IMG/VR virus record: IMGVR_UViG_3300046387_000975
Span: 1 to 48,233 of that record
Length of the DNA: 48,233 bases
Strand: one strand, 5' to 3'
Origin: a virus
Shown here: piece by piece, positions 1 to 48,233 of the stretch
How the letters are laid out: each line of letters begins with the position of its first letter
Numbering within the stretch: the stretch's first letter is position 1
Translations under genes and position numbers: made by a program
The notes under the pieces: generated by a model
What the model saw: only the letters and a program-made list of their open reading frames with translations
What the model was told of the DNA's origin: nothing
Database searches by the model: none

Positions 1-534
1 GTATATTTAGATATGGATGGAGTGATTGCAGATTTCTTTGGAGGTCTTGCAAAAAAGTATGATGTTGATCATTGGAAAAGCATTCAAGATAAAGAAGTTG
101 CTTTAGCCAAACTTGCAAACACAGACTTCTTCTATCAAATTCCTACATTTCGAGAAGACGCTGGACCTAAACGTTCAGGCGCCTGTTTATCACAAGTCAT
201 AGTCAATTTCGTAAAAGAAATTTCTGATGGTGATTGGGGTATTTGTTCATCACCTTTAAGAGGTGATAATAATAACTCTGCCTATTGGAAACGTAGATGG
301 CTAGAAGATAAAGGCTTTATGCCTTCAGTTGAAAAATGTATCTTTACTGCTAATAAGCATAAGTATGCATGGAGTATGCTCGATCATCTTCCAAATATTC
401 TCATCGACGATAGACCACAAAATATTATAAAGTGGGAAAACGCCGGTGGTATTGGTATTCTTTTTCAAACAGATCAAAATGACATTGAAGAAGAATTATT
501 TCCTGAACTTGAACGAGCAATGAGGATACGTTAA
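1..534 (+). CDS. HAD-superfamily 5'(3')-nucleotidase-like phosphatase (5' end missing)
   Basis: The reading frame is open from base 1, and the first visible residues VYLDMDGV form HAD motif I (DxDGV). Its first aspartate lies before the first ATG (13), so the gene must start upstream of the window. Later motifs fit: SSP (motif II serine) near residue 80, a lysine in ANKHKYA near 115, and IDDRP (motif IV acidic pair) near 130. Family members remove phosphate from deoxynucleoside monophosphates; phage versions probably adjust nucleotide pools during replication. The length of about 177 residues is normal for the compact 5'(3')-deoxyribonucleotidase type. The stop overlaps the next start (TAATG). 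The fold is well supported; the exact substrate is inferred. Confidence 0.8.
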   Translation, partial: VYLDMDGVIADFFGGLAKKYDVDHWKSIQDKEVALAKLANTDFFYQIPTFREDAGPKRSGACLSQVIVNFVKEISDGDWGICSSPLRGDNNNSAYWKRRWLEDKGFMPSVEKCIFTANKHKYAWSMLDHLPNILIDDRPQNIIKWENAGGIGILFQTDQNDIEEELFPELERAMRIR

Positions 535-776
535 TGCTATCAATTGGCACTATTTGTGGTCTTAAAACAGAATTCGAAGAAATTGTTGAATCTTTTAGTA
601 TGCCTAGCAACTATGGGTCTGATATAAATACACTTGAGTGGTTCGTTGAGAATGGTCATAGATCTAATTCTCTTCGCAGTGGTTATGAAAGAGCAAAAGA
701 AATAGCAGTCATAATCACGGAGGATTACTATGGAGCAAAAGAAACTGGAACCTGGGTCAGTACACAACGAAGCTGA
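534..776 (+). CDS. Hypothetical protein, 80 aa
   Basis: I do not recognise this protein. It starts on an ATG that overlaps the stop of the HAD gene (TAATG), which suggests translational coupling. It is soluble-looking, with no membrane segment or cysteine motif (one Cys near residue 8) and a mixed-charge middle (residues 25-65). Its last 47 bases overlap the start of the next gene in another frame, a long overlap for this genome. The C-terminal end may therefore be poorly constrained, or the gene may be less certain than its neighbours. Confidence 0.5.
   Translation: MLSIGTICGLKTEFEEIVESFSMPSNYGSDINTLEWFVENGHRSNSLRSGYERAKEIAVIITEDYYGAKETGTWVSTQRS
623..630 (+). promoter_or_regulatory. Possible T4-type late promoter box TATAAATA
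   Basis: There is an exact TATAAATA on the plus strand inside the preceding small gene. T4-type late promoters consist of only this -10 box. Transcription would start near 636, leaving a leader of about 95 bases before the EF-hand gene at 730. In an AT-rich genome, an internal match can occur by chance. Confidence 0.3.
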
Positions 777-1086
777 CTTAGATAAAGACGGTGTAGTTAC
801 TGATAAAGAGTTATTGGCTATGGAAAAGTTGCACGAAATTGAAAGAGCTGATAAATTAGCAGAACGACAAGATCGTAAACAAAAGCAACAGCGCTATATG
901 GCATGGACTGCTATATGGTCAATGGTAGCTTTTACTGCCGTTATTCTTAGTCCTATTATACCAGACACTAAATTAGAACTATTAGGTACGCTCTTAAGCA
1001 CATTCTATATTGCGCAAGCTGGCATTGTAGGTGCATTTATGGGCTTTGCTACTATTGCAGATAAAAACCAAACTAAATTAAAATAA
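730..1086 (+). CDS. EF-hand membrane protein, 118 aa
   Basis: Residues 16-27 form a complete 12-residue EF-hand loop, DLDKDGVVTDKE, with acidic residues at loop positions 1, 3, 5 and 10, Gly at 6 and Glu at 12, so calcium binding is plausible. A charged helix (residues 30-55) follows, then two hydrophobic segments at about 57-78 and 86-110, and a short basic tail. The topology suggests a small inner-membrane protein with a calcium-binding N-terminal domain. A good ribosome site (GGAGG) lies 8 bases before the ATG at 730. It overlaps the previous gene by 47 bases. The role is unknown; two membrane helices in a short protein also fit a holin, but nothing else at this locus points to lysis. Confidence 0.7.
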   Translation: MEQKKLEPGSVHNEADLDKDGVVTDKELLAMEKLHEIERADKLAERQDRKQKQQRYMAWTAIWSMVAFTAVILSPIIPDTKLELLGTLLSTFYIAQAGIVGAFMGFATIADKNQTKLK

Positions 1087-1102
1087 ATGAAAGTTTTTTA
1101 TT

Positions 1103-1876
1103 ATGAAAAATTTGGTATTTCAATACTATATTCCATATGAAATGGGCGATAGAGATTTAGGCGGAGTTGATTTACCAGATTGGGCTCAAGCAGGAAGAAG
1201 ATCAGCGCAGGCATATGCAAAGTATTGTGGTGCTGAATACGTTTTAGATCATACTAGATATTTTGAAGAATTAGATCCTCGTCTAGATTCAATAAAAATC
1301 ATATTTGATCCTAAATATGATGAATACGATCATATCCTTTCTGTTGACTTGGATATGCTTATGCATTCCCAAATAAAAGATAATATCTTCAATTTTGATA
1401 TTGGGGACGTAGCGATGGTGCACGAGCTAGGCGTTCACACTGGAACGCCCAGTGGATGGATGAGAAGAGTAATGGATGCGCCGCTATATCAAAGAGGAAT
1501 ACTTGCATACGGTAAACATATATTTGGAAAAGATTGGATGTTTCCAAAATCAAAACTTTATCCCGATGAAAGATTTAGATATCTAAATGGCGGTTTGCAA
1601 TTATGGTCACGTGAAGGAAGACAAAAGGCTAGAAAACACTTTACTTCAGTTGATCACTACGTATTGCATACAAGATATACCGAACAAATGTATATTAACT
1701 TACAGCTTTCACAACCAATATTTAACGTTGTAGAATTAGATACATATTGGAATAGAATGCCGTATCAATGGAAAAATAGTAAACCTGATGGCAAAATCAA
1801 TCATTTTCTTGCCCGTACTAAATTTACTATGCCTAAACTTGAAAAAACGGAGATGAGTATATGGGACAATTCCTAG
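1103..1876 (+). CDS. GT-A-fold glycosyltransferase-like protein, 257 aa
   Basis: The N-terminal strand MKNLVFQYY, a central hydrophobic strand ending in the DxD-type motif VDLDML (D82, D84), and a later NGGLQLWS turn (near residue 170) are features of the nucleotide-sugar transferase GT-A fold. In that fold DxD holds the metal and the sugar nucleotide. It resembles the proteins at 2785 and 3463 in its start (MKN/SKN plus I/V and a YDxYDHxxxVDxD block), so these look like paralogues. It is the first gene of an apparent operon of sugar and methyl transferases. The ribosome site is weak (GAAAG). Donor and acceptor are unknown. Confidence 0.65.
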   Translation: MKNLVFQYYIPYEMGDRDLGGVDLPDWAQAGRRSAQAYAKYCGAEYVLDHTRYFEELDPRLDSIKIIFDPKYDEYDHILSVDLDMLMHSQIKDNIFNFDIGDVAMVHELGVHTGTPSGWMRRVMDAPLYQRGILAYGKHIFGKDWMFPKSKLYPDERFRYLNGGLQLWSREGRQKARKHFTSVDHYVLHTRYTEQMYINLQLSQPIFNVVELDTYWNRMPYQWKNSKPDGKINHFLARTKFTMPKLEKTEMSIWDNS

Positions 1877-2460
1877 AAATTGCTGCAGAAAAAACTAGAG
1901 GCTTAAATTGGACTTCAGCAAATATTGCATCACATAGCGGTGTCGATAAAGTTGACTTTAGAGATCTTCCTACTAAGTATAAAGAAAATTCATTTGATGG
2001 AATTTACTCAGAACATTTTATTGAACATGTATACAAATATCAAGGGATTAATTATTTTAAAGAATGCTATAGAATTTTAAAGCCACATGGTACTATTCGT
2101 ACAGTTTGGCCTCCAAATGAGTTCGTTAATAAGCTAGTTAGTGATGAACCTCTAACCGAACAAGAAGAAAACTTTTGTAAATCATATCATCAATTCTATG
2201 TTGTTAAGCATAAATTCGCTGCAGCTGGAAATAGTCATAGAAGTATACGTGAGCAATGCGCACTTGGCTTGCTTTATCAAAATGGCCAGCATCTTTATCT
2301 TTGGGGTATTCAAGAGATGATAGATACTCTTAAATCTTTAGGATTTAAGAATGTAAAACAGCACAAGTATATGGACAGCCGTGTATTAGAATTCAAAAGC
2401 ATCGATACTCCCGGTGTAATTCGTGCTTTACACTCTGCAGTTGTTGAAGCTACAAAATGA
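1861..2460 (+). CDS. SAM-dependent methyltransferase (Methyltransf_11 type), 199 aa
   Basis: The middle of the protein carries the post-motif blocks of small class I methyltransferases: an acidic residue before DLP (near 36), the FDGIYSEHFIEHV block (near 50), and the ILKPHGTIR strand-turn (near 75). The usual glycine-rich motif I is degenerate (LEIAAE near residue 5), so the SAM pocket is compact or altered. It overlaps the upstream transferase gene by 16 bases, with a GGAG site inside that gene, so it should be translated with it. The methyl acceptor is probably a sugar or small metabolite, judging by neighbours only. Confidence 0.7.
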   Translation: MGQFLEIAAEKTRGLNWTSANIASHSGVDKVDFRDLPTKYKENSFDGIYSEHFIEHVYKYQGINYFKECYRILKPHGTIRTVWPPNEFVNKLVSDEPLTEQEENFCKSYHQFYVVKHKFAAAGNSHRSIREQCALGLLYQNGQHLYLWGIQEMIDTLKSLGFKNVKQHKYMDSRVLEFKSIDTPGVIRALHSAVVEATK

Positions 2461-2792
2461 AAATTTTACTTAAATTTGATGGTAGACAGCAGATGTTTCA
2501 TTACTATTGGCTACCTCTTATATACAAGCATACTGAATGCACATTTTTTGTAGAAGATAAAAGTGGTAAATTGATTACACCTAATGGAATAAAAAACCTA
2601 AAAGTTATATCTAACTTTAAATCATTAAATGTAAATGATGCTAAGCTTTGTTACATAGATGAAATTCCTACTTATAAAACTATGGCTAATTTTAATCATA
2701 ACACTTTTTATAAAGTTTATTCAACGCCGAAGGAAACGCCTATTGGCAAAATCGAAATTGCAAATAAGAAGGGAACTATAGACTGTGTCTAA
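2457..2792 (+). CDS. Hypothetical protein, 111 aa, in sugar-modification operon
   Basis: I do not recognise this protein. It begins on ATGA overlapping the methyltransferase stop and ends overlapping the GTG of the next gene, so it sits firmly inside the operon. The sequence alternates short beta-like strands (KILLKFD, TFFVEDKSG) with a lysine-rich composition and no membrane segment. The start resembles the opening strand of GT-B or GT-A folds, but there is no DxD or other catalytic motif. At this length it could be an accessory subunit or a remnant of a larger transferase. Confidence 0.55.
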   Translation: MKILLKFDGRQQMFHYYWLPLIYKHTECTFFVEDKSGKLITPNGIKNLKVISNFKSLNVNDAKLCYIDEIPTYKTMANFNHNTFYKVYSTPKETPIGKIEIANKKGTIDCV

Positions 2793-3450
2793 GAATATTA
2801 TTCTACAGCATATGGATGGTAAACTGCGCGAATTAGATAAGCTTTCAGTTGAAAACATGCAAAGATACGCTGAGTTTGTAAAAGCAGATTATGAATTAAT
2901 ACGTGGTCGCCCTTTTAGAGAGCATTTAACAGGCGCTTGTCAAAAAATTTATATGTTAGACAAAAAATATGATAACTACGACCATGTGCTTATGGTTGAT
3001 ATTGATATGTTTGCCAGAAAAGGTATGATGACAAATGTATTTAAAGTACCTGGCATAGGCCTATATGCTGATGTACAAAAGTCTTTACATCGTAAAATGA
3101 TACCACACGGCGGAAGCCTTAACCATCCTTACTGGGGTGGAGCAATATATAAAATGAATTTAAAAACTAGGCAAACGCTTAGAGCCGGCTTAGGTGGTGA
3201 TGAATCTTGGATGGACAAATTTAACGAAGCATATAAATTTGAAGACGAAGGTATTATGCATATACTTGCTAAGATGTCAAATTTTAGACCGGATGAGCCA
3301 TATATGCATAGGAAATGGTGTCAGTGTTCTTTCTTACCTAATCCTGAAAAAGCGGGATTTATTCATGTTCGAACAAAAATAACACCTCAAGGGCCTAAAA
3401 GAGAAAAGATCGAGAATTATTATGATCTTACTCTTAAAGGAATAATATAA
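2785..3450 (+). CDS. GT-A-fold glycosyltransferase-like protein, 221 aa
   Basis: It starts with GTG, and the first residues (MSKNIILQH) match the opening strand of its paralogues at 1103 and 3463. A YDNYDHVLMVDIDMF block places the DxD motif at D72/D74. A small HPYWGGAIYKMN segment near residue 112 corresponds to the acceptor-side loop of GT-A enzymes. It overlaps the preceding stop by 8 bases. It probably transfers a sugar from an NDP-sugar; the target is unknown. An ATG start further in would remove the conserved first strand, so GTG is preferred. Confidence 0.65.
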   Translation: MSKNIILQHMDGKLRELDKLSVENMQRYAEFVKADYELIRGRPFREHLTGACQKIYMLDKKYDNYDHVLMVDIDMFARKGMMTNVFKVPGIGLYADVQKSLHRKMIPHGGSLNHPYWGGAIYKMNLKTRQTLRAGLGGDESWMDKFNEAYKFEDEGIMHILAKMSNFRPDEPYMHRKWCQCSFLPNPEKAGFIHVRTKITPQGPKREKIENYYDLTLKGII

Positions 3451-3462
3451 AGGAAACAAATT

Positions 3463-4341
3463 ATGAAAAATATTATATACCAATACTGGAAAGGCGATAT
3501 GAAGCCTGGTGTAGAATACAGCTGTAAGCTTATGAAAGAATATGCCGATCGTATTGGTGCTGAATACAAGTTTGATTTTAATAAAACGATTGCTGGTAAA
3601 GTAGTTGATGTTCCAATATATTATGAACCTGCCAATCCATTAGTTGATGAATCATTTGATGACTATGATAATGTTATGCTATGTGATGTTGATGTTTTTC
3701 CAACCGAAGGGTTATCAGATAATATTTTTGATCTATTAGATGGAGAAGATGCTGGTATATGTACGGAACCAAAGCAACCATACTTTAGAACAATATACAA
3801 CTCTGGTGGAATCAATAGTGTAATTGATAAAAAATGGGCTGAGGTTTGTAATAAACGATGGGGTGTAGAATATCCTGTAGATGATAAGCAAAGACCTGAA
3901 GTATTTAACACAGGAGTTGTTGTTATCTCTAAAGCAGGTCTTAAAAAAATGAAGACTGAATGGCCATCTTTCCAGGAATATGTAAATGAAGTAAACGGGT
4001 TTCCTAAATTCTATAGACTATTTCAAGACTACTTTTCAGCGTTTATTCATTTACCAGGATTTAAATTAAAAAGATTGCCAAATGAATGGAATTGTTATAT
4101 GCATAAGGTAGGCTCTCATCCTAATGCAACTATTGGCGATAATAGACCGGATAATGCTAAATTAGTTCATATTATGTTTCGTACTGCTGATGACTGGTCG
4201 ACTGATGTTCTTTGGAGAATAACAAATAAGCCAATTGCAGAATGGAATTTGCATTTACATAAAGAATGGCCTAATGATCCTCCTAAACAAGACAATAGTT
4301 TATTAAATCAGTTAAAGGATATTAATAATGCTAACAGCTAA
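3463..4341 (+). CDS. GT-A-fold glycosyltransferase-like protein, 292 aa
   Basis: This is the third paralogue of the set: MKNIIYQYW start, YDNVMLCDVDVF with DxD at D75/D77, and a later FNTGVVVIS strand near residue 148 that matches the conserved NTG-V element of GT8-like enzymes. It is preceded by AAGGA at good spacing (start 3463). Its last 14 bases overlap the next methyltransferase gene. Compared with its paralogues it has a longer C-terminal part containing tryptophan-rich segments. It is predicted to be cytoplasmic, with no signal or membrane segment. Substrate unknown. Confidence 0.65.
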   Translation: MKNIIYQYWKGDMKPGVEYSCKLMKEYADRIGAEYKFDFNKTIAGKVVDVPIYYEPANPLVDESFDDYDNVMLCDVDVFPTEGLSDNIFDLLDGEDAGICTEPKQPYFRTIYNSGGINSVIDKKWAEVCNKRWGVEYPVDDKQRPEVFNTGVVVISKAGLKKMKTEWPSFQEYVNEVNGFPKFYRLFQDYFSAFIHLPGFKLKRLPNEWNCYMHKVGSHPNATIGDNRPDNAKLVHIMFRTADDWSTDVLWRITNKPIAEWNLHLHKEWPNDPPKQDNSLLNQLKDINNANS

Positions 4342-4918
4342 AGTAGATAATGTAACATCTGTTGAAGAGTTTTACAGTGAAATCAGATCTCAACAAGAAG
4401 CCTTTCATGGTGACTACTATTGTGCAATGCATGATTCTATTAGAAAATGTATGAAAGATTGTAGCTCATATAAAGAATTAGGTACACATCAAGGTGGAAG
4501 TGCTGCGGCAGTCATGACAGGTAAGTATAAACCAAAGTATATGGAATTAATTGATATTGATCATGTCAAATATAGAGCTAAACTTAAATCATTAGCAGAA
4601 CCTTATTGTAAAAGCCATGGCATTGAATTAGTAGTTCGTGAAGCAGATTCTGGCAGCTTAAGTTCTATGTCGACAAAAAATGTTGATATGCTTATGATAG
4701 ATTCGATTCATAAAAGATATCACATGGAAAAAGAGTTACAGATTCATGGACAAATGGTAAATAAGTATATTGTAGCTCATGACACTAGTATTGCGCAGTC
4801 AAGTAATTTAGTTGAGTTATATGAATGCTTACGAGACTTTTGTAATAATAATCCATCATGGAATATTATTGAGCGCGGCGTTGAAAATGTTGGCTACACG
4901 GTATTGAAAAAAAATTAA
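4328..4918 (+). CDS. Class I methyltransferase (Methyltransf_24 / cephalosporin-hydroxylase-like), 196 aa
   Basis: Motif I appears as ELGTHQGGSA (near residue 50), followed by an acidic strand end LIDIDH (near 75) and the family-typical block MLMIDSIHKRYHME (near 120), the 'DxxH' element of Methyltransf_24-like sugar O-methyltransferases. AAGGA sits 7-11 bases before the ATG, inside the end of the previous gene. The family often methylates sugar hydroxyls, which fits a neighbourhood of glycosyltransferases. The next gene's ATG directly follows this stop. Confidence 0.7.
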   Translation: MLTAKVDNVTSVEEFYSEIRSQQEAFHGDYYCAMHDSIRKCMKDCSSYKELGTHQGGSAAAVMTGKYKPKYMELIDIDHVKYRAKLKSLAEPYCKSHGIELVVREADSGSLSSMSTKNVDMLMIDSIHKRYHMEKELQIHGQMVNKYIVAHDTSIAQSSNLVELYECLRDFCNNNPSWNIIERGVENVGYTVLKKN

Positions 4919-5614
4919 ATGCTAGCTTCAATAATCACAATTCCAGACCATCCAGTATCTCAGAAAGCTGCTGCCATATGTATGGAATCAAGTGAGGTTG
5001 TTGGTAATCATTTTAAAATATATCAACATTCAGCTACTACACCTGATGATGTGGACGCAAAGATGAAAGAATATGGTTTAAAGTGGAATTATCCGTGGGA
5101 AGGCACTGTACTTGACTTTGCCACAGGTCTTAAAAAGTCTGCATATAGAACTGCTAACCAGAAGGCCAGGGTTGCATGTAGTGTGAGCCACTACACCCTG
5201 TGGCGATCAACGGCTTCTGGTTCACAGTCACACTTAATATTAGAACATGATTCTAAATTTACATCTAAATTTGATACATCTATAATAGATCGTACTAAGT
5301 TTTTGATATATGGTATCAACAATCCGATAGGTGCCACGAGAAAAGCTAGAGAGTTTAAAGAACTAGTTTCTAAATCTAATAAAGAAGTGACATATGTGCC
5401 GTGGATTGACGATATGTCTGTTCCTCAAGGTTTAGCCGGAAACTCAGCATATATAATTACACCTGAAGGAGCTAAGAAGATGCTTAAGCTAGTTGATGAA
5501 TTTGGATTATGGCCTAATGACGCTATTATGTGCCGACAGCTTATTCCTCAGCTTGGAGTGACTACTAAGTTTTATACTACAGTTCAAGGTACACCATCAA
5601 CAACGAGTGATTAA
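4919..5614 (+). CDS. Glycosyltransferase family 25-like (LPS-type), 231 aa
   Basis: The organisation matches GT25 enzymes, which add sugars to lipopolysaccharide or proteins. It has an N-terminal strand with a DHPVSQ loop, an ATTPDD element near residue 40, ACSVSHYTLW near 85 (the family's SH-LW helix), then LILEHDS (near 105) as the metal-site strand and an AYIITPEGAKKM helix near 175. It is a close paralogue of the next gene; both share the same landmarks in the same order. The ATG follows the upstream stop with no gap. Confidence 0.7.
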   Translation: MLASIITIPDHPVSQKAAAICMESSEVVGNHFKIYQHSATTPDDVDAKMKEYGLKWNYPWEGTVLDFATGLKKSAYRTANQKARVACSVSHYTLWRSTASGSQSHLILEHDSKFTSKFDTSIIDRTKFLIYGINNPIGATRKAREFKELVSKSNKEVTYVPWIDDMSVPQGLAGNSAYIITPEGAKKMLKLVDEFGLWPNDAIMCRQLIPQLGVTTKFYTTVQGTPSTTSD

Positions 5615-5615
5615 A

Positions 5616-6266
5616 ATGAAAGCCTTTGTTATTGCAATTGAAGACCATGCTAAGTCTCAACAAGTAGCAGATAGATGTATTAAGTCGGCATCACGATTTG
5701 ATATTAAAGTAGAAAAATGGAAAGCTACTACACCACATGATATGCCAATCGATAAATTATTAACAGAAAATGTTAACATTGCTGGCTTACATGAAACATA
5801 TTCTCGCATTGCTAATTGCGCTGCAGCATTTCATTCACATTTTTCTATTTGGAAAAATGTAGTAGAAACTCAAGAAATGCATATGATTTTCGAGCATGAC
5901 GCAGTTGTCATAAATGATATTCCCAAAACAATTCAATTCGATAAAGTATTATCTATTGGTGCACCATCATATGGTAAGTTTAATACACCTAGTGTATTAG
6001 GCGTTGGACCACTAGTATCTAAAGGATATTTTCCTGGAGCACATGGTTATCTGATAAAGCCAGAAGGTGCTAAGTTACTAATAAAACAGGCACAAGAAAT
6101 TGCAAGACCTACAGATGTATTCTTAAATAAAAATACATTTCCATGGCTACAGGAATATTATCCATGGCCAGTAGAAGCTCGTGATAGTTTTACTACTATT
6201 CAGAATGTAAATGGTTGTTATGCAAAGCATACTTATGGAGAAGCGTATCGTGTCGAAGAAGTATAA
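5616..6266 (+). CDS. Glycosyltransferase family 25-like, 216 aa (tandem paralogue)
   Basis: It shares landmarks with the gene just upstream: DHAKSQ near the start, KATTPHD near residue 39, NCAAAFHSHFSIW near 70, MIFEHDA near 93 and GYLIKPEGAKLL near 145. A tandem duplication followed by divergence is the simplest explanation. I chose ATG 5616, one base after the upstream stop, rather than GTG 5607: it aligns with the paralogue's first residue and has a GAG eight bases upstream. The active-site aspartate of the EHD block is kept, so both copies are probably active. Confidence 0.7.
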   Translation: MKAFVIAIEDHAKSQQVADRCIKSASRFDIKVEKWKATTPHDMPIDKLLTENVNIAGLHETYSRIANCAAAFHSHFSIWKNVVETQEMHMIFEHDAVVINDIPKTIQFDKVLSIGAPSYGKFNTPSVLGVGPLVSKGYFPGAHGYLIKPEGAKLLIKQAQEIARPTDVFLNKNTFPWLQEYYPWPVEARDSFTTIQNVNGCYAKHTYGEAYRVEEV

Positions 6267-6897
6267 CCAAGCATTCTTAACTGGCTGCGATGAAAATAAT
6301 GCCTGGATGCTTCCATGGTTTGTGGAAAACTATAAGAAACATAATTCAACTCCTTTAGTTTTTGCTAATTTTGGTGTAAGTCAAAACACATTAAAATATA
6401 TAAAAAATAATTTTCATGCTGTTATTGATATGAGTAAAACAAAAGAAAGAGGCTGGTTTAAAAAGCCAAGAGCGATGTTATACTCACCTTCGATTAAGAC
6501 TGTATGGCTTGATACTGATTGTCAAATTTGTGATAATATTGAATCAGTATTTAATTTACTTAAACCTAATAAGCTAGCAATGGTTGAAGATAAGCCATGG
6601 ACAAAACGGCGGCAAGAAGTATGGCACAATTCAGGCGTAGTGGGAATTATAGATAAGCCTATAATACTTCATCAATGGTGTCAAGAAGTGCACGATAACC
6701 CGAACGTAGGTGATCAAGAAGTGTTACATAATATGCTTAATCCTATTACAAAGTTAAGTCATATCGAAGATTTACCAAACGAATATAATGTCCTTCGGAT
6801 ACAAGTTGAGTTAGATGGATATACAGGTAAAAAGAAGATTGTACATTGGACTGGAGCTAAAGGTAAGGATAAGATTAGGAGTATGATGAATGTCTAA
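6250..6897 (+). CDS. GT8-like glycosyltransferase, 215 aa
   Basis: The core shows LTGCDENN at the start, a long helix, a VWLDTDCQI strand with DxD at about D88/D90, and a HNSGVVGI segment near residue 142 typical of GT8-like folds. A C-terminal VHWTGAKGKDK contributes a histidine and lysine that commonly contact the sugar nucleotide phosphates. A GGAGAAG ribosome site 6 bases before GTG 6250 decides this start; the upstream in-frame ATGs (6211, 6220, 6235) have no such site. It overlaps the preceding gene by 17 bases. Target unknown. Confidence 0.65.
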   Translation: MSKKYNQAFLTGCDENNAWMLPWFVENYKKHNSTPLVFANFGVSQNTLKYIKNNFHAVIDMSKTKERGWFKKPRAMLYSPSIKTVWLDTDCQICDNIESVFNLLKPNKLAMVEDKPWTKRRQEVWHNSGVVGIIDKPIILHQWCQEVHDNPNVGDQEVLHNMLNPITKLSHIEDLPNEYNVLRIQVELDGYTGKKKIVHWTGAKGKDKIRSMMNV

Positions 6898-7498
6898 AGT
6901 TGTGCACATTGTTGGTAATGGTGATCAGGCCGTTTTATATCAGAAAGCCGAAAGAAAAGGCCTAAAGATATGCTGTAATCTTCCACCCTTTGCTGTGCCT
7001 AACACATATGCATCGGTTATTGTGGACTTTAAATTTATGAAAGCAATGACTGAAGGTAGTATTGTATTGCCTGGTGATTGGATTCTAGGAATGCGTCCTA
7101 AGATTTGGATGGATAAGCATCCTAACTACTACACAAAAGTAGCACATCAAGTAAAAGAATTTTATACTCCTCTTCCTAAATATGCTGGTAACTATACTAA
7201 CTTTAACTGTGGTCATGTTGCCGTACATTATGCAGCAAGTAAGCTAAAGGCAGATAGGATTCACATGTATGGATTTGATTCTATCTTTGACTTTAACCTT
7301 AGAAGCTATTCAGACCTGGTACTTAATTCTGACAGAGAGAATATGAATAATCATAGACTGTCTAGTAATTGGAGACCAATTTGGACAGCGATGTTTAAGG
7401 AGTTTGAGAATACGGAATTTATTCTTCATCATGTACACGGTGACTTTAAGATTCCTATTTCAAAAAACGTAAGAGCACAAATTTATCCTAAAAAGTAA
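6890..7498 (+). CDS. Putative sialyltransferase/DUF115-like protein, 202 aa
   Basis: The opening VVHIVGNGDQ strand-loop, a mid-protein cysteine and NCGHVAVHYAASKL helix (near residue 105) followed by RIHMYGFDSI resemble the layout of small bacterial sialyltransferase-like and DUF115-like enzymes, where GNG binds the nucleotide and the 'YGFD' strand lies near the active site. This is a pattern judgement, not a firm family assignment. AGGAG lies 9 bases before the ATG, and the gene overlaps its neighbour by 8 bases. It is the last gene of the glycan operon; no hairpin terminator is visible after it. Confidence 0.45.
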   Translation: MSKVVHIVGNGDQAVLYQKAERKGLKICCNLPPFAVPNTYASVIVDFKFMKAMTEGSIVLPGDWILGMRPKIWMDKHPNYYTKVAHQVKEFYTPLPKYAGNYTNFNCGHVAVHYAASKLKADRIHMYGFDSIFDFNLRSYSDLVLNSDRENMNNHRLSSNWRPIWTAMFKEFENTEFILHHVHGDFKIPISKNVRAQIYPKK

Positions 7499-7507
7499 AA
7501 ATAACTG

Positions 7508-7536
7508 TGTACATTCTCTTAAAAATAGTGTATAAT
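7508..7536 (+). promoter_or_regulatory. Promoter, TGTACA-17-TATAAT type (copy 1)
   Basis: TGTACA (7508-7513) and a perfect TATAAT (7531-7536) are separated by 17 bases, with a conserved TAGTG just before the -10. This is the sigma-70 layout with a non-standard -35, similar in style to T4 early promoters (GTTTACA). The predicted start is near 7543, leaving a leader with AAAAGAGGAG before the ATG at 7567. Five related copies occur in the window. Confidence 0.8.
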
Positions 7537-7566
7537 ATATCTATTAAATGAAAAGAGGAGTTCATA

Positions 7567-7752
7567 ATGCAGTATCGTTATCAGGTTCTAGAATCAGTTC
7601 TTAAAAATATCGCTAAGGATGGTTCAACTGAAAACATCTTTGACGAAATTGCTCGTCTTACAAGTGACGAGCGTCGTCACCTTTCATCTCTCATGACTGT
7701 TATGGAAGATGCATCTCATCAAGTTGCTAAAGATTTGGGAGAATATGCATGA
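7567..7752 (+). CDS. Hypothetical small protein, 61 aa
   Basis: First gene after promoter copy 1, with a strong GAGGAG ribosome site six bases upstream. It is predicted to be a mostly helical, acidic protein (SDERRHLSSLMTVMED near residues 33-48) without cysteines or membrane segments. It ends in ATGA overlap with the SWIM-domain gene. A position directly behind an early-type promoter fits a protein made soon after infection. I do not recognise a family. Confidence 0.6.
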   Translation: MQYRYQVLESVLKNIAKDGSTENIFDEIARLTSDERRHLSSLMTVMEDASHQVAKDLGEYA

Positions 7753-7955
7753 GCCATCCATCAGAAATTGTCAATACTAAAGGTCACTGGGCTGTTGGAA
7801 TAAAATGGCCAGTAATTGGTAGTAAAGGTGATAAATATTTAGTAGAGATGTTTGATTCCGGTTTTGATTGTAATTGCATTGCGTATCGCAAGTGTAAGCA
7901 CATTAAATCTGTAGAGGAGAGGTTCGATGATTGTAGTGAAGGGTGGACGGTCTAA
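7749..7955 (+). CDS. SWIM-type zinc-binding small protein, 68 aa
   Basis: Residues C41, C43, C49 and H51 form CxC-x5-CxH, the SWIM zinc-finger signature, in a protein that is little more than that domain plus a short beta-rich N-terminal half. SWIM domains bind DNA or protein partners. The 3' end overlaps the start of a SprT-like protease gene by 29 bases in another frame, so the two are co-translated. The domain assignment rests on ligand spacing alone and the function is unproven. Confidence 0.6.
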   Translation: MSHPSEIVNTKGHWAVGIKWPVIGSKGDKYLVEMFDSGFDCNCIAYRKCKHIKSVEERFDDCSEGWTV

Positions 7956-8331
7956 GCAACGTTCAACGATCTATAAGGCTGCTGAGTTTGCATGGGATTA
8001 TCTCATGCCAAGAATTAAAAATTGTGATATATGGATCGACTTAAATAAGATAGATGATGCACATGGATATTGTTTAAAGATTGATAAAAGAGAATTTGAA
8101 ATAGAAATCGATCGACGCTTAAAGGGCGATGATTTATTAACTACAGTTTTTCATGAAATGGTACATGTAAAACAAGGCGTTAGAAAAGAATGGGAATTTG
8201 ACGAAGTAAAGTATAGTACTCATGATGAATATTTAAATTTGCCATGGGAAGTGGAAGCTTACAAATTACAAGAGGAAATATTAGATGCCTATGTACGGCA
8301 GGATCGGAAAAAAGGCAGTCGATCAGACTGA
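7927..8331 (+). CDS. SprT-like zinc metalloprotease, 134 aa
   Basis: HEMVH at residues 76-80 is the HExxH zinc site, preceded by a hydrophobic TTVF run as in SprT/Spartan-like domains. A possible third ligand or structural acid lies in PWEVEAY (E108 or E110). There is no separate zinc-ribbon, so this is a minimal catalytic domain. The GAGGAG-like site before ATG 7927 lies inside the SWIM gene. The length is typical of phage HExxH proteins. Substrate unknown; cellular Spartan enzymes cut DNA-crosslinked proteins. Confidence 0.7.
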   Translation: MIVVKGGRSKQRSTIYKAAEFAWDYLMPRIKNCDIWIDLNKIDDAHGYCLKIDKREFEIEIDRRLKGDDLLTTVFHEMVHVKQGVRKEWEFDEVKYSTHDEYLNLPWEVEAYKLQEEILDAYVRQDRKKGSRSD

Positions 8332-8539
8332 TAAAGAAGCTGAGTTCTATCGCAATATTGTAATAGCTCAAGGCAATGAAATTGAGATTTTACGTAATAA
8401 CGTAAAGGAATTGCAGGGGCAACTGCAAGGCGCATATCGTCGTATTGGTGAGTTGAGAGAAGCTTTAGACATTGAAGTAAAGGAAAATAGAAATGAACCG
8501 GAAATTATTGTTGATCGCACCATTTTTCCTGCTGTCTAG
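8285..8539 (+). CDS. Hypothetical coiled-coil protein, 84 aa
   Basis: Residues 17-66 are strongly helical with heptad-like spacing (EIEILRNNVKELQGQLQG), suggesting a coiled coil and an oligomer. No membrane segment or cysteine. It overlaps the protease gene by 47 bases and the next secreted-protein gene by 47 bases, both in different frames. This arrangement recalls overlapping spanin or lysis gene pairs, but this protein lacks a signal sequence. No family recognised. Confidence 0.55.
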   Translation: MPMYGRIGKKAVDQTDKEAEFYRNIVIAQGNEIEILRNNVKELQGQLQGAYRRIGELREALDIEVKENRNEPEIIVDRTIFPAV

Positions 8540-8900
8540 TGCAGCAGTTGCAAATGAAATTGTAGATTATAACAAAACTGTTATTGTACAAACTCCATAC
8601 GTAGTCGAAGTTTGTAGGGATGAAAATGTATCTGGTGATAGAACCGGTGATACGCTGAAAGGTGCATTACTAGGAGGTATCATTGGAAATAATATTAAAG
8701 GAGAGCAAGATGGTGGAGCTATTGGAGCTATTATCGGTGGTATGCTCGGTCATGCCAATTCTAATTCTACTGTGGCTACTCGCAATGTATGTACTTCCGA
8801 AACGAGATATAAAGAAACCGAAAAGACAATATACTCACATTCGACCATCACATTTTCACATGAAGGAGTAACTTACATGTTAAGGTTTAATAAGAAGTAA
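8493..8900 (+). CDS. Secreted glycine-zipper (2TM-like) envelope protein, 135 aa
   Basis: An N-terminal signal peptide is clear: MNRK, a hydrophobic stretch to about residue 17, then AVA-N as a probable cleavage site near 20-21. Residues 57-86 contain the small-residue pattern GALLGGIIGNN and GAIGAIIGGMLG, the glycine-zipper repeat of outer-membrane or periplasmic proteins such as SlyB-like and RcnB-like families. Two cysteines (near 42 and 99) could pair after export. A phage protein sent to the envelope may block superinfection or alter the membrane. GAAAATAG precedes the ATG; it ends in overlap with the glutaredoxin gene. Confidence 0.65.
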   Translation: MNRKLLLIAPFFLLSSAAVANEIVDYNKTVIVQTPYVVEVCRDENVSGDRTGDTLKGALLGGIIGNNIKGEQDGGAIGAIIGGMLGHANSNSTVATRNVCTSETRYKETEKTIYSHSTITFSHEGVTYMLRFNKK

Positions 8901-9127
8901 TGTGGAAAATATACTCTAGACCTCACTGTTCGTTTTGCGAGTTAGCTAAGATTATAATGACAGAACGCGGTATCGATTATGAAGATGTTGGGTTAACCGA
9001 AAATAAAGATCGTGAGTGGTTTAAGTCACAGGGATATAAAACTGTACCACAGATTTTCGATAGTGAAGGTAATCACATTGGAGGATATACTGAGCTTCGA
9101 AAATATTTTAATAATTTATCAAATTAA
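8900..9127 (+). CDS. Glutaredoxin, 75 aa
   Basis: It has a compact thioredoxin fold with the redox pair C10-S-F-C13, the cis-proline segment TVPQIF (P50), and GGYTEL near residue 61 that closes the glutathione groove. Phage glutaredoxins typically deliver electrons to ribonucleotide reductase during rapid DNA synthesis; no reductase gene lies in this window. It starts on the A of the previous stop (TAATG). The length is slightly under the usual 80-85. Confidence 0.88.
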   Translation: MWKIYSRPHCSFCELAKIIMTERGIDYEDVGLTENKDREWFKSQGYKTVPQIFDSEGNHIGGYTELRKYFNNLSN

Positions 9128-9130
9128 CTG

Positions 9131-9159
9131 TGTACATTTGCATAAAAGTAGTGTATAAT
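9131..9159 (+). promoter_or_regulatory. Promoter, TGTACA-17-TATAAT type (copy 2)
   Basis: TGTACA 9131-9136 and TATAAT 9154-9159 with 17 bases between. It shares the upstream TTAACTG, the ATTTGC after the -35 and the TAGTG before the -10 with the other copies. The leader again carries AAAAAGAGGAG ahead of the ATG at 9191. Confidence 0.8.
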
Positions 9160-9190
9160 ATTATTAATGATTGAAAAAGAGGAGCAAATC

Positions 9191-9502
9191 ATGTCTTATA
9201 TTATGGAACAAGATCTTAAAGACTACATCAACAACCAGCGTGCTGAGGCTGAAGAGTTCTCAAAGCAACCTGGTTGCTGGATGGGATCATTCCCTCACCC
9301 CGATGAAATTGGATATTGGAGTGGTCGTGTACCTACCGGTAAACTTAAGCAATTTATGCGACAACAGCTTGTTGAGGACGCGTATTACCTCACCGCTGAG
9401 AAGACTAGCAAGAGCTATGCTCGTTCGCTAAACTTCGCTAACTGGACCGATGAGCGCATTCAGCGGCACATCGACAACATGTGTCAAAGGGAGGCTTCAT
9501 AA
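9191..9502 (+). CDS. Hypothetical protein, 103 aa
   Basis: I start it at ATG 9191, which has GAGGAG 7 bases upstream, not at the upstream ATG 9167 that overlaps the promoter leader. The protein is helical, rich in aromatic and charged residues (CWMGSFPHPDEIGYW near 31-45), with Cys near 30 and near 98. No known family. It lies first behind promoter copy 2 and is coupled to the next gene by a TAATG overlap, so early expression is likely. Confidence 0.6.
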   Translation: MSYIMEQDLKDYINNQRAEAEEFSKQPGCWMGSFPHPDEIGYWSGRVPTGKLKQFMRQQLVEDAYYLTAEKTSKSYARSLNFANWTDERIQRHIDNMCQREAS

Positions 9503-9720
9503 TGGATTTTCCACAATATACAACCTATGAATATAAAGGTTATGTGTATGTCGGAGACTATGATGAGGATCCTGATGACCGCACGCGTAAGATGTGGCAT
9601 CAAATGACTTCACCAACTGGCGACATATATCATCTAGATAATACATGGGGTCCTTATAAAGTCCCATCTCGAGAAGAGTTCGCAACAGTTGTTGAAAATT
9701 GGATTGACTGGAGCTCCTAA
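9502..9720 (+). CDS. Hypothetical protein, 72 aa
   Basis: The start at ATG 9502 overlaps the stop of the previous gene (TAATG) and has GGGAGG 10 bases upstream; the longer frame from 9481 lacks support. It is acidic, with beta-like tyrosine-rich strands (YEYKGYVYVGDYD near residues 9-21) and a tryptophan-containing tail. No recognised family. It is coupled by another TAATG to the following membrane protein. Confidence 0.55.
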   Translation: MDFPQYTTYEYKGYVYVGDYDEDPDDRTRKMWHQMTSPTGDIYHLDNTWGPYKVPSREEFATVVENWIDWSS

Positions 9721-9920
9721 TGCCCACACTAATCGAGATACAACAGGCGCTGCCTCTATATGCACAGCTCCTCTTTTATGCAGTAGCTGGCGCGCTTGTT
9801 GTAGGTACCTTCTTTTCAATTGTTGGATTTATGTTTAGACATGCTCTTGCGATTATTGCTATAGCTACTATATGGTTTATAATGAAATATGGGAGTGAAT
9901 TAACTTTATTGGTTCCGTAG
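9720..9920 (+). CDS. Small membrane protein, 66 aa, ending inside tRNA-Arg
   Basis: There are two hydrophobic spans at about residues 13-35 and 40-62, linked by a short FRH turn, so it is probably a hairpin in the inner membrane. The last codons (GTT CCG TAG) are the first ten bases of the tRNA-Arg gene, and the stop codon is T8-A9-G10 of the tRNA. Function unknown; size and topology also suit a small holin-like or antiholin-like protein, without other support. Confidence 0.55.
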   Translation: MPTLIEIQQALPLYAQLLFYAVAGALVVGTFFSIVGFMFRHALAIIAIATIWFIMKYGSELTLLVP

Positions 9921-9987
9921 CTCAGCTGGATAGAGCAACTGACTTCTAATCAGTAGGTCGGGGGTTCGAGTCCTCCCGGAATCGCCA
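9911..9987 (+). tRNA. tRNA-Arg (anticodon UCU)
   Basis: A full cloverleaf can be drawn: acceptor GGTTCCG/CGGAATC (one G-T pair), D arm GCTC/GAGC, anticodon arm ACTGA-CTTCTAA-TCAGT giving UCU, TTCGAGT T-loop, discriminator G (9984) and encoded CCA (9985-9987). It reads AGA, a codon common in this AT-rich genome. The upstream membrane-protein gene overlaps its first ten bases. Confidence 0.95.
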
Positions 9988-9989
9988 AT

Positions 9990-10074
9990 GCCCCTGTGAT
10001 GGAATGGTAGACATAACGGACTTAAAATCCGTGGGCCTTAGGCCGTGCGAGTTCGAGTCTCGCTGGGGGCACCA
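9990..10074 (+). tRNA. tRNA-Leu (anticodon UAA)
   Basis: A class II tRNA with a long variable arm (GGGCCTTAGGCC). Acceptor GCCCCTG/TGGGGGC, anticodon loop CTTAAAA giving UAA, T-loop TTCGAGT, discriminator A and encoded CCA. It reads UUA, a frequent codon in the structural genes here. It lies two bases after the tRNA-Arg CCA, so the two are probably cut from one transcript. Confidence 0.94.
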
Positions 10075-10092
10075 AAAATTTAGGAGAGGTCG

Positions 10093-10227
10093 ATGAAAAC
10101 GAAGGCAGATCGTATACATAAAAGTAAGACAGCTCGTAAAAAAAGAAAAGAAATCAAAGAAATAGTTTTTAAGCGAACTGTTAACTTTTTTTCTAAGATG
10201 AGAAGAAAAAGACGGAGAATCTCATGA
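10093..10227 (+). CDS. Small highly basic protein, 44 aa
   Basis: The start ATG 10093 has GGAGAGG 6 bases upstream and the gene ends in ATGA overlap with the next. About half of the residues are Lys or Arg (KTARKKRKEIKE, then MRRKRRRIS), so it probably binds nucleic acid or an acidic partner. It lies between two tRNA genes. No known family. The clear ribosome site and the start-stop coupling make a real gene more likely than not. Confidence 0.55.
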   Translation: MKTKADRIHKSKTARKKRKEIKEIVFKRTVNFFSKMRRKRRRIS

Positions 10228-10415
10228 TTGTATTAGCATTTGTTTCTGCACTTTGGTTTGCAGGTAACACGGAATTCGTAAAGACAACAGAAGCACAAAG
10301 AGAAGAAGGGTTTAGATGGCATCAGATTGAATGTCGCGATCGTAATCCTGATTTACCTGCTATTGTGATATCTACACCAACCGGTCGCGAGATCGTTTGT
10401 CATAAGCTGCAGTAG
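10224..10415 (+). CDS. Small secreted or membrane-anchored protein, 63 aa, ending inside tRNA-Thr
   Basis: A hydrophobic N-terminus (MIVLAFVSALWFAG) suggests a signal peptide or a single anchor; the rest is hydrophilic with two cysteines (near 37 and 59). CGGAG precedes the ATG, which overlaps the stop of the basic 44-residue gene. Its last codons CTG CAG TAG are the start of tRNA-Thr, with the stop codon again formed by tRNA positions 8-10. Function unknown. Confidence 0.55.
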   Translation: MIVLAFVSALWFAGNTEFVKTTEAQREEGFRWHQIECRDRNPDLPAIVISTPTGREIVCHKLQ

Positions 10416-10481
10416 CTCAGTTGGTAGAGCAGCTGATTTGTAATCAGCAGGTCCGCGGTTCGAGTCCGTGTTGCAGCACCA
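10406..10481 (+). tRNA. tRNA-Thr (anticodon UGU)
   Basis: Acceptor GCTGCAG/TTGCAGC, D arm GCTC/GAGC, anticodon stem GCTGA/TCAGC with loop TTTGTAA giving UGU, T arm CGCGG-TTCGAGT-CCGTG, discriminator A, encoded CCA to 10481. It reads ACA. The preceding protein gene ends at position 10 of this tRNA. Confidence 0.95.
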
Positions 10482-10485
10482 CATT

Positions 10486-10561
10486 TGGGATGTAGCTCAG
10501 TTGGTAGAGCAGGTGACTGTTAATCACCTTGTCGGGGGTTCGAGCCCCTCCATCCCAGCCA
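10486..10561 (+). tRNA. tRNA-Asn (anticodon GUU)
   Basis: Acceptor TGGGATG/CATCCCA, D arm GCTC/GAGC, anticodon stem GGTGA/TCACC with loop CTGTTAA giving GUU, T arm GGGGG-TTCGAGC-CCCTC, discriminator G and encoded CCA ending at 10561. It sits four bases after tRNA-Thr, so joint processing is likely. It is followed at once by a late-type promoter box. Confidence 0.95.
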
Positions 10562-10567
10562 TTGGAG

Positions 10568-10575
10568 TATAAATA
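10568..10575 (+). promoter_or_regulatory. Late promoter box TATAAATA
   Basis: Exact TATAAATA seven bases after the tRNA-Asn CCA. By the T4 late rule the transcript begins about six bases after the box, at the ATG of the next small gene (10581), so the message may be leaderless. Confidence 0.55.
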
Positions 10576-10580
10576 AATCT

Positions 10581-10739
10581 ATGAATGGAAACGTTACACT
10601 AGCTGATGTCATAATTATTTCTCCATTTGCATGGATTATGGCACAGTCAGCTATGACTGGTCAATATTTTTGGCTATTCTTGTCATGGTGGTTGTTTAAT
10701 ATCTATGCAAATAAACGTAGGAGTTGGATCAGTGTCTGA
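10581..10739 (+). CDS. Small membrane protein, 52 aa
   Basis: The frame from ATG 10581 encodes a hydrophobic peptide with two possible spans at about 8-24 and 29-43 (FWLFLSWWLF) and a basic tail NKRRSW, which suggests an inner-membrane protein with its C-terminus in the cytoplasm. There is no ribosome site at normal spacing; the ATG lies five bases after a late box. It overlaps the start of the next gene by 8 bases. Unknown function. The tryptophan-rich span is unusual for chance sequence. Confidence 0.5.
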   Translation: MNGNVTLADVIIISPFAWIMAQSAMTGQYFWLFLSWWLFNIYANKRRSWISV

Positions 10740-10992
10740 TTTTTTTGACTTTGGCTTTACTGCAGTAGATGAAACTGAACTAAAAGTTGTGCAGGATGCA
10801 GCTCGTGAAGCAGAGGTGATAGCCAATACTGCTAACGATGCCCAGCTTAAGCTAGATGCACTATTTAATGCAGTACAACCTCTTCTTAATAATCTAAAAG
10901 CTAATCCTGAAAAAGAATATATTCTTTGGCCTAATCGAGTACAAAAGGTTGAGGCATTTGAGGCTAAACTTTTAGAGATCTATACAAAATAA
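10732..10992 (+). CDS. Conserved-looking phage protein, 86 aa (DFGFTAVDE motif)
   Basis: I take GTG 10732, which has TAGGAG 8 bases upstream, instead of ATG 10705, which has no site. The N-terminal DFFDFGFTAVDETEL is, from memory, a recurring motif in hypothetical proteins of marine T4-like phages. The middle is an alanine-rich helix (residues 25-60) likely to form a coiled coil. No membrane segment. It is coupled to the next gene by TAATG. Function unknown. Confidence 0.55.
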   Translation: MSDFFDFGFTAVDETELKVVQDAAREAEVIANTANDAQLKLDALFNAVQPLLNNLKANPEKEYILWPNRVQKVEAFEAKLLEIYTK

Positions 10993-11636
10993 TGTCATTC
11001 CTTGTTCATCCTCTTCCTCCTATTGATGTAATGGTTCGTAAAGAATACCTTTACGATCTAGAAAAAGGGCATGGTGAATATACACCAGGCGTTTGGATAT
11101 CAGTTAAATCTACACAATACAAAGCTCTCTATTTCGAAACGCTACTAACTGATTATGGTGCACTATATGATAAGCTTCCGCTATCGGCGTTCGTATGGAA
11201 AACCCCGCATGGCAATCTTCCTTTAGATACATTACAGCTTTGGGATTGTTTCGATTATCATTTAACTGTTATTGAAAAACCTATTCTAGCTCGCTGTGAA
11301 TTCTTTGGTAAAGATAAGAATATGCACGGTGGTGAATATATGTTTACTATTGACAACGCACATCCGGATGCAAGTGTACTTGACGTCAATTACTCTGAGC
11401 ATGATCCCGAGCACAAATCATTTAATATCATTAAATTAGATAATGGACAATTTGCTGCTCAACCAAACAATCGTGTTATCTTTAGAGATTCAAGTCTTAC
11501 TCCGTCTAAGCTCTTACAGCCAGATTTTAAGGTATGTACGCAAAATTATGCTGTTGAAGTAGAGCCTAAATGGTCTGTAGGTCATACAGATGAGTGGCAA
11601 TACAAAACTGAAGAAGAAAAAAATCTATGTGATTGA
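10992..11636 (+). CDS. Conserved phage hypothetical protein, 214 aa
   Basis: The start FLVHPLPPIDVMVRKEYLYD and the later YGALYDKLPLSAFVWK block resemble a hypothetical protein I remember as common in marine T4-like phages, with no assigned role. It has a beta-rich soluble sequence with cysteines near 86, 102, 180 and 213, but no CxxC pair. It is coupled to the gene before it by TAATG. No terminator is visible before promoter copy 3. Confidence 0.55.
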   Translation: MSFLVHPLPPIDVMVRKEYLYDLEKGHGEYTPGVWISVKSTQYKALYFETLLTDYGALYDKLPLSAFVWKTPHGNLPLDTLQLWDCFDYHLTVIEKPILARCEFFGKDKNMHGGEYMFTIDNAHPDASVLDVNYSEHDPEHKSFNIIKLDNGQFAAQPNNRVIFRDSSLTPSKLLQPDFKVCTQNYAVEVEPKWSVGHTDEWQYKTEEEKNLCD

Positions 11637-11665
11637 TTTGATTCAGTAATCCCCGCATTTTTTAG

Positions 11666-11694
11666 TGTACATTTACTAAAAAATAGTGTATAAT
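11666..11694 (+). promoter_or_regulatory. Promoter, TGTACA-17-TATAAT type (copy 3)
   Basis: TGTACA 11666-11671, TATAAT 11689-11694, 17-base spacer ending in TAGTG. The leader holds AAAAGAGGAG before ATG 11726, almost identical to copies 1 and 2. Confidence 0.8.
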
Positions 11695-11725
11695 AGATAT
11701 AACAATTGGAAAAGAGGAGTATTCC

Positions 11726-11986
11726 ATGTCTAAATTTATTATCACTAAGAATTCAACTACATCTGAGCGTATGGCTGCTATTAAAGAAGCTGCCGATCGT
11801 TTCAATGCTAAGATGCAGCGCAACTTCAAAGTTCGCGATTATACCACTACACCTAAAGAAGAGCGTAGCGAGTACGATACGCACAACATCAATGCTTACA
11901 CTGATGGTTCTAAATACCTCAATGAGCATTATGGTGATCGTGTTCGCGATCAAAATTCTTATGAATCAAATGATGGGTGGAACTAA
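11726..11986 (+). CDS. Hypothetical protein, 86 aa
   Basis: First gene behind promoter copy 3, with GAGGAG seven bases before ATG 11726. The N-terminal 40 residues look helical (SERMAAIKEAADRFNAKMQR) and the rest is polar and tyrosine/aspartate-rich, probably disordered. No cysteine or membrane segment. A longer competing frame (11706-12014) lacks a ribosome site and is a shadow. Coupled by TAATG to the next gene. Confidence 0.6.
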   Translation: MSKFIITKNSTTSERMAAIKEAADRFNAKMQRNFKVRDYTTTPKEERSEYDTHNINAYTDGSKYLNEHYGDRVRDQNSYESNDGWN

Positions 11987-12204
11987 TGGAAAACATTTAC
12001 ACAATCGAACTTGATGTTTACGATGTAACTGATTTGGCTCAGGACTGTCGTAATTATGGAATTAATGGCCGGCTTGTTAATCCTAAAGGAATTAACGGTC
12101 TTCCTATTTGGCAGTACACTGGTACTTTCTCTAAGCTTTCGAAATTTGTCGAAGAAGTTTATTTAGATGATCTTACAGATTATTTTGAGAAGGTAGTGGC
12201 ATAA
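11986..12204 (+). CDS. Hypothetical protein, 72 aa
   Basis: Starts at ATG 11986 overlapping the previous stop; GTG 11977 is less likely. A small acidic alpha/beta protein: strand YTIELDVYDV, then NYGINGRLVNPKGINGLPIW and a C-terminal helix (FVEEVYLDDLTDYFEK). The pattern recalls small ferredoxin-like folds, but no family can be named. It is translated in a chain with the neighbours on both sides by TAATG overlaps. Confidence 0.55.
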   Translation: MENIYTIELDVYDVTDLAQDCRNYGINGRLVNPKGINGLPIWQYTGTFSKLSKFVEEVYLDDLTDYFEKVVA

Positions 12205-12401
12205 TGCCCAGTTTTAGTAACATGTCATCTGATCGTATAATGGCATGTAGAGTCTTTGATGGTGAGATTAGAAAGATTGAAGATATGATTGCTCGCGGTG
12301 ATCATGATGCAGAATTTCTTCAAACAGTAGCTAACTATCTTTCTTATCGCATTCAAGATATGGAAGCTAAATGTCACGGTACTAGTGAGGATATAAAATG
12401 A
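12204..12401 (+). CDS. Hypothetical helical protein, 65 aa
   Basis: Predicted to be two helices (residues 8-30 and 34-58) with a GDHDAEF turn, acidic overall, with two cysteines. Start and stop both overlap neighbouring genes (TAATG, ATGA). No recognised family; its place in the early-type operon is the only clue to its role. Confidence 0.5.
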   Translation: MPSFSNMSSDRIMACRVFDGEIRKIEDMIARGDHDAEFLQTVANYLSYRIQDMEAKCHGTSEDIK

Positions 12402-12754
12402 CTATGCATCTTGTGCGTGGAATGACCACGCTTTCAACTCGTAAACGTAAATCTAACCGTAAGCCGGGTCAAGCAAAAGCTCAGGCTGCTCACGATGCAT
12501 GGCTTCGCAAAATGGGTCTACATCCTTCTCAACTTAAGCATAAGGAAAAATCAAGTGGCAATTGTATTCCGAACTATTCAACGCAGAGTACAACAGTCCC
12601 AACGTCAGACCGTGTTGTTGCCATTCAAGGGAAGCGAAAAGTACAAGAGTACTCGGGAGACTACATCGTTGGAATCGCAACGATGCATAAGTCCAACCTT
12701 GTTCCAGTGGGCAGAGGACAAAGCCCAGAAGAACTAGCAAAGATGAGACGTTAA
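12398..12754 (+). CDS. Hypothetical basic protein with HKSNLVPV motif, 118 aa
   Basis: The N-terminal half is very basic and Arg/Lys-rich (TRKRKSNRKPGQAK at 14-27). The C-terminal third has GIATMHKSNLVPVGRGQ and ends ELAKMRR. From memory, the 'GIATMHKSN-VPV' block recurs in phage hypothetical proteins, so this is a real conserved gene of unknown role; the charge suggests nucleic-acid binding. Its stop lies at the first base of a large inverted repeat that follows. Confidence 0.6.
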   Translation: MTMHLVRGMTTLSTRKRKSNRKPGQAKAQAAHDAWLRKMGLHPSQLKHKEKSSGNCIPNYSTQSTTVPTSDRVVAIQGKRKVQEYSGDYIVGIATMHKSNLVPVGRGQSPEELAKMRR

Positions 12755-12811
12755 ACCTGGTTAAGTTGGATGTATAGACATACACTAACATTTGACCAGC
12801 TTAACCTGGTT
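12754..12811 (+). repeat. Inverted repeat and paired AACCTGGTT palindromes before promoter copy 4
   Basis: GGTTAAGTTGG (12759-12769) pairs with CCAGCTTAACC (12796-12806) over 11 bp (one G-T). After a T-T mismatch the stem continues with AACC/GGTT. The 26-base loop has an inner GTAT/ATAC hairpin. Each arm holds the palindrome AACCTGGTT (12754-12762 and 12803-12811). A competing pairing AGTTGGA (12764-12770) with TCCAACT (12811-12817) is also possible. It has no U-tract, so it is not a standard terminator; it may be an operator pair or an RNA processing or attenuation element. Confidence 0.65.
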
Positions 12812-12842
12812 CCAACTATTTTCAAAGAAGTGAAATTAACTG

Positions 12843-12871
12843 TGTACATTTGCGTAAAACTGTGATAGAAT
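12843..12871 (+). promoter_or_regulatory. Promoter, TGTACA-17-TAGAAT type (copy 4)
   Basis: TGTACA 12843-12848, 17-base spacer, TAGAAT 12866-12871, with the same TTAACTG upstream and ATTTGC after the -35 as copy 2. The predicted start falls on or next to the ATG at 12878, so it lacks the AAAAGAGGAG leader of the other copies. Confidence 0.7.
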
Positions 12872-12877
12872 ATATAC

Positions 12878-13105
12878 ATGATGGAAAAAGTACTACTCAC
12901 TGGAAAAACTCGTCACGGCAAAAACCGTATTCAACAGCATGGTAAAGTCTGGCTTATAAAAGACCTAGGAACATTCAAAGGTTCACCTGCAATGCTTTTG
13001 CGCAGCGAGTTTAGAACTGAAGGTCCTAAAGACCATAAAGGTTTTGACGGTCGGTGGGTACTTCTTCAAAATGATCCCAACTTTATTATCGAGGAGCAAC
13101 GATAA
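12878..13105 (+). CDS. Hypothetical protein, 75 aa, possibly leaderless
   Basis: The frame opens with ATGATG seven bases after the -10 of promoter copy 4; no ribosome site exists and the next in-frame Met is about 40 residues in. The protein is basic, with an N-terminal LTGKTRHGKNRIQQHGK stretch and a beta-rich core (VWLIKDLG, RWVLLQND), reminiscent of small SH3-like nucleic-acid binders, but I assign no family. It is coupled to the next gene by TAATG. Confidence 0.55.
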   Translation: MMEKVLLTGKTRHGKNRIQQHGKVWLIKDLGTFKGSPAMLLRSEFRTEGPKDHKGFDGRWVLLQNDPNFIIEEQR

Positions 13106-14229
13106 TGCCATTAGTAAAACGTAAGAAGAAAACTATTCGTGCACGCCGCCGTACTGGCGCAGGTGCAGCACCAGTCGAAAAAGGTTTTGATAGTGTACTA
13201 TATTACTTTCAAAACGAAGTTGATCGCAAAGAAACAATTGAATGTACTAAATCATTTATTCGTACTACATTCAATAAAACCGATGCAAAGCATATCCTTG
13301 CTAATCCAGATTATAACTTCGGTCACTCTTATATGGGCGCTACGAGTTACTGGTATACGTCAGGTCAAGAAGTAAATGAAAGATCGACGTATTGGCATGA
13401 CAGTCTTGTTAATCGATTTAAAGGCTATATCGATGCTGGCAAAGCTATCGTAAAAGAGAAAGCTCTTGAGAAGAAAGTAGAAAAGAATATTGTTACTCTT
13501 TCTCCAATGCAGCGTCTACAAAACAAGATTAGTAATACCATTATGCAAGACCTTCTTAATCTAGAAGATCAATGGATGGAAGGTGAAAAGACCGACATTG
13601 ATATTTACAGTTTGTTTAAAAAGCACGGCCTGCCTAACTCGGCTACTCTGCCAGTAAGGCAACTAATTGAAGGATGGTTGCTAGACTATGATGATGCTCT
13701 TCATGCTAGGTGTGACCAGGCAGTCGAAGGGTATTCGCACTTGAAAAAACCAGAACTCAAGCGCCGTGTAAAAGCTTGTCAGGACATGCTCCTCGATCTT
13801 GACAAGCTTAAGTCCGCAGCTAAGGCACAACGTAAGACAAGAGTCAAACAGCCTAAAGCTGCGGACAAACAAGTTTCGAAAGTAAAGTACAAGAAGGAAG
13901 ATAGTGAATTTAAATTAGCTTCTATTAATCCTGTACAAATAGTCGGTAAAACCAGACTATATACTTTCAATACAAAGTCTCGAATGCTTACAGAGTATAT
14001 TACTCAAAGTGTTGGAGGTTTTGAAATCTCAGGTACATCGATTAAAAATATCGATAGTATTAATAGTAGAACAGTCAAGCTTCGTAAGCCTAATGAATTT
14101 CTAGCTTTAGTCCTTACAAAGTCTGTAAAACAAATACATATTGCTTGGGATACTCTAACTACTAAGAGCAGTGTACCAAACGGTAGACTGAATGACGATA
14201 CAATTCTATTGAAAGCACTAGATAAATGA
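13105..14229 (+). CDS. Conserved-looking T4-like phage protein of unknown role, 374 aa
   Basis: An Arg/Lys-rich N-terminus (VKRKKKTIRARRRTG) precedes a domain with FNKTDAKHILANPDYNF (residues 50-70) and helical segments. A lysine-rich linker (about 235-265) separates a C-terminal beta-rich domain (LYTFNTKSRMLTEY onwards). The two-domain layout suggests an N-terminal part working with nucleic acid. It lies directly upstream of gp33 and gp32, where T4 has gp59 (helicase loader) and dsbA, but I see no similarity to either. Coupled by ATGA to gp33. Confidence 0.6.
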   Translation: MPLVKRKKKTIRARRRTGAGAAPVEKGFDSVLYYFQNEVDRKETIECTKSFIRTTFNKTDAKHILANPDYNFGHSYMGATSYWYTSGQEVNERSTYWHDSLVNRFKGYIDAGKAIVKEKALEKKVEKNIVTLSPMQRLQNKISNTIMQDLLNLEDQWMEGEKTDIDIYSLFKKHGLPNSATLPVRQLIEGWLLDYDDALHARCDQAVEGYSHLKKPELKRRVKACQDMLLDLDKLKSAAKAQRKTRVKQPKAADKQVSKVKYKKEDSEFKLASINPVQIVGKTRLYTFNTKSRMLTEYITQSVGGFEISGTSIKNIDSINSRTVKLRKPNEFLALVLTKSVKQIHIAWDTLTTKSSVPNGRLNDDTILLKALDK

Positions 14230-14465
14230 TAGAGGAACAATTTCTTACTAAGTCTAAGTTTACTAAACTCATTGAAGGAACAGTGAATGAACTTCATATA
14301 CCATACATGGACGCTATTCTTCATGTATGCGATAAGAATAACATTGAACCTGAAGATGTTAAAAAGTTTATCTCACCAATTATTAAAGATAAACTTGAAG
14401 CTGAGGCAATGCAGCTTAATTTCTTGCCAAAAGGTAATACTCTTGATTCGGCGTTTTTCGAATGA
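14226..14465 (+). CDS. 33: gp33-like late transcription co-activator, 79 aa
   Basis: The C-terminal region (YMDAILHVCDKNNIEPEDVKKFIS, then KLEAEAMQLNFLPKGN) matches my recollection of gp33 of marine T4-like phages. In T4, gp33 bridges host RNA polymerase and the gp45 sliding clamp, so that late genes are read from TATAAATA promoters. T4 gp33 is longer (112 residues); this short form agrees with marine relatives. Position next to gp32 is the T4 arrangement, and the presence of late boxes in the window requires this factor. The start overlaps the previous stop (ATGA). Confidence 0.72.
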   Translation: MIEEQFLTKSKFTKLIEGTVNELHIPYMDAILHVCDKNNIEPEDVKKFISPIIKDKLEAEAMQLNFLPKGNTLDSAFFE

Positions 14466-14481
14466 TGGGTATATATAATAG

Positions 14482-14510
14482 TGTACAACAACGCATGAAT
14501 GTTGTATAAT
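14482..14510 (+). promoter_or_regulatory. Promoter, TGTACA-17-TATAAT type (copy 5, gene 32)
   Basis: TGTACA 14482-14487, TATAAT 14505-14510, 17-base spacer. The bases around it differ from copies 1-4 (no TAGTG). It leaves a leader of about 34 bases before gp32 at 14551, with AAGGAA as ribosome site, and gives gene 32 its own transcription. Confidence 0.8.
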
Positions 14511-14550
14511 ATATTTCAGTTAATACTACAGCAATACAAGGAACATATAA

Positions 14551-15456
14551 ATGTCTTTTGCAAATCTAAAGCGTAATCGCGACCAAATCTCCAAACTAGT
14601 TCAAGCAGCAGAAGCCACCGGTGGTGGTGAAAAGAAGTCATATGACGATGAACGTATTTGGAAACCAACAGTAGATAAAGCCGGTAACGGTTATGCTGTT
14701 CTCCGTTTTCTTCCAGCATCTGAAGGTTCTGATCTTCCATGGGTTCGTTATTGGGACCATGGCTTTAAAGGTCCAACTGGTCTATGGTATATTGAAAACT
14801 CTCTTACTTCTATTGGTCAAGCAGATCCGGTTGGCGAGCTTAATTCTCGTCTGTGGAATTCTGGACATGAAGAAGATAAAGAAACTGCACGTAAACAAAA
14901 GCGTCGTCTACACTATGTAGTTAATGCTCTCGTTGTACAAGATCCTGGTAATCCACAGAATGAAGGTCGTGTAGTACTATATAAATTCGGTAAGAAGATC
15001 TTTGATAAGATTATGGATGTTATGCAGCCATCATTTGCCGATGAAACGCCTGTTAATCCTTTCGACTTTTGGGAAGGTGCAGACTTTAAATTGAAAATCC
15101 GTCAGGTTGAAGGATATCGTAATTATGATAAGTCAGAGTTTGCAAGCGCATCTGCTCTCTATGATGCAGAAGAATCCAAGTTGGAAGAAGTCTATAACCA
15201 ACTACATTCACTCAGTGAGTTTACCGAACCAAGTAACTACAAAAGCTACGATGACCTCAAAGCAAAACTAAGTCGAGTGTTGGGTGAAGATACAGTTGCA
15301 ATGGGTGCACCAACTATGGCACAGACCGTTCAAATGAATGAGCCGGCTCCTGCTCCCGCAGCTCCTGCACAAGCACCTGTTACTGCAGAACAAGTATCAT
15401 CTACGGATGATGATGACACAATGTCCTACTTTGCACGTCTTGCAAATGATGAATAG
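14551..15456 (+). CDS. 32: Single-stranded DNA-binding protein gp32, 301 aa
   Basis: It coats single-stranded DNA in replication, recombination and repair. The N-terminal basic segment LKRNRDQISKL is the cooperativity region. The core follows T4 gp32 closely: AVLRFLP near 50, HGFKGPTGLWYIE near 71, NALVVQDP near 131, NEGRVVLYKFGKKIFDKI near 142, and FWEGADFKLKIRQVEGYRNYDKSEF near 180-205. A proline/alanine linker leads to the acidic tail (SSTDDDDTMSYFARL) that contacts partner proteins. The protein has no cysteine at all, so the T4 zinc site (one His, three Cys) is absent; it is replaced by ELNSRLWNSGHEEDK. Length is the same as T4 (301). Confidence 0.95.
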   Translation: MSFANLKRNRDQISKLVQAAEATGGGEKKSYDDERIWKPTVDKAGNGYAVLRFLPASEGSDLPWVRYWDHGFKGPTGLWYIENSLTSIGQADPVGELNSRLWNSGHEEDKETARKQKRRLHYVVNALVVQDPGNPQNEGRVVLYKFGKKIFDKIMDVMQPSFADETPVNPFDFWEGADFKLKIRQVEGYRNYDKSEFASASALYDAEESKLEEVYNQLHSLSEFTEPSNYKSYDDLKAKLSRVLGEDTVAMGAPTMAQTVQMNEPAPAPAAPAQAPVTAEQVSSTDDDDTMSYFARLANDE

Positions 15457-15465
15457 GAATAAGGT

Positions 15466-15517
15466 ATGCCAACCTCATGTGGGCCTTGTCGCTGAATAAG
15501 ATTCGGACAAAAGTTGG
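15466..15517 (+). ncRNA. Structured RNA with 9-codon ORF in the gene 32 3' region
   Basis: An outer stem CCAAC (15469-15473)/GTTGG (15513-15517) encloses a hairpin TTGT-CG-CTGAAT, loop AAG, ATTCGG-ACAA (15486-15510). A nine-codon frame MPTSCGPCR starts at ATG 15466 behind AAGG and stops (TGA 15493-15495) inside the hairpin. Ribosome movement over it would open the structure. It lies between gp32 and the terminator. It could protect the 3' end, be an attenuator-like element or be a stable small RNA. Confidence 0.45.
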
Positions 15518-15540
15518 AGCAACAATGACTAAAGACGGAT

Positions 15541-15570
15541 AGGGGGACTTCGGTCCCCTTATTCTATTTT
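15541..15570 (+). terminator. Intrinsic terminator after gene 32
   Basis: GGGGAC (15543-15548), a UUCG tetraloop (15549-15552) and GTCCCC (15553-15558) form a very stable stem, extended by two weaker pairs, then TTATTCTATTTT. It ends plus-strand transcription before the convergent gp29 gene. Read on the minus strand it has no U-tract, so it mainly acts on gene 32. Confidence 0.92.
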
Positions 15571-17380
15571 AATGAGCGAGTGACCCGACTACCATATCAT
15601 TAAAGTCGATGGCTCCGCCTGGACTTACAACAAGAGGCTGAGATTGGCTTACATTAGTATTATTTGAATTATTATCGCCTACTTGACCTATATTTGTAGA
15701 TCCGGCAGATCTAAATGCCATTGCAGTTTGTTGAGCAGTCATAGTTTGTACTCCTCCGGCGACACCGCTATCAGCTCGAGGAGTATTTACAGTAGCAGAC
15801 GGTTGACCATTTCTTCTTCGATCACCTCTTTTTCCAGGCCCAGAAGAATTTTCTACGTCGGCATTTATACTTTTCATAATGTCGGATTCACTAGTTTTAC
15901 CTAAAAGATATTCAGCTAATTTAGTACCAACATATCCACCTCCAAAGTATCCACCTAGTGCACCAAGAGTCGCACCGAATGGTCCTCCTACAGCAAGTCC
16001 TAATGCTCCAAATCCAAGGGTTCCTACTGAACCTCCAATAAGTGGTCCTAATTCACTAATTTTTTGTTCTCTAGATTTTGTTTCATCTAGCATAATTGAT
16101 GCTGCCATAGCGCTATCAATCGCTGCAAATAATAGACTAGTTCCAGGAATTCCTTTTAATGCAGTTAATCTAGGAAATTTACTCCACCATTTACTCTTAT
16201 TTAATTTTTTAATTTCGGCTTCACTTAGTACGTTTGTTGTAGCTTTTCCATCTACGCCTTGAAAGGCTAATTTACCACTATTAGATCTAACAACATTTTT
16301 ACCGTCTACTTTGCCAATTACATTTGATGGAGGTGGTGCAGCCGTCGTTGTGGCACCAGTTCGAGCGCCACTGTTTCTACCTCTTCGTACTGCCTGTACG
16401 GCTTTTGTTGCGCCTATAGCTAAAGCTGTTGTTACTCCGGCAGCTGCACCTATGTCTTCAGTAGTTAAATCTCCATCAGTGAAATCGCCATTCAGTGCTT
16501 TGTATGCAGCAACAAGAGCAATACCGGCTGCCATAGTTCTAAATTTTGCTAGTCTTTTAATAACTCTAAATATAGGACCTCTAAAGAAAAATGCAAAAGC
16601 GCCTAAAACACCGGCCGCTTCTCCCATATTTTCTTGAAATTTTTCACTATCAGTACCTTCTTCAATTAGTCCTGTTAATCCTTCTAATCCATCACCAACT
16701 CCAGTTTGCACACGAGATAAAACCTCGGAAGCAGCTGGCAAGTTGGTAGCAAAATCTCTTAATTTTTCGCCTATTGAACCAAACCTTTCCGCAAACGCTG
16801 CTCCTTGTTCACTTTCAGCCCAATTCTTAATGCCTTGCCTAGCTTCCTCAACTTTTGTTAAAATTGCATTACCTAGATTTTCAGCCTGTTTTATATTTTC
16901 TTCTGTTGCTAATCCACCTACAGCTGCGCCTATTAAGCCAAACTTTTTACCTAAAAGCAAGCCAAATGTACCACCTAGTGTAGCTCTTTCAGCAGCAGCA
17001 CCTAATTCAGCTGATCCGGTTTTGCTGTTAACCCATTTACCGATATCGTCAGCAAAGGCCGTAGCCAATGCAGCGGGTAAACCTCTTTTAAGTAATCCTT
17101 TTGCTAATCCTAAACTTAAATCTTTTAATGCAGCACCAGTTAAAAGCGCAGTAGGTAATGAAAATCCACTTCCACTTTTGCCAGCGTCTGATGAGCTACT
17201 ACTATTATTATTACTAGTCTTAGCAGATACTATTTGTGCTTTTCTTTCTCTTTCAGCTTCGAGGTCATCTCCCCTTTTCTGTTCCATAGAACGAATAAAG
17301 CGATCTAGGCTATTACTAGAACGATTAGTATTATCTACTACTGCAGCAAGCGTTTGATTAATATCAGCTAAAGTTGTCAT
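15569..17380 (-). CDS. 29: Tail tape-measure protein gp29-like, 603 aa
   Basis: Tape-measure proteins sit inside the tail tube and set its length. The size is near T4 gp29 (590). The N-terminal 60 residues are helical and polar, then comes an asparagine/serine linker (NNNSSSSSDAGKSGSG). The middle holds several hydrophobic, glycine/alanine-rich segments (for example LLTGAALKDLSLGLAKGLL, FGLLLGKKFGLIGAAVGG, and a GGYFGGGYVG run near 480), as expected for a protein that also enters the host membrane. The last 80 residues are low-complexity and polar. It starts on ATGA overlapping gp51 and is last of a minus-strand baseplate operon. Assigned by size, composition and neighbours. Confidence 0.68.
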   Translation of the reverse strand: MTTLADINQTLAAVVDNTNRSSNSLDRFIRSMEQKRGDDLEAERERKAQIVSAKTSNNNSSSSSDAGKSGSGFSLPTALLTGAALKDLSLGLAKGLLKRGLPAALATAFADDIGKWVNSKTGSAELGAAAERATLGGTFGLLLGKKFGLIGAAVGGLATEENIKQAENLGNAILTKVEEARQGIKNWAESEQGAAFAERFGSIGEKLRDFATNLPAASEVLSRVQTGVGDGLEGLTGLIEEGTDSEKFQENMGEAAGVLGAFAFFFRGPIFRVIKRLAKFRTMAAGIALVAAYKALNGDFTDGDLTTEDIGAAAGVTTALAIGATKAVQAVRRGRNSGARTGATTTAAPPPSNVIGKVDGKNVVRSNSGKLAFQGVDGKATTNVLSEAEIKKLNKSKWWSKFPRLTALKGIPGTSLLFAAIDSAMAASIMLDETKSREQKISELGPLIGGSVGTLGFGALGLAVGGPFGATLGALGGYFGGGYVGTKLAEYLLGKTSESDIMKSINADVENSSGPGKRGDRRRNGQPSATVNTPRADSGVAGGVQTMTAQQTAMAFRSAGSTNIGQVGDNNSNNTNVSQSQPLVVSPGGAIDFNDMVVGSLAH

Positions 17381-17553
17381 TGTTGTGCAAGTCTTTCGTT
17401 TTGCTCTTTAATGTGATCGTTAAGTAGTATAATATAAATGTCCCTCTCCCAGGGTATCATAGTTTCTAAATCGTTCAATGAATAATTAAAATGTTGCATC
17501 ATTGTAAAATTAGTGCGATAATAGTTTTCTAGTGATTCATGTGAGAGGGCCAC
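17377..17553 (-). CDS. 51: gp51-like baseplate hub assembly protein, 58 aa
   Basis: On the minus strand a GTG at 17553 opens a 58-residue frame whose core NFTMMQHFNYSLNDLE followed by MIPWERDIYIILL is the hallmark of small gp51-like proteins I recall from marine T4-like phages, where they help assemble the baseplate hub. The GTG touches the gp26 stop (TAGTG) and the stop overlaps gp29 (ATGA), so all three are translated in a chain. In T4, gp51 is likewise next to gp26. Easily missed because it is so short and starts with GTG. Confidence 0.78.
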   Translation of the reverse strand: MALSHESLENYYRTNFTMMQHFNYSLNDLETMIPWERDIYIILLNDHIKEQNERLAQQ

Positions 17554-18266
17554 TAAAAAAAATCTTGTATTCCCTTAAGAGTTAATGAGTTATTATGTGC
17601 ACAAGACTGACAGGTATAATCTATAGTATGTTCTAAACTTGGCATAGAGTCTACAAAAATAGAAAGCTTTTCTAATTGTTCATTTGTTAACGAATTAATA
17701 AAAGTTTCAACTTCAGCCTTTGGCTCATCTTTTAATGAAATGTTATTGTCTTGTGTTTGTACGCTTTCAATGCATGAAGTAATAGTTTCAAATAATAATT
17801 CAACCGAAGTTTTATCCTCATTAAATACCGAATCATTTTTCATTAGATCATCATATGTAGGATATTTCATTACAATATTAATATCTTTGGTAATAGGAAT
17901 AATATTATCTACATGTTTATGGTCAATTTTAATATCATCTAAATTTAGATTTATAGTATGCTCATGCCCACATTCTGTACATTCAGATAAAATTTTGGTT
18001 GTTTCACCCACAGATTTACCACGAATTTGTGTAAAGATATAATCTACATCAAAGGTAGATAGCTTTGATGCATTAATATTTGGAGAACAAGATTCGATAC
18101 ACGTTAGTACAGCATTTAAAACCATTTTGGGATCTTTAGATTCAAGTGCAATCAAAAGGTTACGCTGCTCTTTTACTAAAAACGGACGATAGTTAATTGT
18201 CTTTTTAGTAGAAGGTACAGTTAAACTGTATGATGGTGCATCATTGTTTAGTTTAGGTAATGCCAT
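17553..18266 (-). CDS. 26: Baseplate hub protein gp26-like, 237 aa
   Basis: The start MALPKLNND and the block INYRPFLVKEQRNLLIALES (residues 27-46) match gp26 of marine T4-like phages as I remember it. Two CxxC pairs, SECTECGHEH near residue 102 and TCQSCAHNN near 223, suggest one zinc site built from both ends of the protein. I start at ATG 18266 with GGAGA 9 bases upstream; the GTG at 18281 has no site. It overlaps the stop of the 79-residue gene (TAATG). It acts in baseplate hub assembly in the cytoplasm. Confidence 0.75.
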   Translation of the reverse strand: MALPKLNNDAPSYSLTVPSTKKTINYRPFLVKEQRNLLIALESKDPKMVLNAVLTCIESCSPNINASKLSTFDVDYIFTQIRGKSVGETTKILSECTECGHEHTINLNLDDIKIDHKHVDNIIPITKDINIVMKYPTYDDLMKNDSVFNEDKTSVELLFETITSCIESVQTQDNNISLKDEPKAEVETFINSLTNEQLEKLSIFVDSMPSLEHTIDYTCQSCAHNNSLTLKGIQDFF

Positions 18267-18505
18267 TATGCATTTCTCCACACTTCTTTTGCATTCACTC
18301 GAATAAATTTCTTATTCGTTTCATTTTTATTAGGATTAGGAACAGTCAACATTACATTTTTACCAGCCATAAACGCTTGCAACTTTGCATAATGCTGTGC
18401 ATCTGACCCATTCCATTCTCTACGCCTTGCTTTAGCAAGTGGGCATCTATTTTGATGTGTAACACCTTTAGATACTTGCTTAGCTCTCGATCTCTTTTTT
18501 CCCAT
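18266..18505 (-). CDS. Conserved basic phage protein, 79 aa
   Basis: Small and very basic, with an N-terminal GKKRSRAKQVSKG and a C-terminal TVPNPNKNETNKKFIRVNAKEVW block. I recall similar proteins next to gp26 and gp54 in marine T4-like phages, always without function. A single Cys and no membrane segment. AAGGAAAATG gives a good ribosome site. Its place between baseplate genes suggests a minor virion or assembly component; the basic charge would also suit RNA or DNA binding. Confidence 0.6.
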   Translation of the reverse strand: MGKKRSRAKQVSKGVTHQNRCPLAKARRREWNGSDAQHYAKLQAFMAGKNVMLTVPNPNKNETNKKFIRVNAKEVWRNA

Positions 18506-18523
18506 TTCATTTTCCTTATAAAG

Positions 18524-19147
18524 TTATAATAAATCAACACTACCAAGAGGTGTTGAAAGACTAGCATTTAAGAAGTTTTGTGAAGCTTCTGCGTTATACC
18601 AGTTTGTATAAGATAATTGAACAGATAATTCAACTAATCCATCTAATTCGTTATTTAATTCAATTGCTGTCATTGTTGTAGGAAATGCTTCTCGTAACTC
18701 TACACTGTAAACACTTCCTCCACCTATGCCTATATTTGCTCTAAGCGGACCAATAGCTTTTGATAAACCTACAAGAGGTTTTCTGAGCTGATGTATAGTA
18801 ACACTTTTAGCATAATCATTTTTATACTTTAATTCACCCAGTTCTTCACCAACTGTTATAGATCTCCATGCATCAAAATATTTTTTAACACCATAATCAT
18901 TCATACAATAAAATGTCATACTAACATCATCGACGGCGTATCCATATGCAACCTTTTGAAATTCCATTCCAATACGGCGATCTGATGTCAAAACTTGTTT
19001 ACCAGGTAATGTCGTGGACTTGCATAACACATTTAGCTCTCTACCTGATACACCACCAAGATCAGGCAATGTAACAAGAAAGTTATTAGGTCGTGCAAAA
19101 CCAAGTTTTACAGATGCAATAGCTTTTAACTCATCTACGCTTGACAT
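18524..19147 (-). CDS. 54: Baseplate tail-tube initiator gp54-like, 207 aa
   Basis: The sequence has the tail-tube fold pattern shared by gp19 and gp54: RPNNFLVTLPDLG near residue 20, LNVLCKSTTLPGKQVLTSDRRIGMEF near 38-63, YAVDDVSMTFYCMNDYGVKKYFDAW near 70-95, and a late LSVQLSYTNWYNA. gp54 begins tube polymerisation on top of the baseplate. It is unlikely to be the tube gp19 itself because the neighbours are hub and baseplate genes; T4 gp54 is longer (320), but marine forms are near this length. Starts on TAATG overlapping the previous gene. Confidence 0.7.
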   Translation of the reverse strand: MSSVDELKAIASVKLGFARPNNFLVTLPDLGGVSGRELNVLCKSTTLPGKQVLTSDRRIGMEFQKVAYGYAVDDVSMTFYCMNDYGVKKYFDAWRSITVGEELGELKYKNDYAKSVTIHQLRKPLVGLSKAIGPLRANIGIGGGSVYSVELREAFPTTMTAIELNNELDGLVELSVQLSYTNWYNAEASQNFLNASLSTPLGSVDLL

Positions 19148-19680
19148 TACATCTTGCTCCTAGAATCTTTATATACTGTAGTCTTTGTTGCGCCTCTAAA
19201 GTCTGCCGTTGGTAAGAATGTAGCAATCTCCCATTCAGGCTTATCGACTAATGCAAACCTACTACGAACTTGCTTAAACAAATATCTATGTATCATTGGT
19301 GCAACATACTTTGATGGTAAGCTACCTTCACCAAGTAATGCATCAAGTGCCTTTGCTCTAAGAGGTAAAGGTAAATAATGTAAGTTAAGACCATAGAAAC
19401 CGCCTGCAGCAGGACCGACTGGAATAACTAAAGGAAATGCATCATAGTACGGTAGTGTGTCTTTATGCTTAGCATCATAGAAATACATGTACATATTACC
19501 ATACGGCTTAGTGATAGGTCTATTACGTAACTCAATAGAATCATCTTGCATTACACCTGTACGACTAACCTTACCCATTTGAGATGCTTTCTTCTGAAAC
19601 CATCGAATAGATTCTTTAGTCCGCGGCGTAATACCTTTACGGAATGCTTCGATTTCTAACTGCTGAAATAAACTTGCCAT
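19147..19680 (-). CDS. Conserved structural-type protein of unknown role, 177 aa
   Basis: Not firmly recognised. A helical N-terminus (FQQLEIEAFRKGITPRTKESIRWF) is followed by a compact domain with GNMYMYFYDAKHKDTLPYYDAFPLV (residues 61-85) and GGFYGLNLHYLPLPLRAKAL. It follows gp4, where T4 has gp2 (DNA-end protector) and gp3 nearby, so a head/tail completion role is a fair guess; no sequence match supports it. The ATG lies only five bases from a minus-strand late box, so it may be translated from a leaderless message or by coupling with gp4. Confidence 0.6.
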   Translation of the reverse strand: MASLFQQLEIEAFRKGITPRTKESIRWFQKKASQMGKVSRTGVMQDDSIELRNRPITKPYGNMYMYFYDAKHKDTLPYYDAFPLVIPVGPAAGGFYGLNLHYLPLPLRAKALDALLGEGSLPSKYVAPMIHRYLFKQVRSRFALVDKPEWEIATFLPTADFRGATKTTVYKDSRSKM

Positions 19681-19685
19681 ACGAG

Positions 19686-19693
19686 TATTTATA
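19686..19693 (-). promoter_or_regulatory. Late promoter box TATAAATA overlapping the gp4 stop codon
   Basis: Exact TATAAATA on the minus strand; its TAA is the stop codon of gp4. The predicted start coincides with the ATG at 19680, giving little or no leader. Confidence 0.55.
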
Positions 19694-20192
19694 TCTTTTT
19701 CTTAGACTTTTTACGATACGGCTTCATAGGTTTTAGAGGTTTTAGTTTACCTGGTACAGGTTTAGTTAATAGTTTCATTTCCTGTAGAGTATGCTCTGTC
19801 CATATTTGAAACTCCCACCCTCTATCTCTTGCATATTCATTTGCTGCTTCCCACTTATTCATATTCTTTACATAAGTCAAACCTTCATTAATATATTTTT
19901 TAGTTCTTCTCTGACCAGTAGGAGGTTTAGTTTCTTTGTCTGGTTTAATTTCTACTAATATAGTTTTTTCTTTCATTACAATTTTAAGATCTACAAAGTA
20001 ACGATGGTATTTTTTATCAACATCATAGTAATATGGTATTACAACTTCTTCTGAGGACCATCCTTTTACAGCAGGATTTGCATCACACCACTGAAATGCA
20101 GCACGTTCCCATAAAGAACGATAAACTACTGCACTTGGATCTCCTAAATACTTCTTAGGATTCTTAACTTGATATCTGCCTGAATATGCCAT
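19689..20192 (-). CDS. 4: Head completion protein gp4, 167 aa
   Basis: It closely follows T4 gp4: start MAYSGRYQVKNPKKYLGDPS, then VYRSLWERAAFQWCD (residues 23-37), GWSSEEVVIPYYY (44-56), and YFVDLKIVM...TILVEIKPDKE (66-86). The last part is the PD-(D/E)xK nuclease-like core, with D68, E82 and K84 as the likely catalytic set. RRTKKYINEGLTYVKN and a very basic tail follow. T4 gp4 (also called gp50/gp65) completes the head before tail joining. It is the first gene of the minus-strand run and is divergent from gp48, with no obvious late box of its own. Confidence 0.9.
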   Translation of the reverse strand: MAYSGRYQVKNPKKYLGDPSAVVYRSLWERAAFQWCDANPAVKGWSSEEVVIPYYYDVDKKYHRYFVDLKIVMKEKTILVEIKPDKETKPPTGQRRTKKYINEGLTYVKNMNKWEAANEYARDRGWEFQIWTEHTLQEMKLLTKPVPGKLKPLKPMKPYRKKSKKKI

Positions 20193-20199
20193 ATTTTGA

Positions 20200-20207
20200 T
20201 ATAAATA
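20200..20207 (+). promoter_or_regulatory. Late promoter box TATAAATA before gp48
   Basis: Exact TATAAATA 35 bases before the gp48 ATG at 20243, in the divergent gap with gp4. It would drive the plus-strand baseplate operon. Confidence 0.78.
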
Positions 20208-20242
20208 GAAAGAGTTAACTAGTTATATCTATAGGACATAAA

Positions 20243-21184
20243 ATGGAACCTGGATTTCACTCATCAAAAGAAACAATATCGTATCCGATATCTAATAGAG
20301 AAGCATATCAATCAAGAATTCGATTTGTTGTTAAAGAAGCCAGTAGTCTCAGAGAAGAATTTAATAGCATTATGAATGCGCCTCAGGCTGTTGCCGATGT
20401 CGACGCTCCAGGATTGCAAGCAGAGATCGAGGCTCAGGCCGCCTTAGATAAAGAAAGACAAGCAACAAAATTAGCTCAAGCTGGGCCAACTTATACGCAA
20501 AGTGAAACCGCACCAGTAATTGCTTTATTTGCTCCAATTTCTATGCAGTTTAATGACGCTGTCGACTATGGTAATACTATTAACTTAGGCGTGCTTGGAG
20601 CAGATACCTCTGCGGCTGTAGCTGGTGGAAAAACTCTTGGAGCGGCCGCTCTAGGAGCTGTCGGAAAAACTGGAACGTCAATTGTTGATCTCTTTAAAAC
20701 AGGTATCGATATTGGAAGCGAAACTGCAGCGGTTGCAGCAACTCGTTTTACTCCTACAGACTTTGGTAAAAATATAGTTAGAGCTATAACACAAGTTACG
20801 GCAAATCCTAATACTCGTGTACTTTTTAATAATGTAAATATTAGACAGTTTAATTTCACATTTAAAATGATTCCTACATCACGTAATGAATCAATTGTAA
20901 TTGAAAATATAGTAAAGCATTTTAGAAAAGAGATGTATCCGGAACTGATTGCCGCTAACGTTGGATTTAAATTCCCTAACGCTTTTGGTATTGAAGTAAA
21001 ACACAAAAATAACGAAGTTAAGTTTCAAAAATTTCCGGACTGTTTTTTAATGGCTGTCGACACGGTATACAATTCCACTAGCGGAGTGTTTCATGCTGAA
21101 GGATATCCCTCAGAGGTTGATATGACTCTTCGATTTATTGAAATGAGACAGCTGAATAAAAAGGATATTGAGGAAGGACTGTAG
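20243..21184 (+). CDS. 48: Baseplate tail-tube cap gp48-like, 313 aa
   Basis: gp48 sits between the baseplate hub and gp54 and caps the tube. The C-terminal half has the diagnostic run NTRVLFNNVNIRQFNFTFK (near residues 194-212), IENIVKHFRKEMYPEL (near 223-238) and VDMTLRFIEMRQL at the end. The N-terminal part is alanine/glycine-rich and less conserved. T4 gp48 is 364 residues. AGGA precedes the ATG by 8 bases. It heads the plus-strand operon behind a late box, with gp53 immediately after. Confidence 0.82.
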   Translation: MEPGFHSSKETISYPISNREAYQSRIRFVVKEASSLREEFNSIMNAPQAVADVDAPGLQAEIEAQAALDKERQATKLAQAGPTYTQSETAPVIALFAPISMQFNDAVDYGNTINLGVLGADTSAAVAGGKTLGAAALGAVGKTGTSIVDLFKTGIDIGSETAAVAATRFTPTDFGKNIVRAITQVTANPNTRVLFNNVNIRQFNFTFKMIPTSRNESIVIENIVKHFRKEMYPELIAANVGFKFPNAFGIEVKHKNNEVKFQKFPDCFLMAVDTVYNSTSGVFHAEGYPSEVDMTLRFIEMRQLNKKDIEEGL

Positions 21185-21185
21185 A

Positions 21186-21920
21186 ATGCAATATTTTAAT
21201 TCATTCAACGACGTTTTATATAAATTTGGTGACGAGGCCTCAACTGTATTAACACAAGATTTATCGGCATACGTAAGTCTTATCGATGATATTAAAGATG
21301 ATGCATCAACATATGAAAAAGGATATATTCCGGAGGGTATGAGGCCTGATCAGCTATCGTTTCAATTATATGGAACTACAATATATCATTGGACGTTTTA
21401 TTTACTTAATGATGAACTAAGACTGCAAGGTTGGCCTTTGACTACAACAGAATTAGATGAAACAATTAAACATGAATTTAGTCATACTACTCTTACTACA
21501 CGCGCAGATATAACTTCTAAATTTAAGGAAGGCCAAACAGTTAGTGGATCTGCTTCAGGCGCTACCGGTACCATAGTACATAGAGTTTTAGATTTTGGCC
21601 AAATACTTTTAAAGGATACTGTTGGAACATTTAGAGCTGGTGAGGCAGTAACGTCTGTTAACTCTAGTGCGGTAACAGAATCTATAGTGATTGTAAGTGG
21701 TGAAAAAGAATACAATGCTGCACATCATTATATCTCAAATAGTTTATCTGATACAATTGTAGATATTGATCCAGCAATTGGACCAGGTCAGTTAGTTACA
21801 GAAGTAACTAATTATGAATGGTACACAGAAGAAAATAATAAATTAAGAAACATCAAAGTTATTCGTCCTAATATTATTAATACTTTAGTTTCATCATACA
21901 AGCAGGCGCTTAAAAAATGA
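21186..21920 (+). CDS. 53: Baseplate wedge protein gp53 with inserted beta domain, 244 aa
   Basis: The N-terminal third is gp53: MQYFNSFNDVLYKFGD, DLSAYVSLIDDIKDD, then LSFQLYGTTIYHWTFYLLN (residues 61-79). The middle (about 105-170) is an insert with TVSGSASGATGTIVHRV and FRAGEAVTS, a pattern also found in gp8 and the DUF4815 protein here. The gp53-like tail resumes with NEWY-type residues near the end. I start at ATG 21186 with AGGAAGGA seven bases upstream; the TTG at 21168 lies inside gp48. It overlaps gp27-like by 4 bases. Confidence 0.85.
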   Translation: MQYFNSFNDVLYKFGDEASTVLTQDLSAYVSLIDDIKDDASTYEKGYIPEGMRPDQLSFQLYGTTIYHWTFYLLNDELRLQGWPLTTTELDETIKHEFSHTTLTTRADITSKFKEGQTVSGSASGATGTIVHRVLDFGQILLKDTVGTFRAGEAVTSVNSSAVTESIVIVSGEKEYNAAHHYISNSLSDTIVDIDPAIGPGQLVTEVTNYEWYTEENNKLRNIKVIRPNIINTLVSSYKQALKK

Positions 21921-23248
21921 GCACTATTGATAGCCAGCGCGGGTTTACAATACTTTCTGCTATACTAAGTACAGATCGTAATGATGCATCAATTGATCTT
22001 GCGGCTGCTATAACTGACATTGATATATACGAACATTTAGATAAACCGTATCTAACCGGTAATTTTGTATTTGTTGATACTCATGCAATTGTACAACAAA
22101 TTAATATGATGGGAATAGAAAAATTAGAACTAAAATTAGAAACTGTTACTAAAAATGTTATTGAAAAAACGTTTCGTATCGTAAAAATAAATAAGGCTAT
22201 AAAGACTAATGACCGTAGTGAATTAATTGTCCTTGATGTAGTTGAAGAGCATGCATTTATTTCAAATGCTATTAATGTAAATAAGGCTTATACAGGAACT
22301 CCTGCAACGATTATAAGTAACATCGCTAGTAGCTTTTTAGAAAAAGATGTGCAAGGTACCTTTGATACATTTCAAGGTAATATGAAAGTTATTGTGCCGA
22401 ATATGACTCCTATTGCAGCCATAAAGTGGATGCAACAAAGAGCCACAAATAAAGATGGTATGCCATATTATGTGTATTCTCTTTTAACAAGCAATTTTTT
22501 GCAGCTTAATCATTTAGGAACTTTATTACAAAGAGAACCAAATAATAAAGACAGACCCTTTGTTTATTCACAAGCAGGCATACATAATCCAGTAGATGTT
22601 ACAAAATATCATGTAATTGAATCTTATAAACAAGAAAATACGGAAAACTTATTTCAATTAATATCAGACGGATATGTGGGTGCAAGATATAATTTTCTAA
22701 ATGTATCTGATGGCTATCCAGAGCCCGTAGATTTTGATGTTAAAAAAGATGTATTTGACATGATGAAGAATAAAAATTATTTAGGAAAAAATCAAGACAA
22801 TTATAATTTTCCTACTAATACAAAAATCAAATCTAATACTTTAAACGAGCAGAGATCAAAGGTTATTTCTCGTATTACGTCAAGTAATTTATATGAAGGA
22901 TTTGGTGATTTTAAATCATATGGCGAAGAAATAAAAAAATCTGATTATAATAAGCAAATATGTGGAGAGGCAATTAAAAAGCATTTGGCTAAATCTCCAT
23001 TATCTATTAGTGTTAATGGTGCACCATTTTTAATAACTGGTAGTAACTTAACTACAGGAACTGTATTAAGATTAAAATTCTTTGATTCGAATACATTTGA
23101 TGATGCTGAAAATAAAGAGTTAGGCATAGATAAAAAGAAGTCTGGCGATTATATAGTATACGCAACGAGACATTCGTTTAAGATTGAAAAATATGATTTA
23201 AATTTATTATGTACTAAAATTGCAGACTACACTGGAGAAAACTTGTGA
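21917..23248 (+). CDS. 27: Baseplate central hub gp27-like, 443 aa
   Basis: gp27 trimers form the hub ring that holds the gp5 needle. Support: position between gp53 and a gp5-like protein, a suitable length (T4 391), and the opening of hub domain 1, with DIDIYEHLDKPYLTGNFVFVD (residues 34-54) and LKLETVTKNVIEKTFRIVKINK. A KWMQQRATNKDGMPYYVYS block near 175 is typical of hub proteins of the gpD/gp27 fold. The C-terminal domain has GDYIVYATRHSFK. Coupled by ATGA on both sides. Confidence 0.78.
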   Translation: MSTIDSQRGFTILSAILSTDRNDASIDLAAAITDIDIYEHLDKPYLTGNFVFVDTHAIVQQINMMGIEKLELKLETVTKNVIEKTFRIVKINKAIKTNDRSELIVLDVVEEHAFISNAINVNKAYTGTPATIISNIASSFLEKDVQGTFDTFQGNMKVIVPNMTPIAAIKWMQQRATNKDGMPYYVYSLLTSNFLQLNHLGTLLQREPNNKDRPFVYSQAGIHNPVDVTKYHVIESYKQENTENLFQLISDGYVGARYNFLNVSDGYPEPVDFDVKKDVFDMMKNKNYLGKNQDNYNFPTNTKIKSNTLNEQRSKVISRITSSNLYEGFGDFKSYGEEIKKSDYNKQICGEAIKKHLAKSPLSISVNGAPFLITGSNLTTGTVLRLKFFDSNTFDDAENKELGIDKKKSGDYIVYATRHSFKIEKYDLNLLCTKIADYTGENL

Positions 23249-24057
23249 TTGATTATTACGGTGACAATAATCGCTGGTTCATTGGTAAGGTCATGTCTAT
23301 TGATGATCCTCAACAATTGGGCAGAGTGCAAATTCGTATCTTCGGTATACATGGTGACGAAAAAACTGATATTGCACAATCTGATTTACCATGGGCTCAA
23401 GTAGTAGTACCAGTAACAGAAGGTCAATCTTCAGGTATTGGTGCAACAACTGGTATTAAAAATCAAACTCAAGTCTATGGAATCTTTTTAGACGGAAAAG
23501 ATTCACAGCTTCCTCTTGTACTTGGAGGTATACCAAAAATTGAGTCTATAAAAGAAAGAAGAGATAAACCTTTAACACTAATTGGCGGAAGTAACACAGA
23601 GCGCGCATTTAATTTCTTTATATCAGCTGAAGGTGGGGAATTTACTCCTCAACAGGCCTGTGGAATTATAGGTAATTTACTTGCAGAATCTGGATCAGGC
23701 GTTGAGACTGATATTAATCCTCTTGCACAGAATGCTGAAGAAGGATCTTTTGGTATAGCACAATGGAATCCTGCAGAAGCCGCAGGTTATAGATTAAACG
23801 TATTAAAATTATTTTGTGATGAAAGAGGATATAATTACCAAGAACTGTATCCTCAACTAGAATATATTAAATATGAATTACATCGCTATAGCTATCTTGG
23901 TTTAGCAGAGCTACGCGAAGCAAATACACCACGTGAAGCATCAATTGTATTTGAGAAGAAGTATGAGCGACCTGCAGAAGGAAGCACACAAAGACGTATT
24001 AACTATGCTGAAGAAATATTCGAAAAAATGACCAGTGAGCCGGTTGGACCAAGATGA
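23245..24057 (+). CDS. 5: gp5-like OB-fold protein with phage tail lysozyme domain, 270 aa
   Basis: Residues 8-98 are the OB-fold of the gp5 needle base (WFIGKVMSIDDPQQLGRVQIRI, then LPLVLGGIP). Residues 115-265 form a tail lysin: AFNFFISAEGGEFTPQQACGI, GNLLAESGSG with the likely catalytic E148, then GSFGIAQWN near 167. This matches the Phage_tail_lys type, not the T4 lysozyme domain of T4 gp5. It cuts peptidoglycan during injection. T4 gp5 continues into a beta-helix in the same chain; here that part is in a separate gene. It uses a GTG start overlapping the gp27 stop. Confidence 0.82.
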   Translation: MIDYYGDNNRWFIGKVMSIDDPQQLGRVQIRIFGIHGDEKTDIAQSDLPWAQVVVPVTEGQSSGIGATTGIKNQTQVYGIFLDGKDSQLPLVLGGIPKIESIKERRDKPLTLIGGSNTERAFNFFISAEGGEFTPQQACGIIGNLLAESGSGVETDINPLAQNAEEGSFGIAQWNPAEAAGYRLNVLKLFCDERGYNYQELYPQLEYIKYELHRYSYLGLAELREANTPREASIVFEKKYERPAEGSTQRRINYAEEIFEKMTSEPVGPR

Positions 24058-26096
24058 TACAAAGAGCAAAAAATACTAATATTATACATCTGTCAGCAGT
24101 ACCACTAGAAATTAATAGTGTTACTGTAAAATCTGCTGGTAAAAATTTCTTTACCAATATTAATAACTATACACTAACTGGTAAGACAATTACTCTAAAG
24201 AAAGTGTATACAGAAATTAAAGTAGATTTTCTTACTCAGCAAGAAAAACAAGATTCTCAAGCAGTAGATAAAGGTGATTTTAATTTTAAACTATTAAATA
24301 TAGGTAAAACAAATCCACTTGATCTTATTACTGCATCATCGAAGACTGCACAGTCAAATCGAATTGCGGTACAAGGATCAAAAGCTATTGATGTAAATCA
24401 GTTACTTGGTGGTTTTCTTACACTTTCGAAAAACACTAAACAAAATCAAACTGTTACTGATGAGCCGGTTGTTTCTATTATTACTGACGGTGTACCAAAT
24501 GTTACTGTTAAAAAGACATCAGACGAAAAAGGTAATATTTCAATTTTAACTAATACTACCACAGAAGATGGTTTACTTAATACGACTATTGTAACAGCAA
24601 ATCCTGCTGGCATCAAAGCTGCATTAACTGATGTAATCGGTGTTTCAGAAAATCAAACAAAACTTGTGTTGCAACAAACATCAACATCACCGGATAAAGT
24701 AACTACGGTTATTAATAAAGATATATCAACCGAAGTAATCAAAGATGCACAAACTATCATTAAAAAATCAAATCGTACTTTAGGTAATCCAGTTGGAAGT
24801 GATTTACCTTTCGGTTCATTAGGTAATAGTTTTGGTAATATATTAGGTGCAGTACTTGGCGCAATTAAAGGAATTCCTGCCGCAAAAAAATTCGGTGATG
24901 TTATGCCTGGTACACCTCCAGGACTTATAATTCCAGAAAATGTTATACCTCCTCAAAACATCATTGAGAAATCAGGTAATACTAACATAGCAGCAACTAC
25001 TAAACCTACAAATAATGCTAGTCCTAACATTAAACCTACAAACAAACCCTATGTTGTTTCATCAGCTGTATCTGGCTGGAAAGGAGTTGCAACTCCTTTA
25101 TCTACTGGTGAATATGTATTTGAGATCGTGCACACTACTGAAGAACTAGAAGCTGAATTAAGAAATAGTATACGTGATATCACAACTGCTATTGTGCACT
25201 GGAGTAAGACACATAGTGATACTCCTCTTAATGCTAGAGACGTACATAAGCTACATATGGCTGAACAATGGGAAGCACTTGGTGCTGACGAAGATGCTCT
25301 TAAGATCTTAGTTGATCAGGGAGCTAAGAACGGTATCAATTGGCATTATGTTATTAAAAAAGATGGTACTATTCAAAGAGGCCGACCCCTTGATGTAGAA
25401 TCAGGAGAAACTGTTGGATTTACGGCTAATACGATACATATTGGATTTGTTGCGGGATACTCAGTTCCGTTTGGAACTCCTAATTCAGAGCTAACACTCG
25501 GGTCAGCATCTATTACATCTGAGCAATGGAAATCATTTGATCAGTTCTTAGAGGCATTCTATAAGGCTTATCCTGGAGGAGAAGTATTAGGCTATAGAGA
25601 AATAGATAAAACTACTTCTGCGCCTGGATTTGATGTAAGTGCATATGCCGCAAGTAAATATGATAAGACATCTATATATGATGATGCATCAACGTTGCAT
25701 CAAGCTTATTCGCCAGAAGAGCAGATTAACGTAAAGCCAAAAACTGTGAAAAAGCCTTCGGCAACTACTATTGACATACCACCTGATCCTGCAGAATTAT
25801 CAGTGGCAGATGTAGATACTAAACCTACTGATGCTAAACTTGAGCAAAATAGCAAAAGCTATTCTAAATTAGATCGCGATCTAAAATCTCTACAAAGAGA
25901 TATTGTTAATAATAAGTCATCGATTGAAGAATTAGAGAATTCTCCTGGCGCTGATCGATTAAAACTTATTGCAAGAGTAAAGAACGATACAATACGTTTA
26001 GACGCAAAGCGCAATGAGTTAAATCAAATTAGAAAAGATTTAATAAATGATGGTTATACATATGATCATAAGAATGACACTTGGAGTAAGACATAA
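24054..26096 (+). CDS. Baseplate-associated N-acetylmuramoyl-L-alanine amidase, 680 aa
   Basis: The N-terminal ~340 residues are Asn/Thr/Lys-rich and repetitive with no known domain; a short GSLGNSFGNILGAVLGAIKG segment sits near 260. From about 375 an Amidase_2/PGRP-like domain appears: IVHWSKTHSD (H382), GINWHYVIKKDGTIQRGRP, TIHIGFV (H462) and SAPGFDVSAY (D527), so His-His-Asp zinc ligands are intact. The C-terminal ~90 residues are a charged coiled coil. It lies between the two halves of the gp5 needle with ATGA coupling, so it is probably part of the baseplate tip and cleaves the peptide side chain from the glycan. Confidence 0.78.
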   Translation: MIQRAKNTNIIHLSAVPLEINSVTVKSAGKNFFTNINNYTLTGKTITLKKVYTEIKVDFLTQQEKQDSQAVDKGDFNFKLLNIGKTNPLDLITASSKTAQSNRIAVQGSKAIDVNQLLGGFLTLSKNTKQNQTVTDEPVVSIITDGVPNVTVKKTSDEKGNISILTNTTTEDGLLNTTIVTANPAGIKAALTDVIGVSENQTKLVLQQTSTSPDKVTTVINKDISTEVIKDAQTIIKKSNRTLGNPVGSDLPFGSLGNSFGNILGAVLGAIKGIPAAKKFGDVMPGTPPGLIIPENVIPPQNIIEKSGNTNIAATTKPTNNASPNIKPTNKPYVVSSAVSGWKGVATPLSTGEYVFEIVHTTEELEAELRNSIRDITTAIVHWSKTHSDTPLNARDVHKLHMAEQWEALGADEDALKILVDQGAKNGINWHYVIKKDGTIQRGRPLDVESGETVGFTANTIHIGFVAGYSVPFGTPNSELTLGSASITSEQWKSFDQFLEAFYKAYPGGEVLGYREIDKTTSAPGFDVSAYAASKYDKTSIYDDASTLHQAYSPEEQINVKPKTVKKPSATTIDIPPDPAELSVADVDTKPTDAKLEQNSKSYSKLDRDLKSLQRDIVNNKSSIEELENSPGADRLKLIARVKNDTIRLDAKRNELNQIRKDLINDGYTYDHKNDTWSKT

Positions 26097-27523
26097 TGGC
26101 TGATATTCCTGAAATTAAACAGTTAACAGCTGTTGAGATCTCATCGATGAGTGATGAAAAATCGGCGTTTGATGATGCATCAGGTGTAATGCCTAAACGC
26201 GACTATCTTAACGTTGCTAGTACTAACTTAGCATCACGTGGACTTAAGCGAAATTCTTTATATATTGGAGGAGGTGATCATAATCTTAATTTAGATCTTC
26301 CTCCACAACTTAATTCTCAATATCCTTTAAATCAAGTAAGAGAAACTATATCAGGTCATGTCACAGAAATTGATGACACACCTGGTAATGAACGAATGCT
26401 GTTTAAGCATAAGACTGGATCAGGTGTAGAGTTTAGAGCAGATGGTTCATGTGTAATTTCATCAACAAATAATTCAGTAAGAGTAACGGTCGGTGATGAT
26501 AAAGTAATTGTAGAAGGCGATGCACACTTATCGTATAATGGCAATTTAACAATGGATGTTACTGGTGACTTTGACCTAAAAGTCGGAGGAGATTATAATG
26601 TCCGTGTTGGTGGTGATAACACTGAAGAAGTAATTGGTTCTGTAAAGCAAAGAGTCCATCGAGATAAAGAATCAAATGTGCATCAGAATAGATCTGAGTA
26701 TATCCTAGGTGTCACCACAGAGACGCGGTTAGGAGATCATAATACTATTGTTAAGGGTAACGTAAGAAATTATACAGAAGGATCTGTAGAGTTTCTTAAT
26801 AGTGGTACGCTAACAATGACCGCTGAAAAAGAAATTATAATGTCTTCTCCTAATATCAATATTGGCGCTAACTCTTTAACAGTTGTAGGTGATAGTGGTA
26901 CAATTGGAGGCGAGAATATTATTGGATATGATTATAATCACTATACTGGCCACTCAATTGAAGCTGGTGATACTATTACTACTGCTACTACCTATTCTGA
27001 TCGAGTTAACTCTACATCGATGCATGCTACTACATTCCATGGTGACTTAACTGGTAAAGCAGCTCGAGCTGGTGATGCTGATCGATCTGCCGCTCCCGGA
27101 CCGGGCGGCGGTTCTATGTCGACTGTAACCGAAACAGCTGCAGCAGTAGATCCTAAGGCAACAGTATTACCTACGCCCGTAATTATGACAGATTATATAA
27201 CAAAGTCGAGTAAGGGTGCACGAATTGTAACTATCGATACTGGTGACGTTATGAAGAAACAATTAAATAAAAATGATGATTATGGTGGAGTTTCTGATCG
27301 TAAGTTGTCGACCGCTGAAATACGATCTAAGATGAGAGATACAAACACTTCATCAAATACGAAGTTTGTAGGAGCACAAATCGCAGAAGGTAAGCTATCT
27401 CCTACATATATTAATCAAATACCTCCTAAAATTGGTAGAACTGCAACTTTAGAAACACAACCTAGACGTGGTAAAAATCGTATAGGTCAATCTGACGGAC
27501 AAATTGCAAGGTTCTTAACATGA
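26096..27523 (+). CDS. 5: Needle beta-helix protein (gp5 C-terminal/VgrG-like spike), 475 aa
   Basis: Residues 115-265 show the repeating G-D-x-x-x-x-V pattern of the gp5 C-terminal triple-stranded beta-helix (NGNLTMDVTGDFDLKVGGDYNVRVGGDN, then a run of short beta turns to NINIGANSLTVVG). Before it is a linker domain with SGHVTEIDDTPGNER (OB/VgrG-like entry), and after it a GDLTGKAARAGDADRS block that recurs in needle tips. It forms the membrane-piercing spike. In T4 this is the C-terminal part of gp5; here it is separate. A TAATG overlap links it to the amidase. Confidence 0.8.
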   Translation: MADIPEIKQLTAVEISSMSDEKSAFDDASGVMPKRDYLNVASTNLASRGLKRNSLYIGGGDHNLNLDLPPQLNSQYPLNQVRETISGHVTEIDDTPGNERMLFKHKTGSGVEFRADGSCVISSTNNSVRVTVGDDKVIVEGDAHLSYNGNLTMDVTGDFDLKVGGDYNVRVGGDNTEEVIGSVKQRVHRDKESNVHQNRSEYILGVTTETRLGDHNTIVKGNVRNYTEGSVEFLNSGTLTMTAEKEIIMSSPNINIGANSLTVVGDSGTIGGENIIGYDYNHYTGHSIEAGDTITTATTYSDRVNSTSMHATTFHGDLTGKAARAGDADRSAAPGPGGGSMSTVTETAAAVDPKATVLPTPVIMTDYITKSSKGARIVTIDTGDVMKKQLNKNDDYGGVSDRKLSTAEIRSKMRDTNTSSNTKFVGAQIAEGKLSPTYINQIPPKIGRTATLETQPRRGKNRIGQSDGQIARFLT

Positions 27524-28143
27524 TATATTTACCAGATCAATCATACAATCCAGAGTATCAACCAAAAATTACTTCACGGGTTAAGTTAGCACCAGGTATA
27601 ACTATAGCTAAATTTCTTGGCGGCTATGGCGATCAAGTTACATTAGCTCATATTGAAACTGAAGCAGAAAAGCTAAACATTGCAAAGCATTTGTATATGC
27701 ATGCACAAGCGATGCGCACGATCGATACTCACCAAGGTGAGTTTGCCGATTTTAGATTAATTGTAGCTGAAGGTTTATATCGTAAAGCGCCGGATGAAGT
27801 GCTTGACATTAATAGCATTAATTATAAAATGACTTTAGGTCAAGCAGTAGTATATGAATTACTTGATTTTAGTGGTCAAACAAATTTAGAAAAAGTATTT
27901 GACCTTGCAGTGTTTTGGAAAGATAATTTACAATTTGAAAAGCTTATTTTAGATTATGACACATATAACCCAGATGGATCAGTAAATGGCCAAGTTATTT
28001 TAATTATGCCTGAAATTTCTGCTAACTGGGAATTACAATATAAAAATAAAATAGAAACGCGCTTCAATAATTTTGTACAAAGTACAAATGAATTGATTGA
28101 AATTAAAAACGATGAAACTGAAGAAAACGTAAAAGTTTACTAA
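27520..28143 (+). CDS. Hypothetical baseplate-operon protein, 207 aa
   Basis: Not recognised. The ATG overlaps the needle gene by four bases, and gp25 follows, so it should belong to the baseplate hub or wedge set. It has an alpha/beta sequence with YLPDQSYNPEYQPKITS at the start, an IDTHQGEFADFRLIVAEGLY block near residue 70, and a C-terminal LIMPEISANWELQYKNKIETR. The middle His/Asp/Glu-containing block could be a degenerate peptidase-like site, but no complete metal motif is visible. Confidence 0.6.
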   Translation: MIYLPDQSYNPEYQPKITSRVKLAPGITIAKFLGGYGDQVTLAHIETEAEKLNIAKHLYMHAQAMRTIDTHQGEFADFRLIVAEGLYRKAPDEVLDINSINYKMTLGQAVVYELLDFSGQTNLEKVFDLAVFWKDNLQFEKLILDYDTYNPDGSVNGQVILIMPEISANWELQYKNKIETRFNNFVQSTNELIEIKNDETEENVKVY

Positions 28144-28157
28144 TAAATAGATAAGTT

Positions 28158-28601
28158 ATGCCAGTACGTTCATTTGCAATCGAAGATGGAAATATCAACT
28201 CTTCAACGTTAGTTGTAGCGCGCAAACGCGTCTATAAAGATCTAGATCTGTCTTTTGCAAAAAAACCTGACAATGATGTGTATAAAAAAATAGATGCTGC
28301 AGCAGTTAAGCAGTCGGTAAAAAATATTTTATTAACTAATAGTACTGAAAAGCCGTTCGCACCTAACTTTGGAGGTAATCTAAATAATTTTCTATTTAAT
28401 TTAGATACCGAATTTGATTTAGATTTACTTGAAGATCAAATTATACAAAGGGTGGATATGTTTGAGCCGCGCGCAAAGATTGTAAATGTGGATTTGCAAG
28501 TTAGTGGAAACTACAACACTGTTAATGCGTCCGTAACATTTAGAATTTTAAGTACTAATGAAGAAGATACAATTGAATTAAATTTAACGAGGTTAAGATA
28601 A
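28158..28601 (+). CDS. 25: Baseplate wedge gp25, 147 aa
   Basis: Matches the GPW/gp25 family: AVKQSVKNILLTNSTEKPFAP (near residues 49-69), NFGGNLNNFLFN (near 71-82), and DLLEDQIIQRVDMFEPRAKI (near 90-110). gp25 is the wedge-sheath interface, starting sheath assembly. T4 gp25 is 132 residues; this one has a slightly longer N-terminus. The ribosome site is weak (GATAAG) and an AT-rich AATAAATA lies just upstream. The stop abuts gp6. Confidence 0.92.
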   Translation: MPVRSFAIEDGNINSSTLVVARKRVYKDLDLSFAKKPDNDVYKKIDAAAVKQSVKNILLTNSTEKPFAPNFGGNLNNFLFNLDTEFDLDLLEDQIIQRVDMFEPRAKIVNVDLQVSGNYNTVNASVTFRILSTNEEDTIELNLTRLR

Positions 28602-30434
28602 ATGGCCACTACAATTAAATCAGCTGATCTTGATTTTAACACGATTAAAACTCGATTAAAAGATTATCTGAAATCTAAAACAGAATTTGCTGACTATGAT
28701 TTTGAGGCGGCCGGTCTTTCTAATTTGTTAGATGTATTGGCGTATAATACACATGTAAATGGTCTAACAGCTAACTTTGCTCTTAACGAATCGTTTCTTA
28801 ATACTGCACAGCTAAGATCTTCTGTAGTATCTCATGCAGAAATGTTAGGCTATGTGCCTCTTTCTATGGTTTCTTCAAGAGCATTTCTTAATCTTTCTCT
28901 TTTAGTATCTGCCGCAGTTAGGCCGACGACTATTACACTTCCTAAAGGTACCTCTTTTTCTGCTGATGCAGGTGGTGTTTCATATACATTTAGTACGCTA
29001 GAAGCATATACTGGAATTGATAATGGCAGTGGAGTATATGAATTTCTTACAAGCACTGGTGACAATTCTATTCCTGTACATGAAGGTGAAAAAAGAACTA
29101 AAACATTTTTTGTGGGTGAAAAAACAGAACAACAAGTTTATGTGATTCCAGATTTAACAATGGATACTCAAACGCTTGATGTACAGGTATTTGAAACCTC
29201 TTCAAGTTCTGGATTTGAAGTATATACGAATGTAAATACAGCTATTCGCATTGATGAAACATCGAGACATTACCAAATTAAAGAAGTGCCTAACGGATAC
29301 TATGAAATTATATTTAGTGATGGACACACTATTGGTAAAGCTCCAGAAGCCGGTAATAAAATTGTAGTTACGTATTTGTCATCATCCGGTGAAACAGCAA
29401 ATACTGCTACAGTCTTTTCACCTTCTGCCAATGTTGTTATTGATGGAATAGATTATCCACTTACTGTAGTAACAGAAGCCGGATCAGCTTCTGGTTCTCA
29501 AAGAGAAGAAATAGAATCAATAAGAGCAAATGCTCCACTTCTATTTTTGTCACAACAAAGATTAGTTACTGCACAAGATTATACTGCACAAATTTTAGCA
29601 AAATATAATCATGTAGTTGATGATGTTGTTTCATGGGGCGGAGAAGACAATAGCCCACCTGAATATGGTAAAGTATACGTTAGTCTTAAATTTAAAGATG
29701 GTACATCAACAATAGTGCAAGAAGCAACAAAAAGCGACATAATCACTACGTTAACTGACAATCTTTCTGTTATGTCAATTAGTACTGAATATGTAGATGT
29801 AGTCGAAACATTCCTTGAAGTGGAAACAATTTTCAACTTCGATCCGGATCTTACTACAGCGTCTCCGAAAGCTACAGAAAATGCCGTGTTTGCTACAGTA
29901 CAAAATTATTTTGAAGACAATTTAAACTTATTTGATAAAGTATTTAGAAGGTCTAATCTTTTATCTCTTATTGATGTACTTGATGAGTCAATTTTAAATA
30001 CAAAAATTAATGTTAAAATGCAGCAGCGTTTTACTCCTGTCGTTGGCCAACCTCTTACATATACTACAACTTTTCCTGCTGCCATTGCGACTCCAGATGA
30101 TGAATTAGTAAGAGTATCAACGAGTAGATTTACTTTTAATTCTAGGCCTTGTTTTATCCGTAATAAGTTAGGCTCTAATAAACTACAAATTATTAACGCC
30201 GACGGTCAAGTTGAAGTAGATAATATTGGTACATATTTTCCAGGATTTGGTATTGTTAGATTAGAAGGATTTAATCCTATTTCTATAGAAGGCGGTACAA
30301 GTATTAAAATTTCAGTTACACCTGGAAATCAAAGTACAGTCAGACCTCTTCGTAACTATGTTCTTAAGATTGATACTCAACTATCTAGTGCAATTGCTCA
30401 AATAGATTATCAGAACACTCAAACGTCATTATAA
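28602..30434 (+). CDS. 6: Baseplate wedge gp6 (baseplate J-like), 610 aa
   Basis: The start is typical gp6: DLDFNTIKTRLKDYLKSKTEF (residues 9-29), LSNLLDVLAYNTHVNGLTANFALNESFL near 40-67, and LRSSVVSHAEMLGYVP. Later the TAQDYTAQILAKYNHVVDDVVSWGGE region (near 325-350) matches the baseplate J-like core. Six gp6 dimers form the inner wedge ring. T4 gp6 is 660 residues. It follows gp25 directly; in T4 gp25 is elsewhere, but gp25-gp6 is the usual order in many other contractile systems. Confidence 0.92.
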   Translation: MATTIKSADLDFNTIKTRLKDYLKSKTEFADYDFEAAGLSNLLDVLAYNTHVNGLTANFALNESFLNTAQLRSSVVSHAEMLGYVPLSMVSSRAFLNLSLLVSAAVRPTTITLPKGTSFSADAGGVSYTFSTLEAYTGIDNGSGVYEFLTSTGDNSIPVHEGEKRTKTFFVGEKTEQQVYVIPDLTMDTQTLDVQVFETSSSSGFEVYTNVNTAIRIDETSRHYQIKEVPNGYYEIIFSDGHTIGKAPEAGNKIVVTYLSSSGETANTATVFSPSANVVIDGIDYPLTVVTEAGSASGSQREEIESIRANAPLLFLSQQRLVTAQDYTAQILAKYNHVVDDVVSWGGEDNSPPEYGKVYVSLKFKDGTSTIVQEATKSDIITTLTDNLSVMSISTEYVDVVETFLEVETIFNFDPDLTTASPKATENAVFATVQNYFEDNLNLFDKVFRRSNLLSLIDVLDESILNTKINVKMQQRFTPVVGQPLTYTTTFPAAIATPDDELVRVSTSRFTFNSRPCFIRNKLGSNKLQIINADGQVEVDNIGTYFPGFGIVRLEGFNPISIEGGTSIKISVTPGNQSTVRPLRNYVLKIDTQLSSAIAQIDYQNTQTSL

Positions 30435-30437
30435 GAT

Positions 30438-31367
30438 ATGTCACATAAACTTAAAGATCTAGGCCGTAGAACTATAAACTTCAGAAAAAGAAGTGTAAAA
30501 GAAGTTCTGCCTGAATATTTTGTATCAGAATACCCAGACTTTATTAAAGTGTTAGAATACTATTATGATTTTCTTGATTCAGACGGCGCTCATGCATTCG
30601 ATACAGAAATTAGACAATTAAACTCTATTAGAGATATTGGAGAAACTCCTGAAGAATATCTAAATTTACTTATTAATGAAACGACATCGTTGCAAGGTGG
30701 AGGATTATTTAAAGATCCGCGCTTTACAATGCGCAGATTTGCTGATAGCTATCGAAATAAAGGTTCTCGCTTTTCACTTGAAGAATTCTTTCAGGCTTTT
30801 TATCAAAAAACTGCAGAAGTAGAATATCCTAAGAAAGATATTTTCCAGGTAGGTGAATCTAAGATTGGTTATGATTCTGAAAAATATATTACAAATAATA
30901 AAAAATATCAAATATTTTCAATTTTGGTTAAAGTTGGGTTAGGTACATCTCAATACGAAAGCTTATATAAAAAGTTTGTACATCCGGCTGGATTTTATTT
31001 CGAAGGTGAGGTAACTACTGAAGATGAAGCAAAATTAAATAGTATACAAATTACGTCTGAAGCTGGATCGTTTATTGGGCTGATTCAATCAGAGGCTACC
31101 GTTGCTCCGGAAATCTTTGTATCAACAACTGGGCTGGTTGATTCTGATAATAGAACATATCGCTACGATTTAACTACACTAATTTCAGCGTATAGCACAG
31201 CAACAGCAGCTCAGCTTGATGCACAATACGAATCAATTGCTCAACTTATTACACCTAACTCGTTTACGTTTGATGATAGTGATACGATTAGACCTTCTCT
31301 CGATAATGTTATTGAGACAATGGACAATGATATGTTCACTAGATACCTTAGTGATTCATCATTCTAG
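30438..31367 (+). CDS. Probable baseplate wedge component at the gp7 position, 309 aa
   Basis: The N-terminal 150 residues have EVLPEYFVSEYPDFIKVLEYYYDFL (22-46), QLNSIRDIGETPEEYL and FADSYRNKGSRFSLEEFFQAF. From memory, this pattern opens virion proteins of marine T4-like phages that lie between gp6 and gp8. T4 gp7 is over 1000 residues, so this would be a greatly shortened equivalent or a different wedge protein with an analogous role. The C-terminal half is beta-rich with an acidic tail. It starts four bases after gp6. Confidence 0.62.
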   Translation: MSHKLKDLGRRTINFRKRSVKEVLPEYFVSEYPDFIKVLEYYYDFLDSDGAHAFDTEIRQLNSIRDIGETPEEYLNLLINETTSLQGGGLFKDPRFTMRRFADSYRNKGSRFSLEEFFQAFYQKTAEVEYPKKDIFQVGESKIGYDSEKYITNNKKYQIFSILVKVGLGTSQYESLYKKFVHPAGFYFEGEVTTEDEAKLNSIQITSEAGSFIGLIQSEATVAPEIFVSTTGLVDSDNRTYRYDLTTLISAYSTATAAQLDAQYESIAQLITPNSFTFDDSDTIRPSLDNVIETMDNDMFTRYLSDSSF

Positions 31368-31375
31368 TATAAATA
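31368..31375 (+). promoter_or_regulatory. Late promoter box TATAAATA
   Basis: Exact TATAAATA at the 3' end of the previous gene, overlapping no coding sequence, 29 bases before ATG 31405. It would boost transcription of the fibre-like gene and the gp8/DUF4815 genes behind it. Confidence 0.72.
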
Positions 31376-31404
31376 GAAACAAGAAGTTTATATAGGACTA
31401 AATA

Positions 31405-32406
31405 ATGACTAGACAAAATTTATCGACAGGCACTACTGCAAATGATGGTACAGGTGATACCTTACGAAGCGGCGCGACTAAAATTAACGCTAATTTTGTA
31501 GAGCTGTACAAAGCCTTTGGAGGTGATAGTAATATCCTAGCTCCAGGTATTGCCTTTGATAGTAACGGTATTATTTTTGAAGGTACGGTTGTTGATGCAA
31601 ATCAGCTTACATTGAGTGCTGCAACATTATCGGCTGATCATACGCAGGTATTACCTAATGCGTCTGGTAATATCGTAGTTGATACTGCTACTCAAACGCT
31701 GACTAATAAAACAATTACTACCCCAACTATGACAAACCCTACAATTGAAGACGCAACTTCAAGCTATAACTATAATGTTACTGCATCAGCACTAAGTGGT
31801 AATCGTACAGTCACACTTCCAGCACTGTCTACAAATGACACGATTACATTTAATGCGCAAACACAAACATTGACAAATAAAACATTAACTTCACCAACAA
31901 TAACTACTCCTACAGTTGCAACTCATATTAAAGATACTAATGGCGCCATACTCTTAACGACTACACCAGGCACATCGGCAGTTAATAACTTAGCTATTGA
32001 AAACGCGGGATATAGTAATAATCCTAAGTTAAGTGTAGAAGGTGCAGATCCTAATATTAGTATGAGTGTATCTTCAAAAGGTACAGGTGCGGTCTTTACT
32101 ACAAAGCTAGCATATGATACTGCTGTCATGACAAACAATGGTACTGCTGATCAAACAAAGACATATATACAATTTAATAGAGCAACAGCTCTTTCTGCTA
32201 CTCTTGCAGACGGTACAATAATTGGTGAAATTAAAATCTTTACAAATAAAAATACTGGAACTGCAACAGTAATTCCAACTAATTTTGCTCAAGGTACATC
32301 ATTTACGGTCACACAATATGGATCGGCTCAATGTATTTGGGATGGTACAAACTGGTATATGGTAGGTGGTGCTAGCGCGGCTCACGGCTATCTTGCAATT
32401 ACATAA
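31405..32406 (+). CDS. Fibre-like virion protein with TLTNKT repeats, 333 aa
   Basis: The N-terminal 40 residues carry the virion anchor pattern NLSTGTTANDGTGDTLRSGA then KINANFVELYKAF, seen in many marine phage tail proteins. The middle has repeated short motifs (QTLTNKTITTPT, QTLTNKTLTSPT) typical of trimeric fibre shafts. The last 100 residues look like a compact beta domain (FTVTQYGSAQCIWDGTNWYMVG) similar to fibre tips. It is encoded between gp7-position and gp8 genes, so it may be a short fibre or wedge decoration. Confidence 0.65.
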   Translation: MTRQNLSTGTTANDGTGDTLRSGATKINANFVELYKAFGGDSNILAPGIAFDSNGIIFEGTVVDANQLTLSAATLSADHTQVLPNASGNIVVDTATQTLTNKTITTPTMTNPTIEDATSSYNYNVTASALSGNRTVTLPALSTNDTITFNAQTQTLTNKTLTSPTITTPTVATHIKDTNGAILLTTTPGTSAVNNLAIENAGYSNNPKLSVEGADPNISMSVSSKGTGAVFTTKLAYDTAVMTNNGTADQTKTYIQFNRATALSATLADGTIIGEIKIFTNKNTGTATVIPTNFAQGTSFTVTQYGSAQCIWDGTNWYMVGGASAAHGYLAIT

Positions 32407-32418
32407 TAGGAAATAGAA

Positions 32419-33795
32419 ATGGCTGCTACTGTAACAAACAAACTTAAATTTCAATTACTTAATACACTGTATGATGAAGTTGTAAATTCAACAAATCGGT
32501 ATTATGTAGCGATTGGTAGATCAGAGGCATGGGATAGTGCTGAAACTGTACCTGCACCTCTTAATAGCCTAAGAGAAATTCGTAACTTTAAGTTATCTGC
32601 ACAATCAATTAAGCAAGTAACTGATGTATCATTTGTTATCCCTAGATATAATTGGTTAAGTGGCACAGTTTACTCATCATGGGATGATAACTTATCAGCA
32701 ATTCCTTCTAATTCATACTACGTAATTACAGAAGATAATCAAGTTTACATTTGCTTAAAGCAGGGTAAAACAGCTTTAGGTGCAGCAGTACAATCTACTG
32801 AAAAGCCGAGCGGTACAGGCACTAACCCAGTTAAAATGGCTGACGGTTACATTTGGAAATTTATGTACTCAATTTCTGGTGCATCTAGTGCTAAGTTTCT
32901 ATCTGCGAACTTTATGCCAGTTGCTAAAATTTATGATTCTTCAGGTACACCCGGTATTATTGTAGGAGAACGAGAGCAAGCATTAATTCAAGAAGCTGCA
33001 ACTGGTGGACAAGTTTTAGGTATCTCTATTACTGACCAAGGTAATGGCTATACATCTGCACCTACTGTTACTATTGTAGGAAACGGTAAAAATGCTGCAG
33101 CCACTGCAACAGTATCAGCTGGTAAAGTAATTAACATTGAGCTTGATTCAAGTGCTGATAGTGCAATGACAATGGGATTTGGTTATGACTTTGCTAGTAT
33201 TACTATGACAGGTGGTGGTGGCGCGGGAGCAACCGCTAGAGCAATTCTTTCTACTGACTCAGGTATAGGTGGTAATGCAATTTCTGATCTTCGCTCGTCA
33301 TCTTTAATGTTTAACGTAAAGCCATCTGGTATTGAAAACGGTGACTTTATTGTTGCTAATCAAGATTTCAGGCAGGTTGCTTTAATGAAGCGTCCTCGTA
33401 GGTATGCAGATTCTGATTATACAAATTCAACTGGAAGGTTATTAAGATATATTTCGCTTACCTCAGTTGCTGACACTGAAGCATTTGTAAGAGACGTTGT
33501 AATTACCGGCGCAACATCGGGTGCAAAGGCAATTATTGATGATATAGATAGTGATAGACTTTATGCACATCAAACTGAAATTACTGGTTTCTTACCATTT
33601 AATGAAGGTGAAACAATCACGGGTGGTGGCCAAACAGGCACATTAGTAGCCTCAGGTGTTGACGCCGACTCAGATGCATTTAGTAATGATGATGTTGAAA
33701 GATTTAAGAATGACATTATCTACATTGAAAATAGAGCTCCTGTCGAAAGAACTCTTACACAGACCGAAGACATTAAAGCTGTAATTACGCTATAG
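32419..33795 (+). CDS. 8: Baseplate wedge gp8 with inserted repeats, 458 aa
   Basis: The N-terminus has the gp8 elements RYYVAIGRSEAWDS (27-40), VSFVIPRYNWLSGTVY and GYIWKFMYSI, and the C-terminal IIYIENRAPVERTLTQTEDIKAVI corresponds to the end of T4 gp8. Between them are two inserts: ITDQGNGYTSAPTVTIVG-type repeats (about 198-285) and a GATSGAKAIIDDID plus FNEGETITGGG module (about 357-415). T4 gp8 is 334, so the inserts explain the extra length. GAAATAG before ATG is a weak ribosome site. Confidence 0.85.
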   Translation: MAATVTNKLKFQLLNTLYDEVVNSTNRYYVAIGRSEAWDSAETVPAPLNSLREIRNFKLSAQSIKQVTDVSFVIPRYNWLSGTVYSSWDDNLSAIPSNSYYVITEDNQVYICLKQGKTALGAAVQSTEKPSGTGTNPVKMADGYIWKFMYSISGASSAKFLSANFMPVAKIYDSSGTPGIIVGEREQALIQEAATGGQVLGISITDQGNGYTSAPTVTIVGNGKNAAATATVSAGKVINIELDSSADSAMTMGFGYDFASITMTGGGGAGATARAILSTDSGIGGNAISDLRSSSLMFNVKPSGIENGDFIVANQDFRQVALMKRPRRYADSDYTNSTGRLLRYISLTSVADTEAFVRDVVITGATSGAKAIIDDIDSDRLYAHQTEITGFLPFNEGETITGGGQTGTLVASGVDADSDAFSNDDVERFKNDIIYIENRAPVERTLTQTEDIKAVITL

Positions 33796-33805
33796 GATAA
33801 TTCAA

Positions 33806-36800
33806 ATGGCAACTACGATCACCAGTTCAACCTTTCCTAATACCTATAAGGATGATTACTTAGATAGTGATAATTATCATAAGATCCTCTTTAATAGTGG
33901 TGTTGCTCTTCAAGCAAGAGAATTAACGCAGCTACAGACTATTATCCAAAATCAAATTAAAAGATTTGGTGATAATATCTTTTTGGAAGGTGCTGTCGTA
34001 AAACCAGGTGGTGCAAACTTAAACTCTAAGTATGAGTTTATTAAGCTGAACACTAGTGTCTATAGTCTTCCTGGAACACCATCTAGTCTCGTAGGTACAT
34101 CATTTACTGGCCAATCGTCAGGTGTTGTTGCAAAGGTTTTAGAAGTAGTAGCGGCTGCGGGTTCAGACCCTGCTACACTGTATGTACAATATACTTCTAC
34201 ACTTGCCTCAGCATCAACAACTTCTGATCCTATTCGTATGAATGCCGGTGAAACAATGGATAATGGTAGTACGACCTTAGTTGTACAAACTACAAATACT
34301 ATAGATGATCCAGCGACCGGTACTGGTTCCCGTTTTTCTATTGGTGAAGGTATTTACTATGCAAATGGTAATTTTATATTCGTTGAAACGCAATCAAAAA
34401 TAATTTCGAAATACTCAGATGCACCAAATGCTGAGTGTGGGTTTAAGATTATTGAAGAAGTTGTGACGACAGCTGACGATACTGCACTATTTGATAATCA
34501 AGGTGTTACGCCAAACCTGTCAGCACCTGGTGCTGATCGTTATCGTATTCGTCTTCAAATTGCCACAAAAGCAGAAGTTGCTTCTGATGAAAATTTTGTA
34601 CACGTTGCAAATATCGTAAATGGTCGTATTCAGTCTGCAGTCAAGACAATTGATTCTTATAATGTGCCTAATGAATTAATTGCAAAAAGAATATCTGAAA
34701 ATTCAGGCGATTACATAGTAGAACCATTTACAATTAATTTCGAAACCGACTCTGCAACTGGATTTTTAAATCTTAAAATTTCTGACGGCATAGCGGTTGT
34801 TGAAGGATATAGAGCTGCAAAATATACCCCTACAAGTCTTAGAGTTGAAAAGGCTACAACAACAACTACAATTAATAACGACGTAACAGCAGCTAATTAT
34901 GGCAATTATGTGTTAGTAGACCCAGCCGAAGTCAAAGGCCTTCCTAACATTAATGAACTTGAGTTAGTAAATCTTAGAACAGTTGCTGATTATGGAGGAT
35001 CTACTATTGGTACCGCTCGAGTGAGAGGCGTAGCTGAAGACGGAGCAAACTATAGATATTACCTCTTTGATATTGTAATGAATACTGGTCAAGCATTTAG
35101 AGATGTTAAAAGTCTTGGTACCACTAGTACAAACTATTTTAATCCTACGCTTGAGTTAGGTAAAGCTGTACTTAAAGAAACCGGAAGTACGGTTCTTTTC
35201 CCGCTTCCTCATGATAGACCTAGCACTATTGCAGATATTTCTTTAGTAACCCAGCGAAGATTCACCACTACTACTAATAGCTCTGGACAAACAACAATTA
35301 CAGTTTCAGCCAGTGGTGAAGATTTTACGAATACCGGAGATTGGGTATTTGCTAAAGCAAATGACGCAATTATTACTACTTCAGTTAGTGTAACTGGTGC
35401 TGGTACACAGTCTGCTACAATCAGTGGATTACCTACTAGTGTTACAAACTTAGAAATATTGGCTTATGTTAATAAAGGCAATGGCATTGTTAGAGCTAAA
35501 ACATTAACCGATATGTCTAGATCTATTACGCCTGATGCAAGTGGAAATCTTCCTTTAGGTAAAGCTGACATTTATAGTATTACGGAAATTGTAGATGATG
35601 CCGATAGCTCAATTAACTATTCTGGTAGGTATTCACTCGACAGAGGACAAAGAGATAATTTTTATGCTTTAGGTAAGTTAACACTAAACGGTGGTATGAC
35701 AGCGCCGAGTGGATTAGTTCATGTTAAATACAAGTATTTTGAGCACGGCGTTAACGGAGATTTCTTTGCAGTTAATTCTTATACTGGTCAAGTAGAATAC
35801 GGTGATATTCCTTCACACACTTTATCAAATGGAAGAACTGTTAATTTAAGATCTGTACTAGATTTTAGATCTGTACAAGACTCTGATGGTAATTATTCTG
35901 GAATATCAACTGGAGGAAGAGTAGTAGAATTACCGCAGCCTTCAGACTTAATTAGATTTGATGGTACATATTATCAATCTTCATCTGCGCGGCTGGTAAT
36001 TGATACTGAAGGAGTCATTCAATACATTAAAGGACCCACAGGATTTAATCCTTCATTACCAGAAAAGCCAGAAAGAACTTTAGGACTATATAATATTACT
36101 CTAAATCCTAATACTATTAGTCCAAGAGATGTTAATATTAATAAGATTGAAAACAAACGATTTACAATGGCTGATATCGCACGACTTGAAGATCGAGTTG
36201 ATAAGATTGAAGAACTTACATCACTTAGTTTACTAGAATTAGATACAAATAATTTCGAAGTACTTGATTCGGCTGGAGTTAACAGAACTAAGTCTGGCGT
36301 TGTTGTAGATAATTTCTCTACACAAGCTTTGTCTGATACTAGATCAAGAGAATATAGAGCATCAATTAATCCTTTGCGACAGATAATGCGCCCTTGGTTT
36401 TATGAAGATAATATTAAATTAATGTATGATTCAGCTGCTTCTACAAATACAATTAAAAAAGGTGATAATATATATCTTAAATATACTGATGAAGTTTATA
36501 TGGATCAAAGCTTAGCTAGTCAATCTGTTGTTATTAATCCGTTTCAAGTGGTAGTTCATGAAGGCATAATTACACTTTCTCCTGGCTCTGATGAATGGAG
36601 AGACACCGAATATATTGCAAATAAAATTATTGATGGTGGCTCTAAATTAGACACTAATCAGGCATTACTTTGGGATAATTGGACATGGAATTGGGGCGGT
36701 ACTCCTATTGAAGAATTAAAGGTAGGATCTGCAACAAACTCTAAAGTTACTAATAGCGGTAATGTAACAACTACAGTAGTAAATAAGGTGGTGTCAGATG

Positions 36801-37561
36801 AAGTTGTACAAAAACTCGTAGGTGAGCGGGTGGTAAATGTTGCACTACTACCATTTATGAGATCTCGTAAAATTTTCTTCAAGGGTGAAGGCTTAAGACC
36901 TAACTCAAAGGTATTTGCATTTTTTGATGGACAACCAGTTGCAAGTTGGGTAAGAACCGAATCATTTACATATCATTCAGATAATGCAGTTGATTATGGC
37001 AACTTACACAGGAATGCTACTGGGCATCCTGAAACAGCAAGTACTCTTGAAACTGATGCCAACGGAATGGTTGAAGGATCGTTTTTTATTCCTCGAGGAC
37101 CAACTCTTAGCTTTAAAACGGGCACTAGAGAATTTAAGATTTTAGACATAAGTGTACCTAATGATAATGATTCATTAAGTATTGCTCGAGCGCTTTATTC
37201 ATCAGTAGGTCACTTAGATACAAAACAAAAAGATTATTTATCAACAAGAATGTTAACAGTCGAAGGCACCAGCTCTACTATTCACAGACCTTATTACAGT
37301 AGCGGTGACGGTAATTCTAATTACATAGATCAAGCTGGAAATCGTCATTTTGCTACATTACAAGACTGGATAAATGCCATGAATTCCCCGGGGCATCAGC
37401 CAGTAAGCGATCCACACCATGACTTTGCCGTTTCTCCAAATAGCAACATTAATGTAGGTACTGGTGGTAGAACAGATGCTGAAACAAACGCTGGAGCAGG
37501 GAATTACAGTTCTTATGATGACGTGGGTCATCATCCGGATCAAAATAACAGCCCGTTCTAG
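33806..37561 (+). CDS. Large virion protein, DUF4815 type, 1251 aa
   Basis: The opening (NYHKILFNSGVALQARELTQLQTIIQNQIKRFGD, residues 24-58) is characteristic of DUF4815 virion proteins of marine phages. It contains a SGVVAKVLEV module (about 107-160), many beta-rich stretches, a predicted coiled coil near 785-810 (MADIARLEDRVDKIEEL), a YFEHGVNGDFFAVNSY block near 650 and a His-rich tail (DPHHDFAV, GHHPDQNN). It occupies the place of gp9/gp10 in T4, at the outer baseplate. The next protein appears to carry the domain that often follows this one in the same chain. Confidence 0.72.
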   Translation: MATTITSSTFPNTYKDDYLDSDNYHKILFNSGVALQARELTQLQTIIQNQIKRFGDNIFLEGAVVKPGGANLNSKYEFIKLNTSVYSLPGTPSSLVGTSFTGQSSGVVAKVLEVVAAAGSDPATLYVQYTSTLASASTTSDPIRMNAGETMDNGSTTLVVQTTNTIDDPATGTGSRFSIGEGIYYANGNFIFVETQSKIISKYSDAPNAECGFKIIEEVVTTADDTALFDNQGVTPNLSAPGADRYRIRLQIATKAEVASDENFVHVANIVNGRIQSAVKTIDSYNVPNELIAKRISENSGDYIVEPFTINFETDSATGFLNLKISDGIAVVEGYRAAKYTPTSLRVEKATTTTTINNDVTAANYGNYVLVDPAEVKGLPNINELELVNLRTVADYGGSTIGTARVRGVAEDGANYRYYLFDIVMNTGQAFRDVKSLGTTSTNYFNPTLELGKAVLKETGSTVLFPLPHDRPSTIADISLVTQRRFTTTTNSSGQTTITVSASGEDFTNTGDWVFAKANDAIITTSVSVTGAGTQSATISGLPTSVTNLEILAYVNKGNGIVRAKTLTDMSRSITPDASGNLPLGKADIYSITEIVDDADSSINYSGRYSLDRGQRDNFYALGKLTLNGGMTAPSGLVHVKYKYFEHGVNGDFFAVNSYTGQVEYGDIPSHTLSNGRTVNLRSVLDFRSVQDSDGNYSGISTGGRVVELPQPSDLIRFDGTYYQSSSARLVIDTEGVIQYIKGPTGFNPSLPEKPERTLGLYNITLNPNTISPRDVNINKIENKRFTMADIARLEDRVDKIEELTSLSLLELDTNNFEVLDSAGVNRTKSGVVVDNFSTQALSDTRSREYRASINPLRQIMRPWFYEDNIKLMYDSAASTNTIKKGDNIYLKYTDEVYMDQSLASQSVVINPFQVVVHEGIITLSPGSDEWRDTEYIANKIIDGGSKLDTNQALLWDNWTWNWGGTPIEELKVGSATNSKVTNSGNVTTTVVNKVVSDEVVQKLVGERVVNVALLPFMRSRKIFFKGEGLRPNSKVFAFFDGQPVASWVRTESFTYHSDNAVDYGNLHRNATGHPETASTLETDANGMVEGSFFIPRGPTLSFKTGTREFKILDISVPNDNDSLSIARALYSSVGHLDTKQKDYLSTRMLTVEGTSSTIHRPYYSSGDGNSNYIDQAGNRHFATLQDWINAMNSPGHQPVSDPHHDFAVSPNSNINVGTGGRTDAETNAGAGNYSSYDDVGHHPDQNNSPF

Positions 37562-37587
37562 AAGGCGCGCGCTAAGGAGCATTAATA

Positions 37588-39156
37588 ATGGCAACCTCAT
37601 TAGGTTACAAACTAAATAAACATCCAATTGCACAATCGTTTTTTGTGGATAAAATATCTGGTATATACGTTACAAAAATTGATTTGTTTTTTGCGCAAAA
37701 AGATGTAAATTTTCCAGTTACTTTACAGCTAAGGCCGATGGATAATGGATATCCTTCAGCTACAGAAATTATTCCGGGATCACAAGTAGTAACTGCCGGA
37801 TCAAGTGTCAACACTTCTACCGATGCTACATCTGCTACTACGTTTACTTTTCCTGAGCCAGTATACTTAAAAGGCCTAACAGATTATGCTATAGTATTGA
37901 CTGCAGATTCGATTGATTATGAAGTTTACATTGCTCAAACAAATGAATTCTTAGTAGGATCTACTGAAAAAAGAGTAGATCGGCAACCCACATCCGGATC
38001 ATTGTTTTATTCTCAAAATAATGTTACCTTTACTGCTGCACAAAACCAAGATTTAACATTCAAAATACATAAAGCTAGATTCTTACATTCAACTGGAACT
38101 GCAGTTCTTAATAATACAGATGTACCTAAGTATTTACTGACTGAAAACGCTTTGACATTTACTCAAGGCAGCAGTACCGTAAGAGTAAAACACGTTAATT
38201 GTGGTTTACATGTAGGAGAAGACATTACTATTGCAGGTGTAGATTCGGGTGGATTTGCCGGCATTGATGAATCACATTTAAATGGTACTCACACAGTTAC
38301 TGCTGTTGATTGGACTGGTTATTCGTTTACTGCAGGTGCTACGGCTACGGCAACAGCTGATGCAGGAAATAATGCAATTACTGCCACTACAAATATTCCA
38401 TATACCATTATTTATCCTCATGTACAAACTCTCATACCTAATAATACATCTATTAGCGCTGGTTTAAAGGCAACAACAGGTAAATCATTTGCTGGAACAG
38501 AGACCGCGTTTCAAAAAAGCACATCATTTGCAAATGTTCAATTAAATTCAAATAATTTAGCAGCTGTGCCATATGTAGTTGCTAATGCTGGAAGTGAGGC
38601 ATCAGAGTTAGGGTCTAATCAAAAATCATTAGATCTTTCCCTTAATATGTCTTCATCAGATAGTAACGTTTCTCCTATGATTGACATGCAGAGAGTATCA
38701 GCAACTCTTGTTAATAATCTTGTAGATAGACCAGCTTCAGCAGCCACATCTGGATTTAATTCACAATTTAATTTTGTTGATGAAACTTCTGCTTCAGGTG
38801 GATCTTCAGCCGCAAAGCACGTTTCTACACCTGTTACTTTACAACAAGATGCCGTGGGTCTTAAGATCATCTTAACTGCAAATAGACCATCAACCACAGA
38901 CTTTCAAGTTTATTATAGAACAGCTACAGATGATCAAAATTTGTATGAGCAAGATTATAGTTTGTTATTAGAGGAAACAAATAATCCTACTGATGAGTCT
39001 CCGAGAATGTTTAGAGAATATCGATATCTTGCTGGTGGGCTTGGCGGAGACTTACCTGCCTTTACTCAATTCCAAACTAAGATTGTACTTAGATCTACAA
39101 ATGCTGCTAAAGTTCCAGTTATAAAAGATTTAAGAGCAATTGCAATGAGCGTATAA
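37588..39156 (+). CDS. Virion structural protein following DUF4815, 522 aa
   Basis: The N-terminal ~180 residues (PIAQSFFVDKISGIYVTKIDLFF, then FTFPEPVYLKGLTDYAIVLTADS) match a beta-sandwich domain that, from memory, is fused to the C-terminus of DUF4815-type proteins in other phages. An insert of about 80 residues with HVNCGLHVGEDITIAGVDSG follows (near 205-290), then a C-terminal domain with YRYLAGGLGGDLPAFTQF. AAGGAG gives a strong ribosome site. Probably an outer baseplate or fibre-attachment protein. Coupled by TAATG to the next. Confidence 0.68.
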   Translation: MATSLGYKLNKHPIAQSFFVDKISGIYVTKIDLFFAQKDVNFPVTLQLRPMDNGYPSATEIIPGSQVVTAGSSVNTSTDATSATTFTFPEPVYLKGLTDYAIVLTADSIDYEVYIAQTNEFLVGSTEKRVDRQPTSGSLFYSQNNVTFTAAQNQDLTFKIHKARFLHSTGTAVLNNTDVPKYLLTENALTFTQGSSTVRVKHVNCGLHVGEDITIAGVDSGGFAGIDESHLNGTHTVTAVDWTGYSFTAGATATATADAGNNAITATTNIPYTIIYPHVQTLIPNNTSISAGLKATTGKSFAGTETAFQKSTSFANVQLNSNNLAAVPYVVANAGSEASELGSNQKSLDLSLNMSSSDSNVSPMIDMQRVSATLVNNLVDRPASAATSGFNSQFNFVDETSASGGSSAAKHVSTPVTLQQDAVGLKIILTANRPSTTDFQVYYRTATDDQNLYEQDYSLLLEETNNPTDESPRMFREYRYLAGGLGGDLPAFTQFQTKIVLRSTNAAKVPVIKDLRAIAMSV

Positions 39157-39359
39157 TGAGTCGATTAAAGGTTGAAGGGCATACTAATCTAGTACGAGAT
39201 ACAAATTCAGGTGCTATACTGAATATAAATAAATCAGAAGTAGAAATTGCAAGAGCACGAAAAGAAGCTCGTAGAAAAAAAGATAAAGAGTTCGAAGATC
39301 TAAAAAATGAAGTTAGTGAAATAAAAAATCTGCTTCATAAACTTATAGAGAAGATGTAA
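39156..39359 (+). CDS. Small coiled-coil virion-type protein, 67 aa
   Basis: A short protein whose first 25 residues (GHTNLVRDTNSGAILNINKSE) resemble a peptide found in marine phage structural loci, followed by a highly charged helix (residues 30-66; EARRKKDKEFEDLKNEVSEIKN) likely to form a coiled coil. Both ends overlap neighbours by TAATG, so its amount is tied to them. A linker or assembly role is likely. Confidence 0.62.
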   Translation: MSRLKVEGHTNLVRDTNSGAILNINKSEVEIARARKEARRKKDKEFEDLKNEVSEIKNLLHKLIEKM

Positions 39360-39997
39360 TGGCAAAGACAGTTGTAAATTTATCAGACCAAATGGCGGTG
39401 TTTGTTCAAAAAACAAACCTAATTTCAACGCATGTCGGTGATCTAGTCACTCTTACAACAACACATGATTCTGACTTAGTTCGAGCCATTAATGAACTTG
39501 ACAGCGCGCAAGGCACTATAGCATCTTTATCTACTACAGATAAGTCCAGTTTAGTTGCTGCTGTTAATGAAGTAAAAGGCGAAGTAACTACTGTTAGTTC
39601 TGGATTTTCTGGATTTTTAAGATCAAATATAAATGATGTAGTAACTGCAGGTTCGATTCGCTTTGACGACGCAGTTCCGTTAGTGATTGGTTCTGATAGT
39701 GACTTTACTATTACTCATAGTGGTGGTACAACAACTGCAGCTGGCAATATTACATTTACTGGTGCTATTACTGGTAATGCTTCAACAGCATCTCAATTAC
39801 AAACTGCTCGTACTATTTCATTAATTGGTGATATAACCGGATCTGTATCATTTGATGGATCACAAAATGTAAGTATTAGTACTACATCTGGTGCAGCTAC
39901 AAACATTACTTCATCTAGATTTAGTTCTCCAGTTACTCTAAATATTATTAATTCTGCAGGTACTACAGTAAAGACTTTGCGCGGCCCAGGGAGTTAA
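39359..39997 (+). CDS. Fibre-like structural protein, 212 aa
   Basis: The N-terminal half is helical and low in cysteine (DLVTLTTTHDSDLVRAINELDSAQG, DKSSLVAAVNEVKGEV), two repeated helix pairs typical of fibre coiled-coil stalks. The second half has the common fibre motif ASQLQTARTISLIGDITGSVSFDGSQN (about 145-172). It ends in a short beta strand. Probably a tail-fibre or baseplate spike part. Start overlaps the previous stop; the next gene follows after three bases. Confidence 0.65.
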   Translation: MAKTVVNLSDQMAVFVQKTNLISTHVGDLVTLTTTHDSDLVRAINELDSAQGTIASLSTTDKSSLVAAVNEVKGEVTTVSSGFSGFLRSNINDVVTAGSIRFDDAVPLVIGSDSDFTITHSGGTTTAAGNITFTGAITGNASTASQLQTARTISLIGDITGSVSFDGSQNVSISTTSGAATNITSSRFSSPVTLNIINSAGTTVKTLRGPGS

Positions 39998-40000
39998 TCC

Positions 40001-40978
40001 ATGGCAGTGAGAACTCCAGTATATTATGATGGTACTGACATTCGTGAAGTATCTTCATCCGATATAACTAAAATAAAAAATAGATGTGTGTATTTATGGG
40101 GTGGTTCTCGCTCTGTAAACTTATCCGTAGTCGGGTCTTCTGGCAATTTGCGTAGAATGGTTGATCATAGAGACACAGCTAGTGGTGTCACTAATCACGT
40201 ATCGTCGTTTCAAACTCCAGGTAGCACGACCGACAGAGGCGCGTCTACAACATATGATAGAATCAACCAATCGACTGCGGATGGTGGAGCAAGCGATCCT
40301 GGAGATGCTAGTAATAGAAAATATCCATTATTTCTAAATAGCGGGAATTTACAAGCTATGTCAAAACAAGATATGCTTGATACATTTATTAGCCCCGCAA
40401 TTGATATTTTAGTTGATGGAAATGATAGAGATGGCACTTATAGAATCCACACAGGCACATCATTAGGTAGCCATACATTAATTAGTAGTACACCGGTTTT
40501 TATCGACCAAAGATTTAATACTGCTTTTCACGGCTTAGGAGCAGGTGGATTGACGGCTGCTGAATTATTACCAGCTTCTACTGATCAACCTACAACAATT
40601 ACAAATTATTATTTACACAGAACTAATCAAGGAGTTTATGATGGCACTCCTACATTTAACATACCACTTTTCCTTAGAACAGATGATGACATTCAAACAT
40701 ATACGCAATCCGCTATTGATTCTATATTATCTGACTTAATTGATTGGGCCACCTCAAGTCAAACTGGTTATAGAATTAGATATGAAGTACAAGGTTCAGG
40801 AGTTGATGGTGCGTCGTATGCTGGTAATCAAAGAGGAAGTGCTATGACAGATACTACGTTAAATAGCTCTGCTGTTGTAAATGATCAAGACGGTGGTGAC
40901 ACATATCGTTCGCAAAGATTTCCTGCAGGTAGTTCAGAAACCGAAACAACTTACACTTTAAAAATTCGGAAAGAATAA
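40001..40978 (+). CDS. Virion structural protein, 325 aa
   Basis: GGGAG lies 9 bases before the ATG at 40001. The start (RTPVYYDGTDIREVSSSDI) resembles the anchoring peptide of phage virion proteins. The rest is polar and beta-rich, with a recurring Asp/Gly/Ser composition (DGGASDPGDASN, DGNDRDGTYRIH) and a C-terminal TYTLKIRKE strand. No catalytic motif or membrane segment. Its position after fibre genes suggests a fibre or baseplate-rim component; no family name can be given. Confidence 0.6.
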   Translation: MAVRTPVYYDGTDIREVSSSDITKIKNRCVYLWGGSRSVNLSVVGSSGNLRRMVDHRDTASGVTNHVSSFQTPGSTTDRGASTTYDRINQSTADGGASDPGDASNRKYPLFLNSGNLQAMSKQDMLDTFISPAIDILVDGNDRDGTYRIHTGTSLGSHTLISSTPVFIDQRFNTAFHGLGAGGLTAAELLPASTDQPTTITNYYLHRTNQGVYDGTPTFNIPLFLRTDDDIQTYTQSAIDSILSDLIDWATSSQTGYRIRYEVQGSGVDGASYAGNQRGSAMTDTTLNSSAVVNDQDGGDTYRSQRFPAGSSETETTYTLKIRKE

Positions 40979-40979
40979 A

Positions 40980-41444
40980 ATGATTAATCATACATTTGTA
41001 AATGCTAGATTTATTGATACTAAACATACAGTATGCGAAGCACTATGGAAAGATAATGATGACGACACGATCATTAGATCGGAAAACGTGTTACGTGAAG
41101 ATGGCAATACTCTATGGGAAAATTTATTAAAAGAAACTACTTTAGAGCAAATTCTTCGTAATACATTTGATTATAATAAAGGTGAAGAAGAAGCCTTTAA
41201 AAAAATGTTTAAGAAAATGTATGATAAAGAAGAAAGCCAACCTAAAAGCGATTCCTTAAGTTTTGAAAAATTATTATCTAATGATTTAAATCAAGAAGAA
41301 TTGTTTAAGTTAAAGATTCTAATATTTGAAAATGAAGCGATTAAAGAATCAAAAGATAGAAGTTTAAAGACAAAAATTAGAAAATCGAAGGATGTGTTGG
41401 AAATTATTAATCTGTATTATAATGCCACTCAAACTTCTTCGTAA
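40980..41444 (+). CDS. Hypothetical protein at the end of the fibre operon, 154 aa
   Basis: Not recognised. The N-terminal 45 residues are beta-like (FVNARFIDTKHTVCEALWKD), the rest is acidic and helical, with lysine/glutamate-rich stretches (EEEAFKKMFKKMYDKEES). It starts one base after the previous stop, so it is in the same operon. Its final 38 bases are also the end of the convergent glycosyltransferase gene on the minus strand. Could be a fibre chaperone by position and charge, a common place for one, but this is a guess. Confidence 0.55.
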   Translation: MINHTFVNARFIDTKHTVCEALWKDNDDDTIIRSENVLREDGNTLWENLLKETTLEQILRNTFDYNKGEEEAFKKMFKKMYDKEESQPKSDSLSFEKLLSNDLNQEELFKLKILIFENEAIKESKDRSLKTKIRKSKDVLEIINLYYNATQTSS

Positions 41445-42291
41445 TAAAGTGGGTCATTTTTCTTTCTAATTTTAAATACTCTTCTCGAGTTTCGGTTCTG
41501 TGATCTAGTATTTGGTGCCATGGACCATTAATATTTACCGCAGGAACTTCATTCTTTGCTAGCAAATATGAATATATTGGTTCATTATTATAGTCCATTG
41601 TTTCTTTAATGTTGTCTGTATACATACTATCAGGATCATTTTTAAATAAAGTAATATTATTTAGAATTTCTTCTAAGTTTTCAAAATAATTTAATTGTTG
41701 AATATGTTTTCTAGTTGCTCCAATAATTCCTGTATTTGTAATAGGAACTCGAGGACTCATAAAATCATAACTGCATAAAGCATGTGCAATAAAGTATTTG
41801 TTAATCATAGAGCGCAAATATAATTTTTGATTGCTCCAACTACTAATATACTTTAAGGCTTCTTCGTGATAATCTTCTAAGTGCACGTGTATGCCACTGT
41901 CTAAATTATGTACATCAAAAAAGTTTTCTTTCGTTTCAAAAAGAACATCAAAGTCTACGTATAAGACCTCATCATATTTTTCAGCTAATCTTTCCATTTT
42001 CCACAATTTATAGAAGTTAACTACATGATATTCGTTTTGTTCAGTACAATACGAATACATAAGATCTCTAAACTGTTTATAGTCATTTCCGTTAGTGTAA
42101 TGAAAGTAATCACAGCCCTGTAAATCAGCATACACTTGTTTGTTTTCTATTAAGCGTTCGCTATATTCATTCATTACTCGTTTTGTTTTGGTCGATCTAT
42201 CTTCAGGTTCCCAAGCCCAGTAAGGACCAAGTTGTTTATCTAGTTTCTCTTCTTCTAAATCAATATGGATGGAAAAAATAACTTGTTTCAT
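41407..42291 (-). CDS. GT-A-fold glycosyltransferase-like protein, 294 aa
   Basis: It opens MKQVIFSIHI and has the strand VLYVDFDVLF with DxD at D113/D115. An NTGIIGAT segment near residue 185 and HQILDH near 267 fit GT8/GT-A enzymes. The arrangement resembles the transferases at 1103, 2785 and 3463, suggesting a shared ancestor. It is the last gene of a five-gene minus-strand cassette and the base composition is even more AT-rich than its structural neighbours. Its 3' end overlaps the plus-strand hypothetical gene by 38 bases. Target unknown. Confidence 0.68.
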   Translation of the reverse strand: MKQVIFSIHIDLEEEKLDKQLGPYWAWEPEDRSTKTKRVMNEYSERLIENKQVYADLQGCDYFHYTNGNDYKQFRDLMYSYCTEQNEYHVVNFYKLWKMERLAEKYDEVLYVDFDVLFETKENFFDVHNLDSGIHVHLEDYHEEALKYISSWSNQKLYLRSMINKYFIAHALCSYDFMSPRVPITNTGIIGATRKHIQQLNYFENLEEILNNITLFKNDPDSMYTDNIKETMDYNNEPIYSYLLAKNEVPAVNINGPWHQILDHRTETREEYLKLERKMTHFITKKFEWHYNTD

Positions 42292-42926
42292 TTACCTATT
42301 ACCATAAATCTGTTAAAATCACCCAAATCTAATTTTAAAGTTTTTGCTACATACCATAGAGGAATATAACTTTCAAACTCTTCTTCGGTATTAGAGCAAT
42401 TTATATGAGTAGGGTGGTCAAAGTAATCGTTTGTTTGTAAACACAACCAACATTCTTTATTCTTCTTTGCTGCTAACTCAATCCAAAAATCTTTTTCGAT
42501 ATGTTCACACGAAGTAGAAATAATAGCACTATACTCAGAAAAGTTTAAATTATCTGTTGCATCTACTGTTTCAAAACTTATATCATAATCATAAAATAAT
42601 CTCCAAGCAAAATCTTCACATGTTGGATCTACGTCTATAGAAGTAATATTAAAAGTTTTGTTTGGAAATTCTTGTCTTAAAAAATATGAAAGTAAGCCGT
42701 ACCAACCTCCTATAATAAGAATATTGCCGTCAGTAAAGTTATTACCATTTTTAATAGATCTATAAAGAGGTGAAAAATGTTCTACTAGCCATTTTTTAGA
42801 ATCAATCTGTTTAGAATCTAAAGAATGAATAATGTCTTTAATGCGAAAAAAATCGTTTTTCTCGTACATTGTATTATCATATATTTCTTCAATTAATTTA
42901 AGACTTCTTTGTAAAATATGTTCCAT
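42288..42926 (-). CDS. SAM-dependent methyltransferase-like protein, 212 aa
   Basis: Motif I is ILIIGGWYGLLS (residues 69-80), with the acidic motif II strand SIDVDPTCED (97-106) and motif IV-like ISTSCEHIEKDFW (near 135). These are class I SAM-binding features; the E in SCEHI and later NDYFDHPTH residues could be catalytic. It lies between two glycosyltransferases, with a 4-base overlap to the following one and a 29-base overlap with the preceding one. The methyl acceptor may be a sugar or peptide. Confidence 0.68.
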   Translation of the reverse strand: MEHILQRSLKLIEEIYDNTMYEKNDFFRIKDIIHSLDSKQIDSKKWLVEHFSPLYRSIKNGNNFTDGNILIIGGWYGLLSYFLRQEFPNKTFNITSIDVDPTCEDFAWRLFYDYDISFETVDATDNLNFSEYSAIISTSCEHIEKDFWIELAAKKNKECWLCLQTNDYFDHPTHINCSNTEEEFESYIPLWYVAKTLKLDLGDFNRFMVIGK

Positions 42927-43494
42927 AATCTAATTCTTCGTAAGTTGTAATAGGTGCAATTTTATCTGGCTGGTATTTATATGACTGAATCATATTCGTA
43001 TTAAACGTATTATAATTAAATTCTTCGTGAACTATAAATCTGTCAATACCTTTGTACTTTCTCATAAAGTAATCTTTATTACTTAAAAAATAATTCCATA
43101 TATGTTTTTGTTCGTTGCCTATCCAAGTTATAACTTGGCTATTAATAGTTACATCATAGTTGTGATTTATGGGAATGTTATTTTTCCAATCGCAATTTAC
43201 AACAGTCAATCCATTCCACGTTAAATATTGAAGAGGATTACTATTAATTACAGTATCGATATCAAAAAATAAATTTTTACCCGGTAAATCTAAATCAAAT
43301 AAAGCTAGTTTATTCCACCATTTTTTAAGTACAGGCTTTGTTTTAATATTAATGTAAGGCATGCTTAAGTTAGAAGGATCTTCTGTATAACAATAATAAT
43401 TGGCATAAGGAATATGTTCCTTTAATTCATTGTACAGATTATTTACTTGTTTAGAAGTATATTTACTTCCATGTTTAACAAAGAGAATATTCAT
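42898..43494 (-). CDS. Glycosyltransferase-like protein, 198 aa
   Basis: A short GT-A-like protein: MNILFVKHG start, KPVLKKWWNKLALFD near residue 53-67 and the DxD strand LFFDIDTVIN (D78/D80). A C-terminal part with HEEFNYNTFNTNMI may bind the acceptor. Smaller than the other transferases here, it may lack part of the acceptor lobe. It starts four bases after the kinase-like gene ends, and its last 29 bases overlap the methyltransferase start. Substrate unknown. Confidence 0.62.
   Translation of the reverse strand: MNILFVKHGSKYTSKQVNNLYNELKEHIPYANYYCYTEDPSNLSMPYINIKTKPVLKKWWNKLALFDLDLPGKNLFFDIDTVINSNPLQYLTWNGLTVVNCDWKNNIPINHNYDVTINSQVITWIGNEQKHIWNYFLSNKDYFMRKYKGIDRFIVHEEFNYNTFNTNMIQSYKYQPDKIAPITTYEELDYGTYFTKKS
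42974..42981 (-). promoter_or_regulatory. Possible late promoter box inside a glycosyltransferase gene
   Basis: Exact TATAAATA on the minus strand, 47 bases before the methyltransferase start (42926), inside the upstream gene. It could give extra late transcription of the last two cassette genes, or be a chance match. Confidence 0.3.
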
Positions 43495-43498
43495 CGAT

Positions 43499-44026
43499 TT
43501 ACTCTAAATGTATACAATGATTATGGAATTGTGTAATAAGAGTTCCGTATAAAGAAATAGAACTAAACTTCCTAATGGGATTTAGTCTAACAGAATCTAT
43601 ATCAATTGCCTTAAAATCTCCTGATTCAGTAACTATTATGTTAGTTAAATTTAAATCTTCATGAAACATAATCTTTCCTTGCTTTGAAAGTTCAATGTTG
43701 TATTCTAAAAAATTTCCAATTAAATCATGACATTTTTTTATGTAATGCATTACTTCACTATATTCTTGATTTTGTTTAGACATAGCTTGAAGAACTAGTT
43801 CTTGCAGCAAGGATCCTTCGATTTTTTCCATGACACAGGTATGAATTCCATCTTTTATGTTCATTTCGTAGATTTCCGGAAGTATATTATATTTAGAATT
43901 AAAATCATCATAATACAGCAGCCAGCTAGGATCTAGTATGCTGTGTCTGATAAACTTGTATTTTTTAATTATTGTATTACCATTATCATACACTTCACAA
44001 TCTTTGCCACTTTTAATTAATTTCAT
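43499..44026 (-). CDS. Protein-kinase-like phosphotransferase, 175 aa
   Basis: The catalytic loop FHEDLNLTNIIV carries H122, D124 and N129 (HxDxxxxN), followed by AIDIDSV with D142/D144 in the place of the DFG metal site. A TIIKKYKF strand near 18-25 could supply the ATP-binding lysine, and CVMEKIEG is the hinge. This is the compact kinase fold of LPS-sugar kinases and aminoglycoside-phosphotransferase-like proteins, much reduced (175 residues). It overlaps the radical SAM gene by 14 bases. It may phosphorylate a sugar or a peptide; which is unknown. Confidence 0.72.
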   Translation of the reverse strand: MKLIKSGKDCEVYDNGNTIIKKYKFIRHSILDPSWLLYYDDFNSKYNILPEIYEMNIKDGIHTCVMEKIEGSLLQELVLQAMSKQNQEYSEVMHYIKKCHDLIGNFLEYNIELSKQGKIMFHEDLNLTNIIVTESGDFKAIDIDSVRLNPIRKFSSISLYGTLITQFHNHCIHLE

Positions 44027-45176
44027 TAAACCACTCTTTTTCTATGTCTTTCAACTTAGGAACAATATCAAATAATTTAAAACCTCGGTAATCATCTATA
44101 CCAAATAGTCGCATAAGTACTTGAGATTTTATTACAGCATCAGGCTCTTCATATTCCAAATTATAGATTACATCTAAATCTATTTTATCTTCATTACCAT
44201 ATTTAATAAAGTATTCGTTTAATTTATCTTCCAACATTTCATAAGGTATATACTTGGGATTACATGCTAAGGGATGCAACACTTTGTTGTTAAGAGTAAT
44301 CCACCTTACATATTCTTTATCTTTAAAATAATCAATGATGTCGTCAAGATTAAAAAAGTTATAAATTGAGACACATGTATTGATTGTAATTTTTACGTTT
44401 GTTTCTTTATAAAACTTTTCCATAGTAGAAATAGTTTTTTCCCAAGGACTACTTCTAATCCAATGGTATAATTTATTAGTGCCGTCTATACTTGCTGACA
44501 TTTCTAATCTATCACCAAATCTTTTAAGTATTTCCATAAACTTATCAGGTATGGTTTGAAAGTTAGATACAATAACAACTGTACAGCGATTGTTAACTTG
44601 TGATAGTTTATCTAGTAACATAATATTATTTTTATCAGCAAATGGTTCTCCGCCCTTTAATTCAAATCTATCCAAGCTAGGCATTGCTTCAATAATTTTA
44701 TTTAAATTATCGTCAGTTAATTTAATAATAGGCATTACCGATTGGCCAAGATGTTTAGCAAGTTCATTCCATTTAGAGCTTAACCCAGGAAAACAAGTAG
44801 AACAATTTTGATTACATATGTTACTTGAAGTTACTTCTAAAGCTCTTATAGGAGCTTTTTTACCTTCAAGCATCAATTTTCTATCACGAATTAAGTTAGG
44901 TGAATGTATTTTATTTTTTACAACTATTCTATGGGAATCTTCATCTGGTTCATTTTGACAGTCACGACAATTTTTACCGTTTCTCCAAGCGTCTGACTGA
45001 AACATTTCTCTATATTGCTCGAATTCTTCAGTGTTGTAGTAATCTGTAAGATTATCTACTTCATTAATAGATGCAAGAGGGAAATCACCAGACATACAGC
45101 AAAGAGCAATATTTCCTCGAGGGTTAACAACAAACCCCATATATGGAGCCTTACACAAATTTTTTTCGTCAAACAT
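44013..45176 (-). CDS. Radical SAM protein with N-terminal twitch/SPASM-like domain, 387 aa
   Basis: Cysteines C121, C125 and C128 (CNQNCSTC) form the CxxxCxxC site for the SAM-cleaving iron-sulfur cluster; GGEP (175-178) follows. Residues 1-75 hold C8, C26, C27, C70 and C73 in a SPASM/twitch arrangement (CKAP, GNIALCC, NCRDC), placed before the core, while in most SPASM enzymes it comes after. I recall such 'N-terminal twitch' proteins from phage and metagenomes without known substrate. SPASM/twitch enzymes usually modify peptides. It is the first gene of the minus-strand cassette; no ribosome site is obvious. Confidence 0.82.
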   Translation of the reverse strand: MFDEKNLCKAPYMGFVVNPRGNIALCCMSGDFPLASINEVDNLTDYYNTEEFEQYREMFQSDAWRNGKNCRDCQNEPDEDSHRIVVKNKIHSPNLIRDRKLMLEGKKAPIRALEVTSSNICNQNCSTCFPGLSSKWNELAKHLGQSVMPIIKLTDDNLNKIIEAMPSLDRFELKGGEPFADKNNIMLLDKLSQVNNRCTVVIVSNFQTIPDKFMEILKRFGDRLEMSASIDGTNKLYHWIRSSPWEKTISTMEKFYKETNVKITINTCVSIYNFFNLDDIIDYFKDKEYVRWITLNNKVLHPLACNPKYIPYEMLEDKLNEYFIKYGNEDKIDLDVIYNLEYEEPDAVIKSQVLMRLFGIDDYRGFKLFDIVPKLKDIEKEWFNEIN

Positions 45177-45213
45177 TCTACGACCTCACGTCATTATATA
45201 TCATACTACTATG

Positions 45214-45221
45214 TATAAATA
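45214..45221 (+). promoter_or_regulatory. Tandem late promoter box TATAAATA (first)
   Basis: Exact TATAAATA, 53 bases before the ATG at 45275, in the divergent gap between the minus-strand cassette and the fibre genes. Followed 24 bases later by a second identical box. Confidence 0.72.
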
Positions 45222-45237
45222 GCTACAACAGACTTTT

Positions 45238-45245
45238 TATAAATA
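45238..45245 (+). promoter_or_regulatory. Tandem late promoter box TATAAATA (second)
   Basis: Second exact TATAAATA, 29 bases before ATG 45275. Two boxes in tandem suggest strong late expression of the fibre operon and restart transcription after the inserted cassette. Confidence 0.72.
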
Positions 45246-45274
45246 CAGTAAAGTTTTATTAACAGGTTTATTTC

Positions 45275-45625
45275 ATGGCTAGATACGAAGAACTCACAAT
45301 AGACAAGGGCTCAGACGTCGCCTTCGAGCTACATCTCAATAATGATGATGGAAGCATTAAAGACTTGTCTGGACACACTGGCTCAGCAAAAATGAAAAAG
45401 AGCTTTAATAGCGACAGTGACAACACTTATGCTTTTACTGCTATTATAGCTGACCCCGCAACACAAGGTATACTTACCTTAACTATGACTAATACTCTTA
45501 CCGATACAATAAAAGCTGGTCGTTATGTATTCGATACCGAAATTTCTTTTAATGATAGCGATGGAAATCCTATTGTAGAAAGAATTCTTGAAGGACGAAT
45601 TCACGTTACTCCATCTGTAACTTAA
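45275..45625 (+). CDS. Small structural protein with Ig-like fold, 116 aa
   Basis: Beta-sandwich pattern with strands such as VAFELHLNNDDGS (residues 14-26), SAKMKKSF, GILTLTMTN and AGRYVFDTEISFND (near 80-93), ending ILEGRIHVTP. This is the layout of small phage baseplate/fibre Ig-like or BppU N-terminal-like domains. It is first behind two tandem late boxes and precedes a large fibre gene, so it may anchor that fibre. Weak ribosome site. Confidence 0.65.
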   Translation: MARYEELTIDKGSDVAFELHLNNDDGSIKDLSGHTGSAKMKKSFNSDSDNTYAFTAIIADPATQGILTLTMTNTLTDTIKAGRYVFDTEISFNDSDGNPIVERILEGRIHVTPSVT

Positions 45626-45636
45626 TAGGATAAAAA

Positions 45637-48233
45637 ATGGCTAGAAAAACTGTTATCAAAAAAATTGTTGTCGGACGTCCTATTAAAAGTGTTGACGCAA
45701 CATCAGTCGGAAATGCCAGCCAATTAGCTAGTAATCCTCCATCATATTATTTAGACTATACAAATTTTACTAATACACCAAATGTATTAGACTCTGCTGA
45801 AATTAACCAATTAATCGCAACTGGTGGTGTAGATTCTTCAGAGATCCAAGCTATTATTGATTCTAACTATATCAATAATCTTTTAGACACTACTAAATTT
45901 CTTGATTCGGCTGAAGCGGTTGCGCTAATCGATTCAGATTATATTCTTGCTCGCGCATCTAATATTCAAAATCTAAGAGATAGCGGTGGAGATACAGTCT
46001 TTACCGGTAACTTAGTTCCTGCCACTGATAGCGGATCATCATTAGGCACAGCGAGTAAGAGATTTAAAGATCTATATCTATCTGGTACCACACTTTACAT
46101 TGGTGATGCAGCAATTGGTACTGACAATAATGTTGTCAAAGTATTTTCATTAGATGCAAATGGAGCAATACAGTCTACTTTAGGTAAAATAGCACTATTA
46201 GATTCCTCTGTATCCTCTAGTAACATATTCGACTTTGTTGACTCGGCATATGTTAATGCAAGATTAGATACAACCTTATTTCTTGATTCTGCAGAAACCA
46301 TATCACTAGTTGATTCTAACTATGTAGCTGCACGAACATTCACACAGTCAGATATTGAAGCGTTTGCAAGAGCTGTATCTCTTGATTCTGCAGAAACTAT
46401 TGCATTAATTGATTCTGCATATGTAAATGCTAGACTTGATACGACTGCGTTTTTAGATTCGGCCGAGACTATTGCATTAATTGATTCTGCATACGTAGCT
46501 GCAAGAACTTGGACACAAACTCAAATTGAGCAGTTTGCAAGTAATATTCTACTTGACTCTGCTGAAGCTGCTCGTCTAATTGACTCTGCTGTTAATGGCG
46601 TAATTGACGGAGCTCCTGGTGCGCTTGATACTCTGAATGAGTTAGCAGCTGCGCTTAACGACGACTCAAATGCTTTTAATACTCTTAATAATTTAATTGC
46701 TACTAAATTAACAGCTGCAGACTTTGATACTCGGTTTGATAGCGCATTAGGTACTAAAACAACTGATGATGTAACTGAAGGATCTACTAATCTTTATTAT
46801 ACAAATACTCGTGTAAGTACACTTATTGATTCAGATTATATTATAGCTAGACAAGCACCTGGTACAGATTCTGCACAAGTTGAAGCTATTGCAGCTGCTC
46901 TTATTGATTCTGACTATGTTGCAGCAAGACAAGCAGCAGGGGTTCTTAAATTAGGTAATGTAACTGATGGTGCATTAACAGACGGTGCTATTCAAACATT
47001 AACATCTGATACAAAGATTGTAGATGCTATTGATGAATTAAACGAAGCAATGCTGAACGTAAGTAATAATACATTTGTAAGAGGTAATACATTTACAGGT
47101 TCGCCTCTTGCTGGTGGTGAAGGATTAAGTGTTACACTCAATATTTCAGTAGATGGAAATGCTAATAGATTTGATGTAGATTGGGGAGATAGTAGTCAAG
47201 ACAATAATATTACTGATAGCACTCCTACTCATACGTATTCATCTAATACTGGATCACCATTTACAGTTACTGTAAGAGCATACAATACTAGCGGATCTGG
47301 AGTTGGATCAGAAGCATCATTTGTGAGAACTGGATATATTATTATTTACACAGCAGATCCAGTGGCAAACTATAATGTATATGCAGCTCCAACAGGTGGT
47401 TCACCTATCTCATTCTGGGAGGATGGTGATACTGTATACTTTGAAAATAGTACAACTAACACAACTATGGCTGATGTCACATATCGCTGGACATGGGGTG
47501 ATGGTTCATCAGACAATATTATCGATAGCGACAATGCGGCAGGTGGTGTAACTGGTTCAAGGATTGCTCATACGTTTACAGCATCAACAAATACAGATGT
47601 CCAACGGACAACTCAGTTAGAATTAACAGCACACACAACTGCAGATCCTACTGTTATTTCTGGTGGTGTTGATACAAGTGATACCTTTGAAATTTATGAT
47701 GATATGCCTACGCCTAGTTATGTTGCACAAGCAGTTCGTGTAGTAAATGGTACTAATCATCAATTTTTATTAAACAGCACTGGTTTAACAGGTTTAGGAT
47801 CACACTCCACATTCGGAAATCAAATCAAACATTATTTTGGAGATGGTACGACAACAACTGCAAATGTAGGATCCGGTCAAGATGGAGACATTGGTGATTA
47901 TGTAGCTAAATCATTCCCACTTACGTCAAGTAATCAAGCAAATGGTGTCACACGACAAATAGATAATTACGTCGAAGTTATTACTAATCACGGCTCAAGT
48001 CCATTTACTTCTGGTACATTATCAGTATTTACAGAGCCAAAAGTAGTTGCTGGAGTAACTGCAAGAGCTCCGACTGTAAGTGATGGTAGTAATGATGATG
48101 ATAAAACGGTATATATTAGTTCGGTTGGCGGCGCATTTACCGACTTAAATGGTGCTGATAGAACCCGTATATCAGCAATTGTATCATGTCAAAATTCCGG
48201 AAATAACTCTATTAATTTTAACAATAGTGAAAA
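45637..48233 (+). CDS. Large repeat-rich tail fibre with PKD-like domains (3' end missing)
   Basis: The frame from ATG 45637 stays open to the window end (865 codons). After a basic start (MARKTVIKKIVVGRP) and a short fibre-like DTVFTGNLVPATDSGSSLG region come repeats of an LDSAE-xx-LIDS-xYV-AR unit, a shaft-like array. A second fibre element (GALDTLNELAAALNDD) follows. From about residue 495 PKD-like beta domains appear, with FDVDWGDSS (near 510), YRWTWGDGSS (near 620) and HYFGDGT (near 735). PKD domains mediate surface or carbohydrate binding. A GGATAAAAA stretch precedes the ATG. Probably the host-recognition fibre. Confidence 0.8.
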   Translation, partial: MARKTVIKKIVVGRPIKSVDATSVGNASQLASNPPSYYLDYTNFTNTPNVLDSAEINQLIATGGVDSSEIQAIIDSNYINNLLDTTKFLDSAEAVALIDSDYILARASNIQNLRDSGGDTVFTGNLVPATDSGSSLGTASKRFKDLYLSGTTLYIGDAAIGTDNNVVKVFSLDANGAIQSTLGKIALLDSSVSSSNIFDFVDSAYVNARLDTTLFLDSAETISLVDSNYVAARTFTQSDIEAFARAVSLDSAETIALIDSAYVNARLDTTAFLDSAETIALIDSAYVAARTWTQTQIEQFASNILLDSAEAARLIDSAVNGVIDGAPGALDTLNELAAALNDDSNAFNTLNNLIATKLTAADFDTRFDSALGTKTTDDVTEGSTNLYYTNTRVSTLIDSDYIIARQAPGTDSAQVEAIAAALIDSDYVAARQAAGVLKLGNVTDGALTDGAIQTLTSDTKIVDAIDELNEAMLNVSNNTFVRGNTFTGSPLAGGEGLSVTLNISVDGNANRFDVDWGDSSQDNNITDSTPTHTYSSNTGSPFTVTVRAYNTSGSGVGSEASFVRTGYIIIYTADPVANYNVYAAPTGGSPISFWEDGDTVYFENSTTNTTMADVTYRWTWGDGSSDNIIDSDNAAGGVTGSRIAHTFTASTNTDVQRTTQLELTAHTTADPTVISGGVDTSDTFEIYDDMPTPSYVAQAVRVVNGTNHQFLLNSTGLTGLGSHSTFGNQIKHYFGDGTTTTANVGSGQDGDIGDYVAKSFPLTSSNQANGVTRQIDNYVEVITNHGSSPFTSGTLSVFTEPKVVAGVTARAPTVSDGSNDDDKTVYISSVGGAFTDLNGADRTRISAIVSCQNSGNNSINFNNSE
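45880..46930 (+). repeat. Tandem LDSAE/LIDS protein-repeat array in the fibre gene
   Basis: About seven imperfect copies of a unit of roughly 22 to 36 residues (FLDSAETIALIDSAYV-AR and variants, some separated by WTQTQIEQFAS-like spacers). At DNA level, pieces around 46380, 46450 and 46550 are nearly identical (CTGCAGAAACTATTGCATTA and relatives). Such arrays can change copy number by recombination, which would alter shaft length. Confidence 0.75.

Follow-up and report, generated by a model that had tools for sequence, protein, structure and literature searches.

A fixed four-gene core with exchangeable upstream genes in a putative glycan assembly operon of an uncultured marine T4-like virus

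Glycosyltransferases of marine phages have usually been called LPS-modifying auxiliary genes or taken to act on DNA. Pelagimyophages have a glycosyltransferase-rich cluster for host recognition (PMC7029224), and the cyanophages P-SSM2, S-SSM7 and S-SM2 have LPS clusters (PMC2984593, PMC3037559); these are found in marine T4-like myoviruses and carry many GT8-type and sugar-nucleotide genes, and the operon described here, in an uncultured marine virus with T4-like genes, belongs with these glycan clusters, already known as a kind. It lies at 1103-7498 of the window (the whole stretch analysed, 48,233 nucleotides of IMG/VR record IMGVR_UViG_3300046387_000975), which also holds a second cassette at 41407-45176 that sits, like the pelagimyophage cluster, between tail-fibre genes. 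In contrast to the published clusters, the operon has a four-gene core in fixed order, at another locus, that is retained lineage-wide; this architecture, a fixed core joined to a swappable set of genes, is the new result.

All ten open reading frames of the operon were confirmed at their coordinates (Table 1) and are tightly packed, with gaps between neighbours, from A to J, of -16, -4, -8, +12, -14, 0, -8, -56 and -8 nt, as expected from a preliminary description of a ten-gene, mostly overlapping operon. The + strand of 1103-7498 holds nine frames of at least 190 aa vs. 0 in 200 mononucleotide shuffles, and the ten genes are not chance ORFs. When the window was compared with phages by megablast, a tRNA-Asn was the sole match.

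Table 1. Genes of the operon (A to J) and of the second cassette (c1 to c5), with predicted functions
Gene	Position	Strand	Prediction	Basis
A	1103..1876	+	predicted GT-A glycosyltransferase, GT8-like, DxD; variable part	paralogue of D, E
B	1861..2460	+	predicted SAM methyltransferase; variable part	Methyltransf_11 9e-8, above cut-off
C	2457..2792	+	small protein without assigned family	relatives in L064, L077, L081 only
D	2785..3450	+	predicted GT-A glycosyltransferase, GT8-like, DxD; variable part; GTG start	
E	3463..4341	+	predicted GT-A glycosyltransferase, GT8-like, DxD; variable part	
F	4328..4918	+	probable O-methyltransferase; variable part	Methyltransf_24 0.0013, RMNT_CmcI 0.003, both sub-cut-off
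G	4919..5614	+	predicted GT25 glycosyltransferase; opens invariant core	PF01755 above cut-off
H	5607..6266	+	predicted GT25 glycosyltransferase; invariant core	PF01755 above cut-off; fixed order
I	6211..6897	+	predicted GT8-like glycosyltransferase (DTD, HWTGxKG); invariant core	glycogenin profile 1.6e-4
J	6890..7498	+	predicted Maf/GT42/GT29-fold transferase; closes invariant core	AF2 model and fold matches
c1	41407..42291	-	predicted GT-A transferase homologous to A/D/E	hhalign probability 94.7% vs. A/D/E alignment
c2	42288..42926	-	methyltransferase-like by eye	no family match; recurs beside c1/c3 in relatives
c3	42898..43494	-	predicted phage glycosyltransferase	phrog_1962 glycosyltransferase 4e-11
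c4	43499..44026	-	kinase-like by eye	no Pfam match
c5	44013..45176	-	predicted radical SAM/SPASM protein	PF04055 2e-8, PF13186 3e-6, above cut-offs

Among relatives, G-H-I-J stand in this order in 137 of the 137 loci that have both G and J, two of which carry a c3-like transferase in the slot of I. The identity of the core tracks that of capsid, portal, polymerase, primase and UvsX (Mantel r 0.76, 0/5000 permutations, 8 genomes), and the core is therefore inherited with the virus; its divergence is about that of DNA polymerase. In contrast to this fixed core, the genes upstream of G get exchanged between phages. The upstream cassettes of relatives comprise 3-11 genes with near complete coding coverage, and they include methyltransferases, GT8 and GT25 enzymes, sulfotransferases, an epimerase/GDP-mannose dehydratase and a HAD-NTP transferase, with UDP-galactopyranose mutase in some of them. 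The presence of sugar-nucleotide, sulfotransferase and methyltransferase genes in this slot strengthens the reading of the operon as a glycan pathway.

Within the core, G and H score 37.7 and 41.6 bits, respectively, against PF01755 (gathering score 24) and match each other at 7e-12, so that the tandem GT25-like pair of the preliminary description is upheld by both measures, and we predict that both are glycosyltransferases of this family. G has 338 relatives in IMG/VR and zero matches in the INPHARED phage collection. The I protein, singled out earlier as the one GT8-like transferase, retains this assignment on its family profile and on Pfam GT8 matches in 17 of 23 relatives (best 9.5e-5; the window's own I gave no match at 0.05); its two motifs are invariant or nearly so among relatives, it is homologous to A/D/E, and it is predicted to be a GT-A enzyme. 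Its true start is probably inside the annotated ORF, because the N-termini of its relatives are not conserved.

The last core protein, J (202 aa; AF2 pLDDT 90.7), is best understood from its model, which superposes on Maf (5mu5; Z 11.2 over 167 residues, sequence identity about 10%) and on CstII (1ro7; Z 10.3 over 180 residues). Foldseek placed ST3Gal1 at the top with an E-value of only 0.013, and likeness was also seen to MptE-type HPPK (Z 9.2) and thiamin pyrophosphokinase (Z about 8). The sole family signal in its sequence was to MptE-like PF01973, weak and sub-threshold in 9 of 31 members (best 0.0013), with no notable match among PDB sequences. The earlier label of J as sialyltransferase-like thus stands by fold and not by sequence, and the model argues for a transferase of the Maf/GT42/GT29 fold. 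The central domain of Maf is known to resemble CstII, and Maf enzymes O-glycosylate Ser/Thr using CMP-Neu5Ac or CMP-Kdo (PMC11339370). By analogy with the Maf flagellin glycosyltransferase, with which J shares its fold, CMP-Kdo is a plausible donor and Ser/Thr a possible acceptor; J differs from Maf in that it is only of central-domain size, and flagellin is absent here. KdsA was found above cut-off in G005 and G006 and PF00793 in G004, a count of 3 of the 7 relatives with the primase-uvsX interval on the contig (the window itself is without that interval), and a KdsB-like enzyme is encoded by G004 and G005. Together these enzymes would supply CMP-Kdo, a donor that Maf accepts, and we surmise that J uses a CMP-sugar, plausibly CMP-Kdo or a nonulosonic acid.

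As for the variable part, A, D and E had been noticed as DxD paralogues (at 1103, 2785 and 3463), a relationship now confirmed by pairwise E-values (A-E 2e-10, D-E 2e-10, A-D 3e-8) and by a DxD and a C-terminal His that are invariant in 33 relatives. Their family profile matches the GT8-like domain of WbbM (4e-6) and LARGE1 (0.002), and Pfam GT8 was found in 10 of the 33 members of the alignment, the window's A, D and E having no direct Pfam match; we predict that the three are GT8-like GT-A enzymes. Two methyltransferases had been proposed, of which B is predicted on a match above cut-off and F, with its sub-threshold matches, is probably one of O-type. B accompanies A and C in L064, L077 and L081, and C, the one protein originally left without a function, remains so: it has 111 aa, three relatives and a low-confidence AF2 model (pLDDT 65, from four sequences).

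The second cassette had been suggested to be part of the same pathway. The part of this suggestion that holds is a common enzyme pool on which both cassettes draw, because c1 is homologous to A/D/E and a c3-like gene takes the place of I in two loci, even though c3 itself showed no similarity to the I profile.

The remark, made from the outset, that this much sugar chemistry exceeds the needs of DNA base glucosylation is supported. If the transferases put an oligosaccharide on modified bases, in a larger version of the T4 scheme, one could point to a T4-like dCMP hydroxymethylase in three relatives (G001, G006, G010), to phages with multi-sugar DNA, which are known, and to an arms race against restriction systems, which variable cassettes would fit. 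However, G003, G004, G008 and G020 have the whole core and the usual primase-uvsX interval and no PF00303 enzyme, with G008 having FolE and other 7-deazaguanine-type genes instead, and G006 carries a separate T4-type AGT of its own beside its hydroxymethylase. The core co-occurs with a dCMP hydroxymethylase, with a TS-like gene or with 7-deazaguanine genes, and in some relatives no such gene was found; core-bearing relatives thus have no hydroxymethylated base in common, and the presence of the core does not depend on DNA-base chemistry. Compared with T4 hmC glucosylation (gp42, alpha-GT, beta-GT), there is likeness in a T4-like phage with sugar transferases and in the gp42 and alpha-GT of some relatives, but G-H-I-J occurs without gp42, and sequence searches found no relation to alpha-GT or beta-GT. 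We dropped base glucosylation as the leading role of the core, since gp42-negative relatives keep it, and consider DNA hypermodification very improbable. The methylated multi-sugar glycan envisaged in the preliminary description gains from the enzyme classes and from the slot content of relatives, with DNA as the least likely of its three acceptors.

Taken together, our data suggest that viruses holding this core build their own short methylated glycan, not on DNA bases and most likely on the particles that they form. The explanation that we favour, tentatively and for its parts jointly, is that 1103-7498 is a lineage-defining operon for a cytoplasmic core glycan with variable methylated decoration, the acceptor of which would most likely be a virion protein. 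Soluble transferases would assemble the sugar chain in the host cytoplasm; G, H, I and J would make a core common to all these phages, on the reasoning that what is invariant among the genes produces what is invariant in the glycan, and the exchangeable genes upstream, in this virus A-F, would extend and O-methylate it into a phage-specific structure. Glycosylation of a virion protein would precede or accompany assembly. UDP-sugars are the donors of the GT8 and GT25 families, and we postulate that G, H, I and A/D/E take them while J uses a CMP-sugar, as Maf enzymes do. A shared donor class, the lack of which had been put forward as refuting the glycan reading, is not a useful test, because mixed UDP- and CMP-sugar donors are normal in glycan pathways. 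A tabulation of Ser/Thr content in structural proteins yielded no acceptor or glycosite that stood out.

No membrane helices were predicted in the ten operon proteins, and GtrA was found in 0 of 12 large relatives (records perhaps incomplete), so that Gtr-type O-antigen seroconversion, with its flippase and membrane-anchored transferases, was rejected. A Wzx/Wzy-type export polysaccharide pathway was rejected likewise, as the initiating transferase PF02397, the flippase PF01943 (Wzx) and PF04932 (Wzy/WaaL) were absent from the same 12 relatives (records perhaps incomplete).

Export machinery is unnecessary if the operon extends or caps the LPS/LOS core of the host on the cytoplasmic side of the inner membrane, altering the cell surface so that competing phages or grazers are excluded, and the chief competing acceptor is this LPS core of the host. 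The enzyme set by itself is compatible with host LPS, because soluble GT25, GT8 and Kdo enzymes are also at work when the LPS core is made; GT25, GT8 and GT42-type enzymes form the classic LOS outer-core set, the KdsA/KdsB-like genes could supply the LPS inner core, and such a role has been inferred by the authors for pelagimyophage glycosyltransferases (PMC7029224) and, in P-SSM2, for its 24 LPS genes (PMC2984593). Against this, the core is kept by strict vertical descent, with a divergence like that of DNA polymerase, which looks less like an optional exclusion system than like a trait that infection depends on, and a search of genome contigs found J in only five MAG contigs, from unrelated phyla, so that no one LPS acceptor suggests itself. 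We regard envelope remodelling as possible, if doubtful.

The timing of expression bears on a further alternative. No late promoter motif was found directly before the operon, leaving virion-stage timing unsupported; the motif TATAAATA stands before several baseplate and fibre genes and not close to the operon, is not enriched in the window (15 seen vs. about 35 expected) and gives no consistent picture in relatives. The operon lies on the deoxyribonucleotidase-to-gp32 side, close to middle-type genes such as gp32. This location and the solubility of all its enzymes would suit a role in host takeover, by modifying an RNA or a soluble protein of the host or by making a small molecule, but variable decoration genes upstream of a fixed core are then left unexplained, and we know of no precedent with this enzyme set, which makes the proposal improbable.

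Returning to the virion as acceptor, its most specific form supposes that a whole marine T4-like lineage glycosylates its own virion proteins by means of a Maf-like transferase, with a donor made by the phage itself (CMP-Kdo or a similar acidic sugar), and that methylated, sulfated or furanose decorations are exchanged around an unchanging core oligosaccharide; taken in its entirety, this is unlikely. The fixed core can now be told apart both from the genes for decoration and from the slot for DNA modification, so that four genes suffice to test what these viruses glycosylate. Should the virion prove to be the acceptor, autonomous glycosylation of particles would reach an abundant ocean phage lineage, with effects on host recognition, decay and grazing.

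Among known systems, bacterial LOS outer-core sets have GT25 (LgtB), GT8 (LgtC) and GT42 (CstII) classes side by side as well; the operon differs from them in being phage-borne and not found chromosomally, and in its extra methyltransferases and sulfotransferases. A capsid glycan with methylated sugars is found in chlorovirus PBCV-1. Mycobacteriophages are described as encoding the glycosylation of their capsids and tails at the protein level (Freeman et al. 2023, as cited in PMC12619734), a precedent for virion glycosylation that, as described there, concerns another host group and other genes. The PBCV-1 capsid N-glycan machinery (PMC7826918) resembles the operon in its virus-encoded soluble transferases and in a shared core glycan with variable decoration; it belongs to a eukaryotic virus, uses other transferases and has a known acceptor, whereas the acceptor of the operon is a proposed one. 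Should the virion and CMP-Kdo reading be true, the operon would be for phages what the capsid glycan machinery is for chloroviruses.

The glycan operon, whose ten genes we letter A to J, comprises a fixed core of its last four genes (G-H-I-J) and a variable part (A-F) upstream of G. In IMG/VR, G has 338 relatives and J at least 571; among INPHARED phages, none was found for G and only one for J, in C48C1 (Kyanoviridae), which is also the nearest named relative of the window via baseplate proteins (43-46% identity). Next after it for the gp6 baseplate protein come Pelagibacter phage HTVC008M, Methylophilales phages and cyanophages. The IMG/VR record, of 48,233 bases, is a fragment of a viral genome, marked as T4-like by gp32 and a T4 baseplate protein (table). 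The order G-H-I-J was kept in 135 of the 137 fetched loci having both G and J, the I slot in the other two (L029 and L071) being filled by a transferase like c3 of the second cassette, and the core spanned <3.2 kb in 129 of these 137 loci, which are partly redundant and do not represent 137 independent events. Core identity tracked backbone identity in 8 large relatives (Mantel r 0.76, 0/5000 permutations as high). G/H and J were missing from three capsid-found relatives at 60-63% identity (two of 140-151 kb), and likewise from the 63%-identity one of 70 kb, but all were present in the one at 73%; the core is therefore a marker of one lineage, not of all T4-like marine phages.

Coordinates of features in the window and, in the last line, in related locus L097
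Position	Feature	Observation
730-1086	small protein	weak EF-hand match; C-terminal half hydrophobic; kept immediately 5' of the operon in many relatives
1103-7498	operon A-J (+ strand)	ten ORFs, overlapping or abutting
1103; 2785; 3463	A; D; E	single paralogous GT-A family; DxD invariant; C-terminal His
7927-8331	HEMVH metallopeptidase-like protein	after J in many relatives; weak DUF6782 match
9911-10561	tRNA genes Arg, Leu, Thr, Asn	tRNA-Asn alone of the window matched known phages (megablast)
14551-15456	gp32	> Pfam cut-off
17553-18281	T4 baseplate protein	> Pfam cut-off
23245-26096	tail lysozyme with gp5 OB domain, then gene with Amidase_2-like domain	
41407-45176	second cassette, c1-c5	flanked by tail-fibre-like genes
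42001-44000	low G+C	0.28 vs. about 0.36 over most of the window
45637-48231	long open fibre-like gene	LDSAETIALIDSAYVAAR-type repeat units; truncated at the window end
L097:16476-17264	divergent thymidylate-synthase-like protein	Asp at hydroxymethylase Asp position (by eye); asparagine-synthase-like protein after it

Genes upstream of G are gained and lost between related loci, with cassettes of known left boundary holding 3-11 genes at near-complete coding density. Among 92 non-redundant upstream proteins, Pfam returned several methyltransferase families, GT8, GT25, epimerase/GDP-mannose dehydratase, FkbM and sulfotransferases; one cassette type carries UDP-galactopyranose mutase.

The ten ORFs and the A/D/E family of the preliminary description were recovered. 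The A/D/E profile matched the GT8-like domain of WbbM (4e-6), as well as LARGE1 and XXYLT1, with Pfam GT8 matched by 10/33 members. The proposed GT25 paralogues, G and H, were both over cut-off, and I is indeed GT8-like (glycogenin, 1.6e-4; Pfam GT8 in 17/23 relatives), matching the A/D/E profile as well (hhalign 95%). Of the two methyltransferases claimed, B was over cut-off and F gave a sub-threshold methyltransferase match; C was assigned to no family. The sialyltransferase likeness of J held by fold; by sequence, the sole family found was a weak MptE-like/Maf_flag10 Pfam. With the AlphaFold model of J (pLDDT 90.7), the best match in a second structural comparison was Maf glycosyltransferase 5mu5 (Z 11.2, 167 residues), followed by CstII (Z 10.3), with GT29 sialyltransferases below both (Z about 8); Foldseek gave only a marginal top match, ST3Gal1 (E 0.013). 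MptE-type HPPK (Z 9.2) and, at Z about 8, thiamin pyrophosphokinases match too, so what J does cannot be read from its fold alone. The Maf central domain belongs to the MptE-like/Maf_flag10 family and resembles CstII (PMC11339370).

DNA had been named as one possible carrier of the glycan. The primase-uvsX interval of relatives holds differing systems from genome to genome: 1) a T4-like dCMP hydroxymethylase (50-52% to T4 gp42) in G001, G006 and G010, the G010 contig stopping shortly past it, with T4-type AGT over cut-off additionally in G006; 2) a TS-like and an asparagine-synthase-like protein in G005; 3) FolE over cut-off and a partial QueE match in G008, with QueD-like and DpdA-like proteins named by eye. 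No PF00303 protein was found in G003, G004 or G020. Because the core is present in all these genomes alike, with differing interval systems or without PF00303, it is not tied to DNA bases; transferases that served hydroxymethylated bases alone would be expected to behave otherwise. The glycan reading is partly supported: it stands for operon and enzyme classes, with DNA the least likely of the proposed carriers.

This interval (e.g. L086, L097, L105, L115, L213) is a swap slot where systems for DNA-base modification and for sugar nucleotides replace one another: gp42, in some cases accompanied by AGT; a TS-like gene together with an asparagine-synthase-like one; FolE/QueE/DpdA-like genes; or KdsA/KdsB-like genes alongside UDP-glucose dehydrogenase. 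The L097 TS-like and asparagine-synthase-like pair is possibly an undescribed base modification. For KdsA, G005 and G006 both have a protein over an NCBIfam equivalog cut-off, and G004 has a member of the Pfam family; the KdsB-like gene adjoining it in G004 and G005 had KdsB models as best matches, below cut-offs. Several relatives have UDP-glucose dehydrogenase-like and epimerase-like genes there. These genes are consistent with CMP-Kdo and UDP-uronic acid donors; the window itself stops outside this interval. Maf enzymes can attach Kdo to protein Ser/Thr (PMC11339370).

Hydropathy scans gave membrane helices in 0/10 operon proteins, and GtrA, Wzy/WaaL, initiating transferase and Wzx families were absent from 12 large relatives, which argues for a cytoplasmic acceptor, either protein or LPS core at the inner face. 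We tentatively rank a virion protein first, given that the core is retained lineage-wide together with structural genes, that a fold relative of J, the final enzyme of the core, glycosylates protein, and that precedents exist in phage virions (PMC12619734) and on chlorovirus particles (PMC7826918). Host LPS core, a close rival that we hold somewhat less probable, accords with the LPS role inferred by others for marine phage transferases (PMC7029224, PMC2984593).

For the second cassette, the proposed link to the operon held as to shared enzyme families (c1 is homologous to A/D/E); a single pathway is possible. c3 belongs to a phage glycosyltransferase family and c5 is a radical SAM/SPASM protein; c1/c2/c3 relatives recur as a group in five relatives (G002, G004, G005, G009, G010), often near a NodU-type carbamoyltransferase. 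The drop in G+C suggests recent acquisition of this cassette, which looks like the host recognition cluster, rich in transferases, that pelagimyophages carry. That marine T4-like phages have glycan clusters is already known; the variant that is new, to our knowledge, is a core of four genes in fixed order, independent of base chemistry, whose decoration is swappable.

Follow-up and report, generated by a model that had tools for sequence, protein, structure and literature searches.

We identified a minus-strand block of five genes (positions 41407-45176) which splits the tail-fibre operon of a marine T4-like phage (IMG/VR record IMGVR_UViG_3300046387_000975; the whole stretch analysed, 48,233 nucleotides, is called the window) and which is one instance of a conserved, widespread and swappable module. 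The core of this module consists of a tail-locus protein (cl1), its neighbour cl2, glycosyltransferases and a methyltransferase. Radical SAM enzymes are frequent but exchangeable members, and a kinase-like protein is a rare one. Because the module lies almost always beside the same unusual tail protein, it probably decorates the phage tail, or the host surface to which the tail binds. We give about even odds (roughly 0.5) to a mobile module for the decoration of a tail protein, likely cl1, with sugars tailored by three of the enzymes (methyltransferase, kinase-like protein and radical SAM enzyme).

The five open reading frames overlap or abut and are all encoded on the minus strand, opposed to the plus-strand tail genes on both sides, as a preliminary description of this DNA had stated. 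The features of the region are:

40001-40978, plus strand: cl1, a tail-locus protein of 325 amino acids with three internal repeats (family alignment, AF2 model, profile comparison)
40980-41444, plus strand: cl2, a protein of 154 amino acids between cl1 and the enzymes, modelled as a beta-hairpin with helices (AF2)
41407-42291, minus strand: GT1, a GT8-type glycosyltransferase with DxD at residues 113-115 (Pfam matches in its family)
42288-42926, minus strand: MT, a class-I-methyltransferase-like protein with conserved WYG, TSxEH and HIN motifs (weak profile matches in its family, alignment)
42898-43494, minus strand: GT2, a phage glycosyltransferase-like protein with DxD at residues 78-80 (phrog_1962, alignment)
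43499-44026, minus strand: a minimal kinase-like protein with HxDxxxxN and IDxDS (NCBIfam matches below cut-off, PDB profile matches)
44013-45176, minus strand: a radical SAM enzyme with a permuted N-terminal twitch domain (NF033640, BtrN twitch match, cysteines)
45214-45245, plus strand: two TATAAATA late boxes which restart the plus-strand fibre genes (motif search)
45275-45625, plus strand: cl26, a fibre-assembly-like protein flanking the cassette (phrog_1084, 4e-18; phrog_3304, 2e-10)

The GC content of the cassette is 28.9%, versus 36.8% (37588-40978) and 37.2% (45275-48231) in the surrounding genes, which bears out the AT-richness reported earlier; the abutting plus-strand stretch 40980-41444 is likewise AT-rich (27.1% GC). 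The late boxes, described before as tandem, were indeed found in tandem at 45214 and 45238, and TATAAATA occurs seven times on the plus strand and twice on the minus strand across the window. Upstream of the window's own cassette only a TATAAT-like element and no late box was found. Among the opposite-strand cassettes of relatives late boxes are enriched: 8 of 27 have one upstream, five of them at exactly -13 (P 0.001), and the cassette is presumably expressed late. The annotation of phrog_3304, matched by cl26, is 'L-shaped tail fiber protein assembly'. No precursor peptide or RRE adjoining the cassette was detected among open reading frames of at least 50 amino acids, and a nucleotide search with the cassette against 50,697 phage records gave no match.

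To determine which genes belong together, loci were gathered by similarity to the window's own genes. Within 8 kb of cl1, in 54 non-redundant loci that extend 5 kb or more downstream, cl2 and a glycosyltransferase were present in all 54, a methyltransferase in 52 and a radical SAM enzyme in 42. Conversely, 36 of 37 loci selected by their GT8 gene (each at least 14 kb) carried both cl1 and cl2. In all six long records (140-221 kb) cl1 and GT1 are at most 8 kb apart, and in the 221-kb relative the whole module is intact approximately 50 kb from the VrlC/baseplate genes; the locus is therefore not only a tail hotspot. The cl1-negative phages HTVC008M and C48C1 have no GT1 or MT at the tail locus, and in a small sample selected by backbone genes GT1 was present in 2/2 cl1-positive versus 0/14 cl1-negative loci (Fisher 0.008). 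The correlation between divergence of cl1 and that of the enzymes was weak (partial Mantel r 0.25 for GT2, 0.12 for GT1 and 0.07 for MT, not significant). The sister virus L032 has the same five-gene order plus a second radical SAM gene, indicating that the five-gene set is not a chance assembly. Its cl1 and GT1 are 98% and 91% identical to those of the window, and its radical SAM enzyme (34%, two copies) and kinase-like protein (31%) are replaced. Carbamoyltransferase, DegT aminotransferase and epimerase genes recur in the cassettes, the epimerase gene being located between cl1 and cl2. An enzyme set tied to a tail protein, as first proposed, is thus real, but the constant core of cl1, cl2, glycosyltransferase and methyltransferase had been missed. 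The radical SAM-kinase pair, which had been put forward as defining, was rejected as the core since the kinase gene is rare (2/54 cl1 loci; three distinct viruses in total) and radical SAM genes also occur away from cl1. A single-sequence scan of viral contigs found no kinase relatives.

The DxD motif is invariant in alignments of both transferase families, in agreement with the two DxD transferases of the preliminary description. Eight of 20 members of the GT1 family match Pfam Glyco_transf_8 (best 8.5e-9), the window's GT1 itself having no direct Pfam match, and GT2 matches phrog_1962 'glycosyltransferase' (4e-11). The assignment of MT as a SAM methyltransferase is only partly upheld: likeness to Methyltransf_25/11 is found in some family members only (3/20 match Methyltransf_25, weakly), the profile matches spermidine synthase and one methyltransferase in PDB, and the alignment has few conserved columns. 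The kinase-like protein falls far below the NCBIfam cut-offs for LanKC (2e-5; 23 versus 575 bits) and Kdo kinase (1.4e-3; 17.7 versus 142 bits), and its profile matches protein kinases and LanKC in PDB. Its HxDxxxxN loop, recognized earlier, is kept in 3/3 aligned relatives. The loss of catalytic residues in relatives that the preliminary description had considered was not found; these residues are conserved.

The radical SAM enzyme matches NCBIfam model NF033640 (N_Twi_rSAM) over residues 5-377 with 193.3 bits (cut-off 170). This full-length match revealed no difference from the family, for which the model names no substrate or reaction. Pfam matches are to Radical_SAM and, at the N-terminus, to SPASM. 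The cysteines comprise C8, C26, C70 and C73 in the twitch and C121, C125 and C128 in the core. The CxxxCxxC motif is intact in 169/169 viral relatives and all seven cysteines are kept in 137 of them, so that both the motif and the N-terminal twitch pattern noted previously hold. The N-terminal domain resembles the twitch of BtrN (4m7s/4m7t, E 1e-4 in profile comparison), the radical SAM enzyme of the butirosin pathway which oxidises an amino-cyclitol (PMC9012708); both have four cysteines for one auxiliary cluster. The similarity is at the profile level only, and the domain order of the phage enzymes differs in being permuted, with the twitch first. The best score against RiPP-maturase models was 38.9 bits, below the cut-off of 525. 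The peptide or protein substrate deduced earlier from the SPASM/twitch class is not supported, as the twitch resembles that of BtrN and the recurrent neighbours are a sugar aminotransferase, an epimerase and a carbamoyltransferase, which argues for sugar chemistry instead of peptide maturation. The enzyme thus probably edits a sugar rather than a protein and, by analogy with BtrN, would most likely oxidise or epimerise one of its carbons. Strict linkage of the enzyme to tails was rejected: N-twitch radical SAM genes are also found away from cl1, and 30 of 46 non-redundant radical SAM loci have no cl1 in the stretch covered, some of these being short contigs. On genome contigs, many from Bdellovibrio-like MAGs, the relatives have no glycosyltransferase or methyltransferase context that explains their function.

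The AF2 model of cl1 is confident (pLDDT 88, pTM 0.84), and its repeats were detected by profile comparison. Fold searches against PDB and BFVD and a search of PHROG gave no match for cl1. Its gene position suggests that it is part of the virion. Tyr302 (window numbering), within a C-terminal motif of the DYRxQxFPxG type, is invariant in cl1, which also has conserved Thr residues; these would be candidate sites of modification. For cl2 (pLDDT 90, pTM 0.55) a fold search gave no match either, and a role as assembly chaperone or adaptor is our guess.

The module shows similarities to a known island. In 2020, Zaragoza-Solas et al. (PMC7029224) described the pelagimyophage host recognition cluster (HRC), a variable island proposed to modify the host O-chain, so the cassette does not represent an undescribed system as initially suggested. 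In the available part of that paper, the HRC lies after VrlC, between tail genes of T4-like marine phages, and contains GT8 transferases, tail fibres and radical SAM cassettes. The window cassette is likewise downstream of VrlC: the gene at 33806-39156 matches phrog_358, as does the annotated VrlC of Pelagibacter phage Mosig EXVC030M. The HRC ends at the neck gene gp14; the window breaks off within a gene for a fibre protein. A fixed cl1-cl2-glycosyltransferase-methyltransferase core, a module away from VrlC and the twitch type of the radical SAM enzymes do not figure in that part of the description (PMC7029224). New here are how strictly the module is coupled to cl1 and the proposal that its radical SAM enzyme edits sugars. 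Phage Mosig (MT647606, 60990-71305), whose host is Pelagibacter HTCC1062, is a cultured relative with cl1 (QOI69061.1), cl2, GT2, GT1, MT and radical SAM enzymes (annotated as MoaA) on the strand opposite to the tail genes. It has additional genes for an epimerase, an ArnB-like aminotransferase, a carbamoyltransferase and nitroreductases, and the kinase of the window was not found in it. The myophage and cassette terms searched for were absent from a pelagiphage infection transcriptome (PMC12753301).

In the proposed mechanism, the GT8-type and GT2-type transferases would build a short glycan, and its sugars would be tailored by the three other enzymes of the cassette (methyltransferase, kinase-like protein and permuted-twitch radical SAM enzyme). 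Attachment would occur in the cytoplasm, late in infection, onto a tail protein of the virion, most likely cl1 with the assistance of cl2. Exchange of tailoring enzymes between phages with a constant tail protein would create serotype-like variety on the virion surface. A more specific version, in which cl1 is a tail adhesin with a new fold and radical SAM editing varies the chemistry of the tail tip while the protein is unchanged, is put forward tentatively. Glycans on virion proteins have a precedent in mycobacteriophages, where experiments reported by Freeman et al. (2023), as summarized in PMC12619734, placed them on capsid and tail tube. For the window cassette the acceptor is putative, and radical SAM tailoring enzymes distinguish it from that system.

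The main rival to tail decoration is modification of the host surface: the cassette would remodel host LPS and block co-infection, with cl1 linked to it as the matching receptor-binding protein. We regard this as rather unlikely, even though it follows the published proposal for GT8 genes of the same island (PMC7029224). LPS synthesis typically uses GT8 and sugar-nucleotide enzymes, and positions 1-7500 of the window hold another sugar cluster, which has matches to GT25 'LPS biosynthesis'. P22-type phages, moreover, carry O-antigen modifying genes near the tailspike. However, Gtr-type serotype conversion requires a membrane flippase/glycosyltransferase, and a strong hydrophobic segment was found in only 4/693 cassette proteins (simple hydropathy test), unlike Gtr-type or O-antigen export systems; a cytoplasmic modification of the LPS core is possible. 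Enzyme genes also interrupt the cl1-cl2 pair on the strand of the tail genes, and the late boxes before several cassettes would be late for exclusion.

Modification of the tail protein itself, by a RiPP-like crosslink or epimerisation with the other enzymes acting on the same protein, is considered improbable. Peptides are frequent substrates of SPASM/twitch enzymes, NF033640 specifies no substrate, and there is weak likeness to RiPP maturases and, for the kinase, to LanKC. Yet two sister viruses whose cl1 proteins are 98% identical have radical SAM enzymes that are unrelated to each other, in one versus two copies, 12 of the 54 cl1 loci show none within 8 kb, the twitch is closest to that of BtrN, and precursor peptides are absent among the open reading frames of at least 50 amino acids. 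A slightly lower probability is assigned to unrelated cargo, for host metabolism or small-molecule synthesis, at a recombination hotspot; the region is AT-rich and, according to PMC7029224, hypervariable in pelagimyophages, and radical SAM families occur elsewhere too, but the cl1-GT1 coupling is reciprocal and persists away from the tail operon. Hypermodification of phage DNA bases with sugars is very improbable: viral glycosyltransferases that put diverse glycans on DNA are known (cited in PMC12619734) and thymidylate-synthase-family genes occur in 4/6 records, but these lie outside the cassettes, no TET/JBP match was found in the six records (a search without positive control), and the strict coupling to a tail protein is left without a reason.

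Decoration of the tail is directly testable in the cultured phage Mosig EXVC030M, and either outcome tests the 2020 proposal of host O-chain remodelling. Members of the N-twitch radical SAM family, for which we found no function, would thereby gain one. Were the virion the target of decoration, tail specificity could change through chemistry and not through the sequence of a protein.

The window is the virus record of a T4-like phage (48,233 bases). Its baseplate gene has its nearest named relatives in, among others, phage C48C1 and the Pelagibacter phages Mosig and HTVC008M, all classed under Kyanoviridae. The preliminary description placed an opposite-strand, AT-richer block of five genes within the tail genes, and the window ORFs bear this out: at 41407-45176 plus-strand tail genes enclose a head-to-tail series of five minus-strand genes with a GC content of 28.9% compared to ~37% for the fibre genes on either side. 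Genes upstream of this cassette match the phrog_438 (baseplate wedge) and phrog_358 (VrlC-type) families. A TnsA-like endonuclease domain protein (PF08722, 9e-18) is encoded near the tail genes at 19689-20192 (minus strand). The cassette consists of:

41407-42291, minus, GT1, GT8-type family
42288-42926, minus, MT, divergent methyltransferase-like family
42898-43494, minus, GT2, phage glycosyltransferase family
43499-44026, minus, minimal kinase-like protein carrying the catalytic-loop motif
44013-45176, minus, rSAM, full-length NF033640 member ("twitch domain-containing radical SAM protein") with an N-terminal SPASM-type domain

In four relatives (L033, L040, L051, L055) GT1 is 570-600 amino acids long and consists of two fused GT8-type domains, corresponding to GT1-GT1 gene pairs elsewhere.

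Profile comparison matched the rSAM family to the twitch domain of BtrN, which oxidizes an amino-cyclitol and has an auxiliary cluster with four cysteines (PMC9012708); the phage family likewise has four. The twitch domain is N-terminal in the phage protein, whereas the matching BtrN twitch sits C-terminally, and the phage rSAM is therefore permuted. Outside the cl1 context described below, N-twitch-like rSAMs of Vibrio phage K566 adjoin likely transferases (rSAM, GT-like, rSAM, rSAM, GT-like; 4965-10454). In each of four viral and MAG contigs (L075, L081, L084, L111), some with MT-like genes, at least five rSAM genes lie close together. N-twitch rSAM relatives among genome contigs (L087-L114) come mainly from MAGs of the Bdellovibrio/Bacteriovorax type, where one locus often holds several.

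Neighbour clustering of 84 viral rSAM loci identified a recurring block of cl1 (a three-repeat tail-locus protein), cl2 (a 154-amino acid protein), rSAM(s), GT2, MT, and GT1. Coupling was tested from cl1, GT1, rSAM and the backbone gene cl24. Within 8 kb of cl1, all 54 non-redundant loci contained cl2 and a glycosyltransferase, with MT in 52, GT2 in 51, GT1 in 47, rSAM in 42, and the kinase in 2. GT1 loci of at least 14 kb contained cl1 in 36/37 and rSAM in 31/37 cases. As the best-scoring 80 of 528 cl1 and 80 of 401 GT1 relatives were sampled, these fractions hold for that similarity range only. Only 16/46 rSAM loci contained cl1 (fetched stretches, some being short contigs), so the rSAM family is wider than the cl1 context. 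In the small cl24-selected sample, GT1 was present in 2/2 cl1-positive versus 0/14 cl1-negative loci; one of the latter (L288) carries cl2, GT2, MT, and two rSAMs. HTVC008M and C48C1, with the same backbone without cl1, have no GT1 or MT at the tail locus.

In some viruses the tail strand carries enzymes between cl1 and cl2: either GT2-MT-rSAM or, in Mosig and others, an epimerase. A 221-kb relative has VrlC at 44-49.5 kb, GT1 at 94.3-95.9 kb and cl1 at 100.5-102.8 kb; there the module is therefore apart from the tail operon yet together, and its togetherness is more than a hotspot effect. A 62-amino acid family (cl7), resembling the C-terminal end of the short fibre-like protein encoded at 39359-39997 of the window, immediately precedes cl1 in L038, L033, L029, L040, and L055, where VrlC is not close by.

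The cl1 structure was confidently predicted (pLDDT 88, pTM 0.84) and contains three homologous repeats (probabilities 93-97%, profile comparison), with no match in PDB or BFVD. The cl2 model, a beta-hairpin followed by helices, was without match in the fold search. Judging from position, cl1 would be a virion adhesin and cl2 its assembly partner.

Between the window and its sister virus L032, cl1 (98%), the fibre-assembly-like cl26 (96%) and GT1 (91%) are near-constant; MT (55%), GT2 (61%) and the kinase (31%) have diverged, and L032 has two distant rSAMs (34% and 27% to the window rSAM). One tail protein therefore tolerates differing rSAMs, which in this one pair suggests that rSAM acts on the decoration. 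Together with recurrent extra cassette genes (O-carbamoyltransferase, DegT/StrS sugar aminotransferase, NAD-dependent epimerase, nitroreductase, PP-loop protein), this comparison suggests chemistry directed at sugar rather than peptide.

We predict, with a probability of about 0.5, that the glycan is placed on the virion. Late boxes precede 8/27 opposite-strand cassettes (expected 2.4, P 0.001), five at exactly -13, and membrane proteins are almost absent from the cassettes. Both observations speak for a virion target, as do the coupling to cl1 and the location of enzymes inside the tail operon. Modification of the host surface, which we consider less likely, is already proposed by Zaragoza-Solas et al. 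(2020; PMC7029224) and is favoured by GT8 chemistry, by the lack of a late box upstream of the cassette in the window itself and by a group of overlapping genes on the plus strand at 1-7500, which looks like a second sugar cluster:

1861-2460, plus, methyltransferase-like
3463-4341, plus, GT8-like
4328-4918, plus, methyltransferase-like, weak rhamnosyl O-methyltransferase match
4919-5614, plus, GT25 'LPS biosynthesis' match
5607-6266, plus, GT25 'LPS biosynthesis' match

Such genes have been described before: the 2020 paper names the same island the host recognition cluster, notes its GT8 transferases and reports radical SAM cassettes distinguishing two close genomes. New here are the fixed core reciprocally coupled to cl1 and the occurrence of the module outside the tail operon. 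The same holds for the rSAM's permuted, BtrN-like twitch and for a pattern in which a putative adhesin, cl1, stays constant while the enzymes vary.
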